A DNA stretch of 64,000 nucleotides from Leclercia adecarboxylata (GTDB lineage: Bacteria > Pseudomonadota > Gammaproteobacteria > Enterobacterales > Enterobacteriaceae), in assembly GCF_023639785.1 (NCBI RefSeq), contig NZ_CP098325.1:3286001-3350000 (forward strand), in the 5' to 3' direction. Positions within the stretch are counted from its first letter, which is position 1; every line of letters starts with the position of its first letter. This document shows, piece after piece, positions 1 through 64,000 of the stretch. The notes beneath the pieces were generated by a model. The model was not told the origin of the DNA and made no database searches. It was given only the letters and a program-made list of their open reading frames with translations. The translations under genes and the position numbers were made by a program.

Positions 1-808
1 CCTGAGTGGTACCGCGGGCTTTGCCTTCGAGAGTGTAGCCTGCTATGTGCGCAGTGCCGATATCCACTTTCTCCAGCAGGGCCACGTTGAGATCCGGCTC
101 CGGCTCCCAAACGTCCAGCACTACGCTGAGTTCCTGACCGGCGTCCAGGCGCTGCAGCAACGCCGCGTTATCTACCACCGGGCCTCGGCAGGCATTAATC
201 AGAATGGTGCCAGGCTTCAGGCGGCTTATCAGCGCGTCGTCTGCCAGATGGTGCGTTTTATAAGGGCCATCCTTAAACAGCGGCGTATGGAACGTGAGTA
301 CGTCACATTCCGCCACCAGCTCATCCAGGCTGCGAAAATCGCCTTCATCGCCACGGTCAGCGCGGGGGGGATCGCACAGCAGGGTGCGGATGCCTAACGC
401 CTCCAGGCGCTTTTGCAGGCGTCCGCCCACGTTACCCACACCGACAATGCCTACGGTTCGGCTGGTGAGGGTGAACCCGTCGCGCTCGGCCAGCATCAGC
501 AGGGATGAGAAAACATACTCCACGACGGCAATAGCGTTACAGCCCGGCGCGGCGGAAAAACCAATCCCGGCCTGCTTCAGCCACGCGTCATCCACATGAT
601 CGGTTCCTGCTGTTGCCGTACCGACAAACTTCACACCTTTGCCAGACAGCAGCGCCTCATTCACTTTGGTCACCGAGCGCACCATCAGGGCGTCGGCATC
701 ATCCAGCTCTTCGAGCGGAATGGGGCGTCCGGGAACGGCCTTAACCTCACCCAGGCGGCTGAACAGCTCGCGGGCGTAAGGCATATTTTCATCAACGAGG
801 ATTTTCAC
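1..808 (-). CDS. pdxB: Erythronate-4-phosphate dehydrogenase PdxB (C-terminal part outside window)
   Basis: Oxidises 4-phospho-D-erythronate with NAD in the cytosolic pyridoxal-5'-phosphate pathway. The reverse strand reads from a GTG at 806-808 ([14 protein letters not shown]), the start expected for PdxB, and runs off the left edge after about 269 residues; E. coli PdxB has 378. Visible are the NAD-binding fold with [10 protein letters not shown], the conserved [10 protein letters not shown] segment with its catalytic Arg, and the catalytic His in [16 protein letters not shown]. The C-terminal dimerisation domain lies outside the window. It is divergent from flk, as in E. coli. Identification is very secure. 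Confidence 0.97.
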
Positions 809-922
809 GTCTGAGTACCTGTTTGAGAGGAAGTTATCCGGTCAAGTGTGCCATAATCTGGCCGCCAGGCATATACGTAAACCTGGTTAACGATGAGTAA
901 CGAATTTAAGGATTTTTTGCCG

Positions 923-1927
923 ATGCAGCCCATTTCAGGTACGCCGCCGCAACCTCCGGGTGAAGGCCCGCGTCCATCCCATGTCGCGGGTGAACAGCCC
1001 CTCTCCACACAGCAACGCACTGTACTGGAACGTCTGATCACCCGGCTGATCGCCCTGACGTCGCAGCAGAATGCGGAAGTGTGGGCCGGAGTCAAACACG
1101 ATCTGGGAATGAAGAGTGATGCGCCCATGCTGTCGCGCCACTTCCCTGCTGCAGAGCAAAACCTCAATCAGCGCCTGAATACCGCCCAGCAAAACCACAC
1201 TACCCGGCAGATGGTCTCCCAGCTGACGGAGCTGCTGAATCTGGGCAATAACCGTCAGGCGGCGAGCGATTTTATTCGCCAGCAGTATGGCCAGACGGCC
1301 CTGAACCAGCTGACGCCCGAGCAGCTTAAAACGGTACTGTCGCTGCTGCAAAATAACCAGCTCGCTATTCCGCAGCCGCAGCAGCGTCCGGCAACGGAAC
1401 GCCCGCTGCAGCCAGCGGAACACAATACGCTGAAGCAGATGGTGACCAAACTTGCTGCCGCCACGGGCGAGCCGACCAAACTGATCTGGCAGTCGATGCT
1501 GGAGCTGTCCGGGGTGAAGGCGGGAGAGCTGATACCGGCCAGACAGTTTACCCATCTTGCCACCTGGCTCCAGGCGCGCCAGACGTTAAGCACCCAGAGC
1601 GCACCAACGCTGCACACGCTTCAGGCCGCGCTGAAGCAGCCGCTGGAGCCGCAGGAGTGGGATAACATTCAGGACTATGCCCGCCAGAACTGGCAGGCAA
1701 CGCCGCAAACGGTGCTGACCACAGCCCAGGTTCAGGATCTGCTCAATGAGATCTTCACCCGCCGCACCGAGCGCGAAACGGGCACGCTGGAAGTACGCAA
1801 TATTCAGCCGATCTACAGCCCGCTGTTTGCTCCGGTGGTCGAGACCTTCAAATCCCTGTCAGCCCGACCGGGCCTGATGCTGGTCGCCCTGTTGGTCGCG
1901 ATGGCGCTAATCTGGCTGGTGATTTAA
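923..1927 (+). CDS. flk: Flagellar regulator Flk
   Basis: Flk couples flagellar ring assembly to export control by limiting premature secretion of the anti-sigma factor FlgM. The 334-residue protein is Gln/Pro/Thr-rich in the first third and has one C-terminal membrane anchor (RPGLMLVALLVAMALIWLVI). The best start is ATG 923, giving MQPISG like the E. coli protein (331 aa), with AAGGA about 10 nt upstream. An in-frame ATG at 893 would add ten residues (MSNEFKDFLP) but has no obvious ribosome-binding site. It lies between pdxB and fabB as in E. coli and converges on fabB. Confidence 0.93.
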   Translation: MQPISGTPPQPPGEGPRPSHVAGEQPLSTQQRTVLERLITRLIALTSQQNAEVWAGVKHDLGMKSDAPMLSRHFPAAEQNLNQRLNTAQQNHTTRQMVSQLTELLNLGNNRQAASDFIRQQYGQTALNQLTPEQLKTVLSLLQNNQLAIPQPQQRPATERPLQPAEHNTLKQMVTKLAAATGEPTKLIWQSMLELSGVKAGELIPARQFTHLATWLQARQTLSTQSAPTLHTLQAALKQPLEPQEWDNIQDYARQNWQATPQTVLTTAQVQDLLNEIFTRRTERETGTLEVRNIQPIYSPLFAPVVETFKSLSARPGLMLVALLVAMALIWLVI

Positions 1928-1930
1928 AAC

Positions 1931-1958
1931 AAAAAAGGGAGCCATCAGGCTCCCTTTT
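1931..1958. terminator. Bidirectional terminator between flk and fabB
   Basis: Inverted repeat GGGAGCC (1937-1943), ATCA loop, GGCTCCC (1948-1954), flanked by an A-run on the left and TTTT on the right. It can serve both convergent genes. Confidence 0.85.
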
Positions 1959-1975
1959 GCTATCTGGTGTAATAC

Positions 1976-3193
1976 TTACGCTTTCAGCTTACGCATGACC
2001 AGCGTGGCGTTGGTGCCGCCGAAACCGAAGCTGTTAGACATCACGGTGTTCAGTTCACGCTCGGTTGGCGCAGTAACGATGTTCAGGCCAGCAGCCTGCT
2101 CGTCCAGCTCTTCAACGTTGATGCTTGGGGCGATGAAGCCGTGTTCCAGCATCAGCAGGGAGTAGATAGCTTCCTGCACGCCAGCCGCACCCAGAGAGTG
2201 ACCGGTCATGGCTTTGGTTGCAGAGATAGCCGGGCTGTTGTCGCCAAACACTTCGCGGATGGCACCCAGCTCTTTCACGTCGCCTACCGGAGTGGAGGTA
2301 CCGTGGGAGTTCAGGTAGTCAATTGGCGTATCCAGGCCGTGCATCGCCATCTTCATGCAGCGCACTGCGCCTTCACCTGATGGTGCAACCATGTCTGCGC
2401 CATCGGACGTTGCGCCGTAGCCCACGATCTCAGCGTAGATATGTGCGCCACGGGCCAGAGCGTGCTCCAGCTCTTCAACCACAACCATACCGCCGCCGCC
2501 AGCGATAACGAAACCGTCACGGTTTGCGTCGTAGGTACGGGAGGCTTTTTCCGGGCATTCGTTGTATTTGGTGGACAGTGCGCCCATCGCATCGAACTCA
2601 CAGGCCATTTCCCAGCCCAGCTCTTCGCCGCCGCCAGCAAATACGATGTCCTGTTTACCCAGCTGGATCTGCTCAACCGCGTTACCGATACAGTGTGCGG
2701 AGGTCGCACAAGCGGAGCTGATGGAGTAGTTTACGCCGTGGATTTTGAACGGGGTCGCCAGGCAAGCGGAAACCGCTGAACCCATGGCTTTGGTCACAAC
2801 ATATGGACCGACCGCTTTCAGGCCGCGCGGGCTACGCATGGCGTCAGCGCCGAATACCTGGGCCTTAGAGGAGCCGCCGGAACCGGCAATCAGACCCACA
2901 CGCGGGTTGTTCTGATAAACGTCTTCGCTCAGGCCAGCGTCAGCAATCGCTTCCTGCATGGAGAGATAGGCGTAGATGGAGGCATCATTCATGAAACGGA
3001 CCACTTTGCGATCGATCATGCCCGTGGTGTCCAGTTTTACATTACCCCATACGTGGCTGCGCATGCCGGAATCTTTAAACTCTTCAGAGAAGGTGATCCC
3101 GGAGCGTCCTTCACGCAGAGATGCCAGGACTTCCTGCTGGTTATTACCGATGCTGGAAACGATGCCCAAGCCAGTAATCACTGCACGTTTCAT
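1976..3193 (-). CDS. fabB: 3-oxoacyl-[ACP] synthase I
   Basis: Condensing enzyme that extends acyl-ACP with malonyl-ACP and is essential for unsaturated fatty acid synthesis in the cytosol. The 405 residues (E. coli 406) hold the Cys-His-His triad: Cys in [10 protein letters not shown] near 163, His in [11 protein letters not shown] near 298 and His in TGHSLGAAG near 333. It starts [10 protein letters not shown]. Its upstream region carries a FabR-type palindrome and a FadR-like site, matching the known dual control of fabB (FabR repression, FadR activation). Confidence 0.98.
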
Positions 3194-3240
3194 TCAATAC
3201 CTCTGTAAGTCGCACTATTTTAAGTTTCGAGTCGCACAAT

Positions 3241-3258
3241 AGCGTACACTTGTACGCC
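3241..3258. promoter_or_regulatory. FabR-type operator upstream of fabB
   Basis: AGCGTACACTTGTACGCC contains a nearly perfect palindrome (GCGTACAC / TTGTACGC, 7 of 8 pairs) 48 nt before the fabB start. It resembles the FabR operator of the fabA and fabB promoters as I remember it. Confidence 0.7.
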
Positions 3259-3259
3259 G

Positions 3260-3276
3260 AACAAGTCCGATCAGCC
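3260..3276. promoter_or_regulatory. FadR-like site upstream of fabB
   Basis: AACAAGTCCGATCAGCC matches the FadR consensus AACTGGTCNGACCAGTT at 12 of 16 defined positions and directly adjoins the FabR-type palindrome, as expected for fabB activation by FadR. Confidence 0.6.
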
Positions 3277-3351
3277 AATTTCTGCGGAAATTTGCACCAA
3301 CAGACGCACATCGTTAAGATCGCGGCACAGCCTGTCAGACGAGTAACTTAC

Positions 3352-5355
3352 GTGAAACAAAACGCTATACAACCCGCCAACCTCGAATTCAACGCTGAGG
3401 GTACACCTGTTTCCCGAGATTTTGATGATGTCTACTTCTCTAATGATAACGGACTGGAAGAGACACGTTATGTTTTCCTCGATGGAAACCAGCTGAATTC
3501 CCGTTTTCCGCTGCATCCCCGCGATCTGTTTGTGGTCGCCGAGAGCGGATTTGGCACCGGGCTGAATTTTCTCACTCTCTGGCAAGCGTTCGATCGCTTC
3601 CGTGCGGCTCACCCTGACGCTACGCTGCAAAGATTACATTTCATCAGTTTCGAGAAATTTCCGCTGGCCGCCGAGGATCTGCGTCTGGCGCACCAGCACT
3701 GGCCGGAGCTGGCCCCCTGGGCGGAACAGCTCCAGGCCCAGTGGCCCCTGCCCGTCGCGGGCTGCCATCGCCTGCTGCTGGACGGCGGGCGCGTCACCCT
3801 TGATATCTGGCTGGGTGATATCAACGAGCTCACCGATAAGCTGGATGACTCCCTGAATCAGCAGGTCGACGCCTGGTTCCTCGACGGCTTTGCCCCGTCC
3901 AAAAATCCGGATATGTGGAACGCGCAGCTGTTTGCTGCCATGGCTCGCCTGGCCCGTCCGGGCGGGACGCTCGCCACCTTTACCTGCGCCGGATTTGTCC
4001 GTCGCGGTCTGCAGGAGGCGGGTTTCAGGGTGCAAAAAACTAAGGGCTTTGGCCGCAAGCGCGAAATGCTTATCGGAGTGATGGAGCAGGATCTTCCCTC
4101 CCCTGCCCGCACGCCGTGGTATACCCGTACGCCCTGCGACGGGCGGGAAACCGCTGTCGTGGGTGGTGGGATCGCCAGCGCCCTGCTGTCGCTGGCGCTG
4201 TTACGCCGCGGCTGGCAGGTGACGCTCTACTGTGCCGACGACGCTCCGGCAGCAGGCGCCTCCGGCAATCGCCAGGGGGCGCTCTATCCCCTGCTGAGCG
4301 CCCAGGATGCCGCGCTGAGCCAGTTTTTCCCGGCGGCGTTCACCTTCGCCCGCCGCCTCTACGATGCCCTGCCGGTGGCCTTTGATCATGCCTGGTGCGG
4401 CGTTACCCAGCTGGGCTGGGACGAAAAAAGCCAGAAAAAAATCGACCAGATGCTGGCCCTGGGCCTGCCGGAGCAGATCGCGATGGCGGTCAATGCCGGA
4501 GAGGTGGAAGCGAGCACCGGCGTGCCCACCGGCTGCGGCGGGATCCAGTATCCCCTCGGCGGCTGGCTGTGCCCGGCCCAGCTTACTGCGGCAGTCATTA
4601 GCCTGGCGCAAACCCTTGGCCTGCAGGCGCACTATGGCCGCCGGGTGAAATCCCTGGAGCAGACCGGCACGCGGTGGACGCTGGCGTTTACCGACGGTGA
4701 GCAGGCGCAGCATGGCAGCCTGGTGCTGGCGAACGGGCATGGCATCAGCCAGTTTAGCCAGACTGCGCAACTGCCGGTTTACCCGGTGGGCGGCCAGGTG
4801 AGCCATATCCCGGCGGCTGCGCATCTTAGCCAGCTTCGCCAGGTGCTCTGCTATGACGGGTATCTGACCCCGCAAAACCCGGCTAACGGCCAGCACTGTA
4901 TCGGCGCCAGCTATCATCGCGGGCAAACCGTCCCCCAGTACAGCGAAGAGGACCAGCAGCATAATCGCCAGCGTCTGCTCGACTGCCTGCCGCAGGCAGC
5001 GTGGGCGCGGGAAGTGGATGTCAGCGCCGGTGAGGCGCGCAACGGGATTCGCTGTGCCACCCGCGATCACCTCCCGATGACCGGTGCGGTGCCGGACTAT
5101 GACGCCACGCTGGCGGCGTATCAGGATCTCGTCAACAACAAATCGCAGGCGGTCACCGCCCCGGAGTTTCGTAATCTGTTTGTGCTTGGCGGGCTGGGTT
5201 CACGCGGACTCTGTACGGCCCCGCTGACGGCGGAAGTGCTGGCCGCGCAGATGAGCCACGAGCCGATCCCGCTGGATGCGCAGACGCTGGCGGCGCTGAA
5301 TCCGAATCGGTTATGGGTGAGGAAGTTGTTGAAGGGGAAAATGGTTAAAGCGTAG
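3352..5355 (+). CDS. mnmC: Bifunctional tRNA mnm5s2U34 biosynthesis protein MnmC
   Basis: Two-domain enzyme finishing the mnm5s2U wobble modification: a C-terminal FAD-dependent oxidase demodifies cmnm5U to nm5U and the N-terminal SAM methyltransferase makes mnm5U. The 667 residues (E. coli 668) show [16 protein letters not shown] (SAM-binding) in the first 250 residues and [20 protein letters not shown] (FAD Rossmann fold) opening the second half. The open frame extends upstream to 3250, but homology starts at the GTG at 3352 ([15 protein letters not shown]). It is divergent from fabB. Confidence 0.95.
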
Positions 5356-5432
5356 GCCCGGTAAGCGCAGCGCCACCGGGCATCTGGCGAGGGAGCCGAT
5401 TTATTGCCGGGCGGCGCATTCGCTTGCCCGGC
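5356..5432. repeat. Pair of REP-like palindromes
   Basis: Two GC-rich imperfect palindromes lie between mnmC and yfcL: GCCCGGT/ACCGGGC arms at 5356-5362 and 5375-5381, and GCCGGGC/GCCCGGC arms at 5406-5412 and 5426-5432. Arm sequence, spacing and position between convergent genes are typical of enterobacterial REP elements. Confidence 0.7.
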
Positions 5433-5441
5433 CACCGTCTC

Positions 5442-5723
5442 TTATGCGTTTACGCGGGCCTTCTGAAACAGCGTATCCCACATCCCCAGCACCAGTGACT
5501 GGTCGCGTGGAGAGAGCTCGCCCGCCAGAATGGCTTTTTCCAGGCTACGGGAGACTTCAGCGTGGACCGCGTCCGGAGAGTGATCATCACCGGCTTCCAG
5601 CTCGGCAACCGCCAGCGTCAGGTGACCACGCAGATAACCGCTGGCAAACAGTTCATCGTCACTGGCGTGCTCCACCATGTCATCAATTAACGCCAGAATG
5701 CGTGATTCAAATTCTGCGATCAT
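5442..5723 (-). CDS. yfcL: Conserved protein YfcL
   Basis: A 93-residue soluble, acidic, helical protein ([19 protein letters not shown]...) closely matching E. coli YfcL (92 aa), whose function is not established. It lies 9 nt downstream of epmC on the same strand, as the last gene of the mepA-yfcA-epmC-yfcL run. Similar genomes keep it beside epmC, so a link to that pathway is possible but unproven. Confidence 0.9.
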
Positions 5724-5732
5724 CTTCTTTCC

Positions 5733-6281
5733 TCAGTTAAGATCTTCCGGCCACGGGAAGTGTTCCGCCGTGATGTCCGGCGTGTGGTAATAATTCTGTA
5801 AGGCCTTGATCAAGCGCGCCGGACGTTCCGGAATGCCTTTCTCAAGATACTCCATCACCTGCGCGTGAACGCGGCGCTGGAAGACAATGCGGTCTGGCTC
5901 GAAGTCGCCTTCGAGGTTGTCACAGCTGACGTTGAACGGGAATCCTGCCGCCACGCACAACAGCCACTCCAGCGCCTGGGGTTTAACCTCAACATCTTCA
6001 AATTTCCCCTGGGTCGCGGCGTCGCGGCCGTCCGGACAGTACCAGTAGCCAAAGTCCACCAGCTCGCGACGCGCTTTTCCTGCGATACACCAGTGCGATA
6101 TTTCATGCAAACCGCTGGCGTAAAAGCCGTGGGCGAACACGATCCGGTTGTAAGGGACTTCCGCATCTGCAGGAAGATAGATCGGTTCGTCGTCGCCTTT
6201 AATCAGACGGGTATTAAAATCATCCGCGAAGCAGCCGTCGAAAATCTCAATCAGCTGTTCGTATTTATGCGTACTGTTCAT
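5733..6281 (-). CDS. epmC: Elongation factor P hydroxylase EpmC
   Basis: Hydroxylates the beta-lysylated lysine of elongation factor P after EpmA and EpmB have acted. The 182 residues (MNSTHKYEQLIEIFDGCFADDFNTR...) match E. coli EpmC/YfcM. A conserved HEISHWCIAG segment supplies candidate metal-ligand histidines. Its ATG shares one base with the yfcA stop codon (TAATG), which indicates translational coupling. Confidence 0.93.
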   Translation of the reverse strand: MNSTHKYEQLIEIFDGCFADDFNTRLIKGDDEPIYLPADAEVPYNRIVFAHGFYASGLHEISHWCIAGKARRELVDFGYWYCPDGRDAATQGKFEDVEVKPQALEWLLCVAAGFPFNVSCDNLEGDFEPDRIVFQRRVHAQVMEYLEKGIPERPARLIKALQNYYHTPDITAEHFPWPEDLN

Positions 6282-7090
6282 TAGTTCATCCCCAACCAGT
6301 GGAGGATCTCCTGTCCGTGGCTGTCATAAAGAAGTTTGGCACTCATTACCGCCGAGACAATGACAATCATTGGACGGATGAGCTGTTGCCCTTTGCTTAA
6401 CACCAGGCGCGAACCTGCCCGTGCGCCCAGAAATTGTCCGGCCATCATCACAAAGCCGGTCGCCCAGATAACCTTCCCGCCGATGATAAACAGCAGCAGG
6501 CCGCCAACGTTCGAGGTGGCGTTCAGCACCTTGGCATGGGCGGTGGATTTAGCGAGGTTAAAACCGGCCAGCGTCACGAACGCCAGGGCGTAAAACGACC
6601 CGGCGCCGGGGCCGAAGAAACCATCATAAAAACCGACGCAGCCACCGGCAATGAGCGCAAAGGGCAATCCGTGCAGGCGGCGCTGTCTGTCCTCTTCGCC
6701 GAGCTTCGGCATCAGTAAAAAGTAGAGGCCAATACAGATAACGAGGATGGGTAAGATCTGGCGCAGGATATCGGACTGCACATGCTGAACCAGCAGCGCC
6801 CCGCTGGTCGAGCCGATAAAGGTCATCAGGATATTGAGCTTCTGGTCGGCGAGGTTCACCACCTTGCGGCGGATAAAGTAGATCGAGGCGGATAAGGATC
6901 CGCCGCACGCCTGTAGCTTGTTGGTCGCCAGCGCCTGCGCCGGGCTCATCCCGGCCGCCAGCAGGGCCGGAACGGTTAACAGCCCGCCACCGCCGGCCAG
7001 CGCATCAATAAAACCCGCCAGCATAGCGATAAAAAACAGCGCCACTAACAGCAGTGGCGATACCATAAACAATTCAGCAAATTGGTCCAT
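6281..7090 (-). CDS. yfcA: TSUP-family membrane transporter YfcA
   Basis: A 269-residue polytopic inner-membrane protein of the TauE/SafE (TSUP) family, with about eight hydrophobic segments and Gly-rich repeats such as AGFIDALAGGGGLLTVPALLAAG near the N-terminus and GFYDGFFGPGAGSF near residue 155, the two half-repeat signatures of this family. The substrate is unknown; relatives move sulfur compounds or organic anions. Its start overlaps the mepA stop by one base. Confidence 0.92.
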   Translation of the reverse strand: MDQFAELFMVSPLLLVALFFIAMLAGFIDALAGGGGLLTVPALLAAGMSPAQALATNKLQACGGSLSASIYFIRRKVVNLADQKLNILMTFIGSTSGALLVQHVQSDILRQILPILVICIGLYFLLMPKLGEEDRQRRLHGLPFALIAGGCVGFYDGFFGPGAGSFYALAFVTLAGFNLAKSTAHAKVLNATSNVGGLLLFIIGGKVIWATGFVMMAGQFLGARAGSRLVLSKGQQLIRPMIVIVSAVMSAKLLYDSHGQEILHWLGMN

Positions 7091-7914
7091 TAGAGGGCAT
7101 GCTCATCCAGTAGCGCCTGACAGGAAGGCGGCAACGGAGGCGGTGTCTTCTTCTCAGGCTTGGTCGATCCAGGTTTCGCTGGCTCAAACCAGCTTTGTAA
7201 TTCCGCACCGCAGCCATCGCCTGGTGGCGGTAACGGTTGATCTTCACACTCGAGGCTGTTCGCCGGGCAGCGCAAACGGACGTGCATATGCGCACGGTGC
7301 TGGAACCAGGGTCGCACTTTACGCAGCCAGTCGCGGTCGGTTCCGGCATCTTCACACAGCTGCTGCTTGATGGCCGGGTTAACGAAGATGCGCGTAACGT
7401 CGTTATCTTTTGCCGCCAGCTTGATCATGCTGGAGACCTCCTGCGACCAGAGCGACGGCACCACATGCTTGCCGTCGCGGGCAACCAGATCGAGCGCCTG
7501 GGGCTTCATCAGTTGTGCCGACGTCCAGCGGGTTTTCGGCAGCTGCAGGAAGATATCCACGTCCAGCCCGGTTTGATGGCTGGCGTGGCCGCCGTTAAAG
7601 CGTCCGCCTGCGGGCATCCCCATATCGCCAATCAGCACCGTACCCAGCCCGAGGTTATGCACCTGGTTGCTGAGGCGCTGAATAAACAGCACCAGATCCG
7701 GATGACCAAAGTAGCGACGCTGATCGGTGCGCATCACCTGATACGTAGAGGACTGCTGCGGCAGCGCCTCTGCGCCAACGATACAGCCATTAGAGAACCC
7801 GCCGATGGACTGGGCGCTGCCCGCCACCGGGTGGGTGATTTTTTGCCAGGGCGTTGCCGCCAGAGCGGCCCCGCTGGCAAGCAGCGCCAGCAGAGCAATT
7901 GCGGTTTTTTTCAT
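7090..7914 (-). CDS. mepA: Penicillin-insensitive murein endopeptidase MepA
   Basis: Periplasmic zinc LAS-family peptidase cutting D-Ala-meso-DAP cross-links in peptidoglycan. It has 274 residues, as in E. coli. The start ATG 7912-7914 gives a typical signal peptide ([19 protein letters not shown]); longer upstream in-frame sequence lacks one. Zinc ligands are visible in [13 protein letters not shown] and [13 protein letters not shown] Pro-rich C-terminal tail follows. It starts 2 nt after the aroC stop, in an aroC-mepA-yfcA-epmC-yfcL operon. Confidence 0.96.
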
Positions 7915-7916
7915 GG

Positions 7917-9002
7917 TTACCAGCGTGGAATGGTGGTCGTCACATCTGCATTCTGCGCGCGCTGGCGCAGGAAGTGATCCATCAGCACGATCGCCAGCAT
8001 CGCTTCGGCGATCGGCACTGCGCGAATCCCAACGCAAGGATCGTGACGCCCTTTGGTGATCATCTCAACTTCTTCGCCAGCGCGGTTAATGGTGTGGCCC
8101 GGCACGGTAATGCTGGAGGTCGGTTTCAGCGCGATGTTCGCCACAATCTGCTGCCCGCTGCTGATGCCGCCCAGAATGCCGCCCGCGTGATTGCTCCGGA
8201 AGCCTTCTTTCGTGATCTCGTCGCGATTCTGGCTACCGCGAAGCTGAACCACGTCAAAACCGTCGCCAATCTCTACCCCTTTCACTGCGTTGATGCTCAT
8301 CATCGCATGGGCAATATCGGCGTCGAGGCGATCAAAGACCGGCTCGCCCCAGCCCGGCGGTACACCATCCGCCACGACGGTGACTTTGGCACCAATGGAG
8401 TCGCCCTCTTTCTTCAGGCCGCGCATCAGTTCGTCCAGTGCTTCCAACTTCGAGGCATCGGCACAGAAGAACGGGTTCTGTTCTACCTGATCCCAGTCGA
8501 CAATCGCCAGTGGGATATCGCCCATCTGGGTCAAACAGCCGCGGATAACAATGCCAAATTTCTGCGCCAGATATTTTTTGGCGATGGCGCCTGCCGCCAC
8601 GCGCATGGCGGTTTCACGGGCGGAGGAGCGACCGCCGCCGCGATAGTCGCGAAAACCGTATTTCTGCTCGTAGGTATAGTCGGCGTGGCCCGGACGGAAC
8701 ACATCCTTGATGGCGCCGTAATCCTGGGAACGCTGATCGGTATTCTCAATCAGCAGGCCGATGCTGGTGCCGGTGGTGCGTCCTTCAAAGACGCCTGACA
8801 GGATTTTGACTTGATCCGGCTCGCGGCGTTGGGTGGTATAGCGCGAGGTGCCCGGGCGACGCCTGTCGAGATCGTGCTGTAAATCGGCTTCGGTCAGTTC
8901 GATGCCAGGCGGCACGCCATCAACGATGCAACCCAGCGCCAGCCCGTGAGACTCGCCAAACGTCGTCACACGGAATAATTGTCCAATACTGTTTCCTGCC
9001 AT
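7917..9002 (-). CDS. aroC: Chorismate synthase
   Basis: Converts 5-enolpyruvylshikimate-3-phosphate to chorismate using reduced FMN, the last common step of aromatic biosynthesis. The 361 residues have the family N-terminus [20 protein letters not shown], the central [16 protein letters not shown] stretch and [21 protein letters not shown]. It lies 76 nt downstream of prmB, separated by a small hairpin, and leads a tightly packed operon. Confidence 0.98.
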
Positions 9003-9057
9003 TACGGCTCCGTTTTCGTTGTTCTGTGTTTGAGCTTTCTGTGTTTGCGCAATGTGA

Positions 9058-9075
9058 AACGGGCCGAAGCCCGTT
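9058..9075 (-). terminator. Hairpin between prmB and aroC
   Basis: AACGGGC, CGAA loop, GCCCGTT (9058-9075) lies just after the prmB stop codon. No strong U-run follows on the reverse strand, so it may be a weak terminator or an mRNA-stabilising hairpin. Confidence 0.45.
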
Positions 9076-9078
9076 GGA

Positions 9079-10011
9079 TTAATCTTTGTAGATGCTGAAG
9101 TGCTCGCGCGCGGCGAGAAGCTGCGCTTTGGTCAGCATGAAGACGCCGTCACCACCGTTGTCGAACTCGAGCCAGGTGAACGGCACATCCGGATATTGCT
9201 CCATCAGATGTACCATGCTGTTACCGACTTCACAAATCAGAATACCGTCGTCGGTCAGATAATCCGGCGCACAGGCCAGGATGCGGCGGGTCAGCTTCAG
9301 GCCGTCGGAGCCGGAGGCCAGGCCCAACTCCGGCTCGTGACGATATTCGTTCGGCAGATCGGACATGTCTTCCGCATCAACGTACGGCGGGTTGGTGACG
9401 ATCAGATCGTACTGCAGCGTCGGCAGGTCGCGGAACAGGTCAGAGCGAATTGGCGTAACGTGATGGATCAGGCCGTGCTCTTCAATGTTGTGCTCGGTCA
9501 CGGCCAGCGCGTCGGTGGAGATATCTACGGCATCCACTTCCGCTTCCGGGAAGGCGTAAGCGCAGGCGATGGCAATGCAGCCGCTGCCGGTACACATATC
9601 CAGAATGTGCTCAGGCTGATGGTCAATCAGGCCGGCGAAGTGGTTGTTAATCAGCTCACCAATCGGCGAGCGCGGCACCAGCACGCGTTCATCGACAAAG
9701 AATTCATGGCCGCAGAACCAGGCTTTGTTGGTGAGGTAGGCTACCGGGATACGCTCGTTTACGCGACGGATCACGCGCTCAACGATGCGGTGTTTTTCAC
9801 TGGAGGTGAGACGCGCAGAACGCATATCTTCCGGGATATCCAGCGGCAGATAGAGCGACGGCAGCACCAGCTGTACCGCCTCATCCCACGGGTTGTCGGT
9901 ACCGTGACCGTACCAGATATTGGCCGCGCTGAAACGGCTGACCGCCCAACGCAACATGTCCTGAATGGTTTGCAGCTCATTCACCGCTTCATCGACAAAA
10001 ATTTTATCCAC
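9079..10011 (-). CDS. prmB: Ribosomal protein L3 glutamine methyltransferase PrmB
   Basis: SAM-dependent methyltransferase that modifies a glutamine of ribosomal protein L3. From the GTG at 10009-10011 it has 310 residues, equal to E. coli PrmB ([20 protein letters not shown]). Motif I is [14 protein letters not shown] and the catalytic motif is IVTNPPY, typical of glutamine methyltransferases. The open frame extends upstream to 10170, but homology begins at the GTG. It is divergent from smrB. Confidence 0.96.
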
Positions 10012-10168
10012 TATGTTCTCCAGGGCATGCTCGCTAAATTTTCGGCGGCTAGTGTGCCATGAAGACGGCGATAAATCAGCACTGTCGCTAACGGCCTGGG
10101 GGTAAAAAATGCGTTTTGCTGTACGGCGAGTCAGGTACACTGTCGGAAATAAGAGATGAGACGGACCC

Positions 10169-10720
10169 ATGAAAAAGAAAACATCCTTGAGCCAGGAGGA
10201 TCAAACGCTGTTTCGTCAGCTGATGACAGGCACGCGTAAAATCAAGCAGGACACCATCGTCCACCGCCCGCTACGTAAAAAAGTAAGTGAAGTTCCGGTA
10301 AAACGCCTGATCCAGGAGCAGGCCGACGCCAGCCACTATTTTTCCGACGAGTTCCAGCCGCTGCTGAACACGGAAGGCGCGGTGAAATACGTGCGGTCGG
10401 ACGTCAGCCATTTTGAGCTGAAAAAATTGCGTCGTGGAGATTATTCGCCGGAGCTGTTTCTCGATCTGCACGGGTTAACCCAGATGCAGGCGAAACAGGA
10501 GCTGGGCGCGCTGATTGCCGCCTGCCGCCGGGAACATGTCTTCTGTGCCTGCGTGATGCACGGCCACGGCAAACATATTCTTAAACAGCAAACCCCGCTG
10601 TGGCTGGCTCAGCATCCACACGTGATGGCGTTTCATCAGGCACCGAAAGAGTACGGCGGAGATGCCGCACTGCTGGTATTGATAGAAGTCGAAGAGTGGC
10701 AACCGCCTGAGCTGCCCTGA
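10169..10720 (+). CDS. smrB: Ribosome rescue endonuclease SmrB
   Basis: Smr-domain nuclease (YfcN in E. coli) that cleaves mRNA at collided ribosomes. The 183 residues have a basic N-terminal arm followed by the C-terminal Smr domain, with [10 protein letters not shown] (DLHG) near residue 98 and MHGHGKHIL (HGHGK) near 130, both characteristic of active SmrB. It starts divergently from prmB. Confidence 0.95.
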
Positions 10721-10724
10721 GAGG

Positions 10725-10752
10725 CAGGCGGGTGGCTGTTGCTACCCGCCTG
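10725..10752. terminator. Hairpin between smrB and sixA
   Basis: CAGGCGGGT (10725-10733) pairs with ACCCGCCTG (10744-10752) across a 10-nt loop between the convergent genes. No U-run is present, so termination strength is uncertain. Confidence 0.4.
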
Positions 10753-10763
10753 GATCCAGTGCG

Positions 10764-11249
10764 TCAGATAGCTTTTGCCATCTTCAGATTGCAGGGGCTC
10801 ATCTGCCAGTTGAACACGCCAGCACCCGTTTCATTGAGGGTGACGTTGGCAATGGCAGAGGTGCTGAACATCGGCGGCGTTTCGCCCGGGCAGAGTTCAG
10901 CTACCAGATAGCCGACTAACGGCAGATGTGAAATCACCAGCGCAGAGGCGACACCTTCATTGCACAGCGCCTGAAGATAGGCACTGACAAGACCCACATC
11001 GCCACAGGGGGTAAGCTCTGGCAGAACTTCGACGCTGTCAGGCAGGTTCATACACTCCCCCACCACGTCCAGCGTCTGTTCAGCGCGTAAGAACGGGCTG
11101 ACGAGGACACGCTCAATATCCACTTTTTGCCCTTTCAGCCAGGTAGCCATTTGACGGGATTCGTCACAGCCGCAAGGCGTCAGAGGACGTACAGAGTCAC
11201 TGGCAGCATCAAGTGCCGCGTCACCGTGACGCATGATAAAAACTTGCAT
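10764..11249 (-). CDS. sixA: Phosphohistidine phosphatase SixA
   Basis: Histidine phosphatase that dephosphorylates phosphohistidine proteins, notably NPr of the nitrogen PTS. The 161 residues equal E. coli SixA. The start ATG 11247-11249 gives MQVFIMRHGDAALDA with the RHG catalytic motif at residues 7-9; a further in-frame ATG upstream (11303) would prepend 18 non-homologous residues. A second conserved His occurs in ALVISHLPLVG. Confidence 0.95.
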   Translation of the reverse strand: MQVFIMRHGDAALDAASDSVRPLTPCGCDESRQMATWLKGQKVDIERVLVSPFLRAEQTLDVVGECMNLPDSVEVLPELTPCGDVGLVSAYLQALCNEGVASALVISHLPLVGYLVAELCPGETPPMFSTSAIANVTLNETGAGVFNWQMSPCNLKMAKAI

Positions 11250-11459
11250 ATTGCACCGCTTTTGTTGACCAGGATCACCGGTGTTACTTCCCCGCGTGAA
11301 CACATCACGAGGTAGAAAACCCGATGGCCGGGCATTGTGCCTGATCCATCCGTTGAATGAAACGCTGTTTTTTACCTCAACGGCGTAAGTATAGTCAATG
11401 TCAGTTTACAAATTAGACAGGACCAGACCCTTCAACGGCGGATTTACTCTTATTTGACC

Positions 11460-13607
11460 TTAATTTACAAGGTCAGTTTCCTTTGCTGGCCAAAATCGCA
11501 GCCCCTGATCCGCCATTTGCAACAATGTGTCACACGGCGTAAACCGCGGCCCATATTGCACAGCCAGTCGTTGTAAAATCGCAACAACTTCACCCGCACC
11601 TAAGCTATCCATATAGCGGAACGGGCCACCCAGGAAAGGTGGGAAACCGATGCCAAACACGGCGCCAATGTCACCGTCACGGGCATTTTTAATGACCTTC
11701 TCATCAAAGCAGCGCGCCGCTTCGTTGAGCATCATCATGACGCAGCGTTCTGCGCACTGTGTCGCAGAGAGTTTGCCCTCGCCGGCAGGCTTAATAAGCC
11801 CATAAATAGCCGGGTCAACCTGCTTCTTGCTTTTACGCCCTTTTGGGTCGTAAAGATAGAAACCGCGTCCATTTTTTCTGCCTTTGCGATCATCATTCAA
11901 AATTGCAGAAACAATGTTTGCAGGTGCGCTAAACCGTTCACCGTAAGCGCTTTCCAGCACAGGTATAATTTTAGTGCCGGTATCGATTCCCACCTCATCC
12001 AAAAGTTGGATTGGGCCGACCGGGAAACCAAACTTCACCAGCGCATTATCGATATGTTCAACCTTTTCGCCTTCGGTCAGCAGGCGCATGGCTTCACTGA
12101 TATAAGGAGCCAGAATGCGGTTGACGTAGAACCCGGCTTTATCAGCGACCACCACCGGCGTTTTGCCCTGCATTTTTGCCAGCTTCACGATAGTGGCAAT
12201 GGTCTGCGGGCTCGTTCCGGCGTGCGGGATGACCTCCACCAGCGGCATTTTTTCTACCGGACTGAAGAAATGCAGCCCGATCACCTGTTCAGGTCGCGCG
12301 GCCCCGGCCGCAATATCGCCGATAGGCAACGACGAGGTATTGGAGGCAAAAATGGTGTGCGGTGCACAGTTCGCTTCAACCTCGGCCACCATCTGCTGTT
12401 TCAGGGCCAGATCTTCGAATACGGCCTCAATCACCACATCACGATGACGGAAACCGCTGTAATCGGTAGTGCCGGAGATCAGCGCCAGCTGACGATCGCG
12501 CTCGCTGGCTTTGATATGGCGGCGTTTGACCTTTTTATCAAGCAACTGCCAGCTGTATTGCAGCGCGTGATTGATCCCCTTCGGGTTGATGTCTTTGATC
12601 CGCACCGGTAATTTGCCTTTGCTGGCGCTCACGAAGGCGATACCGCCCCCCATCAGCCCGCCGCCCAGTAGACCGATGGCGTCCAGTGGCGCAGGCTCCG
12701 CCTCGCTGCCGGGATCTTTTTTCACTTCAGTGCTGGCAAAAAAGATGCTGCGCAGCGCCTGAGACTGCGGCGTCATCGCCAGCTCGCCAAAGGCTTTGGC
12801 TTCTGCGGCATAGCCGCTGCTGCTGCCCTGGGTCAGGCCGGTATGGATCACCTCGAGAATACGTTTTGTCGCCGGGTAGTTGCCCTGGGTTTTCTGCTCG
12901 GTTTTTTTACCCACCATGTTGAACAGCAGCGCGCGGCCCAGCGGCCCCGCCAGCACGCGCTCGCGTACCGGTAAGCGACGACTGTCCGGTTTGCCTTTCA
13001 GGGCCAGCGCAACGGCGGCCTCCAGCAAAATGGCGTGGGGAACCACCTCATCCACCAGCCCAACCTTCAGGGCCTGGCGCGGACGCAGCTGTTTGCCGGC
13101 AAGGATCATCTCCAGTGCCGTGCTGACACCCACCAGCCGCGGCAGACGCTGCGTGCCGCCCGAGCCCGGCAGTAAGCCAAGCTGCACTTCCGGCAGGCCC
13201 AGCACCGTTTTGGCGTCGTCGGTACAAATGCGTCCGTGACAGGCCAGCGCCAGCTCCAGACCGCCGCCAAGGCAGGCCCCGTGGATCGCCGCAATCACCG
13301 GGATCGGCAGAGCATGAATTTCGGCCATGATCTGCTGCCCCTGACGGGCCAGATCCTCCGCCACCTGCGCGCTTTCGGCGCGGGCAATCATGTTGATATC
13401 GGCCCCGGCAATAAAGTTGTCCGGCTTGGCCGAGATGAACACCAGCCCGCGCAGGTTTTTGTTTTCACGCACCTGCTTAAGGATGGCGCGCACCTGGCCG
13501 CCAAACTCTGCTTTCAGGGTATTCATCTTTTCGCCTGGCGCATCGATGGTGACTACCGCCACGTTGTCCAGACGCACGTGCAGGGTAAACGCCGTTGTCA
13601 TCTCCAT
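11460..13607 (-). CDS. fadJ: Fatty acid oxidation complex subunit alpha FadJ (anaerobic)
   Basis: Multifunctional beta-oxidation subunit: enoyl-CoA hydratase (N-terminal third, with ANIALAxGxxLGGG-type chemistry visible as [18 protein letters not shown]) and 3-hydroxyacyl-CoA dehydrogenase (NAD fold [14 protein letters not shown] from about 312, then [14 protein letters not shown]). It has 715 residues against 714 in E. coli. Its ATG overlaps the fadI stop by one base, so the two are translated together as the FadIJ complex. Control is expected from the FadR site before fadI. Confidence 0.97.
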
Positions 13608-14917
13608 TATTCTGCCTCCAGAACCATTGCGGCACCCAGGCCACCCGCCGCGCAGGCGGTGACCAGGCCAAAACCGCCGCCGCGACGGCGCAGCTCATGC
13701 AGCGTCTGGGTGATCATCCTCGCCCCGGTCGCCGCAAAGGGGTGCCCATACGCAATGGAGCCCCCCAGCACGTTAAATTTGCTTTCATCCACTTCGCCCG
13801 TGGCATGGGCGCGGCCCAGCACGTCCCGGGCAAAACGTTCGCTGGCCAGCAGTTGTACGTTGGCCAGGGTCTGCGCGGCAAAAGCTTCGTGCATGTCGAT
13901 GAGCGTCAGATCGCCCATGGTGAGCCCGGCACGCTCCAGCGCCAGCGGCGTAGACCAGGCAGGCCCCAGCAGCATGTCCTGCCAGACATCAATGGCGGTA
14001 AAGGCGTAGCTGCGCAGATAGCCGAGCGGCTTCAGGCCCAGCTCTCTGGCGCGGGATTCGGTCATCAGGATCACCGCCGCCGCGCCGTCGGTTAACGGGG
14101 TGCTGTTCGCCGCGGTGACGGTGCCGTGTTTACGGTCGAACGCCGGGCGCAGTTTCGCGTAATCCGCCAGCGTAGAGGTACCGCGAATATTGTTATCCTG
14201 GCTAAGCGGCTCGCGGAAGGGCGGCGTATAGGCCGTCATCACCTCATCTGCCAGCTTGCCCTCCTCCCAGGCCTGGGCGGCGCGCTGATGCGAGCGGTGC
14301 GCCAGGGCATCCTGCTGTTCACGGGTAATGCCGTAGGTTTTCGCCATCTGCTCGGCGGTATCCCCCATCCGCAGCCCGGTGGAGTACTCCGCCACGGCAG
14401 GTGGCACAGGGAGTAGATCGCGCAGACGCAGGCGCGAAAACAGCGACAGGCGCTGCCCGGTGGTGCGGGCTTTGTTGGCGTCCACCAGCACACGGGCGAG
14501 CTTTTTACTGACGCCAATCGGTAAAACGGACGAGGAGTCGGCTCCGCCGGCAATCCCGGCGCGAATGGTGCCGGTTATCAGACTCTCCGCAACGTTCGCC
14601 ACCGCCTGAAAGCTGGTGGCACAGGCGCGGCTGACGCTGTAGGCATCGGTGTGCACGTTCATCCCGGTACCCAATACGATTTCACGGGCGATATTAGGCG
14701 CTTCCGGCATTTGCACCACCTGGCCAAAGACCAGCTGTTCGATAACCTCGGGAGGGATTTCGCTGCGAGCCAGTAGCTCTCCTACGACCATTTTTCCCAG
14801 ATCGACGGCAGGAATGCCATGAAACGCCGTCGCCTGACGGGCAAACGGCGTACGTAATCCACTGACAATGGCAATGCGATCGCCCTGACGGGTGATTAGC
14901 GGTAATGCCTGACTCAT
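13607..14917 (-). CDS. fadI: 3-ketoacyl-CoA thiolase FadI
   Basis: Thiolase of the second, anaerobic beta-oxidation complex, releasing acetyl-CoA from 3-ketoacyl-CoA. It has 436 residues, as in E. coli, from ATG 14915-14917 ([20 protein letters not shown]). The acylated Cys is in [10 protein letters not shown] near residue 99, the His in [16 protein letters not shown] and the second Cys in [12 protein letters not shown]. It leads the fadIJ operon; a FadR site lies 30 nt upstream. Confidence 0.97.
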
Positions 14918-14946
14918 AACGCTCCCCTGTGAATAACAAATGCGCA

Positions 14947-14963
14947 AAGTGGTCTGACCTGAT
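14947..14963. promoter_or_regulatory. FadR operator upstream of fadIJ
   Basis: AAGTGGTCTGACCTGAT is close to the FadR consensus AACTGGTCNGACCAGTT, 30 nt before fadI. It is expected to mediate repression released by long-chain acyl-CoA. Confidence 0.8.
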
Positions 14964-15040
14964 AACAGTCTTAACCAAATTTTTACATTAGCCAATCAGG
15001 GAGAGGAAAAATTGCGAGCGAACACACAGAGCACAAACGA

Positions 15041-15063
15041 AACGCCTCCAGGAAGGAGGCGTT
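15041..15063 (-). terminator. Terminator after yfcZ
   Basis: AACGCCTCC (15041-15049) pairs with GGAGGCGTT (15055-15063) just past the yfcZ stop; on the reverse strand a T-rich stretch (TTTCGTTTG) follows. Confidence 0.7.
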
Positions 15064-15071
15064 GAAAGGAA

Positions 15072-15356
15072 TTAACGCAGACCGAGTTGAAAAATCAGGG
15101 ATTCTGCTTCGCAGCTGAACACGAAGTCGATGTCCAGGCGAACCCCACCTTCTACGTCGGTGAAGGTAGAGTTAATTGCACAGGGTTCAGACTCCACGCC
15201 GCGGGCTTTTTCGGTCAGCGCGGCCAGCGTCTCTTCGGCGTCGGCACGGCTGGCAAACTCACGGCTGTAAGAGGCGGTGCAATCCGTGTTGTCCACGATG
15301 GTACCCACATCCATACAGCAGCAAACCGGGGTTTCATCAGCACTGCATTTACTCAT
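15072..15356 (-). CDS. yfcZ: Conserved Cys-rich protein YfcZ
   Basis: A 94-residue protein equal in length to E. coli YfcZ, starting MSKCSADETPVCCCMDVGTI. The N-terminal cysteine cluster (C4, then CCC at 12-14) suggests metal or redox chemistry, but no function is established. The start is ATG 15354-15356; 14 further in-frame upstream residues show no similarity. It sits between fadI and fadL as in E. coli, and no fatty-acid role is shown by the sequence. Confidence 0.92.
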   Translation of the reverse strand: MSKCSADETPVCCCMDVGTIVDNTDCTASYSREFASRADAEETLAALTEKARGVESEPCAINSTFTDVEGGVRLDIDFVFSCEAESLIFQLGLR

Positions 15357-15601
15357 AGTAGATTTCCTCTTCATTCGCGCATGGCGCGAGATAAACACGA
15401 TGCTGATATTTTACGCGCCGGGCGGGGGCGGCTCCAGTCGTTAATGGCTTTAAAGCGGGTAAGTGAGCAATATCACACGTAAAAATGATCTAAAACAAAA
15501 ATCACCCATTCGGAGGAAGCGAACTGGTCACAATTTTGCCACCCAGATCCCGTTTCGAAAAACATATCAGTAAATATTCACAAACACTCTTGCAACATTC
15601 T

Positions 15602-15618
15602 ATCTGGTCAGACCTATA
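15602..15618. promoter_or_regulatory. FadR operator 1 upstream of fadL
   Basis: ATCTGGTCAGACCTATA contains the TGGTCNGACC core of FadR sites. E. coli fadL also has two FadR sites in its promoter. Confidence 0.75.
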
Positions 15619-15625
15619 CTCTCGC

Positions 15626-15642
15626 CACTGGTCTGATTTCTA
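15626..15642. promoter_or_regulatory. FadR operator 2 upstream of fadL
   Basis: CACTGGTCTGATTTCT (within 15626-15642) carries the left FadR half-site ACTGGTC and a degenerate right half, 24 nt downstream of operator 1. The two sites lie in the 371-nt yfcZ-fadL gap, which otherwise holds the divergent promoters and the fadL leader. Confidence 0.6.
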
Positions 15643-15727
15643 AGTGTTACGACAGACCCTACACTTCGCGCTCCTGTTACGGTATGTAACAAAAATTGCA
15701 TAAAAATAACTCAATGAGGTTATGGTC

Positions 15728-17050
15728 ATGAGCCAGAAAACCCTGTTCAAAAAAACTGCGCTGGCAGTCGCAGTGGCAATCGTCTCCACCTCCGCCTGGT
15801 CAGCGGGATTCCAGCTTAACGAGTTCTCTTCCTCAGGCCTGGGCCGTGCCTATTCCGGGGAAGGCGCCATCGCTGATGATGCCGGGAACGCGAGCCGTAA
15901 CCCTGCCCTGATCATGATGTTTGATCGTCCAACCCTCTCCGCAGGTGCCATTTTTGTTGACCCTGATGTAGATATCTCCGGACGCTCTCCTACGGGCGCA
16001 AGCCTGAACGCGGATAACATCGCGCCAACTGCATGGGTGCCAAACCTGCACTTTGTTGCACCTATCAATGACCAGTTCGGCTGGGGCGCATCCGTAACCT
16101 CTAACTACGGACTGGCGACCGAGTTCAATAACAATTACGCAGCAGGGGCCTACGGCGGTACAACCGACCTGGAAACCCTTAACCTGAACCTGAGCGGTGC
16201 TTATCGCCTGGATAATCACTGGAGCTTCGGCGTCGGCTTTGATGCGGTGTATGCGAAAGCGAAAATTGAGCGCTACGCGGGTGACCTGGGTCGCGTTATC
16301 GCAGGCTCCGGCGCATTACCTCCGGCCCTGGCACGACAGGTCGCCGGGATCCAGGGAGATACCCAGATTGCCTACCTGAAGGGTGATGAGTGGGGCTATG
16401 GCTGGAACGCCGGTATTCTGTATGAAATCGATAAGAACAACCGGTATGGCTTTACCTACCGTTCTGAAGTGAAAATCGATTTCGATGGCGACTATAAGAG
16501 CAGCCTGCCATCAGCCTACAACCAGATCCTGGGCAACTTTGGTCTGCCGTTGGGCACAGATGGCCGCACCACTGGCGGTTCTCTGACCCTGAATTTACCT
16601 GAGATGTGGGAACTGTCCGGGTACAACCGAGTCGCACCGCAATGGGCTATCCACTATAGCCTGACCTACACCAGCTGGAGCCAGTTCCAGGAGCTGAAAG
16701 CGACCAACAGCGGCGGTGATACGCTGTTCTATAAAGACGAAAGCTTCCGTGACGCTTACCGCATCGCGCTGGGTACCACCTACTACATGGATGATAACTG
16801 GACGTTCCGTACCGGTATTGCCTTCGATGACAGCCCGGTTCCGGCAGACAAGCGTTCTATCTCCATTCCGGATCAGGATCGCTTCTGGCTGAGCGCCGGT
16901 GCAACCTATGCATTCAACGAAGATGCTTCAATCGATGCGGGTGTCTCTTATATGCACGGTCAGAAAGTGTCGTTCCAGGAGGGTCCGTATGAGTTCTCTT
17001 CTGAAGGTAAAGCCTGGCTGTATGGCATGAACTTCAACTACGCGTTCTAA
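15728..17050 (+). CDS. fadL: Long-chain fatty acid outer membrane transporter FadL
   Basis: Outer-membrane beta-barrel taking up long-chain fatty acids (and a T2-type phage receptor in E. coli). From ATG 15728 it has 440 residues, with a 25-residue signal peptide ending AWSA before [20 protein letters not shown]. The plugged N-terminus and the NPA motif (SRNPALI) are conserved; it ends in an aromatic residue (NFNYAF). GAGG at 15715 fits ATG 15728 better than the in-frame ATG at 15722, which is only 3 nt away. FadR sites lie upstream. Confidence 0.97.
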
Positions 17051-17065
17051 TCACATCACGATTAA

Positions 17066-17096
17066 AAAAGGTGAGCCCTGGGGCTCACCTTTTCTT
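17066..17096. terminator. Bidirectional terminator between fadL and mlaA
   Basis: GGTGAGCC (17070-17077) pairs with GGCTCACC (17082-17089), with an A-run before and a T-rich run after, between convergent genes. Confidence 0.9.
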
Positions 17097-17098
17097 TT

Positions 17099-17851
17099 TT
17101 ATTCCGCATCAATCTCGGAGAGTTCATTTTCGATCGCTTTGGCGTTCGGGTTCTCTTCCGGTTTCAGCTTGCCGCCGTTGGCAATGAAGTCGTGGTTCTG
17201 GAAGTAGGCCTCACGCACCATAAGGTACGGATCGGAAGACTGACGAAGCAGACCGTCGGAATCCAGCAGCTGCGCGCGCGTCTCCACCCCTTCCAGCGTC
17301 CATTTACCTATCGACAGCGGCCAGGTGAGCCAGGAGAGCACCGGATAAAGCGTATCGACCATGTCGCCGCCATCATCACGCAGGGTGAAGCTTCCGTAGA
17401 ACGGCAGATGCACGTACGGGCCGTAACCCACATTATAGTGACCCAGGGTACTACCGAAACGGTGCGGCTGCTCGCGCTGCAGCTTCGGATTCGCCATCCC
17501 GGCAACGTCAATAAAGCCGCCCATCCCTAACAGGGTGTTCAGGAAGAAACGGGTGAAGTGGACCATCCCCTGATAAGGATCGCCCTGCAGGAAGTAGTTC
17601 GCCATCACCGCAGGCTCTTCGAGGTTGCTGGTGAAGTTGCTCAGGCCATTACGGGCAGGCTGTGGAACATAATCACGCCATGCCACCGCAACCGGGCGCA
17701 CCAGATACGGATCCAGCACGTTGTAGTTGAAGTTGTACATGGAGCGGTTAAATCCTTCCAGAGGATCGGAGCGCCCCTGCTGCTCGCCAGAGCTGGCGCA
17801 GCCCATCAGCAACGTGGTGCTCAGCGCAACCACCGACAGCCGAAGTTTCAT
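17099..17851 (-). CDS. mlaA: Outer-membrane lipid asymmetry lipoprotein MlaA
   Basis: Outer-membrane component (VacJ) of the Mla system, which removes mislocalised phospholipids from the outer leaflet with OmpC and hands them to MlaC. It has 250 residues (E. coli 251). The start is ATG 17849-17851, giving a lipoprotein signal MKLRLSVVALSTTLLMGC with lipobox LMGC. DPLEGFNRSMYNFNYNVLDPYLVRP is the family signature. The tail is acidic (ENELSEIDAE). Confidence 0.96.
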   Translation of the reverse strand: MKLRLSVVALSTTLLMGCASSGEQQGRSDPLEGFNRSMYNFNYNVLDPYLVRPVAVAWRDYVPQPARNGLSNFTSNLEEPAVMANYFLQGDPYQGMVHFTRFFLNTLLGMGGFIDVAGMANPKLQREQPHRFGSTLGHYNVGYGPYVHLPFYGSFTLRDDGGDMVDTLYPVLSWLTWPLSIGKWTLEGVETRAQLLDSDGLLRQSSDPYLMVREAYFQNHDFIANGGKLKPEENPNAKAIENELSEIDAE

Positions 17852-18166
17852 ATCTTTCTCCCTGTTAAGTATGGCTATCAGCAAAAGCCATCCGTCATGG
17901 CGCTTTCGCGCTCTGTCTGTAAACGTGCAAGTGATTGTATCAGCACGACTACTGATGTCTACGACCACAAATCGGGGCAATAAACACTCTCTGGTATGAT
18001 CTCAGAATAGCCTGGCTTTACGTTTTCGTTTGGCTGGCAATTTTATACGGCCTTTGCCATTGATGTATCGCCTTTATTGCCATTGCAGGAATTTAAGAGC
18101 ATACCCACGGGCGACGGGGGAAAAAGCGCTACGCTTAAGGGTATCTGATCACTATGGAGCGTTGCG
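17852..18166. other. Intergenic region mlaA-yfdC (315 nt)
   Basis: Holds the divergent upstream regions of mlaA and yfdC. I see no RNA gene, conserved operator or coding sequence in it. Confidence 0.6.
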
Positions 18167-19096
18167 ATGGACGAGCTAAAAGAAGAGAAAATAGACGGTC
18201 ATACTGAAGAGCTGGAAGTGGAAAGCGAGGAGAATCGCCGGGGAAAGAAGATTGAGGTCGACGAGGACCGCCTGCCCTCGCGCGCGATGGCCATCCATGA
18301 ACATATTCGCCAGGACGGTGAAAAGGAGCTGGAGCGCGACGCCATGGCGCTGTTCTGGTCTGCGATCGCAGCCGGATTATCAATGGGCGCCTCCCTGCTG
18401 GCAAAAGGGATTTTTCACGTCGAGCTCGAAGGGGTACCCGGCGGCATAATAATAGAAAACCTCGGATACACCTTTGGCTTTATTATCGTGATTATGGCGC
18501 GCCAGCAGCTCTTTACCGAGAACACCGTCACCGCCGTACTGCCGGTGATGCAAAGCCCGACCTGGGGCAATTTCGGCCTGCTGATGCGCCTGTGGAGCGT
18601 GGTGCTGCTGGGCAACATTATCGGTACCGGGGTCGCCGCCTGGGCGTTTGAGTATATGCCGATATTTGATGAGCCCACCCGCGACGCCTTTGTGAAAATT
18701 GGTATGGGGGTGATGGAAAACAGCCCATCGGAGATGTTCGCCAACGCGATTATCTCCGGCTGGATCGTTGCGACTATGGTCTGGATGTTCCCGGCGGCCG
18801 GTTCGGCAAAAATTGTGGTTATCATCCTGATGACCTGGCTTATCGCCCTTGCCGATACTACCCACATCGTGGTGGGGACGGTGGAAATCTTATATCTGGT
18901 GTTTAATGGCACCATCCACTGGACCGAATTCTTCTGGCCCTTCGCCCTTCCTACTCTGGCCGGTAACATCTGCGGCGGGACCTTTATTTTTGCCCTGCTG
19001 AGCCATGCGCAGATTCGTAACGATATGTCTAATAAGCGCAAAGCCGAGATGAAAGCCAGGCAGGTGGAAGCCGAAGAAGATAAAAAATCGGCTTGA
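18167..19096 (+). CDS. yfdC: Formate/nitrite transporter family protein YfdC
   Basis: A 309-residue inner-membrane protein of the FNT family (E. coli YfdC, 310 aa). The first 60 residues are highly charged and probably cytosolic; six hydrophobic segments follow, with ENTVTAVLPVM, a reentrant-loop-like segment, and an acidic/basic C-terminal tail. The substrate is not known. The gene lies next to argW as in E. coli. Confidence 0.93.
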   Translation: MDELKEEKIDGHTEELEVESEENRRGKKIEVDEDRLPSRAMAIHEHIRQDGEKELERDAMALFWSAIAAGLSMGASLLAKGIFHVELEGVPGGIIIENLGYTFGFIIVIMARQQLFTENTVTAVLPVMQSPTWGNFGLLMRLWSVVLLGNIIGTGVAAWAFEYMPIFDEPTRDAFVKIGMGVMENSPSEMFANAIISGWIVATMVWMFPAAGSAKIVVIILMTWLIALADTTHIVVGTVEILYLVFNGTIHWTEFFWPFALPTLAGNICGGTFIFALLSHAQIRNDMSNKRKAEMKARQVEAEEDKKSA

Positions 19097-19131
19097 ATGG
19101 CGACACTTTAAGCAGTCAGGCGGTCACGCGC

Positions 19132-19160
19132 TTAACGCATTGTCTAAATGACGTTATACT
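19132..19160 (+). promoter_or_regulatory. Putative sigma-70 promoter of argW
   Basis: TTAACG (19132-19137), a 17-nt spacer and TATACT (19155-19160) lie 11 nt before the tRNA 5' end. Confidence 0.6.
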
Positions 19161-19171
19161 CGTGCCGCTTC

Positions 19172-19243
19172 GTCCCCTTAGTTAAATGGATATAACGAGC
19201 CCCTCCTAAGGGCTAGTTGCAGGTTCGATTCCTGCAGGGGACA
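19172..19243 (+). tRNA. argW: tRNA-Arg(CCU), 3' CCA not encoded
   Basis: A full cloverleaf: acceptor GTCCCCT pairs with AGGGGAC, the anticodon stem AGCCC/GGGCT encloses CTCCTAA with anticodon CCT at 19205-19207, and the T-loop is TTCGATT. The body matches E. coli argW. After the discriminator A at 19243 the genome reads AAT, not CCA, unlike the E. coli gene and unlike the two tRNA-Ala genes in this window. argW is a well-known integration site and marks the left edge of the accessory block. Confidence 0.95.
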
Positions 19244-19375
19244 AATCCCGCCACTCAATCTGTCATCCCTCATAGCACCCATACACACAACTCAACAGCT
19301 TGCTGTGATGTACTCTCCTGCCATCAGAACGTATCCATACCTTACCGGGTATAAAAAATTGAACGGAGAAAGTTG

Positions 19376-19597
19376 ATGAAGAAGATCCTGATCGCTATGG
19401 CATTACTCGCCCCCTGCTCTGCCTTTGCCGGCGTTGTCTTCCATCCGGTAGAACGCGCGGCCGTGGTCGCAAATTCCAACCATCCTGTAGCGGCGGCAAC
19501 CGTTACCGCGCAGGCAAGAAATCACCGGGCAGCCAGAGTGGATGCCGTGAGCTGTAACGACGGACGCTGCGTCCAGCACGGTAACGTTATTCGCTAA
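19376..19597 (+). CDS. Small exported protein of unknown function
   Basis: A 73-residue protein with a clear signal peptide (MKKILIAMALLAPCSAFAG, probable cleavage after AFA). The mature part is about 54 residues, basic, with two cysteines (VSCNDGRCVQ) that could form a disulfide. The ATG at 19376 has GGAG 8 nt upstream; the in-frame TTG just before it is less likely. I do not recognise a family; position and size resemble small periplasmic stress proteins. It is the first gene after argW. Confidence 0.75.
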   Translation: MKKILIAMALLAPCSAFAGVVFHPVERAAVVANSNHPVAAATVTAQARNHRAARVDAVSCNDGRCVQHGNVIR

Positions 19598-19605
19598 GAT
19601 TTACG

Positions 19606-19635
19606 GAGCCCCGACATCCCGGGGCTTCATTTCAT
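19606..19635. terminator. Bidirectional terminator, small exported gene / flagellin
   Basis: AGCCCCG (19607-19613) pairs with CGGGGCT (19620-19626) between convergent genes, followed by a short T-rich stretch. Confidence 0.65.
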
Positions 19636-21552
19636 CTACTTTATCGCACCATTCAGCAACGACAGCACCACCTGCGGCATCTGATTGGCTTTCGACAGCA
19701 TCGATCCCAGGGACTCCTGGAATATCTGCGCACGCACCAGATTTGACATCTCAAAGGCGTAGTCAGCATCCTCAATTCGTGAGCGGGATGCATTGACCGC
19801 GACTGACATCGTCGCCTGAAGATTTTGTGTGGATTCCAGACGGTTCGCCACTGCCCCCAGGGTGCTGCGCCGTTCATCGACCTGCTTAATGGCATTGTCG
19901 AGCGCCGCCAGAGGGTTCTCAGGGTTTTTCAGGCGAATTTCGTCACCCACTTCAGAGATATTCAGGGTCGTGTAGTTGGTCGCTGCATCCGTAGAGGCAC
20001 TAAAGGATGCCTGATAGTAGATCTGCAGATCTCCCAGACCGTTCAGGGTCTTAAGCAGGAAGCGGGCAGGCGTCTCATCAGTCAAAACCAGAGTGGCTTT
20101 TTTTGACTCGGTGCCGTTCACCACATCCATATAGTAATTACCGTCCGCGTCCAGGCGCAGCACATCGTTGGAAATATTGCCCCCGGCATCGGTATAGCGC
20201 ACGTTGACCTTCGCAGGATCCATCGTGACGGCTGACGTCCCGTTAACATGAGTCACATCTGAGAAATTACTCAGGCTGGTAGCATTATTCGCCGTCACCA
20301 CAAGCGAACTGGTCGTGCCGTCGGTCGTTGTCGTCACCGAGGCAGTGTAATAGCTAAAATTACCGTTGCCATCGTCCACTTCCATAATGTACTGGCTGCC
20401 TGATTTCAGCAGCCTGGCATCAGCGGCGGAGACCGCATTATTACTGGCATCGTTAAAATTCAGCGTTGCCGTCGTGGGATCAATATTGGGTGTGCTGGTT
20501 ACGACAGCCGGAAGCGTGCCGAAATCCGTCTCCCATTTTGCCGTGGTGCTGGTCATTTGCGCGGTGACGGCACCGGATGAACCATAGGTCAGGGTGGCAG
20601 GATAATAGAAATCATCCTGCTCAATATAATACTGGCCGTTTGATTCCCGTAATGACGGTGCCGGGCTGTTACTTAGTCCGCCACCATTGGTGTCGAGATA
20701 GCTCACCGAAGGAATGGATCGGCTGTCTAGCTGGCTGACGCTGCTGTAGAGAGGCGTGCCATTCGTTGCGCTGATACTCACGCTACCCGTTCCGCTGGCG
20801 GTATTCCAGCTTGCGGCGGTGGTGGCCTGATAATAAGCAGGCTTACCGTCAGCGCCTGTATCCTGAATATAATACCGGCCATTATTGGCGTTTCGCACCA
20901 GTTGCGGCGCGTTGTATGAGCCTGTCGGAGACCAGGTTACGCTGACATTACTGCTGTTCAGGTCGATATTACTGGCGCTTCCTGTTACCTGGCTGATGTC
21001 TGAAACCTTGCCGCTGATACCGCGAATAACGAAATCCTTCAGCCCGATATTTTCCACGCTGAAGTTTTTCGATAGATCGAGAAAGATTTTTTCATTATCC
21101 CGGGTGCCGACCTGAAAACCGACCGAGCCAGCACTACCGTCCAGCAGGTTAATACCGTTAAAGTCGACGGACGTATTCAGCCGATCGATCTCTTTCAGGT
21201 TTAAGTTAATTTCAGCCTGAATAGCATCCGCATCCGCCAGGTTGTTAGTTTCACTGAGCCCTTTTACGGTGAGTTCCCGAATGCGCTGCAGCCGGTTATT
21301 GATTTCACTCATCGCGCCTTCGGCAGTCTGCACCAGTGATAAACCATCACCTGCATTACGTTGCGTCTGCTGCAACGCATTCTGCTCGCTGGTCATGCGG
21401 TTAGCCACGGCCTGGCCCGCCGCATTATCCCTGGCGCTGTTGATACGCATGCCGGAAGAGAGATTGCGGATGGCCTGCGCGAGGGCAGAGGTATTTTGTG
21501 AGGATTTCCCCTGGATGGTTAACGCAGTTAAATTCGTATTCAGGCTTAACAT
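19636..21552 (-). CDS. Orphan flagellin
   Basis: A 638-residue flagellin. The N-terminal D0/D1 region (MLSLNTNLTALTIQGKSSQ, NLSSGMRINSARDNAAGQAVANRM, NAGDGLSLVQTAEGAMSEINNRLQRIREL) and the C-terminal D1/D0 region (NPLAALDNAIKQVDERRSTLGAVANRLEST, ending MPQVVLSLLNGAIK) are intact. The central 380 residues are Ser/Thr/Ala-rich surface domain. No other flagellar structural gene is in the window, so this is not the main fliC locus. A sigma-28-like promoter lies 34 nt upstream. It could be a second, alternative flagellin; it is too far from standard FliC in its first residues to be called a simple duplicate. Confidence 0.92.
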   Translation of the reverse strand: MLSLNTNLTALTIQGKSSQNTSALAQAIRNLSSGMRINSARDNAAGQAVANRMTSEQNALQQTQRNAGDGLSLVQTAEGAMSEINNRLQRIRELTVKGLSETNNLADADAIQAEINLNLKEIDRLNTSVDFNGINLLDGSAGSVGFQVGTRDNEKIFLDLSKNFSVENIGLKDFVIRGISGKVSDISQVTGSASNIDLNSSNVSVTWSPTGSYNAPQLVRNANNGRYYIQDTGADGKPAYYQATTAASWNTASGTGSVSISATNGTPLYSSVSQLDSRSIPSVSYLDTNGGGLSNSPAPSLRESNGQYYIEQDDFYYPATLTYGSSGAVTAQMTSTTAKWETDFGTLPAVVTSTPNIDPTTATLNFNDASNNAVSAADARLLKSGSQYIMEVDDGNGNFSYYTASVTTTTDGTTSSLVVTANNATSLSNFSDVTHVNGTSAVTMDPAKVNVRYTDAGGNISNDVLRLDADGNYYMDVVNGTESKKATLVLTDETPARFLLKTLNGLGDLQIYYQASFSASTDAATNYTTLNISEVGDEIRLKNPENPLAALDNAIKQVDERRSTLGAVANRLESTQNLQATMSVAVNASRSRIEDADYAFEMSNLVRAQIFQESLGSMLSKANQMPQVVLSLLNGAIK

Positions 21553-21585
21553 TCCGATGTACCGGTTCAGGTTTCACTGCAACGG

Positions 21586-21612
21586 TTATCGGTCATGCGC
21601 TGGATTAGTTGA
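21586..21612 (-). promoter_or_regulatory. Sigma-28 (FliA) type promoter of the orphan flagellin
   Basis: On the reverse strand TCAA (21609-21612), a 15-nt spacer, then ACCGATAA (21586-21593), against the class 3 flagellar consensus TAAA-N15-GCCGATAA. It sits 34 nt before the flagellin start. Confidence 0.7.
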
Positions 21613-21749
21613 TGATTTATTGAGAACTTAACCAAATTTAGTAGGGGTACGCCGAAGGTCATTGCGGATAGAGTCATTCCCTTCAGGGTTTGGCTACCGT
21701 GCGTAAAGCGCGGTTAATCCTACCCGAGGCCAGACCTAAGGAGAGTTAT

Positions 21750-22286
21750 ATGTCCAAAGCACTACTCATCATCGATATGCAGAATTTTGTTGCGGAAAGA
21801 ATTCAACAGGGTGTGGATTACTTTCCGCCAAACAGCATTGAAAACATGACCGCTATCATTGAGAAATTCAGACAATCAGGCGCCCCGGTCATACACGTTC
21901 GCCATCAAACGCCCGAGGAGGGCTCGCCGCTCCATCACCGTTCTCCTTCCAGCTTACCCCTTAAGTCCTTTGAAGAATTAGCCGACGAACCGGTCTTTAT
22001 TAAACACACATCGTCTGCGTTCAGCTCTACGGGTTTGTTTGATTATCTTCAGGATGCGGGTATTTCAGAGCTGGTGGTTATCGGTGCCGTAGCCGGATTT
22101 TGCGTTAACTCTACCGTCAGATCGGGCGCAGACCTCGGATTAAAAATCACTGTCTTAAAAGATGCAGCGATCAGTTTCGAACTGAAACAGCATCAGCTCA
22201 GCGCAAAAGCCATTCTGGATGTTACCCTCGGGCTACTTGATGCCGGTTTTGCTCAGGTTATCCCTGCTGGGGAATTAAAGGTATAA
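21750..22286 (+). CDS. Isochorismatase-family cysteine hydrolase
   Basis: A 178-residue cytosolic hydrolase with the family's Asp-Lys-Cys triad visible as D9 (LIIDMQN), K85 (FIKHTSSAF) and C118 (AVAGFCVNSTVR). Family members hydrolyse isochorismate, nicotinamide or other amides; the substrate cannot be read here, and no siderophore genes are nearby. ATG 21750 follows a strong AAGGAGAG ribosome-binding site. It is divergent from the flagellin and 34 nt ahead of the YaiL-like gene, so the two may be cotranscribed. Confidence 0.88.
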   Translation: MSKALLIIDMQNFVAERIQQGVDYFPPNSIENMTAIIEKFRQSGAPVIHVRHQTPEEGSPLHHRSPSSLPLKSFEELADEPVFIKHTSSAFSSTGLFDYLQDAGISELVVIGAVAGFCVNSTVRSGADLGLKITVLKDAAISFELKQHQLSAKAILDVTLGLLDAGFAQVIPAGELKV

Positions 22287-22320
22287 TCTGCCCATCATTT
22301 GACAGATTTCAGAAACGAAC

Positions 22321-22860
22321 ATGACCAAACTCACACTCCAGGAACAGATGCTGAAAGCTGGCTTAGTCAGCAGCAAAAAGATGGCGAAGGTACAGCGCAC
22401 CGCCAAAAAATCCCGCGTTCAGGCGCGTGAAGCACGAGAAGCGGTGGAAGTGAATAAACAGGCGCAGATGGAGCGCGATAAGGCCCTGAGCGAGCAGCAA
22501 AAGCAGGCAGCCCTCGCCAAAGAGTACAAGGCGCAGATCAAGCAGTTAATTGAGATGAACCGGATCGTGATAGCGAAAGGCGATATCGGCTTCAACTTCA
22601 CCGACGGCAATCTGATTAAAAAAGTGCTGGTGGATAAAACCACACAAAAACAGCTGATCAATGGTCGTCTGGCGATTGCGCGCCTGGTGGCTGAAGCGGG
22701 CCGCGAAAGCGAATACGCCATCATCCCTGCGGTTGTTGCCGATAAAATTATGCAGCGTGATGCGAGCTATATCGTATTTAGCGGCGAGCTGACACAGGAA
22801 GCGAAAGACGAAGACGATCCGTACGCTGATTTCGTCGTGCCTGATGATTTGATGTGGTAA
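22321..22860 (+). CDS. YaiL-like DUF2058 protein
   Basis: A 179-residue basic protein, very similar along its whole length to E. coli YaiL: LTLQEQMLKAGLVSSKKMAKVQRTAKKSR, a charged coiled-coil middle (residues 30-75), then LIEMNRIVIAKGDIGFNFTDG and an acidic end DEDDPYADFVVPDDLMW. Function is unproven; YaiL has been listed as nucleic-acid associated. In E. coli yaiL lies in the proC-aroL region, not beside argW, so this is either a paralogue or a relocated copy. Confidence 0.85.
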   Translation: MTKLTLQEQMLKAGLVSSKKMAKVQRTAKKSRVQAREAREAVEVNKQAQMERDKALSEQQKQAALAKEYKAQIKQLIEMNRIVIAKGDIGFNFTDGNLIKKVLVDKTTQKQLINGRLAIARLVAEAGRESEYAIIPAVVADKIMQRDASYIVFSGELTQEAKDEDDPYADFVVPDDLMW

Positions 22861-22864
22861 TGCC

Positions 22865-22902
22865 TGAAGACCACCTCTTCCCGGGGTGGTCTTCATACTT
22901 TC
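22865..22902. terminator. Bidirectional terminator, YaiL-like gene / type I secretion operon
   Basis: An 11-bp perfect stem, TGAAGACCACC (22865-22875) with GGTGGTCTTCA (22885-22895), followed by a T-rich run between convergent genes. Confidence 0.85.
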
Positions 22903-24267
22903 TTAGCGCTCGTGGAACGCCTCCGCCCTCGCCCGCAGAATCGGTTTCAGCAGATACGCCATCACCGTTTTCTTACCGGTAATGATATCCACCGACGCCA
23001 CCATACCCGGAATAATTAACAGCGGCTTTTCATCCGTGCCGAGGTGGTTTTTGTCGGTACGCAGTCGAATCACGTAAAAACTCTTCCCGTCTTTGTCGGT
23101 GACCGTATCAGGGCTGATCTGCTCCAGCGTTCCCTTCAGGCCGCCATAGATCGTGTAGTCGTAGGCGGTGAACTTCACCGTTGCCTCCTGTCCCGGACGT
23201 AAAAACGCGATGTCCTGTGGACGGATTTTCGCTTCCACCAGCAGTTTGTCATCCAGCGGAACGATCTCCACCAGGTCGTTACCCGGCTGGATCACGCCGC
23301 CGATGGTGTTCACCATTAGCTGCTGTACCACGCCCCGCACCGGTGAGGTCACCAGGGTACGGTTCACCCGGTCGGAAATCGCCTTGCCCGAGGCCTCGAT
23401 TTTGCTGAGATCGGTTCGCGCCTCGTTGAGCTGCCCCAACGCTTCGCTGCGATAGCGCCCGCGCGTTTCGCCGACTTTACTCTCAATCTCCTTGATGGCC
23501 GCTTCTGCCCGGGGAATAGCGAGGGTCACGGAGTCGAGCTGCCCCTGGGTTTCCACCACGCCACGACGCAGGCGGAGCACTTCAACTTTAGAGATCGCTC
23601 CTTTGGCCACCAGCGGTTCAGACATGGCGACTTCCTGCTGCTGCAGCGCCAGGCTGCGACGGTACTGGCTGGCCTTGCCCTGGAAGTCGAGCAACTCCTG
23701 CTTCTTCTGAATGAGCTGTTCGTTGAGCCCGGCCAGTTCGCTCTGAATGCGTTTATTCACGCTGGCGAAAAGCTCCATCTCGCCGCTGGCGATATCCGGG
23801 GCCTGCTTCACGATCTCCGGTGCCAGGGTCAGGGTTGTGGCATCGTTCAGCTGTGCGGTCAGACGCTGGATGCGCGCCTGCAGCGCCAGCCTGTCGGCCT
23901 CGCTCTCCCCGGCGTTGGAACGAAACTGGGTATCATCCAGACGCAGCAGCGGCGCGCCGGCTTTCACCACCTCGCCTTCATGGACAAAGACCTCAGCGAC
24001 GATCCCCCCTTCGAGGTTCTGCACTTTTTGCAGGCGGGACGACGGTATAGCCCGCCCTTCCCCGCGCGTCACCTCGTCGATACTGGCCAGCGATGCCCAG
24101 AGGATCATGGCGATAAAGAAGGCGAAGATGGCCCACAGCGTGACGCGCACCACTCGCGGGGCATCGTCCAGCAGGGCTTTGTTGACCTCGTTAGTGGTAA
24201 AGGGTGCGGGCTGTTTATCTCCTGACAGCCAGCTCATCAGGCGGCTAAGCGTCTCAACGATTCGCAT
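22903..24267 (-). CDS. Type I secretion membrane fusion protein (LapC/HlyD family)
   Basis: Periplasmic adaptor linking the inner-membrane ABC exporter to the TolC-like outer-membrane channel. The 454 residues comprise a short cytosolic N-terminus, one membrane segment near residues 38-57 (VTLWAIFAFFIAMILWASL), a lipoyl-like half (GEGRAIPSSRLQKVQNLEGGIVAEVFVHEGEVVKAG), a long coiled coil (about 110-290) and a C-terminal beta region ending GMVASVDIITGKKTVMAYLLKPI, typical of HlyD proteins. It overlaps the ABC gene by 14 nt and is the last gene of the unit. By position it exports the adhesin at 28062-33773. Confidence 0.93.
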   Translation of the reverse strand: MRIVETLSRLMSWLSGDKQPAPFTTNEVNKALLDDAPRVVRVTLWAIFAFFIAMILWASLASIDEVTRGEGRAIPSSRLQKVQNLEGGIVAEVFVHEGEVVKAGAPLLRLDDTQFRSNAGESEADRLALQARIQRLTAQLNDATTLTLAPEIVKQAPDIASGEMELFASVNKRIQSELAGLNEQLIQKKQELLDFQGKASQYRRSLALQQQEVAMSEPLVAKGAISKVEVLRLRRGVVETQGQLDSVTLAIPRAEAAIKEIESKVGETRGRYRSEALGQLNEARTDLSKIEASGKAISDRVNRTLVTSPVRGVVQQLMVNTIGGVIQPGNDLVEIVPLDDKLLVEAKIRPQDIAFLRPGQEATVKFTAYDYTIYGGLKGTLEQISPDTVTDKDGKSFYVIRLRTDKNHLGTDEKPLLIIPGMVASVDIITGKKTVMAYLLKPILRARAEAFHER

Positions 24268-26440
24268 GAATTTGTCCTTTCTTCAGCGCACTCATCACGC
24301 TCTCTTTCGGACCGTCGGCAATGATTTTGCCGTTGTCGACGATAATCAGACGATCCACCAGCGTCAGCAGCGACGCACGGTGGGTTACCATCAGCAGCGT
24401 TTTGTTGGCGATCGCCGGGGCGAGCGCCTTTTTGATCAGATCTTCGCTGGTGTTATCCATTGAGCTGGTAGGTTCGTCCATCAGCAGCACCGGCGGGTCG
24501 AGCAGCAGCGCACGCGCCAGAGCGACAGCCTGCCGCTGGCCGCCGGAAAGACTCATCCCCCGCTCGCCCACCTGCATGTTGTAGCCGGACGGGTGACGAC
24601 GGGCGAACTCGTGTACCCCGGTCAGGGTGGCCACGCGCAGCATGGTCTCGTCGTCAACATAGCTGGCGCCGTACACCAGATTCTCGCGCAGGGTGCCGCT
24701 AAACAGGTGGATATCCTGCGGCGCGTAGCCAATGTTGTGGCGCAGATCGTGAACATCAATCTGGCGGGCATCGATGCCGTCGATCAGCACATTGCCGCTG
24801 TTCGGCTGGTAAAAACCGACCAGCAGCTTCGCCAGAGAGCTTTTACCCGACCCGCTGCGCCCGATGATGCCCACCTTTTCCCCGGGCTGGATCGTCAGGG
24901 AAACATTGATGAGCGAAGCATACTGATTGCCCGGGTAGATAAAGGTCACATCGCGCAGCTCGATAGCGCCGGAGAGTGTTTCCCGCTTCAGCGGCACTTC
25001 GTCGTCCTGCACTTCCTGCTCAAGATCCATCATCCGGTCGATGGTGGCTTTGGTCATCCGCGCGCGCTGGTAGCGGGTGATCAGGCTGCACAGCTGGCCG
25101 ATGGGCAGCATGGCGCGACGGTGCAGCAGATAGCAGGCGATCAGCCCGCCCATGCTCAGGTTGCCGCCAATAATGATGTAGACTCCGGCCACGATCAGGG
25201 CCACGCCGCTGAACTGTTGCAGCCAGGCGGTAAAGTTCACCGCCACATAAGAGAGCGACTTCACCCGCAGCTCCAGCTTGCTCAACTGGCCGGTAAGGTG
25301 CTCCCACTGATACTGGCGCTCGCTCTGGGCGTTATTGATCTTGATGGCATCAAGACCAGTAAGCGTCTCCACCAGCATCGCCTGGCGTTCGTTAGAGAGC
25401 TGATACGTTTTTTTCACGCGGGACATCAGCGGGCGCTGGATCAGCCAGTTCACCAGCAGCGCCAGCGGATAAGCGAGCAGCGGGATAAACACCAGCGGGC
25501 CGCCGATGATGCCAATCACCAGCAGGATCAGCAGGGTAAATGGAAAGTCGATAAAAGCGGTCAGCGTCAGCGACGACAGAAAATCACGAATCGACTGGAA
25601 CTCCTGGAAGTTCTGCGCAAAGCTTCCCACCCGCTGTGGGCGGAGCTTCATCTTCATCCCCAGCAGCCGCTCGAACAGCGCCGAGGAGACCACCAGGTCG
25701 GTTTTCTTGCCCGCCAGATCGAGACAAATACCCCGCAGGATCTTCAGCACAAAGTCGAACACAAAGGCGATGCTGACGCCAATAGCCAGCACCCACAGGG
25801 TGGCGGTGGCTTGATTAGGCACGACCCGGTCATAGACGTTCATCACAAACAGCGGGGCGCTGAGCGCCACGAGGTTGACCAGGAAACTGGCGACCACCGC
25901 ATCCATATAGAGGAATTTCGACAGCCTGAGCGTGTCCTGGAACCAGGATTTTGTGCGCGGCAGCGTGGCCGTCGGCTGGGCATCAAACTCATGCTGCGGG
26001 GAGATAAAAATCGCCCGGCCGCTGTAATTCTCCGCCAGCTTTTCGGGCGAGACGGTGATTTCACCGCCCTCCGTTTCACTGGGCAGCAGGCGCGCGCGCT
26101 GCTGGTCATCCCAGCCAATGAGCACCGCGGCCTGGTTGTTTTTCAGCAGCAGAATGGCAGGCAGAGAGAGCGCGGTAATGTTTTCCAGCCCACGCTGCAT
26201 CACCCGCGCCTTGAGCCCGGCCCGTCCGGCGGCGCGGGGAAAGGTCTCTGTCGTCAGGGTGTGGGCGTCCAGCGGCAGCCCCGCGGTCAGGACGTTGCGG
26301 CTGGTCACGACGTTATGCAATTTACAGACGATCATCAGCGCGTCCAGCAGCGGATCGTCATGGCTTTGCCGCGGATCCTGTCTGCCCTGCGCCTGCGGGG
26401 GCATCTCGATACGATCGGAGGAGTCAATATCAGGCGTCAT
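24254..26440 (-). CDS. Type I secretion ABC exporter (LapB family)
   Basis: Inner-membrane ATPase powering adhesin export. The 728 residues run in the order: C39-peptidase-like domain (about 25-150), six-helix membrane domain (about 180-460) and ATPase. ATPase motifs are Walker A GRSGSGKSS near 525, signature LSGGQRQAVALARAL near 630 and Walker B VLLMDEPTSSMDN near 650. The C39-like domain opens PLLDALMIVCKLHN, without Cys at the peptidase position, so it should recognise but not cleave substrate, as in exporters of RTX toxins and LapA-type adhesins. GAGG lies 7 nt before the ATG. Confidence 0.94.
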   Translation of the reverse strand: MTPDIDSSDRIEMPPQAQGRQDPRQSHDDPLLDALMIVCKLHNVVTSRNVLTAGLPLDAHTLTTETFPRAAGRAGLKARVMQRGLENITALSLPAILLLKNNQAAVLIGWDDQQRARLLPSETEGGEITVSPEKLAENYSGRAIFISPQHEFDAQPTATLPRTKSWFQDTLRLSKFLYMDAVVASFLVNLVALSAPLFVMNVYDRVVPNQATATLWVLAIGVSIAFVFDFVLKILRGICLDLAGKKTDLVVSSALFERLLGMKMKLRPQRVGSFAQNFQEFQSIRDFLSSLTLTAFIDFPFTLLILLVIGIIGGPLVFIPLLAYPLALLVNWLIQRPLMSRVKKTYQLSNERQAMLVETLTGLDAIKINNAQSERQYQWEHLTGQLSKLELRVKSLSYVAVNFTAWLQQFSGVALIVAGVYIIIGGNLSMGGLIACYLLHRRAMLPIGQLCSLITRYQRARMTKATIDRMMDLEQEVQDDEVPLKRETLSGAIELRDVTFIYPGNQYASLINVSLTIQPGEKVGIIGRSGSGKSSLAKLLVGFYQPNSGNVLIDGIDARQIDVHDLRHNIGYAPQDIHLFSGTLRENLVYGASYVDDETMLRVATLTGVHEFARRHPSGYNMQVGERGMSLSGGQRQAVALARALLLDPPVLLMDEPTSSMDNTSEDLIKKALAPAIANKTLLMVTHRASLLTLVDRLIIVDNGKIIADGPKESVMSALKKGQIHANR

Positions 26441-26541
26441 TCTCTGCCTCAGTGTTCTGCAGACCGCGGTCGCAGATAAAAAAGAGAGGGTTACTGCTGT
26501 TTATTGTGCCAGCAACAACCCCGTCAGCCTTTCAGGGCGTC

Positions 26542-27891
26542 TTACTTTAATTCAGGCAGTTCTGCCTGGGAAGATTTCGCTTGTTCGAGCGGCTCGGCAG
26601 CGGACGGCGGCTGAATATTCAGGTTCTTAAGCAGTTCACCGGTACGGGCGCTGATGCGGTAGGTGGTAAACATGTCGACGAACTGCAGCTCGACGTAGCG
26701 GCGCTGGGCGCTGAACACTTCGTTTTCGCTGTCCAGCATATCGAGCAGGGTGCGGTCGCCAAGGCTGAACTGCTCCTGATAGGCGCTACGCACCTGCACG
26801 CTGCGATCGGCATACTCTTTGGCGATCGGCACCTGTTGCCCGGCATTTTTCAGGGCGTTCCAGGCCAGACGCAGATCTTCGTTCAGCTGACGCTGGGCGT
26901 TGTTTTTAACATCCTGCGCCTCTTTCATTTTGTAGGCATAAGAGGTGAGCGTCGCCTGATCGCTGCCGCCGTTATAGAGGTTGTAGCGCATGCGCAGCAT
27001 CGCCTGCCACTCCTGGCTGTGGCCGCGGGTACCATCGATGTTGTTATCCATGGTACGCCCGACTTCGACATTCACATCCGGATAAAAACGCGATTTGGCC
27101 GCTTCGTACTGCTGGCGGGTGGCTTCCACGTCGGCATCGGCCTGTTTCAGCAGCGGATTGTTTTCCAGCATTACGGCACGCGCGGCGTCGAGCGAAGCGG
27201 GCACCGTAATTTTAGCCGGCATCACCAGGGTATCTGGCTCTTTGCCGGTGATGCTCTGGTAGTTGGCGCGGGAGTCTTCGAGGTTGGTTTGCTCGGTCAG
27301 CAGATTGTTGCGCGCCTGTGCCAGACGCGCCTGGGCCTGCTCGAAGTCTGCCTGACGGCCGACGCCCTGCTCGGTACGCAGGCGGATCTGATCGAACACG
27401 CGCTCGTGGTTTTTGAGGTTATCTTCGGCCAGCGCCACCATCTTCTGGCGCATCAGCACGTCGAGATAGGTCTGAATCGCCTGCAGCGCGGTAGATTCAC
27501 TGGTATTCAGCACCGTCCAGGCCCGGGAGTTGACCGTGGCTTTCTGGCGGCCCACTTCGCTGGTGGTGGCAAAACCGTTGAACACGTTCTGGCGCAGGTT
27601 GATGGCGGATTCGCTGCGGTGCAGATCGCGCAGGTGATCGCCTGCCGCGCGGGTGCTGGCGTTATCGGTTTGCTCCCAACCGGTGCCCGCGGTGAGATCC
27701 AGCGTCGGGAGATAGCCGCCTTTGGCAGCGCGGAGATCCTGATCGGCGGAATAACGGCTGTTTACCGAGGCGTTAACTTCCGGATGCCATAGCAGGCTGT
27801 CTTTTACGGCCTGCTCCAGGGTAGTGGCCTGGCTGTGAGTGGCGCTGAGCACCAGGGCTGCCCCCATAACGAACTGACTATACTGTTTCAT
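26542..27891 (-). CDS. TolC-family outer membrane channel (LapE type)
   Basis: A 449-residue outer-membrane efflux protein forming the exit duct of the type I system. It has a signal peptide (MKQYSQFVMGAALVLSATHSQA), then two OEP repeats with long helices; NPLLKQADADVEATRQQYEAAKSRFYPDVNVEVG in the middle and SLGDRTLLDMLDSENEVFSAQRRYVELQ near the end are family hallmarks. It is first of the three secretion genes after the adhesin, with 101 nt to the ABC gene. Confidence 0.93.
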   Translation of the reverse strand: MKQYSQFVMGAALVLSATHSQATTLEQAVKDSLLWHPEVNASVNSRYSADQDLRAAKGGYLPTLDLTAGTGWEQTDNASTRAAGDHLRDLHRSESAINLRQNVFNGFATTSEVGRQKATVNSRAWTVLNTSESTALQAIQTYLDVLMRQKMVALAEDNLKNHERVFDQIRLRTEQGVGRQADFEQAQARLAQARNNLLTEQTNLEDSRANYQSITGKEPDTLVMPAKITVPASLDAARAVMLENNPLLKQADADVEATRQQYEAAKSRFYPDVNVEVGRTMDNNIDGTRGHSQEWQAMLRMRYNLYNGGSDQATLTSYAYKMKEAQDVKNNAQRQLNEDLRLAWNALKNAGQQVPIAKEYADRSVQVRSAYQEQFSLGDRTLLDMLDSENEVFSAQRRYVELQFVDMFTTYRISARTGELLKNLNIQPPSAAEPLEQAKSSQAELPELK

Positions 27892-28024
27892 CTTGTTGAT
27901 TTTCCTTCATATCCCTTGATTTTTGGTCAATATCCACCAGAGAAAGTCCCATTAGACCGAGGGAAAAATGCATCCTGCGATTTTGTGGTCAGACAGGGTC
28001 CTTCGTCTGATCTGAATAATGTGT

Positions 28025-28055
28025 GCCGCGCAGAGCCAGACTGCCCCTGCGCGGC
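28025..28055. repeat. Inverted repeat between adhesin and secretion genes
   Basis: GCCGCGCAG (28025-28033) pairs with CTGCGCGGC (28047-28055) just after the adhesin stop codon. No U-run follows on the reverse strand, so it may attenuate or stabilise transcripts rather than fully terminate them. Confidence 0.5.
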
Positions 28056-28061
28056 GAGCCG

Positions 28062-33773
<5,712 letters not shown>

Positions 33774-34051
33774 ATATTATCTCCCTCAATCTTTTTCCCG
33801 CCCTGTTCATCCATTGATCGGGCTCAGAATACGAAAAGAGTAATTAATCTGTATTGTTAATTCGCTGTGCAACTATGGCCAGAATACGCCTTTCTGCCGC
33901 TGATTTATTGATTCAGGTACAGGTCAGGGCACTATATTAATAGATGCAATGAATAAACATGAATCGAAAAAGATCGGCACTATCAAAATAGGGAGCCTGG
34001 ATAATACCCCTCTATTTCGTGCTGATTCATTCCGTCACGTAATAATAACGG
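33774..34051. promoter_or_regulatory. Upstream region of the adhesin gene
   Basis: 278 nt, AT-rich, between the small gene and the adhesin on the same strand. It must hold either an adhesin promoter or a processing site. A weak palindrome (AAATAG at 33986-33991, CTATTT at 34012-34017) is present; I could not assign a clear -35/-10 pair or a regulator site. Confidence 0.4.
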
Positions 34052-34393
34052 CTAAATAAGCCCCTCATCGTCATCCGCAATTAACCCTTCCAGACCACTC
34101 AGCGACCGGCGCGCCTGCGCACGGCTGGTGAGTTTGGCCTGCGCGGCTGGCGGCAGATCGGTAATGGTAATTACCCCCTTGCTCATCAGAACCTCGATCA
34201 GATCCTCCAGCACACGCACCATTTCCAGGTCGCTTTGCCGCAGCTGATACAGCGTGGCTTCACGGATCTCGCGCTGGCGCAGCCACTCGTCAATCTCAGG
34301 CGTACAGGGATCGTGCTGTTCCGTCATTTCGGGAAAAGGTGTCAGTTCCACCCGAATAATTCGTCTTTCCGTATCGCGTTCTACGTAATACAT
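34052..34393 (-). CDS. Small conserved-looking protein after lapD
   Basis: A 113-residue, soluble, acidic, mostly helical protein (MYYVERDTERRIIRVELTPFPEMTEQHDPC...) with TPEIDEWLRQREIREATLYQLRQSDLEMVRVLEDLIEVLMSKGVITITDLPPAAQAKLTSR in outline, ending in an acidic tail. I do not recognise a family with certainty; similar short genes occur beside Lap-type loci. It starts 26 nt after lapD and lies between lapD and the adhesin, so it is probably cotranscribed with lapG-lapD and may act in export or control of the adhesin (inference). Confidence 0.8.
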   Translation of the reverse strand: MYYVERDTERRIIRVELTPFPEMTEQHDPCTPEIDEWLRQREIREATLYQLRQSDLEMVRVLEDLIEVLMSKGVITITDLPPAAQAKLTSRAQARRSLSGLEGLIADDDEGLI

Positions 34394-34419
34394 ATTCAGC
34401 CTCTGTTTAGCCTTTGAGG

Positions 34420-36366
34420 TTAATTTCCACCCAGCGTACTGGCATCAGCGAAATAGCGCCCCATCGCGCCATATAGCCCCATTTTTTCGAGAGTCGCCAG
34501 TTCGCCCGCTGTTTCCACGCGCTCGGCAATTAAAGGAAGATTAATCTGGCGGGCAGCCCAGTAAATTGCCTCAATAAACAGTTTTTTATCGTCCTCACTG
34601 TCTATATCGCGAATATAACTGCCATCAACTTTAATCCAGGCCAGACCCCATTGCGGTAAATTGCCGATAAGGTGGAAGCGGCCACCAAAATGCTGGATGC
34701 CCAGACGACAACCCAATGCCTTCAGACGACTGACCAGCACATTCACCCGCTCCACGTCGGGTAACTCATTCTCATCCAGCTCCAACGTCAGCCAGTTCGC
34801 CAGTTGCGGCGCGCTTTTTAACGGCTGTAACAGGGCATTGAGGCTCTGGTCGTCCGTAACGCTGGCGCCGCTAATGCTGAGCGCCAGCGGGCGCGGCGAT
34901 TTTGCCAGCTCGCGCAGGGTCTGCTGGAGCATCACAATATCCATGCGACGGCTGAGATCGAGGCGGTGGATCCACGGCATAAAGCGCCCCGCCGGCACCA
35001 GCTCGCCCTCCTGAGTTTTGATTCGGGCGAGGATCTTGTGATGCAGCACCACATGCCGGTTATTGCACTCGTAAACCGGCTGGGAGAAGAGTTCAAAGGC
35101 TCCGTTGGTCAGTACCGCGTCCAGACGGGTGTACCAGCTGTGATGATCGTCTTCACTTTCAGTTGCCGATGCAGTATCGGGGGTAGTAAAGATGCGCATC
35201 TCGGTTTCGGCTCTCGCCAGCGCCTGGTCCGCCTGAGCCAGTACCGCCTGCGGCGTATCGCCAACCTTAAAAGGTACCACCGCGAAGTGCGCCACCGGGG
35301 TCACGTCGCTCATGCCCATCTCAGACAACGCTTTCAGCTGCGTACCGAGGGTATTACGCAGATTATCGAGCTCCTGGCCCAGGATTTGCGGGGCGATAAT
35401 AGCAAACTCCCCGCCGCGCACGCGGGCTAAAAAGCCTTCGTTGTGGAAATTGTTGCGCTGCAGGCCGCTCAGAATATCCGCCACCGCCACCAGCAGCTGG
35501 TCGGATTTCGCGCCGCCCAGACGCTGGTTCAGGCCCATCAGATCCTGCACCCGCAGCAGCATAATATGGCCGGCAGCGTTCTCTTCATCGCTCAGGCGAG
35601 ACTGCAGTTGCATATCAAACGCCCGGCGGTTGCTCAGGCCGGTGAGACTGTCGTAATACGCCTCCTGACGCAGCGCTTCGGTACGCCGGGCCTGTTCGCT
35701 GAATAACACCTTCAGCTGCGTCACCATCATGTTGGTGGCATCCACCACCCGGCGCAGCTCGGGCGTTTTCGGCAGTGCCTGAATGTTGAGAAACTCGCGG
35801 CGGCAGATGGCCATCGCCTGTCCGGCAATATAGTTAAGCGGACGCAGGGCACGGCTTAACATCAGCGTGGCCGCCAGCACAAACAGCAGGCTGCAGCCGA
35901 TCAGCCACAGGAAACTGGCGACGATGCTGTCCCACAGGCGGGCCAGGGCAAACATCGGATGGCTGACCACTTCGACCCGGGCGACCTGGGTCCAGCCCCG
36001 CATCACAATGGCGTCGCCCTCACCAGGGCTGAGGTTCACTATCCGCACAAACCACTGCGGTACGCGGGTGCTCTGCGGCACGTCGCTGCGCTCGATAATC
36101 GGTTTATTGGTTTTAATGTCCACCACGCGAATGCGATAGAAATAACCGCTGTCAAAGATGGAGTTCACCATCAGCTCGGTCATGGTCGGATCGTCGATAT
36201 GGGTCGTCAGGGTCAGACCCAGCGCCGTCGCCGCATCCTGCGCGTGGGCGCTGAGCTGATTGCGATACTGATCCCGTGAACTTTCCAGGGTAACGAAAAA
36301 GTTGCCGCAGAAAATGACGAGCGTAAATAAACAGATGCCTGTCAGTAGCTGTTTATAAAGAGACAT
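34420..36366 (-). CDS. lapD: Degenerate c-di-GMP receptor LapD
   Basis: A 648-residue inner-membrane receptor that, when bound to c-di-GMP, holds LapG and keeps the adhesin on the surface. Membrane helices are near 6-26 and 149-170 around a periplasmic domain with GWTQ (W125; a Trp at this site binds LapG in Pseudomonas LapD). Then come HAMP (171-225), a GGDEF domain with RGGEF (317-321) and an EAL domain whose EAL is KIL (444-446) and whose DDFGTG is IQHFGG. Both catalytic sites are therefore lost, as in LapD. It starts 9 nt after lapG. Confidence 0.94.
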   Translation of the reverse strand: MSLYKQLLTGICLFTLVIFCGNFFVTLESSRDQYRNQLSAHAQDAATALGLTLTTHIDDPTMTELMVNSIFDSGYFYRIRVVDIKTNKPIIERSDVPQSTRVPQWFVRIVNLSPGEGDAIVMRGWTQVARVEVVSHPMFALARLWDSIVASFLWLIGCSLLFVLAATLMLSRALRPLNYIAGQAMAICRREFLNIQALPKTPELRRVVDATNMMVTQLKVLFSEQARRTEALRQEAYYDSLTGLSNRRAFDMQLQSRLSDEENAAGHIMLLRVQDLMGLNQRLGGAKSDQLLVAVADILSGLQRNNFHNEGFLARVRGGEFAIIAPQILGQELDNLRNTLGTQLKALSEMGMSDVTPVAHFAVVPFKVGDTPQAVLAQADQALARAETEMRIFTTPDTASATESEDDHHSWYTRLDAVLTNGAFELFSQPVYECNNRHVVLHHKILARIKTQEGELVPAGRFMPWIHRLDLSRRMDIVMLQQTLRELAKSPRPLALSISGASVTDDQSLNALLQPLKSAPQLANWLTLELDENELPDVERVNVLVSRLKALGCRLGIQHFGGRFHLIGNLPQWGLAWIKVDGSYIRDIDSEDDKKLFIEAIYWAARQINLPLIAERVETAGELATLEKMGLYGAMGRYFADASTLGGN

Positions 36367-36375
36367 GGCCCAATC

Positions 36376-37068
36376 CTATTCATTAATTACAAATCCTTCT
36401 GCACGCATTCGGGTGAGAAGATCCTGCCAGCGGGAGAGCCTTTTGCTGTCACCCACGCGCTTGTTGCCGCCAGATTGCGGCAGCCACAGCCCTTCGCCGT
36501 TAAACGCATAAACCGGAAGCAGGTCGGTACGCTGTGTGGCAGGCAAGATGGCGGTTTTCAGATTATCCAGCACCAGCGGGATCGCCGTGGGGGTGGAATA
36601 CCATGTCACCACCATGTGCGCCTGGTTCAGTTCCAGTGCCTTAACATAGGTAATACGTAACTGGTTCGCCGGCACGCCCAGTTCGCGCAGGGTGAAATAC
36701 TTCGCCAGCGCAAAGTCCTCGCAATCCCCTGCCCCCTTACGCAAAAATTCAATTGGCGTTGCCCAGTAATCCTGCTGCTTCCAGACGACGATATCATCGC
36801 GAAACGCCATGCGGGCGTTAAAAAACTGGTTAACCCTGTTCAGGGTGTCCTGAATCGCCCCCTGAGACGGCTGCTTCAGTAACGCGGCCCACTCATCAAT
36901 CCGCTGTCGGGCGGCAGGGGTGGCCGGGCCATAGAGCCGTTCGGTACGGGTGCTGATAGCGCTGAAATCCCACCCGGCGCCAAGCCCGGGAGAGATAACC
37001 AGCAATACCACCAGCCAGAGCGACAGCCAGCGTCGACAGCTCACGAAACGGGAACGAGAAAGCCGCAT
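36376..37068 (-). CDS. lapG: Periplasmic adhesin protease LapG
   Basis: A 230-residue transglutaminase-like cysteine protease with an N-terminal signal/anchor (RRWLSLWLVVLLVISPGLGAG). The triad is C116 (GAGDCEDFA), H151 (AHMVVTW) and D168 (LVLDNL), with spacing like Pseudomonas LapG. It is expected to cut the adhesin at TAAG when LapD is not loaded with c-di-GMP. Calcium-binding acidic residues are expected near the active site but cannot be confirmed by eye. It begins 9 nt after the upstream gene, so they share a transcript. Confidence 0.94.
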   Translation of the reverse strand: MRLSRSRFVSCRRWLSLWLVVLLVISPGLGAGWDFSAISTRTERLYGPATPAARQRIDEWAALLKQPSQGAIQDTLNRVNQFFNARMAFRDDIVVWKQQDYWATPIEFLRKGAGDCEDFALAKYFTLRELGVPANQLRITYVKALELNQAHMVVTWYSTPTAIPLVLDNLKTAILPATQRTDLLPVYAFNGEGLWLPQSGGNKRVGDSKRLSRWQDLLTRMRAEGFVINE

Positions 37069-37077
37069 GGCGCTGAC

Positions 37078-38739
37078 TTACTTCTCGCCTGACCGGGCAA
37101 GCCAGCGCTTACGGTACGCGACATAGCCGGAAAGGTAGTGCTCAACGTCGTCGATCCGCACCCGGTAGCTATGGTGGCGGATAAAAAAGCTGCCGACAAC
37201 GCGCGGCGGATTTTTGAAGAACATCGCCAGTTCCGGCCAGAAAAAGCCGTTCGCCAGATAGCGGGCGCGGGTCTCCAGCGCCTCGTTGAATACCGCCATA
37301 TCGAAGCCCGCCAGCAGATGCTTATACGGCGATGACTCAAGCCGCGCGATCATCCGCGATGCCGCCATCATCAGCTCCAGCAGCGTGGGATAGGTGGTGA
37401 CACGGTTCTTGACGAAGTCGAGATGGTCGCGCACGTTATCCAGCCCAAACTGGTAATAGCGCTCCAGCGGCCGGTAGAGCGTCAGCTCGTTGACGCAGTA
37501 GCTGAGCCAGTGATCGTGGGCCTGCCAGTGCTTTTGCGCAATAAAATGATCCATTGCCCGCTCGACCATTTCCAGCCAGCGCGGGGCGTTAGTCAGGCCA
37601 TAAAGACGCATCAGCGCAAACGCCGCTTCACCGTCGTAATAGATAATGCGGTGCGCCGCCTTCAGGGAGAGATCCCCGGCGTTCAGCACGTGGACAAACC
37701 CGCCGGTCTTAAGGTCCTGCATAAAGCCGATCCCGTTCGCCAGCCGGGCCATCTGCGCCAGATACTGATTATCGCCGGTCAGCTCGCTGTATTTCGCCAT
37801 CGCCAGAATGCACACCGCGTTGCCGCCAAGCTTAATTTCATCCCCGGTATCCACCAGGAAATCGGCGTCACTGCCATCGGGAAGCCGGTAAGTGCGAATA
37901 AAGCTGCTGCAAAGATCGTGGAGCGCCCGTTCGATGGCCGCCCGCTCCTCCGGCTGCTGCGTCACCTCCCACCCTTCGAGCAGGGCATAGGTGGAGCTGG
38001 CGTGACGCAGGGCGTTATAGGTGGGAATAGCGCGATCGAAGCAGGGGAACCAGCCGTACTGATAGCGTCCGGACGGAGTGACCTGCCGGGCAAGATAGTC
38101 GGTGGCGGAGGCGATCATCGGCTCAAGGGCCGTTGCCTGCCAGTCAGGTAGCTGGCGGTAGCCGCTGTTACGCCCGGTCGATTCGATGGGCAACAGCCGC
38201 TCACCGTCGCAAAACAGCGCCTGAGTGGTGAAGCGCCAGAGCGTCTGGTCAGGCTGCTCCGGCCATGTCAGCAGCGCGCCGAAGCGGCGGCGGGAAAAAT
38301 GGGCCAGATTATTGGCATTGGGCGTGGCAACGCCGTGGTCACCGTGGTAAAGCAGCGCGTTGGCGGCAATCTCCTGCTCCAGCATCGCGTAGCGAAACGC
38401 CGGATCCATGCTCAGGCCAAAGCGAAAATAGTTACGTTTGGTTTTGGCTAATCGTTCCTGCAGATTATCCCAGCGCAGGGCCTGTACCTTATCGACAAGA
38501 TCCACCCGCAGCCAGCAAACCTCCGTGCCGCTCTTCAGCTGCCACTGCTGCAGCGCCTGTGCGCCCTGCTGCCAGGCCTGATCGAAAGTGTCGCCACATC
38601 CCTGCACAATATGCGCACGGCTCTGGCTGTCGGAAGCACTAAAAAAGATCGCCCAGGCGGGGCAGATCGACGGTTTGGGCGCGACGTCCAGCAACTCCAT
38701 CGCCGGGCGGGTTTGCGCCAGTAATTGGCTGAGCGGCAT
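37078..38739 (-). CDS. Cytosolic alpha-toroid-like protein upstream of lapG
   Basis: A 553-residue protein without signal peptide or membrane segment. Residues 210-500 are repeated hydrophobic helices with motifs such as [44 protein letters not shown] and [19 protein letters not shown], the look of an (alpha/alpha)6 barrel as in C5-epimerase C-terminal or six-hairpin glycosidase domains. Conserved Asp, Tyr and His are present but no catalytic residue can be assigned. AGGAG lies 6 nt before the ATG. It heads the lapG-lapD unit and is divergent from the hydrolase/ligase cluster, so it probably serves that cluster (inference). Confidence 0.75.
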
Positions 38740-38855
38740 TTTTACTCCTGAGAACGCCTGAGGAAACCCTGTCAGAAAAATCCTAACCCGATAATACCAT
38801 TATGTATGACAAGTTGTGTATTCTGTATATCTATTGTTTCTCCCGGGGCGCTGTT
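38740..38855. promoter_or_regulatory. Divergent promoter region between the two cluster halves
   Basis: 116 nt separating the reverse-strand lapG/lapD unit from the forward-strand hydrolase/ligase unit. AT-rich in its centre; it must hold both promoters, but no confident -10/-35 pair or operator was recognised. Confidence 0.4.
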
Positions 38856-39755
38856 GTGAGTCGATGTTTTGCGGTATGGAGCCTGCTGCTGGCCAGCGTT
38901 TTTGCTTACGCTGAGACGCCGCTGCTGTGGAACCAACCGGCCTCCCGACAGCACTGCCCAACCGGTAACGATGCGGTGTGGGTGCGCCCCCCGAGCGGTA
39001 ACGCCTGCATGCGCTATTTCAGCGCGGGGGACCTCCGGGCCGCCCCACTGGTGGTGGTGGTGCTCAAAGGCGATCGCGTCTCGCAGATTAAGCGCCCACC
39101 CGAAACCATCCCCGGCAACACCGCAACTGACCAACGCCGCCAGGCCCGGGCCATCATGCGCCAGACCGGGTTGCCGACAATCATCATCGCCCGCCCCGGC
39201 ACCTATGGCTCCAGCGGCAACCATTATCACCGTCGCCAGGCAGAAGAGTTCCAGGCGATTAATGCCGCCCTCGATGCCATCAAGGCCCGCTACGGTATCC
39301 AGCGCGTTATCCTCAACGGACACAGCGGGGGCGCCACCGCCGCGTCGGCGCTGTTAGCCACCGGTCGCCGGGATATTGACTGCGCGGTGCTTACCTCTGG
39401 CGCCTGGGGAATACTGGAGCGGGCGCAGCGCATTCGCCAGCGGCGCGGTGAATCCCCTGCCCCTGGGCTGGACAATACCGGGCTTTCTCACCCCTGGGAC
39501 CCGCTCGAGCATATCAGTGGGATCGCCGCCGATCCCTTCCGGCTGATCCTGGTGATCGGGAACCCGCAGGATCGCAATACCCCCTTCGATCTGCAGGCGC
39601 GCTTTGCCGCTGCGCTGCGTGAGCATGGCCATCGGGTAGCGTTGCTCGAACGCCCCGCCATACCGCCGCAATACCACGATCTGAAGGGTAACGCCGGAAT
39701 TACCGCCATTGGTCTTTGTCCGCTACGCGGATACGCCGCAAAAAAGCAGGAATAA
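38856..39755 (+). CDS. Exported alpha/beta hydrolase
   Basis: A 299-residue protein starting best at GTG 38856, which yields a signal peptide (V/M-SRCFAVWSLLLASVFAYA, cleavage before ETPLLW). The open frame extends to ATG 38802, but that adds 18 residues before the signal. The nucleophile elbow is GHSGGATAAS, with a later acidic residue and a His (PPQYHDLKG) completing a possible Ser-Asp-His triad. Cysteines near both ends suggest a periplasmic fold. The stop is 4 nt before the ligase-fusion start, indicating tight coupling. Confidence 0.78.
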   Translation: MSRCFAVWSLLLASVFAYAETPLLWNQPASRQHCPTGNDAVWVRPPSGNACMRYFSAGDLRAAPLVVVVLKGDRVSQIKRPPETIPGNTATDQRRQARAIMRQTGLPTIIIARPGTYGSSGNHYHRRQAEEFQAINAALDAIKARYGIQRVILNGHSGGATAASALLATGRRDIDCAVLTSGAWGILERAQRIRQRRGESPAPGLDNTGLSHPWDPLEHISGIAADPFRLILVIGNPQDRNTPFDLQARFAAALREHGHRVALLERPAIPPQYHDLKGNAGITAIGLCPLRGYAAKKQE

Positions 39756-39759
39756 CATC

Positions 39760-42700
39760 ATGAGCCAGACACCGCCCCGCCAGCAACGCGCTGAGACGCC
39801 AGCACCGGGATGGACCGCCGCCGACCTCGATAAGCTGCCCGGAAGCGTCTGGCATCATCGTCCGGATGCAGACTGGCATGCCTGCGACATCGCCATTTTT
39901 CATGTTAACGCGCAGCCTACCCGCCCCTGCCTGTTTATTGCCATGGATACCGACACCTGGCTGCAGGGCTCCGGCAACACGGGGATTTACGCGGGCTGGC
40001 GCGATACCCATCTTTCCCTTTCCCGCCACGCCTCCCGCTACTGTGGGGCGATTGTTCAGCGCAGGCTCGACGGGCTGCCGCCAGACTTCCCCCAGCTGGT
40101 GGTCGGTAACAGCTATCAGGCGCTGCAGTGGCTGGCAGAAGAGGCGCGGCGACGGCTGGACGGCAAGCTGGTGGCGATCACCGGTACGGTAGGGAAAACC
40201 TCGACCAAAGAGATGCTGGACAGCATTCTTTCACCCCGTATGCCGGTAGTGACAAGTCGCGGCAACCACAATACCCGCACCGGGGCCTCGGTGACGTTGG
40301 CCCGGACTGCCCACAACCCGCAGGCGGTGGTAATGGAAGTGGCGATCTCTGCCCTGTGGATGCGCAACGGCGGGATCGGCCCGCGCATCAAGCCGCATAT
40401 CGTCATCATTACCGAAATCGGCATCACCCAGGTGGGGAAGAACGTGACCTCTCTTGATGACGTGGCGCGCTTTAAAGCACGCATCAGCCACGGCCTGATC
40501 CCCGGCGGCTACGCCGTTTTAAACCGCGATATGGCCGGGTATGACACCGTGGCAGCAGGCGTTACCCGCGACGGGGCCCGCATCATCAGCTACGGTTTTC
40601 ACCCCGGTGCAGACGTGCGCATTACGGCCTTTACCCCGGACGGCAACGGCAGCCTGATGACCCTCTCCCTGCGCCAGCACAGCCTGCGCTACCGGCTGGC
40701 CGTGCCCGGTAAGGGCGCTGCGCTTAACTCGGTGGCCTCGCTTATCGCCGCAGACCTGCTCGGCGTGAGCCTGCCGGAGATCATCGCCAGCCTTGAAGCC
40801 TGGCACAGCGACGGTCAGCACATGGGCATTACCCACCTGCCGCTGCCGGACGGCGGAGCCGTTACCCTGATTGACGACAGCTACAACGCCGAATACCTCT
40901 CCATGCTCAACGCCTTCGAGGTGGCCGCGCAGCACCGCCGGGAAAGCGGGGGCCGGTTGATAGCCCTGCTGGGGCGAATCATTAACCTTGGCGACCAGTC
41001 CGACGCGATCCACCGCTCGCTGGCGGAGCCGTTACTGGCGGCAGGCTGCGGGAAGGCCTTTTTGCACGGTGATGAGATGGCGGCCCTGCACAATGTCCTG
41101 CCACAGAACGTTCGCGGCGGTCACTTTTGCACTGTCGAAGCGCTGGTGGATGCCGCAGCACCGACGCTGCGCGACGGCGATATCGTGCTGGTTAAAGGGA
41201 GCGTGCGAAATTCTGACTTCAACCGGTTAACCGGCCTTCTGAAGACCCGTCTCGCTGCGCCGCCTGCCCTGCCAGAAGGAGAGACCGCCCGTCTGCTGGT
41301 GAATCTCACCACCGGCGAAACGCGGGTTTCCAGGCTGAGTGACAGCACCTTTGCACCAACCTATCTCAGCCAGCTGCTGCTGACCACCTGCGTGGCGGAG
41401 CGGCTACTGATGAAAGAGCTGCCCCTTGAAACGCCTGTTGAGATGCACGCCATTGCCGCCCACGTCCTGAAGGGCAATCCGGCGCTCGGCCTGCCGCAGG
41501 GCAGCACGGTGCCCCTGAAGTCGCTGTTGCAGGGGATGCTGATGCATAACGCCTGCGACGCGGCCATTCATCTCGCGGAAAAGCTGGCAGGCAGCAGCGC
41601 CGGGGCACTGAAGCAGCTCCGCAAGCTAATGAGCGAACAGGGGATGGCGGATACACACATTAATAACGTCTCCGGCCGCCCCCGTCCCGGCCAGCGCACC
41701 ACGCTCAGGGATGTGGCGAAGCTGCTGTACCATTTCAGTCTGCGCTATCCGCACCTGCTGTCGTGGTTTGCTGAGCCCGAAGCGGTCATCGGCAAGCACC
41801 TGTACCGTAAAACCGCCAACCTGCACAGCAACGGCAGCGCCTGGGGGCAATTCAGTGCCGGACGCTGGGGTCTGGCGCTGCAATGGGTCGCAGGGGATCT
41901 CTGGCTGGCCTGCGCCGCCGGGGCGGATGACGCCTTCCATCTCGACTATCTGCTGGATGAACTGCTCTCCCGGGTGGAGGGTACACAACCCGCTCCGGCC
42001 CCCGTCGAACGGCAGCTCCAGAAGCCGGCAGCGACAATCACCCTGCTGGGGGATACCTACTTTGGGGAGTGGTACACCCGCAAGCGTCAGAGGCGCGGGA
42101 TCGACGATGCCCTGCAACGCTACGGATACGATCACAGCTTTGCGGACATTGCTCCGCTGCTGCGCGGCAGCGACTTTACCCTTGCCAACTTTGAGGCGGC
42201 CCTTGCCACCGACCTGCGCGCCTGCCCTGAAGGGCGAAAACCATTCTGCCTGACCGGCGATCCGCAGGCCTCGGTTGCGGCTCTGCGCAAACAGGGCATC
42301 GACGCGGTGGCGCTTGGCAACAATCACGCCATGGACGCCGGACTGCCGGGTCTGCACAGCACGCTGGCGGCGTTTAGCGACGGCGGCATCGCCTGCATTG
42401 GGGCCGGGTTTAATGCGCAGCAGGCACAGGCTCCGCTGGTCCTGACGGTGGGCGCCAGGCAGTACAAGATTTTCAGCGCCTACTGGTACCGACGCTACAT
42501 GGAGCAGGAGTGCGCCTTTTATGCCCGGCCGCGCCGGGCGGGCGTCGCCTGCCTGAGCGGCGGGCTGACTGAACAGCTGCGTCAGGAAAAAGCCAGCGCC
42601 AATCCCGCCACCACCATCGTTCTCGCCCACTGGGGGCTCGACTACCGCTGGACGACGGCGGGACAGCGGGCGCTGGCGCAGCGTCTGAGCGAGGCCGGAG

Positions 42701-43092
42701 CCGACCTGATTATCGGTTCCGGGCCGCATATGCCCGGTGAAGCGGCCCATCACGGCACAAGCCTGGTGCTCTACAGCATCGGCAACGGAGTGTTTAACAG
42801 CAACGGTGAATATCGGGAGCGCGGCATGCCGCCGTATGGTTTTATCGTCCGCCTGCTGCTCGGCGAGCAGGTGCCGCAGATCCAGCTCCTGCCGATCCTC
42901 ACCGACAATAAAAAGACCTTCTGGCAGCCCCGCCCGGTTAACGAGGCTGAATTCGCCGATCTGATTGCGCATCTGACCGCCCAGGGCATGCCCATTAGCC
43001 GGGAAGAGGCGCCCGGCGCGGGCTGGCGAGCCCTGTACGAAGGGGGGGAATACAGGCTGATCATGACGCTGGAGACCTTCGCAGGAGGGTAA
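39760..43092 (+). CDS. MurF-like ligase / pseudo-DD-carboxypeptidase / CapA fusion
   Basis: A 1110-residue protein from ATG 39760 (AGCAGGA upstream). Part 1 (about 1-505) is MurF-like: P-loop GTVGKTS at 142-148 followed by TKEML, GNHNTRTG, DDSYNA near 372-377 and KGS near 480. Part 2 (about 510-745) resembles a penicillin-binding DD-carboxypeptidase of the DacA type, but by eye the three active motifs read YLSQ (535-538) for SxxK, NAC (597-599) for SxN and SAG (699-701) for KTG, so it should not be catalytic. Part 3 (about 755-1110) is CapA/PgsA-like, with GDTYFGEW, GNNHAMD, HWG, GSGPHMPG and YSIGNGVFN, the metallophosphatase-type motifs. No signal peptide. No single known enzyme has this architecture to my knowledge. 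Confidence 0.85.
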   Translation: MSQTPPRQQRAETPAPGWTAADLDKLPGSVWHHRPDADWHACDIAIFHVNAQPTRPCLFIAMDTDTWLQGSGNTGIYAGWRDTHLSLSRHASRYCGAIVQRRLDGLPPDFPQLVVGNSYQALQWLAEEARRRLDGKLVAITGTVGKTSTKEMLDSILSPRMPVVTSRGNHNTRTGASVTLARTAHNPQAVVMEVAISALWMRNGGIGPRIKPHIVIITEIGITQVGKNVTSLDDVARFKARISHGLIPGGYAVLNRDMAGYDTVAAGVTRDGARIISYGFHPGADVRITAFTPDGNGSLMTLSLRQHSLRYRLAVPGKGAALNSVASLIAADLLGVSLPEIIASLEAWHSDGQHMGITHLPLPDGGAVTLIDDSYNAEYLSMLNAFEVAAQHRRESGGRLIALLGRIINLGDQSDAIHRSLAEPLLAAGCGKAFLHGDEMAALHNVLPQNVRGGHFCTVEALVDAAAPTLRDGDIVLVKGSVRNSDFNRLTGLLKTRLAAPPALPEGETARLLVNLTTGETRVSRLSDSTFAPTYLSQLLLTTCVAERLLMKELPLETPVEMHAIAAHVLKGNPALGLPQGSTVPLKSLLQGMLMHNACDAAIHLAEKLAGSSAGALKQLRKLMSEQGMADTHINNVSGRPRPGQRTTLRDVAKLLYHFSLRYPHLLSWFAEPEAVIGKHLYRKTANLHSNGSAWGQFSAGRWGLALQWVAGDLWLACAAGADDAFHLDYLLDELLSRVEGTQPAPAPVERQLQKPAATITLLGDTYFGEWYTRKRQRRGIDDALQRYGYDHSFADIAPLLRGSDFTLANFEAALATDLRACPEGRKPFCLTGDPQASVAALRKQGIDAVALGNNHAMDAGLPGLHSTLAAFSDGGIACIGAGFNAQQAQAPLVLTVGARQYKIFSAYWYRRYMEQECAFYARPRRAGVACLSGGLTEQLRQEKASANPATTIVLAHWGLDYRWTTAGQRALAQRLSEAGADLIIGSGPHMPGEAAHHGTSLVLYSIGNGVFNSNGEYRERGMPPYGFIVRLLLGEQVPQIQLLPILTDNKKTFWQPRPVNEAEFADLIAHLTAQGMPISREEAPGAGWRALYEGGEYRLIMTLETFAGG

Positions 43093-43185
43093 GCACATTT
43101 TTAAGCGATACAACTACCTGAATTAAAATTCCCGATTACAGTTAGAAGATGTCACTCCGCTGTGCGACTGAGTCAGGACATACTG

Positions 43186-43530
43186 ATGAGCGTGCCACTG
43201 CAAAAAATGCCCCGCCGTGGGATAGTGTTGTTAGCGCTGCTTCTCTGCGTAAGCGGTTGTGCTCCCCATGACAGTAATCCCAGCCGGGCGCGCGTGGCGC
43301 CGAAATATGTTCGCCCTGCGCCAGTCCAGCCCGCGTACAGCGCACCGGAACCCTTCCTCAGCGCGCCAGCAGAGGCTCCCTCCCCCCCGGTGAAAGCCAA
43401 AAAACGGCCACCGGTCAAAGCCGCAGAACCCTCCGCTCCCCGGGTGGTGCCGGTGCTGGATAATTCACTGCCAGAGCAAATCTGGCAGCCGGCTGTTACC
43501 CGTCAGACCAGCCTGGAGCTTAAATCATGA
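43186..43530 (+). CDS. Proline-rich lipoprotein
   Basis: A 114-residue lipoprotein. From ATG 43186 the signal is MSVPLQKMPRRGIVLLALLLC with lipobox VSGC; the mature part is Pro/Ala/Lys-rich (APKYVRPAPVQPAYSAPEP, APSPPVKAKKRPPVKAAEPS) and probably extended. AGGA lies about 8 nt upstream. Its TGA overlaps the next gene's ATG (ATGA), so the two are coupled. I do not recognise a family. Confidence 0.78.
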   Translation: MSVPLQKMPRRGIVLLALLLCVSGCAPHDSNPSRARVAPKYVRPAPVQPAYSAPEPFLSAPAEAPSPPVKAKKRPPVKAAEPSAPRVVPVLDNSLPEQIWQPAVTRQTSLELKS

Positions 43531-44972
43531 CGGAACGCGCTATCGGGGAACTGGCAAGCCGAACGGAGATTAAGCGCCCGACGCTGCCGCTATGGCAAAA
43601 CGCGCTGGTTATTCTCCTTACCCTCACCTACCTCATCTGCGAGCTGGCGTTTAACTCGCGCCTGCTCGATCTGGTAGGCAGTCTTTCCTCACCCGATGAC
43701 ATTCACAACATGGAGCGCTACGGTCGTGCCTTAACCGCCATCGCTGCTGCACTGCTGGTATTCCAGCTGGTGCTGGCAGGTAACGCCTGGCTGAGAAAAC
43801 GCGGCGTTGAATTTCCTGCGCCCTGGACGGCAGGCATGGTGTTTTCGCTGTGCCTGCTCACCGGGGTAGTGACCTGGCAGGCGGTGGAGTGGGTGATTGA
43901 ACGTCAGGTTGCCCGGAGCACCGGCGAGTTTCGCCAGAAGTCGATGCTGGCCCAGCTCTATCAGCAGTCGTTAATTGACGGACACCAGACCCTGGAAGGC
44001 ATTCCCATCGATGACGACGGCAGCCAGCGTGACACCTGGACCAGCCCCTCCGGGAAAGCGTTTCTGGCGATGCTGCCGCTGCTGATGAGTTCGGTCAGCC
44101 GCTATCACGAGCTGCTTGAGCGAGAGGCCGGGCAGAACCTGCGGGACAGCATCAGCGTTCAGGAGGGCGGTCTGCTCGGCTATTACAAACTCTGGCTGGC
44201 CGCACGGGCGGACATTTATAAAGACTATCTCAGCTACAATAGCGCCGCGCAGACAGCAGGGCTTTATAACGGCGTGACGATCCCGGCCCGGCTCGACTGG
44301 GAATCGTTTTTCATGCTGGAAGCCGTGCAAAAAATGCTGCGTGAGAAGCTGGTACTCCCTGGAGAAATCCGGGTCAGGCCTGAATACCCGAAAGATGACG
44401 CCCTGAAACAGTTTGCGCTGGATCTGCAGGCCCCTCACCTTGATCGCGCCATGCAGCAGCAGCTCCCCCGTTTGCAGGCGGCGCTGGCCAGCTACGGCGC
44501 GGGCGGGGCCAATGAAAAACGGGGCGAGGATGCGGCGCGGGCGGTGATTGTTCCCCCCATCGCGCTGATGTTCTCTCTGCTGGGGGCCCTCACCCACCTG
44601 GCAAAACTGCTCTATCTGCTGCTTCTGCCCTTAAGTGCCGCCCTGCTGTATATCACCGCCTGGCGTCCCGTTCGCCTGCTCAACCGTCATCCGCTGATCT
44701 TCCCGGTGGCGCTGATTGGCCTGCTGCTCTGCCTGTGCAGCGTGATGAATAACAGCATCACCGCCTCTCCGGCCTATCAGTCATTGCGGCATGGGTTGCA
44801 GGGGGCGGAGGTGACCATTACCGACGCGCCATCGTCCTTAAGCGGCGGCACGCTGCTGCGGGTGATCCATGCCGTCAGCATCGGGCAAAGTTACAGTTAT
44901 CCGATGAATCACGCCCTACGCCAAAACGTGCTTTTCAACTTTGATTTTGGATATGAAACAGGTAATGAATAA
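43527..44972 (+). CDS. Polytopic membrane protein of unknown function
   Basis: A 481-residue inner-membrane protein. Hydrophobic segments fall near 26-44, 68-86, 102-122, 342-362, 364-384 and 392-408, with a soluble domain of about 210 residues (125-335) between the two groups and a soluble tail. A periplasmic location of the large loop is plausible. It overlaps the lipoprotein gene by four bases. No family recognised; by context it could be the membrane partner of the ligase fusion, in the place that CapC/PgsC holds in poly-gamma-glutamate operons (inference). Confidence 0.75.
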   Translation: MTERAIGELASRTEIKRPTLPLWQNALVILLTLTYLICELAFNSRLLDLVGSLSSPDDIHNMERYGRALTAIAAALLVFQLVLAGNAWLRKRGVEFPAPWTAGMVFSLCLLTGVVTWQAVEWVIERQVARSTGEFRQKSMLAQLYQQSLIDGHQTLEGIPIDDDGSQRDTWTSPSGKAFLAMLPLLMSSVSRYHELLEREAGQNLRDSISVQEGGLLGYYKLWLAARADIYKDYLSYNSAAQTAGLYNGVTIPARLDWESFFMLEAVQKMLREKLVLPGEIRVRPEYPKDDALKQFALDLQAPHLDRAMQQQLPRLQAALASYGAGGANEKRGEDAARAVIVPPIALMFSLLGALTHLAKLLYLLLLPLSAALLYITAWRPVRLLNRHPLIFPVALIGLLLCLCSVMNNSITASPAYQSLRHGLQGAEVTITDAPSSLSGGTLLRVIHAVSIGQSYSYPMNHALRQNVLFNFDFGYETGNE

Positions 44973-45222
44973 CCTCTTCTTCCGGATAAAAACAAGCATC
45001 TGTTTAGGTTATTTTAATGCTGGTTTTTTGAGCAAAAAGTAGTGTTAGCAGTTAAGATATATCAGTGCTACATTACGCCGCCCAACGGCGACAACCATTT
45101 TCAGACCATGAGCATGTACGGTGCCCACCGGGAACCTATACGATTAACGCAGGTCATAACAGAAGCACGGCGTAACGCCTGTCTGGCGCTACCTACACAC
45201 TCTCCATAAAGGTCGTTCTATC

Positions 45223-46140
45223 TTGTCTCAATGCAAATTCACACTCGCCCTGTTGCATCCTCGTTACTGGTTTACGTGGTTTGGCCTGGGTGTCCTGTGG
45301 CTGCTCGTACAGCTGCCCTACCCGGCGCTGCGCTGGCTGGGTGCGACTCTCGGGAGTCTCTCCCGTCGCTTTCTGAAACGCCGGGAGTCTATCGGCCGCA
45401 GAAACCTCGAACTCTGTTTTCCGGCGCTCTCCCCCGAAGAGCGTGAACATCTGATCGCTGATAATTTTAAAGGCATCGGCATGGCGTTACTGGAAACGGG
45501 AATAGCCTGGTTCTGGCCAGACCAGCGGGTCCGCAAGCTGTTTGATGTTGAAGGCCTGGAAAATTTGCAGCGCGCGCAGGCTAAAAACCGCGGCGTGATG
45601 GTGATTGGCGTTCACTTTATGTCGCTGGAGCTGGGCGGCCGGGTGATGGGGTTATGCCAGCCGATGATGGCGACATACCGTCCGCATAACAGCGCCCTCA
45701 TGGAGTGGGTGCAGACGCGCGGGCGCATGCGTTCCAATAAAGCGATGATCAACCGCAATAACCTGCGCGGTCTGGTCAGCGCCCTGAAAAAAGGGGAACC
45801 GGTCTGGTTTGCACCGGATCAGGACTATGGCCGCAATGGCAGCAGCTTTGCCCCCTTCTTTGCGGTGAAAGATGTTGCGACCACTAACGGCACATTCGTG
45901 ATTCAGCGCCTCTCAAAGGCAACGATGCTTACCGTCACGATGGTCAGAAAAGCCGATAAAAGCGGCTATCGCCTGTTCATCATGCCGGAGATGGAGAACT
46001 ATCCGCAGGAAGAGGTGGCTGCGGCGGCATACATCAACAAGGTGATCGAGAGCGAGATCATGCGTGCGCCGGAGCAGTATTTATGGGTGCATCGCCGCTT
46101 CAAAACCCGTCCGGCAGGTGAGTCTTCTCTCTACCACTAG
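45223..46140 (+). CDS. lpxP: Palmitoleoyl acyltransferase LpxP
   Basis: Inner-membrane acyltransferase adding palmitoleate to lipid IVA-Kdo2 in place of laurate, in E. coli at low temperature. The 305 residues follow E. coli LpxP closely (QCKFTLALLHPRYWFTWFGLGVLWLLVQLPYPALRWLG) and carry the acyltransferase motif HX4E in VHFMSLELGGR. The start is TTG 45223 with AAAGG 9 nt upstream; no ATG fits the homology. The 250 nt upstream, with several short inverted repeats, may be a cold-responsive leader. It marks the return to core gene order. Confidence 0.95.
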   Translation: MSQCKFTLALLHPRYWFTWFGLGVLWLLVQLPYPALRWLGATLGSLSRRFLKRRESIGRRNLELCFPALSPEEREHLIADNFKGIGMALLETGIAWFWPDQRVRKLFDVEGLENLQRAQAKNRGVMVIGVHFMSLELGGRVMGLCQPMMATYRPHNSALMEWVQTRGRMRSNKAMINRNNLRGLVSALKKGEPVWFAPDQDYGRNGSSFAPFFAVKDVATTNGTFVIQRLSKATMLTVTMVRKADKSGYRLFIMPEMENYPQEEVAAAAYINKVIESEIMRAPEQYLWVHRRFKTRPAGESSLYH

Positions 46141-46148
46141 CCCCTGAA

Positions 46149-46181
46149 AAAAGGTTAGCTTCTGCATGAAACTAACCTTTT
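46149..46181 (+). terminator. Terminator after lpxP
   Basis: AAAAGGTTAG (46149-46158) pairs with CTAACCTTTT (46172-46181) across a 13-nt loop, immediately downstream of the lpxP stop codon. Confidence 0.75.
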
Positions 46182-46498
46182 CAATCACCTGTAATCACTC
46201 CGGTTTATCGTTAGCAGGCTATGTTGCCGAAGGGCAATTTATTCCACCCCGAAATTAAACTGTCGCCGTTCCACGACACTCGTAAGTGGCGGAAATTATT
46301 TAAAAAAATGCCCCTTGTCACTCCTGAAATTTAGGCGTACATTAGCGCCGTCTGGCTACCTGAAAGCACAGAATTCTGAGCTGGAGTCGCTGCCAAAACG
46401 GGGATAATTCTCATTTCCGCCCTGGAGTGACTTCACCTCTCTATAATCAGTTGGACTCTGTTTTTAATGCGTATCACGAAATACGCGGAGCGATGAAC
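46182..46498. other. Long leader-like region upstream of ypdK (317 nt)
   Basis: Noncoding between the lpxP terminator and ypdK. It contains several GC-rich short inverted repeats and a TATAAT (46442-46447) 57 nt before ypdK. No known RNA family recognised. Confidence 0.4.
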
Positions 46499-46573
46499 GT
46501 GAAATATTTCTTGATGGGTTTTTCAGTGATTTTGTTCGCCTGGGTCGGCACGTTTGCCCTGATGATGAACTGA
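46499..46573 (+). CDS. ypdK: Small membrane protein YpdK
   Basis: A 24-residue single-pass membrane peptide read from GTG 46499 (V/M-KYFLMGFSVILFAWVGTFALMMN), very similar to E. coli YpdK (23 aa, MKYFFMG...GTFALMI), a confirmed small inner-membrane protein of unknown role. GGAG 8 nt upstream of the GTG supports that start over the in-frame ATG at 46493, which is only 2 nt from it. Confidence 0.85.
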   Translation: MKYFLMGFSVILFAWVGTFALMMN

Positions 46574-46590
46574 GCAAAGAAAATGTAGTC

Positions 46591-46623
46591 AAAAAAACAG
46601 GCGCCTGAGGCGCCTGTTTTTTT
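46591..46623. terminator. Bidirectional terminator, ypdK / alaC
   Basis: ACAGGCGCC (46597-46605), TGA loop, GGCGCCTGT (46609-46617), with A-run before and seven or more T after. It serves both convergent genes. Confidence 0.92.
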
Positions 46624-46625
46624 GG

Positions 46626-47867
46626 TTACTGCCCCGCCTGCTCTGGCGTTGTTTTTGTTGCCTGCGGCAGCAGCCCATCGGTGCGGAACATGCTTTTAAT
46701 GCCCCTTACTGCCTGACGAATGCGGTCGCTGTTCTCAATCAGCGCGAAACGTACGTGCGTATCACCGTAGTCGCCAAAACCAATCCCCGGAGAGACGCAC
46801 ACTTTCGCGTCCTGCAGGAGTTTCTTGGCAAACTCCAGCGATCCCATCCCGGCGTAAGCATCCGGGATCTTCGCCCAGACGTACATCGACGCTTTCGGCA
46901 TCTCGACCATCCAGCCCGCTTCATGCAGCCCTTTGACCAGCACATCGCGGCGGCGTTTGTACTGGGCGGCAATGTCCTTCACGCACTGCTGATCGCCTTC
47001 CAGCGCAGCAATCGCCGCCACCTGCAAGGGGGTAAAGGTGCCGTAGTCGTGGTAGCTTTTGATTCGCGCCAGCGCGTTCACCAGCGTCTTGTTGCCGACC
47101 ATAAAGCCGATACGCCAGCCCGCCATGTTGTAGCTTTTCGACAGGGTGAAGAACTCCACCGCCACGTCGCGCGCGCCGGGAACCTGCATAATCGACGGTG
47201 CTTTCCAGCCGTCATAGACAATATCGGCGTAGGCCAGATCGTGCACCACCAGCACGTCATAACGCTTCGCCAGAGCCACGACCTTCTCAAAGAAATCGAG
47301 TTCGACACACTGGGCGGTCGGGTTAGAAGGGAAACCGAGGATCATCATCTTCGGCTTCGGATAGCTTTCGCGAATGGCGCGCTCCAGCTCATTGAAAAAG
47401 TCGACGCCTTCAACCAGCGGCACAGAGCGCACCTGCGCACCGGCAATGACCGCGCCGTAAATATGGATCGGGTAGCTGGGGTTCGGTACCAGCACGGTGT
47501 CGCCGTGGTCTAGGGTCGCCAGCATCAGATGCGCCAGCCCCTCTTTCGACCCGATGGTGACAATGGCTTCGCTCTCGGGGTCGATCTCAACCTGATAGCG
47601 CTCCTGATACCAGCGCGAAATGGCGCGGCGTAAGCGCGGAATGCCTTTGGACGTCGAATAGCCGTGGGTGTCCGGGCGCTGGGCGACGGTACAGAGCTTT
47701 TCCACGATATGCGGCGGCGTAGCGCCGTCCGGGTTGCCCATACTGAAATCAATTATGTCTTCGCCGCGCCGACGCGCAGCCATTTTCAGTTCAGCGGTGA
47801 TGTTAAATACATACGGGGGAAGACGATCGATACGCGAAAAACGGCGTTCAGGACTGGAGTCAGCCAT
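46626..47867 (-). CDS. alaC: Glutamate-pyruvate aminotransferase AlaC
   Basis: PLP-dependent class I aminotransferase making alanine from pyruvate and glutamate, one of the main alanine enzymes with AlaA. The 413 residues (E. coli 412) carry the PLP-lysine motif [13 protein letters not shown] and the conserved NPSNPTAQ-type segment ([12 protein letters not shown]). It starts ATG 47865-47867 with GAGG upstream. Confidence 0.96.
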
Positions 47868-48253
47868 ACATTCCTCAGATTACGTTAGCGCCCGGACCGT
47901 CCGAGCGACGTCGCCACGAATATGGCGTGATTAGAAAATAACCTGAAAAAATTCATCTTGTCGAGAGGTCAGAAATAAAAAAATAACGTAGCGCTAAAAC
48001 GGGAACTCTGCTCTGACAAAAACGGGAAGTGATAATGAAAAGCGGCATTTTTGATACTATTTAATTAACATTCTAATATCAGTGCAGTTACGTCTTTTGT
48101 ATGATTTTTCCCCTTCACAGACCCTCAGGCGACAACTTCATCAATCCCCTTTGATGATTGTGGTTTATCCCCATTTTATAAAACCGGCTGATGACTGGTC
48201 ATTGAGCGTCAGGTTTTTTATCATGGTTCTTTCCCGTTTTCCCAGGTTTCCCC
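47868..48253. other. Intergenic region alaC-pyrS (386 nt)
   Basis: Divergent upstream regions of alaC and pyrS, AT-rich in the middle (47960-48070). No RNA gene, operator or small conserved ORF recognised. Confidence 0.55.
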
Positions 48254-49951
48254 GTGCACGAAATATTCAATATGCTGCTGGCGGTTTTCGATCGCGCGGC
48301 GTTAATGCTGATTTGCCTGTTCTTCCTCATCCGCATCCGCCTGTTCCGCGAGCTGCTGCATAAATCTGCCCATTCGCCGCGGGAGCTGCTGGCGGTTACC
48401 GCCATCTTCTCGATGTTTGCCCTCTTCAGTACCTGGTCCGGCGTGCCGGTAGAGGGATCGCTGGTCAACGTGCGGATCATCGCCGTCATGTCCGGCGGGA
48501 TCCTGTTCGGCCCGTGGGTGGGGATCATCACCGGTGTCATCGCAGGAACCCACCGTTATCTGATTGATATCGGCGGCGTGACGGCGGTTCCTTGCCTGAT
48601 CACCAGCATCGTTGCCGGCGTGCTGTCGGGAGCGATCAACCGTAAGATCCCGAAAAAGCAGCACTGGAAGGCGGGTATCATCGCAGGCATGCTCTGTGAA
48701 ACCCTGACCATGATCCTGGTAGTGGCGTGGGCACCGACCATAGCGCTCGGGGTGGATATCGTCTCGAAGATCGGCATCCCGATGATCCTCGGTAGCGTCT
48801 GCGTGGGCTTTATCGTGCTGCTGGTGCAGAGCGTGGAAGGTGAAAAAGAGGCCAGCGCTGCGCGGCAGGCCAAGCTGGCGCTGGATATCGCCAATAAGAC
48901 GCTGCCGCTGTTTCGCGATATTAACGCCGAATCACTGCGCCAGGTGTGCGACATCATCCGCCGCGATATTGACGCCGATGCGGTGGCGATCACCAATATT
49001 GACCGGGTGCTGGCCTACGTGGGCGTAGGGGAAGCAAACTACCAGGATAGCGACGATACCGTCAGCCCCACCACCCGCCAGGCGATTAACGGCGGCAAAA
49101 TCATCATCAAGAATAACGATGAAGCCCACCGCACGCCGGAGATCCACTCCATGCTGGTGATCCCGCTGTGGGAAAAAGGGGTTGTCACCGGCACGCTAAA
49201 AATTTACTACTGCCACGCGCACCAGATTACGTCGTCCTTACAGGAGATGGCGGTCGGGCTGTCGCAGATTATCTCCACCCAGCTGGAGGTCTCCCGTGCC
49301 GAGCAGTTACGGGAGATGGCAAACAAGGCAGAGCTGCGCGCCCTGCAGAGCAAAATTAATCCCCATTTCCTGTTTAATGCCCTGAACGCTATCTCCTCGT
49401 CGATCCGCCTGAATCCGGACACCGCCCGCCAGCTAATTTTCAATCTGTCGCGCTATCTGCGCTACAACATTGAGCTGAAAGACGACGAGCAGATCGACAT
49501 CAAAAAAGAGCTCTATCAGATCAAGGATTACATCGCCATCGAGCAGGCGCGGTTTGGCGATAAGCTCACCGTCATCTACGACATCGATGAAGAGGTGAAC
49601 TGCGTGATCCCCAGCCTGCTGATCCAGCCCCTGGTGGAGAATGCCATTGTCCACGGCATTCAGCCGCGCAAGGGTAAAGGCGTGGTCACCATCAGCGTTG
49701 CCGAGTGCGGTAACCGCGTGCGGGTGGCGGTGCGCGACACCGGGCACGGGATCGACCCGAAAGTGATTGAGCGGGTAGAATCCAATGAGATGCCCGGCAA
49801 TAAAATTGGTCTGCTGAATGTCCATCACCGCGTTAAGCTGCTCTATGGTGAAGGGCTGCATATTCGCCGTCTTGAGCCGGGTACCGAGATCGCGTTTTAT
49901 GTGCCCAATGAACGCTCCGCCGTTCATGCCCAGCCGTTGTTGTTACCTTAG
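48254..49951 (+). CDS. pyrS: Pyruvate-sensing histidine kinase PyrS (YpdA)
   Basis: LytS-type sensor kinase responding to extracellular pyruvate with response regulator PyrR/YpdB. It has 565 residues, from GTG 48254 ([26 protein letters not shown]). The first 200 residues are a multi-span 5TM-Lyt domain ([18 protein letters not shown]), then a GAF domain, then the LytS-type His kinase motif [19 protein letters not shown] with phospho-acceptor His, and the ATPase ([29 protein letters not shown]). Forms an operon with pyrR, 12 nt ahead. Confidence 0.95.
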
Positions 49952-49963
49952 AGGGAGTGACGC

Positions 49964-50701
49964 ATGAAAGTCATCATTGTGGAAGATGAAATACTCGCTC
50001 AACAGGAGCTGAGCTGGCTGATTAAAGAACACAGCCAGATGGAGATCGTCGGCACCTTTGAAGATGGCCTGGACGTGCTGAAATTTTTGCAGCACAACCG
50101 GGTCGACGCCATTTTTCTCGATATCAATATTCCCTCCCTGGACGGCGTTTTACTGGCGCAAAACATCAGCCAGTTTGCCAGCAAGCCTTTTATCGTCTTT
50201 GTCACCGCGTGGAAAGAGCATGCGGTGGAAGCCTTCGAACTGGAAGCGTTCGACTATATTCTGAAGCCTTACCAGGAGTCACGGATCGTCACCATGCTGC
50301 AGAAGCTGGAACACGCCTGGCAACAACAGTCCGGCGCGGAGCATGTCGCAGCGTCACCGGTGATGCGTGAAAATGACACCATCAATTTGATCAAGGACGA
50401 GCGCATTATCGTGACGCCGATGGACGATATCTATTACGCCGAAGCGCACGAGAAGATGACCTTTGTCTATACCCGCCGTGAGTCGTTCGTCATGCCGATG
50501 AACATCACCGAATTTTGCGCCAAACTGCCGACGAGCCACTTCTTCCGCTGCCACCGTTCGTTTTGCGTCAACCTGAACAAGATCCGCGAGATCGAACCCT
50601 GGTTTAACAACACCTACATTTTGCGGCTGAAGGATCTGGATTTTCAGGTGCCGGTAAGTCGTAGCAAGGTGAAAGAGTTTCGCCAGCTGATGCACCTGTG
50701 A
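49964..50701 (+). CDS. pyrR: Response regulator PyrR (YpdB)
   Basis: LytTR-family response regulator. The receiver domain (1-120) has acidic residues E8/D9 (VEDEI) and the phospho-Asp in DAIFLDINIPSLDG. The C-terminal LytTR DNA-binding domain spans about 140-240 (RIIVTPMDDIYYAEAHEKMTFVYT, FFRCHRSFCVNLNKI). It activates pyruvate-transport genes such as yhjX in E. coli, not present here. In E. coli ypdC and the fry PTS genes follow; here glk is next and convergent. Confidence 0.95.
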   Translation: MKVIIVEDEILAQQELSWLIKEHSQMEIVGTFEDGLDVLKFLQHNRVDAIFLDINIPSLDGVLLAQNISQFASKPFIVFVTAWKEHAVEAFELEAFDYILKPYQESRIVTMLQKLEHAWQQQSGAEHVAASPVMRENDTINLIKDERIIVTPMDDIYYAEAHEKMTFVYTRRESFVMPMNITEFCAKLPTSHFFRCHRSFCVNLNKIREIEPWFNNTYILRLKDLDFQVPVSRSKVKEFRQLMHL

Positions 50702-50709
50702 AGGAAATG

Positions 50710-50734
50710 CCCCGGTGAACGGACGTCACCGGGG
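50710..50734. terminator. Hairpin between pyrR and glk
   Basis: CCCCGGTGA (50710-50718) pairs with TCACCGGGG (50726-50734) between convergent genes; there is no U-run, so intrinsic termination is uncertain. Confidence 0.45.
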
Positions 50735-50742
50735 ACGCGCCA

Positions 50743-51708
50743 TTACAGGACCTGGCCCAGAGTCTGACGCAGATGCGCACCAGAGCCCAGCAGGCCCGGG
50801 TTATCATGTACGATCAGGTACACCGGGATATCCCGGACATAATCGCGGAAGCGGCCTTTATCCTCAAACCCGCCGCGGAAACCGGATGATTTAAAGAAGT
50901 CGAGGAAGCGCGGTACGATCCCGCCTGCAATATAGACCCCGCCAAAGGTGCCCAGATTCAGCGCCAGGTTGCCGCCAAAACGCCCCATAATGACGCAGAA
51001 CAGCGACAGCGCGCGACGGCAGTCAGTGCAGGAATCTTCCAGCGCGCGTTCGGTGATGTCTTTCGGCTTCAGGTTTTCCGGCAGACGGCCGTCAGATTTC
51101 ACGATAGCGCGGTAGAGGTTCACCAGGCCCGGGCCGGAGAGCACGCGCTCTGCCGATACGTGGCCGATCTCCGCGCGCAGCTCTTCGAGGATAATGCCCT
51201 CTTCTTCGCTGTTTGGCGCGAAATCGACGTGTCCGCCTTCGCCCGGCAGGCTGATCCAGCGCTTGTCGACGTGAACCAGATGCGACACGCCAAGGCCGGT
51301 GCCAGCGCCATAGACGGCAATCGGCTTGCCTTCAACCGGCGCCGTACCGCCAAACTGGATAAGATGCTCCGGCTTTAACATCGGGATCGCCATCGACACC
51401 GCGGTAAAGTCGTTGATAATTTCCAGATGCGCAAAACCGAGGTTGGCCTTCATTTCGGCAATAGAGAATGCCCAGGTGTGGTTGGTCATCGCCACCCAGT
51501 CACCGGTAATCGGGCAGGCAATGGCGATACAGCCGTCCTCAACGCTGACCTCATGCTCCGTCAGATAGACACGAACCACCGCTTCCAGGCTGGGATAATC
51601 CAGCCCGGAATAGGTTTTGGCGCGGGAGATTTCGCCGGTGTTGACGTCACATAACGCCAGACGCGCGTTAGTCCCCCCTACATCACCTACCAAAGCATAC
51701 TTTGTCAT
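50743..51708 (-). CDS. glk: Glucokinase
   Basis: ATP-dependent phosphorylation of free glucose in the cytosol. The 321 residues equal E. coli Glk. The N-terminal ATP site is [15 protein letters not shown]; the adenosine motif region is [26 protein letters not shown] gives the sugar-binding residues. Divergent from yfeO. Confidence 0.97.
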
Positions 51709-51912
51709 TCTTCTACTGCTCCGCTAAAGTCAAAATAACTGATTGGCACACTCTAAATTCAAGGCCAGATAACAACAACGACCTGAATAAAAGCACCCCA
51801 GGATTATCGATCTTCGTCACAGAATAACTTTACCGTTTCAGCACCATTTGCACTATTACCAAAAGGCTGAGAGTGCAAAGTAAAGACAGCCATTTTCTAC
51901 AAGGAAATCATC

Positions 51913-53148
51913 ATGCTCCATCCGCGAGCCAGAACGATGCTGCTGCTGGCCCCTCCCGCCCTGATTATTGGCGTAGCATCCAGTCTGATTCTGATAATTA
52001 TCATGAAGGTCGCCTCGGTGCTGCAGGCGGTATTGTGGACGTCGTTGCCCGCCAGTATCGGTCTTAACACGAGTTCTCCCGTGTGGGTTATTTTGATCCT
52101 CACCCTGACCGGTATCGCCGTGGGGCTGGTGATCCGCTATAGCCCGGGGCATGCCGGCCCGGACCCGGCCACAGAGCCGCTGATTGGCGCGCCGGTGGAG
52201 ACCGCCGCCCTGCCAGGATTGATTATCGCCCTGATTATCGGTCTGGCGGGGGGCGTCAGCCTCGGGCCTGAACATCCGGTGATGGCGGTGAACATCGCCC
52301 TGGCCGTCGCCGTTGGGGCGCGCGTCTTCCCGCGGGTGAACGCCCTGGACTGGACCATTCTCGCTTCGGCGGGCACCATCGGCGCGCTGTTCGGGACCCC
52401 CGTGGCAGCGGCACTGATTTTTTCCCAGACCCTGAGCGGTAATGCGGATATACCGCTCTGGGATCGTCTGTTTGCCCCGCTGCTCGCCGCCGCCGCGGGA
52501 GCGCAGACCACCAGCCTGTTTTTCCATCCCCAGTTTTCGCTGCCCATTGCCCACTACAGCCAGATGCAGCTGGTGGATATCTTTAGCGGCGCGATTGTCG
52601 CCGCCATCGCTATCGCGCTGGGCATGGTGGCGGTCTGGTGTCTGCCACGCCTGCACCGGCTGATGCATCGCCTGAAGAACCCGGTTCTGATTCTCGGCGT
52701 AGGGGGATTTATTCTGGGTATCCTGGGCGCTATCGGGGGCAACATTACGCTGTTTAAAGGGCTGGATGAGATGCAGCAGATGGCCTTTAGTCAGATCTTC
52801 AGCGTGTCGGATTATCTGCTCTTTGCCCTGATCAAGCTGGCGGCGCTGGTGGTGGCTTCGGCCTGCGGTTTCCGCGGCGGGCGCATCTTCCCGGCGGTGT
52901 TTGTAGGCGTCGCGCTCGGGTTGATGCTGCACGAGCATGTTGAGGCGGTTCCGCTGGCGATCACCATCTCCTGTTCGATTCTGGGGTTAGTGCTGGTTGT
53001 CACCCGGGATGCATGGCTGAGCCTGTTTATGGCGGCAGTGGTGGTGCCGGACACCAGCCTGCTGCCGCTGCTCTGTATTGTGATGCTGCCCGCCTGGGTG
53101 TTGCTGGCGGGCAGACCCTTGATGATTGCCGGACGTCAGGAGAAATAA
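51913..53148 (+). CDS. yfeO: Putative ClC-family ion channel YfeO
   Basis: A 411-residue polytopic membrane protein of the voltage-gated chloride channel family (E. coli YfeO, 418 aa) with about ten membrane segments. The anion-site motif corresponds to [15 protein letters not shown], and [18 protein letters not shown] is the second conserved ClC motif. The ion carried is not known. Its stop directly abuts the ipdC stop (convergent genes with no spacer). Confidence 0.92.
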
Positions 53149-54936
<1,788 letters not shown>

Positions 54937-54938
54937 TT

Positions 54939-54956
54939 AGTGTAAACGTATACACT
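54939..54956. promoter_or_regulatory. Perfect palindrome between ipdC and the aldo/keto reductase
   Basis: AGTGTAAACGTATACACT has perfect 6-bp arms (AGTGTA/TACACT) around a 6-bp centre, 33 nt before the reductase start. It looks like an operator for a dimeric regulator; it does not fit the TyrR consensus TGTAAA-N6-TTTACA. Confidence 0.55.
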
Positions 54957-54988
54957 GAATGACATTCTGACGCAGAGGGGCAAGACTC

Positions 54989-55987
54989 ATGGTTTATCAG
55001 GCGGATCAAAACCGTTACCAGTCAATGGTGTATCAACGATGCGGGCAAAGCGGTCTTAAGCTCCCTGCCATCTCCCTTGGGCTGTGGCATAACTTTGGCG
55101 ATGCCACGCTGATTGAAAACAGCCGTCAACTTTTACATCGTGCCTTTGACGTGGGCATTACGCACTTCGACCTTGCCAATAACTACGGCCCACCACCGGG
55201 TTCGGCAGAACGTAATTTCGGGCGAATCTTGCAGGAAGATTTCAGCGCCTGGCGCGATGAGCTGATCATCTCCACCAAGGCGGGCTATACCATGTGGGAC
55301 GGTCCCTACGGCGACTGGGGTTCGCGTAAGTATTTGATTGCCAGCCTCGACCAGAGCCTGAAACGCATGGGGCTGGAGTATGTCGACATCTTCTATCACC
55401 ACCGTCCGGACCCGGAAACACCGTTACAGGAGACGATGAAAGCGCTCGACCATATCGTGCGTCAGGGCAAGGCGCTGTACGTTGGACTGTCCAACTACCC
55501 CGCCGAACTGGCCCGCCGGGCTACTGAGATCCTCGACGACCTGGGCACACCCTGCCTTATCCATCAGCCGAAATACTCCCTGTTTGAACGTGCGCCGGAG
55601 GAGGGATTACTGGACGTGCTTAAGGAGAAAGGGGTGGGCTGCATTGCCTTTTCGCCGCTCGCGGGCGGCCAGCTGACCGACCGTTATCTGAACGGTATCC
55701 CGGCAGATTCCCGCGCAGCCAGCGGCAGCCGCTTCCTGAACCCGGACCAGATAACTGAAGAGAAGCTGGCGAAAGTGCGTCAGCTCAACGCGCTGGCTGA
55801 ACGCCGGAACCAGAAGCTGTCGCAAATGGCGCTGGCGTGGGTACTGGATCAGGAGGCCGTCACCTCGGTCTTAATTGGAGCCAGCAAAACGGCGCAAATT
55901 GACGATGCGGTGGGTATGCTGGCGAATCGCCATTTCACGCCTGAAGAACGCCAGGAAATAGAACTGATTCTGAGTAGTACAAATTAA
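54989..55987 (+). CDS. Aldo/keto reductase, YghZ-like
   Basis: A 332-residue NADPH-dependent oxidoreductase similar to E. coli YghZ (L-glyceraldehyde-3-phosphate reductase): GLWHNFGDATLIENSRQLL, the catalytic tetrad region LANNYGPPPGSAERNFGRIL (Asp, Tyr) with Lys in IISTKAGY and His in DIFYHHR. Similarity to YghZ is about half, so the substrate may differ. The ribosome-binding site GAGGGG lies 8 nt before the ATG. Divergent from ipdC; a role with its aldehyde product is possible but unproven. Confidence 0.88.
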   Translation: MVYQADQNRYQSMVYQRCGQSGLKLPAISLGLWHNFGDATLIENSRQLLHRAFDVGITHFDLANNYGPPPGSAERNFGRILQEDFSAWRDELIISTKAGYTMWDGPYGDWGSRKYLIASLDQSLKRMGLEYVDIFYHHRPDPETPLQETMKALDHIVRQGKALYVGLSNYPAELARRATEILDDLGTPCLIHQPKYSLFERAPEEGLLDVLKEKGVGCIAFSPLAGGQLTDRYLNGIPADSRAASGSRFLNPDQITEEKLAKVRQLNALAERRNQKLSQMALAWVLDQEAVTSVLIGASKTAQIDDAVGMLANRHFTPEERQEIELILSSTN

Positions 55988-56113
55988 ATGCGCTTTTAGC
56001 AAAAAGTGCTACGCCTTCTGAATTAGGAGTTAAAGCGATTATCCGGAGCTTTACCGCCCCTTAATATTGCGTTAACAAGCCGATTACGGCTCCGATCGTG
56101 AAGGAGAATAACC

Positions 56114-56458
56114 ATGTTCAGGTCCCTGATTCTGGCAGCAGTATTAATGGCTTCAGCCCCGCTGGTCGCTAATGCTGGCGAAATCACCCTGTTGCCATCC
56201 ATAAAATTACAAATTGGCGATCGCGATAATTACGGTAACTACTGGGACGGCGGCGGCTGGCGTGACCGCGACTACTGGCGTCGTCATTATGAATGGCGTG
56301 GCAACCACTGGCACAGACACGATAATGGCTACCATCGTGGCTGGGACAAACGTAACGCCTACGAGCGCGGCTATCGCGCAGGCTGGAGCGATCGTGATGA
56401 CCATCGCGGTCCTAAAGGTCACGGACGTGGTCATGGCGGACACGGCCATCGTCACTGA
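56114..56458 (+). CDS. ypeC: Periplasmic DUF2502 protein YpeC
   Basis: A 114-residue protein with signal peptide ([22 protein letters not shown]) and then [22 protein letters not shown], as in E. coli YpeC (108 aa). The mature part is rich in Asp-Arg, Trp and His, ending in a Gly/His tail ([12 protein letters not shown]) that may bind metal. Function unknown. Positioned before mntH as in E. coli. Confidence 0.9.
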
Positions 56459-56462
56459 TACG

Positions 56463-56489
56463 AAAAAGGCGCCTTACGGCGCCTTTTTT
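56463..56489. terminator. Bidirectional terminator, ypeC / mntH
   Basis: AAGGCGCC (56466-56473), TTAC, GGCGCCTT (56478-56485) with A-run before and six T after; its T-run overlaps the mntH stop codon. Confidence 0.9.
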
Positions 56490-57729
56490 ACAACCCTAAC
56501 GCGGTCCCGATCAGCAGCCACAGGTTCAGGGCCACCACCAGGACCACGATTGCCCACCCGGTCCGTTTCACCGTAACGCTGTTCACCAGATCGCCCATCA
56601 ACGTCTTGTCGCTGGTAAAGACCAGCAGCGGCACCAGCGCCAGAGCAATACCAAAGCTCAACAGCACCTGGCTCATCACCAGAATGCGCGTCGGGTCCAG
56701 CCCCATCAGGATCACGATAAACGACGGCAGCATGGTAATCGAACGGCGCACCCACAGAGGAATGTGGAAGCGAACGAAGCCCTGCATGACCACCTGCCCC
56801 GCCAGCGTGCCCACCACGGTGGAGGAGAGACCCGCCGCCACCAGGCTCAGACCAAAAATAGTGGCCGCCGCGTGACTCAGGAGCGGTTCCAGCGTCAGGT
56901 ACGCCTGATCGAGATCGGCAATACCGGTATGACCGTTAAAATGGAACGCCGCTGCGGCGGTGGCCATCATCGCCAGATTCACAAACCCGGCGATGGTCAT
57001 GGCGATCGCCACGTCCCATTTTGTCGCAGAGTAGCGCTCATGCCGCGAGCCTTCATGCAGGTTCTGGGTTAGCGACGAGTGCAGATAAATGACGTGCGGC
57101 ATAATGGTCGCACCCAGCACCCCGGCGGCAAGGAACACCGCTTCGGTGGTGGGAAGGCTCGGGATCGCCATCCCTTTCGCTAACTGGACGACGTCAGGCC
57201 GGGAGAAGATCAGCTCAACGATATAAGCCGCCGCCACGAACAGCAGCAGGCCGCCAATCACCTTCTCCAGCGGCTTTTGCCCGCGTCGTTGCAGCATCAG
57301 GATCAGGAAGGTGGCAATACCGGTTAATACTGCCCCCTGTAATAGCGATACGCCGAGGATCAGCTTAAAGCCGATGGCCGCACCGATAAACTCCGCAAGA
57401 TCGGTCGCCATGGCAATGATTTCGGCCTGCACCCAGTAAAACCAGACCAGCGGACGCGGGTAGTGGTCGCGGATCTGCTCCGCGAGGTTTTTCCCGGTGG
57501 CGATACCCAGTTTTGCCGACAGCACCTGAATCATCATCGCCATCAGGTTGGCCCACACGACCACCCACAGCAGTTTGTAGCCAAAGCTGGCCCCGGCCTG
57601 GATATTGGTCGCAAAGTTACCGGGATCGATGTAGCCAATGGCGGCAATAAACGCAGGTCCCATTAATGCGAACCGCATTTTGCGTGCCGCCCTGCCCCTG
57701 CTACTCTCATCAACGCGACTATTGCTCAT
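56488..57729 (-). CDS. mntH: Proton-coupled manganese transporter MntH
   Basis: NRAMP-family inner-membrane Mn(II)/Fe(II) symporter. From ATG 57727-57729 it has 413 residues (E. coli 412) with eleven membrane segments. The metal-site motif DPGN ([14 protein letters not shown]) and helix 6 [13 protein letters not shown] are intact. The open frame extends to 57903, but the upstream stretch overlaps the MntR site and lacks homology. Control by MntR and Fur is expected from the sites upstream. Confidence 0.97.
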
Positions 57730-57741
57730 TTTTGCCTCAGG

Positions 57742-57761
57742 AATATAGCCTTTGCTATGTT
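57742..57761. promoter_or_regulatory. MntR box upstream of mntH
   Basis: AATATAGCCTTTGCTATGTT, the reverse complement of AACATAGCAAAGGCTATATT, matches the enterobacterial MntR operator seen before E. coli mntH, 12 nt from the start codon. Confidence 0.85.
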
Positions 57762-57772
57762 TAATGCTATCA

Positions 57773-57793
57773 AAATGCGAATGATTATCAAGT
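57773..57793. promoter_or_regulatory. Fur-box-like sequence upstream of mntH
   Basis: AATGCGAATGATTATCAAG resembles the Fur consensus GATAATGATAATCATTATC in its central GAATGATTATC; E. coli mntH is Fur-repressed at a similar place. Confidence 0.55.
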
Positions 57794-57963
57794 TCATTTA
57801 AATGGGTTAGAGTGATTGCACTGATAGCGAAGAACGATAAGCAGGCTGAGTCGTGGATATGTTGACGGGCGAAAATGCACGCAACCTTTGTGAAGCGTAG
57901 CACACAAACTTAACTTTTAATTCATTTACACAACATAACGAAAATGTATCGTATGTCACTATT

Positions 57964-57979
57964 TTTGAGACTCGTCACA
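57964..57979 (+). promoter_or_regulatory. CRP-like site upstream of nupC
   Basis: TTTGAGACTCGTCACA fits TGTGA-N6-TCACA at nine of ten core bases, 96 nt before nupC, a gene activated by CRP in E. coli. The rest of the 345-nt mntH-nupC gap holds only the sites listed here. Confidence 0.5.
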
Positions 57980-58074
57980 GGACTCAACGATAGTGTGGCT
58001 TTGATCTCGTTTTCTTTACGCTTGTTTCATAGAATGTGCAGCGAAATTAAACCTGCCTCATATTTGGAGCAAAT

Positions 58075-59262
58075 ATGGACCGCGTCCTACATTTTGTCCT
58101 GGCACTTGTTGTCGTTGCCGTGCTTGCGCTGCTGGTCAGCAGCGATCGCAAAAAGATCCGCATTCGCTATGTTGTTCAGTTACTCGTTATTGAAGTATTG
58201 CTCGCCTGGTTCTTCCTGAACTCAGACGTGGGGCTGGGCTTTGTGAAAGGCTTCTCCGAGATGTTCGAAAAACTCCTCGGATTCGCTAATGAAGGGACCA
58301 ACTTCGTGTTCGGTAAAATGAACGACGAAGGTCTGGCGTTCTTCTTCCTGAAAGTGCTGTGCCCGATTGTCTTTATCTCTGCCCTGATCGGTATCCTGCA
58401 GCACATTCGCATCCTGCCGATTGTTATCCGCGCTATTGGTACCGTGCTGTCTAAAGTGAACGGCATGGGTAAACTGGAATCTTTCAACGCCGTAAGTTCC
58501 CTGATCCTCGGTCAGTCTGAGAACTTCATCGCCTATAAAGATATCCTCGGCAAAATGTCCCGTAACCGCATGTACACCATGGCGGCCACGGCAATGTCTA
58601 CCGTTTCCATGTCTATCGTGGGCGCGTATATGACCATGCTGGAGCCAAAATACGTGGTTGCTGCGCTGGTTCTGAACATGTTCAGCACCTTTATCGTTCT
58701 TTCGCTGATCAACCCGTACCGCGTGGATGAGAGTGAAGAGAACCTGCAGATGGCTAACCTGCATGAAGGCCAGAGCTTCTTTGAAATGCTGGGTGAATAC
58801 ATCCTGGCAGGCTTCAAAGTTGCGGTTATCGTTGCGGCGATGCTGATCGGCTTTATCGCGCTGATCTCCGCCCTGAACGCCCTGTTTGCTGCGGTGCTGG
58901 GTATCTCCTTCCAGGGCATTCTGGGTTACATCTTCTACCCGGTAGCCTGGGTGATGGGTGTTCCGGCAAGCGAAGCGCTGCAGGTGGGCAGTATTATGGC
59001 GACCAAACTGGTTTCTAACGAATTCGTCGCAATGATGGATCTGCAGAAAATCGCCGGTTCCCTCTCCCCGCGTGCTGAAGGCATCCTCTCCGTCTTCCTG
59101 GTCTCTTTCGCTAACTTCTCTTCCATCGGTATCATCGCCGGTGCGATTAAAGGTCTGAACGAAGAGCAGGGTAACGTGGTTTCCCGCTTCGGCCTGAAAC
59201 TGGTTTACGGTTCTACGCTGGTCAGCGTCCTGTCTGCGTCTATCGCCGCACTGGTCCTGTAA
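58075..59262 (+). CDS. nupC: Nucleoside permease NupC
   Basis: Concentrative proton/nucleoside symporter (CNT family) of the inner membrane, taking up pyrimidine nucleosides and adenosine. The 395 residues follow E. coli NupC (400 aa) closely, with [13 protein letters not shown] and the [19 protein letters not shown] conserved CNT motif. It lacks five residues of E. coli NupC in one loop ([10 protein letters not shown] here versus a longer VTGWFGYSISFQG), consistent with length variation in a non-conserved segment. Confidence 0.96.
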
Positions 59263-59274
59263 TCAGCATAAAAA

Positions 59275-59305
59275 AACCGGGGATGATACGTCCCCGGTTT
59301 TTTTT
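59275..59305. terminator. Bidirectional terminator, nupC / pdeA
   Basis: AACCGGGGA (59275-59283) pairs with TCCCCGGTT (59291-59299), A-run before and eight T after. Confidence 0.92.
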
Positions 59306-59315
59306 CGCCTGCCAT

Positions 59316-61499
59316 TCACTGAAGCGGTTGCGGTTTGCCGATCAGATATCCCTGCAGATAATCTACCCCTGAGGCGAGCAACTTTTCGCGCTGCTCCTCG
59401 GTTTCGACAAATTCCGCTACCACGCACAGCGAGCGGGTCTTCGCCAGATTACAGATTGATTTCACAATCATCGCATCCATGCTGTCGCTGCAGATATCCT
59501 TCACGAAGCAGCCATCGATTTTAATGATGTCCGCCTGCAGGCGCTTGAGCCGCTCGTAATTGGCGTAGCCGGTACCGAAATCGTCGATGGCGATTTTAAA
59601 GCCGTACTGACGCAGTTGCTGAATATTGGCAATACTGACTTCCGAATTGGAGAAAGCCTGCTCTTCGGTCACCTCGATAATGACCGACTGCGGCTTCACC
59701 CCGTGGCGTTCAAACAGGGCAATGATCTCTGCCGCCACCTCTTTTTGCATCAGCGTCAGCGGCATCAGATTGACGGAGAAGCGCGCGCAACACTCGTCCG
59801 AGGGATGATCCCGCAGCCAGACCAGCAGCGCTTCAACCACGCTGATATCGAAGCGGCGGCTCAGGTTAAACTGCGCCACCAGCGGCAGAAACTTATCGGG
59901 CGTAAGGAGCTCACCCTCGCTTTCCAGACGCGACAGAATTTCGTGATAACCCACGCCATCGGCTCTCTGGATGGGCTGTGCATACAGCCGTAATCCCCCC
60001 TCATCCAGCGCCCGCTTAATGCGGCTCAGCATCAGCACACGATCCGTCGTCTGCCCTGAAACCGTCTCAAGGCTGTTATTCAACGACAGAACCTGATTCG
60101 CCGAGCAGGCTTTCTCCGCCAGCCAGCTAAGCTGGCCGAGCGTGTGATACAGACTCTCTCCGCCCTTAGACTCCACGCCACCCCAGGCGCCGCCAAATTC
60201 AATATCCAGACCGATATTGTTCCAGTAAATTTTACGGCTGTTCATGTAATCAATGATGTGCTGTAAGCGCGCCCCGGTTTCCGGGCCGCTGAGCACCACC
60301 ACCAGCTCGTTACCCGGGATCTGGAAAATCTGCTCGTTGGCCATCAGCAACGGCTGCAGCTGACGAATGATGGCCCGTTTGCACTGCACGCGCATCATCA
60401 GGCCGTAATGACGGCTCAGAAACTCCAGATTATCCATCCGTAAACAGCACAGAGTGACCTCCCTGTTGTCCTTCAGGAAACACTCCAGCGCGCGCAGGTT
60501 ACGCAGCCCCGTGAGTGGATCGACCAATGCCCTCTCCTGCCAGCCGCGTTTAAGCCATTCGCTGCGCTGAAAAATACGTGACATGTAAACCAGACAAATC
60601 GCGAAGGAGATCAGCACCGACAGCACGAACGCCAGTGAGTAGCCGTTTTGCACGCCCTGCAAAAAATTGCTGTTGTAAGTCAGCAGCAGCAAGGTGCTCA
60701 GCGCCCAGCCCAGCGAAATAAAGGGATAGCGGAACCGGCTCACGCCCAGGGTGAACAGAATGAATATTACCGGAACCAGGTAGCCCGCGATAATATCGGA
60801 GGTAAAAGGCGTACAGAGCAGAAGCAGGAAAGCAGCCAGTAATAGAAGTAGTATGGATGTAAATATTTGGTTGCGAATTGAAAAAGGATTATTAATATTT
60901 CGCCGCCATAGCGCGCGTGCGTAGTTTGGATTAATAATCATTCTTAAAGGATAATAGAAGAGCGTGGTAAAAATCAGAACGGCACAAATCAGGCTCTGAA
61001 CATCGACGATATGATATATGACGGAGCCTCTGTCTGAGAAATTAGCAAGGGTAACAGGGAAATCACAGAAATAACCGGCGAGGAACATTGAGAGTTTTAT
61101 TGCCAGGGGCAAGGCAAATCCTAACCAGAAAATGCGCGCCCCGATAAAGCGGCTGGGTAGCTGATAGCGCCAGCGCGAGCCAAGCTGCCAGCGCAGAAGC
61201 CCGCAGACCACTAGCGTACTAAACACCTGACAGAACAACAAAATAACATCCTGTTTCGGCGATAACTGCAGGTTCCATTGGTTGATTATGGCGAAACTGA
61301 TAATGACAGGAATGACGGCCTGGCGACCAAATAATAATATTATCGCCAGCATGACGCTCAACGGCATCCATGCCAGATAAACTTCAAAACCATCGATAAC
61401 TGATTTCGGTGAAATAAGGCGGGAGAAAGGCACAACGACGAGGCATAACGCCAGGGCGAGCGAAAAGCTCTTTAAGTTAATATTAATTTTAATATTCAT
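59316..61499 (-). CDS. pdeA: c-di-GMP phosphodiesterase PdeA (YfeA)
   Basis: Inner-membrane protein with about eight N-terminal hydrophobic segments (residues 10-310, MASE1-like), a degenerate GGDEF domain (QIPGNELVVVL, no GGDEF) and a C-terminal EAL domain. The EAL domain reads EIL (HEILSRLESEGE) for EAL, but NLMPLTLMQ, EVTEEQ and AIDDFGTGYANY with IIKIDGCFV match active phosphodiesterases. The 727 residues align along their length with E. coli YfeA (729). It may supply the c-di-GMP turnover that sets LapD state (inference; no sequence link). Confidence 0.93.
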   Translation of the reverse strand: MNIKININLKSFSLALALCLVVVPFSRLISPKSVIDGFEVYLAWMPLSVMLAIILLFGRQAVIPVIISFAIINQWNLQLSPKQDVILLFCQVFSTLVVCGLLRWQLGSRWRYQLPSRFIGARIFWLGFALPLAIKLSMFLAGYFCDFPVTLANFSDRGSVIYHIVDVQSLICAVLIFTTLFYYPLRMIINPNYARALWRRNINNPFSIRNQIFTSILLLLLAAFLLLLCTPFTSDIIAGYLVPVIFILFTLGVSRFRYPFISLGWALSTLLLLTYNSNFLQGVQNGYSLAFVLSVLISFAICLVYMSRIFQRSEWLKRGWQERALVDPLTGLRNLRALECFLKDNREVTLCCLRMDNLEFLSRHYGLMMRVQCKRAIIRQLQPLLMANEQIFQIPGNELVVVLSGPETGARLQHIIDYMNSRKIYWNNIGLDIEFGGAWGGVESKGGESLYHTLGQLSWLAEKACSANQVLSLNNSLETVSGQTTDRVLMLSRIKRALDEGGLRLYAQPIQRADGVGYHEILSRLESEGELLTPDKFLPLVAQFNLSRRFDISVVEALLVWLRDHPSDECCARFSVNLMPLTLMQKEVAAEIIALFERHGVKPQSVIIEVTEEQAFSNSEVSIANIQQLRQYGFKIAIDDFGTGYANYERLKRLQADIIKIDGCFVKDICSDSMDAMIVKSICNLAKTRSLCVVAEFVETEEQREKLLASGVDYLQGYLIGKPQPLQ

Positions 61500-61666
61500 T
61501 AATTTTGTTAAACTATTTACCTGGCGATATTAATTTCAAATCAATATTATTTCCTTTAAAAATGCAATTCAAGTTACAGGCCAGGAAATAGCATTTCCTG
61601 ACTAAGAATTTACCTAAACATGATTTATGTACAGGAAAAAAGAGATAAAGGCGTTTGTACGGGCAT

Positions 61667-61697
61667 AAAAAAACCCCCGCCATTCGGCGAGGGTTTA
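61667..61697 (-). terminator. Terminator of the tRNA-Ala operon
   Basis: On the reverse strand AACCCTCGCC, GAAT, GGCGGGGGTT-type hairpin (61672-61697), then a T-run (61667-61673), just past alaW. Confidence 0.85.
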
Positions 61698-61702
61698 AAT
61701 TT

Positions 61703-61778
<76 letters not shown>

Positions 61779-61819
61779 ACAGTTTTCTTTACGCACCAGA
61801 CTCTGTTGGGTTCAAAGTT

Positions 61820-61895
<76 letters not shown>

Positions 61896-61927
61896 ATCGC
61901 GTAAAGCGTGTCGTGTTGACGGGCGGC

Positions 61928-61956
61928 ATAATATGAATTCCATTGCGGAGTGTCAA
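61928..61956 (-). promoter_or_regulatory. Near-consensus sigma-70 promoter of the tRNA-Ala operon
   Basis: On the reverse strand TTGACA (61951-61956), exactly 17 nt, TATTAT (61928-61933), then a GC-rich discriminator (GCCGCCC), the pattern of stringently controlled stable-RNA promoters. Confidence 0.88.
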
Positions 61957-62115
61957 CGGCAAATTCTCACACTGTGGTTCAATCGCTGAAAATTCATGCA
62001 AATGAATCACATTGCGAGAGTACTCGCAGTCATGAGTTAATCTTGTCACGTTTTCCAGTAAAACGGTGTTATAAAATGACCCACTAATTAACCACACTCT
62101 TACTCAGGAAATTGC

Positions 62116-62475
62116 ATGATCAAGGAACGAATGACGCCGGAAGAGTTGGCCCGACTCACTGGCTATAGCCGACAGACCATCAATAAATGGGTGCGGAAAG
62201 AGGGTTGGTCCACATCGCCAAAACCTGGCGTCCAGGGTGGCAAAGCGCGCCTGGTGCATGTGAATGAGAAAGTTCGGGAGTTTATTCGCAATGCGCGCAA
62301 AGCCCCGGATGGGGTGCCTTCACCTGATGTTTACCCCGATAACTCACTACAGGCCCTGCTGATTACGCTGGCCAACGAAATGACACCCACGGAACAGAAA
62401 CAACTGACCTCTTTATTACTCCGGGAAGGGATTACCGGATTGTTGCAACGCTTAGGGATCCGCGATCAAAAATAA
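62116..62475 (+). CDS. yfeC: Putative DNA-binding protein YfeC
   Basis: A 119-residue cytosolic protein with an N-terminal helix-turn-helix (MTPEELARLTGYSRQTINKWVRKEGWSTSPKPGVQGGKARLVHV), as in E. coli YfeC. The rest is variable linker and a conserved end (EMTPTEQKQLTSLLLREGITGLLQRLGI). It is 1 nt from yfeD, its paralogue, and the two are cotranscribed. Target genes unknown. Confidence 0.92.
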   Translation: MIKERMTPEELARLTGYSRQTINKWVRKEGWSTSPKPGVQGGKARLVHVNEKVREFIRNARKAPDGVPSPDVYPDNSLQALLITLANEMTPTEQKQLTSLLLREGITGLLQRLGIRDQK

Positions 62476-62476
62476 T

Positions 62477-62872
62477 ATGAAAAGATTACGTAGCAAAATG
62501 ACCACCGAAGAGCTGTCAGATACGCTGGGGGTCGCCAGGCAAACTGTTAACCGCTGGGTGCGCAAGAATAACTGGAAAACGGAAGGCATTAATGGCGTTA
62601 AAGGTGGGCGAGCGCGCCTTATTCATATTGATGCGCAGGTGCGCGATCACATCATGAATATTCCCGCCATTCGTAAACGCCAGGCGAGCTACCAGCTGGC
62701 AGAAACCGCGGCCAGCTATGGTGATGTCAAGCCCGTTGCCGTGCTGCCAGGGATTATCAACGCGCTGGAGAATATGACCTTAGCGGAACAGCAACGGCTT
62801 GAAACGCTGCTTACGCGGGAGGGGGTACAGGGTTTTCTGGTGCGGCTGAACATTCATCAGCCAGAGGGATAA
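62477..62872 (+). CDS. yfeD: Putative DNA-binding protein YfeD
   Basis: A 131-residue paralogue of YfeC with the same layout: helix-turn-helix at the N-terminus (MTTEELSDTLGVARQTVNRWVRKNNWKTEGINGVKGGRARLIHI) and a shared C-terminal segment (NMTLAEQQRLETLLTREGVQGFLVRLNI). E. coli YfeD has 130 residues. Convergent with gltX. Confidence 0.92.
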   Translation: MKRLRSKMTTEELSDTLGVARQTVNRWVRKNNWKTEGINGVKGGRARLIHIDAQVRDHIMNIPAIRKRQASYQLAETAASYGDVKPVAVLPGIINALENMTLAEQQRLETLLTREGVQGFLVRLNIHQPEG

Positions 62873-62873
62873 A

Positions 62874-62899
62874 AAAACGGCAGGGAAACCTGCCGTTTT
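62874..62899. terminator. Bidirectional terminator, yfeD / gltX
   Basis: CGGCAGG (62878-62884), GAAA tetraloop, CCTGCCG (62889-62895), flanked by A-run and TTTT. Confidence 0.9.
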
Positions 62900-62914
62900 G
62901 ATTTTACTTTCTGA

Positions 62915-64000
62915 TCACTGCTGGCTTTCGCGCTCAGCAATAAAATCGAGCGCTCTGTTAATACGCGCTACGCTGCGGGTTTTGCCAATCGCGTGGACGG
63001 TAACGTCCAGCGCCGGGGACTGACCGGCACCGGTAACGGCTACACGCAGCGGCATGCCGACTTTACCCATCCCGACTTCCAGCTCGTCTGCGGTCGCCTG
63101 AATGGCGTTATGCACGTTCTCAGCGCTCCAGTCGGTAATAGCAGCCAGCTTATCGCGAACCACTTCCAGCGGCTGACGCGCAACCGGACGCAGGTGCTTC
63201 TTCGCCGCGTCGGCGTCAAACTCGTCGTATTCTTCATAGAAGTAACGGCAGTTTTCAGCGATCTCTTTCAGCGTCTTGCAACGTTCGCCCAACAGTTTGA
63301 TCAGATCGGCCAGCTGTGGACCGTTGCGGGTATCGATGTTCGCCTGCTCAATATGCCACTGCAGCTGGGTCGCAACGTACTCTGGCGGCAGAGCGTTAAT
63401 ATAGTGATGGTTCAGCCACAGCAGTTTATCGGTGTTGAACGCACTGGCAGACTTACCTACCGCACTCAGGGTGAAGAGCTGGATCATCTCTTCGCGGCTG
63501 AAGATCTCCTGATCGCCGTGGGACCATCCCAGACGCACCAGATAGTTCAGCAGCGCTTCCGGCAGGTAGCCATCATCGCGATACTGCATGACGCTGACGG
63601 CGCCGTGGCGTTTGGACAGTTTTTTACCGTCGTCACCGTTAATCATCGAGACGTGCGCGTAAACCGGTACCGGAGCATTCAGCGCTTTAAGGATGTTGAT
63701 CTGGCGTGGGGTGTTGTTGATATGGTCTTCGCCACGCACCACGTGGGTGATCGCCATATCCCAGTCATCAACCACAACACAGAAGTTATAGGTTGGTGAA
63801 CCGTCGGTACGGCGGATAATGAGATCGTCCAGCTCCTGGTTGCTGAATTCGATTGGGCCACGGATCTGATCGTCAAAAATGACCGAGCCTTCCTGCGGGT
63901 TAGCGAAACGCACAACGCAGGGTTCATCTTCCGCGTGGTGTGAATGATCGTGGCGGCAGCGACCGTCGTAACGAGGCTTTTCGTTATTCGCCATCTGCTC
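62915..64000 (-). CDS. gltX: Glutamyl-tRNA synthetase (N-terminal part outside window)
   Basis: Charges tRNA-Glu with glutamate. Only the last 361 or so residues of about 471 are in the window; the start lies beyond the right edge. Visible are [33 protein letters not shown], the class I KMSKS-type motif KLSKRHG, and the C-terminal anticodon-binding domain to AERESQQ. The N-terminal HIGH motif is outside. Confidence 0.97.

Follow-up and report, generated by a model that had tools for sequence, protein, structure and literature searches.

A three-gene module next to lapG in Leclercia adecarboxylata as a candidate system for modifying the (Asp-X) stalk of an adhesin

Described systems and layout of the locus

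In staphylococci, the genes for SdgA/SdgB and GtfC/GtfD lie next to an (Asp-Ser)n adhesin, and their products glycosylate its repeat, as described in the available parts of PMC8561734 and PMC7029136, in which there is no mention of a protein like G1 (see below). In the cyanophycin synthetase CphA1, a Mur-like domain uses isopeptide bonds to link Arg to the Asp residues of poly-Asp via their side chains (PMC9262961, accessible portion). MslH, a CapA/calcineurin-like lasso-peptide epimerase, acts on the Trp at the C-terminus of a short peptide. Literature listings, with subscription papers and preprints outside the coverage, contained no description of the module reported here, and the available parts of PMC2922099 and PMC8401664 contain nothing on a G1-G3 system.

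The window, i.e., the whole 64,000-nt stretch of contig NZ_CP098325.1 that was analyzed, encodes Lap-type genes and five further genes, G1 to G5 (positions are those of the window):

22903..27891, minus strand: type I secretion genes (ORFs)
22903-24267, minus strand: type I adaptor
24254-26440, minus strand: type I ABC protein
26542-27891, minus strand: TolC-like protein
28062..33773, minus strand: LapA-like adhesin, 1,903 aa, TAAG at residue 103
29532..33281, minus strand: unbroken (Asp-X)625 stalk of the adhesin
34420..36366, minus strand: lapD, c-di-GMP receptor (NF045673, 1028.6 bits, cut-off 1020)
36376..37068, minus strand: lapG, protease (NF045674, 386 bits, cut-off 320)
37078..38739, minus strand: G1, toroid protein, 553 aa; small N-terminal domain (residues 1-200) and AGE-type (alpha/alpha)6 barrel (residues 199-553)
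38856..39755, plus strand: G2, exported alpha/beta hydrolase, 299 aa (GTG start, signal peptide by eye)
39760..43092, plus strand: G3, MurF-like ligase, pseudo-DD-peptidase and CapA fusion, 1,110 aa (PF08245, PF02875, PF00768, PF09587)
40177..40752, plus strand: Mur ligase middle domain of G3 (PF08245, E 2.3e-24)
41290..41799, plus strand: pseudo-DD-peptidase (S11) domain of G3 (PF00768, E 4.9e-14)
42034..42798, plus strand: CapA (calcineurin-like) domain of G3 (PF09587, E 2.3e-46, 158.8 bits)
43186..43530, plus strand: G4, Pro-rich lipoprotein, accessory (lipobox by eye)
43527..44972, plus strand: G5, polytopic membrane protein, accessory

As in the Lap system (LapA, LapD, LapG, LapEBC), the locus combines lapD and lapG, both of which pass their NCBIfam equivalog cut-offs, with type I secretion genes and a LapA-like adhesin carrying TAAG near its N-terminus, which we take to be the LapG site. 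The secretion genes used as queries recovered the same three-gene set at relatives. In contrast to the Lap system, the stalk is an (Asp-X)n repeat (1,250 residues: 625 D, 551 A, 71 S, 2 V, and 1 T), and enzyme genes adjoin lapG.

All five ORFs listed in the first-pass annotation were found in the sequence. Their proposed coupling by short spacings or overlaps holds for lapD-lapG (9 nt), lapG-G1 (9 nt), G2-G3 (4 nt; G3 starts at ATG 39760), and G4-G5 (ATGA overlap at 43527-43530), but not for G3-G4, where 93 nt precede the likely G4 start (ATG 43186). G1 and G2 are indeed divergent and 116 nt apart, provided that G2 starts at GTG 38856. We can only infer that the genes are co-transcribed; a promoter scan gave 2 sites versus 5.2 in shuffles, i.e., no excess. 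That all five genes form one system and travel together is ruled out by the distribution of G4-G5, a pair that has a paralogous pair at another place in the same genome, is missing from most module loci, and is kept in relative L228, which has no G3 match. The core consists of the three genes G1, G2, and G3, with G4-G5 as an accessory pair in the close relatives of the window.

The three core proteins

Residues 199-553 of G1 adopt the (alpha/alpha)6 barrel fold of the AGE superfamily, whose sugar epimerases include cellobiose 2-epimerase and YihS. However, G1 shares only about 10-15% identity with these enzymes, has an additional N-terminal domain, and has no known sugar substrate. An alignment of 76 rows contains 94 near-invariant positions; histidines H246, H350, H408, H410, H522, H523, and H534 are near-invariant in it, and the conserved residues of the barrel represent a putative active site. 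Fusions of G1 were found with CapA-Mur, Mur, GT4, GT2, and ATP-grasp.

G2 matches Hydrolase_4 and Abhydrolase_1 below the cut-offs (E 4e-5 and 7e-5). Among LapG-linked loci, it accompanies all 18 with CapA, none of eight with Mur but without CapA, none of nine with a glycosyltransferase (GT) or ATP-grasp, and two of six without an adjacent partner.

G3 is a fusion as originally read, with Mur_ligase_M/C, Peptidase_S11, and PGA_cap/CapA each above the Pfam cut-off. The P-loop lysine and the lysine of an ARxK stretch are invariant (15/15 homologues). In NCBIfam it scores highest against MurF models, reaching 228 bits but staying below the models' own cut-offs, and G3 is not a canonical MurF (205 bits versus a cut-off of 288.6). 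The mur cluster contains another frame, of 481 aa, which is taken as the MurF of this genome and matches G3 with 26% over 435 positions. Cyanophycin synthetase models reach only E of about 0.02. The peptide-ligase-like chemistry that had been proposed for the cluster is supported. The S11 domain seems to be a pseudo-enzyme, as had been suspected: when eight G3 rows are aligned with the DacA-like protein of this genome, other residues stand at each of the SxxK, SxN, and KTG positions, and such strings are present at other places in some of the 15 homologues.

The 8gq9 group, which is MslH, comprises the only solved relatives found for the CapA domain. Of the eight residues in the MslH active site, five (Glu44, Asn87, His88, Asp91, and His295) align with invariant G3 positions and the other three fall outside the alignment shown; the second half of the alignment alone is not significant. 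The shared residues are widespread in the CapA family and hence do not discriminate, and the MslH substrate is the end of a short peptide. A CapA domain together with a Mur-fold ligase is also a feature of PgsBCA/CapBCA and had suggested a recipe for poly-gamma-glutamate. However, the ligase resembles MurF, the 25 NCBIfam matches listed include no PgsB model, G5 has no PgsC match (none in NCBIfam, and in Pfam a single sub-threshold hit to a different family), and the CapA domain is fused into a protein that by eye lacks a signal peptide. With PgsB and PgsC lacking, a poly-gamma-glutamate synthase was rejected.

(Asp-X) adhesins and partner enzymes beside G1

All 41 LapG-linked G1 loci contain (Asp-X) adhesin runs. 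In the plasmid collection, (Asp-X) adhesins lie beside G1 relatives in 14 of 16 fetched loci, with Staphylococcus, Listeria, and Enterococcus among the hosts, and both are likewise present on an E. coli plasmid; these loci (L286-L302) were picked to span organisms and not at random (16 of 54 plasmid records and one of three E. coli genomes). The (Asp-X) adhesins that adjoin G1 relatives span two phyla and use Lap, other type I, or cell-wall export. The proposed association of the genes with the acidic adhesin is supported, whereas the tie to lap genes is not the constant one: G1 relatives also adjoin cell-wall adhesins of Bacillota, and the plasmid-collection search rules out a Lap-only link.

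As a control, 21 LapG genomes without G1, mostly of a different lineage and with a different gene order, were analyzed. No (Asp-X) run was found in eight adhesins covered from the retention module onward or in 12 covered in part, the adhesin of one genome not being covered. Among 80 named loci, no (Asp-X) run was found in the fetched DNA (≤10 kb on each side) of 21 Comamonadaceae-type toroid-CapA-Mur loci (19 with G2), three toroid-CapA loci, and seven toroid-alone loci. BapA-type adhesins of four such genomes (L188/L189, L192, L193, and a fragment, L194) lack (Asp-X), and two Acinetobacter loci with the module have no such repeat nearby. In high-GC loci, stop-to-stop frames with HMMs were used because longest-ORF gene calls are unreliable there. 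Of the 3/369 in a class-level count, one is the window's own genome and another a distant match (L280/L283) that has no (Asp-X) run.

Among loci with an (Asp-X) run, the partner enzyme follows residue X: a Mur ligase goes with a DA repeat in 35 of 36 cases and a glycosyltransferase with a DS/DT repeat in 26 of 29, where Ala type means Ala > Ser + Thr within runs. Loci fetched once the rule existed fit in 12 of 13 Mur or GT cases. A lone ATP-grasp enzyme accompanies DS in one case, and a multiple ATP-grasp partner accompanies DA in another; the repeat occurs without an adjacent partner in six, later nine, loci. The exceptions include three GT4 loci with (DA) repeats, two of them nearly without Ser. 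L053, L071, L035, L036, and L038 were excluded because their partner or adhesin was truncated, could not be resolved, or was mixed; re-fetched Kluyvera loci L211, L214, and L216 were each entered once, L028 (37 S, 24 A) as Ser type, and L288, whose Mur gene is in pieces, as Mur. The adhesins entered for L039, L043, and L051 are encoded on a different contig of the respective genome, and several runs are cut by contig ends. Phylogenetically independent contrasts are few: three supported pairs, of which 0 to 3 are concordant depending on pairing and none is contrary (sign test, p 0.25-1). Differences in GC content are unlikely to explain the choice between Ala and Ser, since Staphylococcus (30-36% GC) and Kluyvera (52-56%) each have both types.

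SdgB is the best PDB match of all four GT partners tested (E 3.5e-31, 1.9e-50, 2.1e-48, and 5e-147), and SdgB-type GT-B enzymes lie beside (Ser-Asp) adhesins at related loci L031, L037, L043, and L299. The window differs from SdgA/SdgB: no GT4/GT2 HMM match was found in the part scanned (20001-46000) or at the fetched loci of its nearest relatives, and it instead has a MurF-like ligase with CapA, with X mostly Ala.

Proposed modification of the stalk

With moderate confidence, we propose that G1, G2, and G3 work as a module that modifies the (Asp-X) stalk of the adhesin encoded with them, before its export; the LapA-like adhesin is the probable target. The G1 barrel would act on or present the acidic repeat in the cytosol, and its partner enzyme would add a group to it. 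In (DS)/(DT) systems, SdgB-type glycosyltransferases would place sugars on Ser/Thr. In (DA) systems, an ATP-dependent amide ligase, either the MurF-like G3 or serial ATP-grasps, would join a small amine or a D-amino-acid peptide to Asp side chains, and amide ligation is probably the modification in the window. This step is modelled on the action of the CphA1 Mur-like domain on poly-Asp, although there the backbone is enzyme-made, whereas here it would be a ribosomal protein and G3 is MurF-like. Epimerisation may be the role of the CapA domain. Once modified, the stalk would exit via the type I system, G2 may trim it outside the cell, and LapD/LapG would control adhesin release. The proposal is weakened by the 24 Comamonadaceae loci with CapA fusions and the two Acinetobacter loci that lack a nearby repeat of this kind, by the GT4 loci with (DA) repeats, and by the loci that have the repeat but no adjacent partner.

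A more specific version is offered tentatively: the (Asp-Ala)n stalk, up to 1,250 residues, would become a cyanophycin-like brush before export, and a Ser/Thr track with an SdgB-type enzyme a glycan brush. Here the MurF-type ligase or serial ATP-grasps would couple a D-amino-acid peptide or other amine to Asp, the MslH-like CapA domain would epimerise, and the barrel protein, common to Staphylococcus through Enterobacteriaceae, would recognise the Asp-X track.

Alternatively, G1 and its partner might modify the adhesin elsewhere, or another surface molecule working with it, X merely co-varying. GT4 partners of Ser-poor (DA) stalks (Pantoea, Erwinia) and of a mostly Ala stalk (Entomohabitans), as well as modules without (Asp-X) in Comamonadaceae and Acinetobacter, fit this, but G1 adjoins adhesins of differing export types that all have an (Asp-X) stalk, and SdgB acts on DSD; we consider this reading improbable. 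Less probable still is a free peptide or glycopeptide polymer, poly-gamma-glutamate-like, made by ligase and CapA and bound by the adhesin. The joint encoding of a Mur ligase, CapA, and a membrane protein, the exported hydrolase, and the CapA family name point to such a surface polymer, but the lack of PgsB and PgsC matches noted above, the absence of G5 from most module loci, SdgB-type partners in related loci, and a partner type that follows the adhesin's own repeat residue argue against it, and stalk modification explains more. That adhesin islands are simply inherited as blocks, giving correlation without functional contact, would suit the few independent switches but is very unlikely given the adjacency kept across Bacillota and Pseudomonadota despite different adhesins and export routes, the domain fusions of G1, and the mostly matching repeats of both partner classes in Kluyvera and in Staphylococcus.

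If stalk modification is true, a single poorly annotated family, whose members carry the labels Mur ligase, hypothetical protein, or poly(glycerol-phosphate) alpha-glucosyltransferase, would mark modified Asp-X adhesins over two phyla (sdrF, pls, BapA, and LapA-like loci). SD-repeat glycosylation would then extend to Gram-negative type I secreted adhesins, and a second, ligase-based chemistry would exist for a protein stalk, and the pairing of Ala with a ligase and of Ser/Thr with a glycosyltransferase would give a direct prediction genome by genome.

The (Asp-X) stalk and the distribution of G1

The locus comprises the following genes:
28062..33773, minus strand: LapA-like adhesin with a repeat of Asp alternating with a residue X
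37078..38739, minus strand: G1, "toroid" protein with an AGE-type (alpha/alpha)6 barrel
38856..39755, plus strand: G2, exported alpha/beta hydrolase
39760..43092, plus strand: G3, MurF-like ligase, pseudo-DD-peptidase (S11) and CapA
43186..43530, plus strand: G4, Pro-rich lipoprotein
43527..44972, plus strand: G5, polytopic membrane protein

The adhesin is unusual in that Asp occupies every second position, without interruption, from residue 165 to residue 1414 (625 Asp, 551 Ala, 71 Ser). Long other-frame ORFs over the repeat at 29414-33351 (1,286 aa, minus strand; 1,293 aa and Ser-Ala-rich, plus strand) appear to arise as a side effect of the (Asp-X) codons.

Among 7,999 candidates scored, 1,259 were G1 homologues with E <= 0.001, frequently fused to GT4, GT2, ATP-grasp, Mur or CapA-Mur. 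Within the named loci compared, the best 80 of 286, LapG or LapE plus LapB lies near G1 in 44, and (Asp-X) runs occur in the fetched DNA of 41. Five of the 44 have no run in the fetched DNA; for three (L033, L039, L051) an (Asp-X) adhesin is found elsewhere in the genome, and the other two are the Lap-type loci L035 and L036. All 41 LapG-linked G1 loci examined carry the run. Both Lap genes and runs are absent from the DNA fetched for 24 Comamonadaceae-type toroid-CapA(-Mur) loci. Across 295 genomes of the family, G1 is present in 26 and LapG in 40; a comparison of the two lists by hand gives 19 genomes with both, which sit together in 17 of them. G1 was found in 11/60 genomes of the window's genus, 8/10 of a genus matching Kluyvera and 3/369 of a class-level sample.

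The 21 LapG-positive genomes without G1 in the family sample served as controls. No run was seen in eight adhesins read from the retention module on (G057, G113, G151, G167, G168, G184, G216, G252), nor, in 12 genomes, in the adhesin part lying within the contig or stretch; in G165 the stretch ends short of the adhesin. Gene order differs from that of G1-bearing loci in most such genomes, and G216 keeps the order lapE-B-C-G-D with neither G1 nor the run.

Partner enzyme and residue X

The identity of the partner enzyme, encoded beside or fused to G1, follows the residue alternating with Asp. In LapG-linked loci, Mur occurs with Ala (26/26), GT or ATP-grasp with Ser/Thr (9/9), and loci without an adjacent partner with Ala (6/6). 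With all loci pooled, the counts are 35/36 for Mur with Ala, 26/29 for GT with Ser/Thr, one Ala and one Ser/Thr for ATP-grasp, and 9/9 Ala without a partner (Mur versus GT, Fisher's test, 9e-14, on loci that share ancestry). This pattern is broken by L021, L030 and L033, which pair GT4 with Ala, and by Staphylococcus aureus L288, which has a Mur gene in pieces and a DSDSDA repeat. The trees contain no more than 2 to 4 independent pairs with support, none contrary; all pairs were concordant in one analysis, nearly all in two more, and 2.2 of 3 on average on a further, quick tree with long branches. With so few independent pairs, the pattern is therefore strong but weakly replicated across the phylogeny.

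Loci of Listeria, Enterococcus and Atlantibacter bear the repeat with no adjacent partner, which suggests that G1 may act on the repeat by itself or may have a partner encoded elsewhere. In Agrobacterium Tul002 (L296), the G1 fusion carries several ATP-grasp domains, with RimK-like and D-Ala-D-Ala-ligase-like matches among them; the repeat there is (DA). In Kluyvera georgiana (L010:15034-20852), two tandem retention-module (DS) adhesins adjoin G1 and an ATP-grasp gene.

SdgB-like partners and other related loci

The GT partners of L031, L037, L043 and L299 have as top PDB matches chain groups containing 7vfk-7vfo, which PMC8561734 gives as SdgB structures; DSD suffices as substrate for SdgB. 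Judged by sequence, these four are SdgB relatives. In Staphylococcus epidermidis L299 a gene annotated sdrF is followed by a G1 relative and the SdgB-like gene; the G1 relative (9824-11458), immediately 3' of the sdrF-annotated gene, is itself annotated as hypothetical protein. In S. haemolyticus L298 the order is pls, G1 relative and a Mur-family gene whose Pfam match is confined to the latter half of the middle domain.

An exported HELFH-motif protein of ~310-325 aa recurs near G1-GT4 (L031:11478-12410 and other loci); it had no match in a Pfam scan and is possibly a metallopeptidase. The G1-GT4 gene is split across two reading frames in the Klebsiella pneumoniae type strain (L045:9819-12976). 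In Acinetobacter L291 and L302, a G1 relative and frames for a pseudo-DD-peptidase and CapA adjoin a type I secreted adhesin without the (Asp-X) repeat.

Proposed action on the stalk

G4-G5, which the first-pass annotation grouped with G1-G3, lie outside the wider module and may help it. They are present at the locus in 9/11 G1-positive genomes of the genus and 0/49 G1-less ones. A paralogous pair (247 and 558 aa) lies elsewhere in the same genome (L278:8975-11391; G000:C1 ~1452974-1455390), with the 4-nt overlap and C-terminal TRQTSLELKS of G4-G5, an adjoining acyltransferase-like gene, and no lap gene in the 18 kb read around it. Protein search also found longer, 558-aa G5 relatives in Pseudescherichia and under other names.

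D-Ala-D-Ala-type domains recur (S11 in G3, VanY in L061, the ligase-like match in L296) and indicate, as a lead only, a D-amino-acid peptide as the group added to the stalk. The close relative L228 keeps G1, G2, G4, G5 and a (DA) adhesin and shows no match to G3; it offers a naturally occurring comparison for what G3 does.

Mur ligases form amide bonds via acyl phosphates, and the ligase P-loop and lysine are conserved in G3. Five of eight active-site residues of MslH, which epimerises a residue of a peptide, fall on invariant CapA positions of G3. The Mur-like domain of CphA1 attaches Arg to Asp side chains (PMC9262961). We propose that G3 would modify Asp side chains in the stalk, that G1 would act on or present the stalk, and that G2 would act outside.
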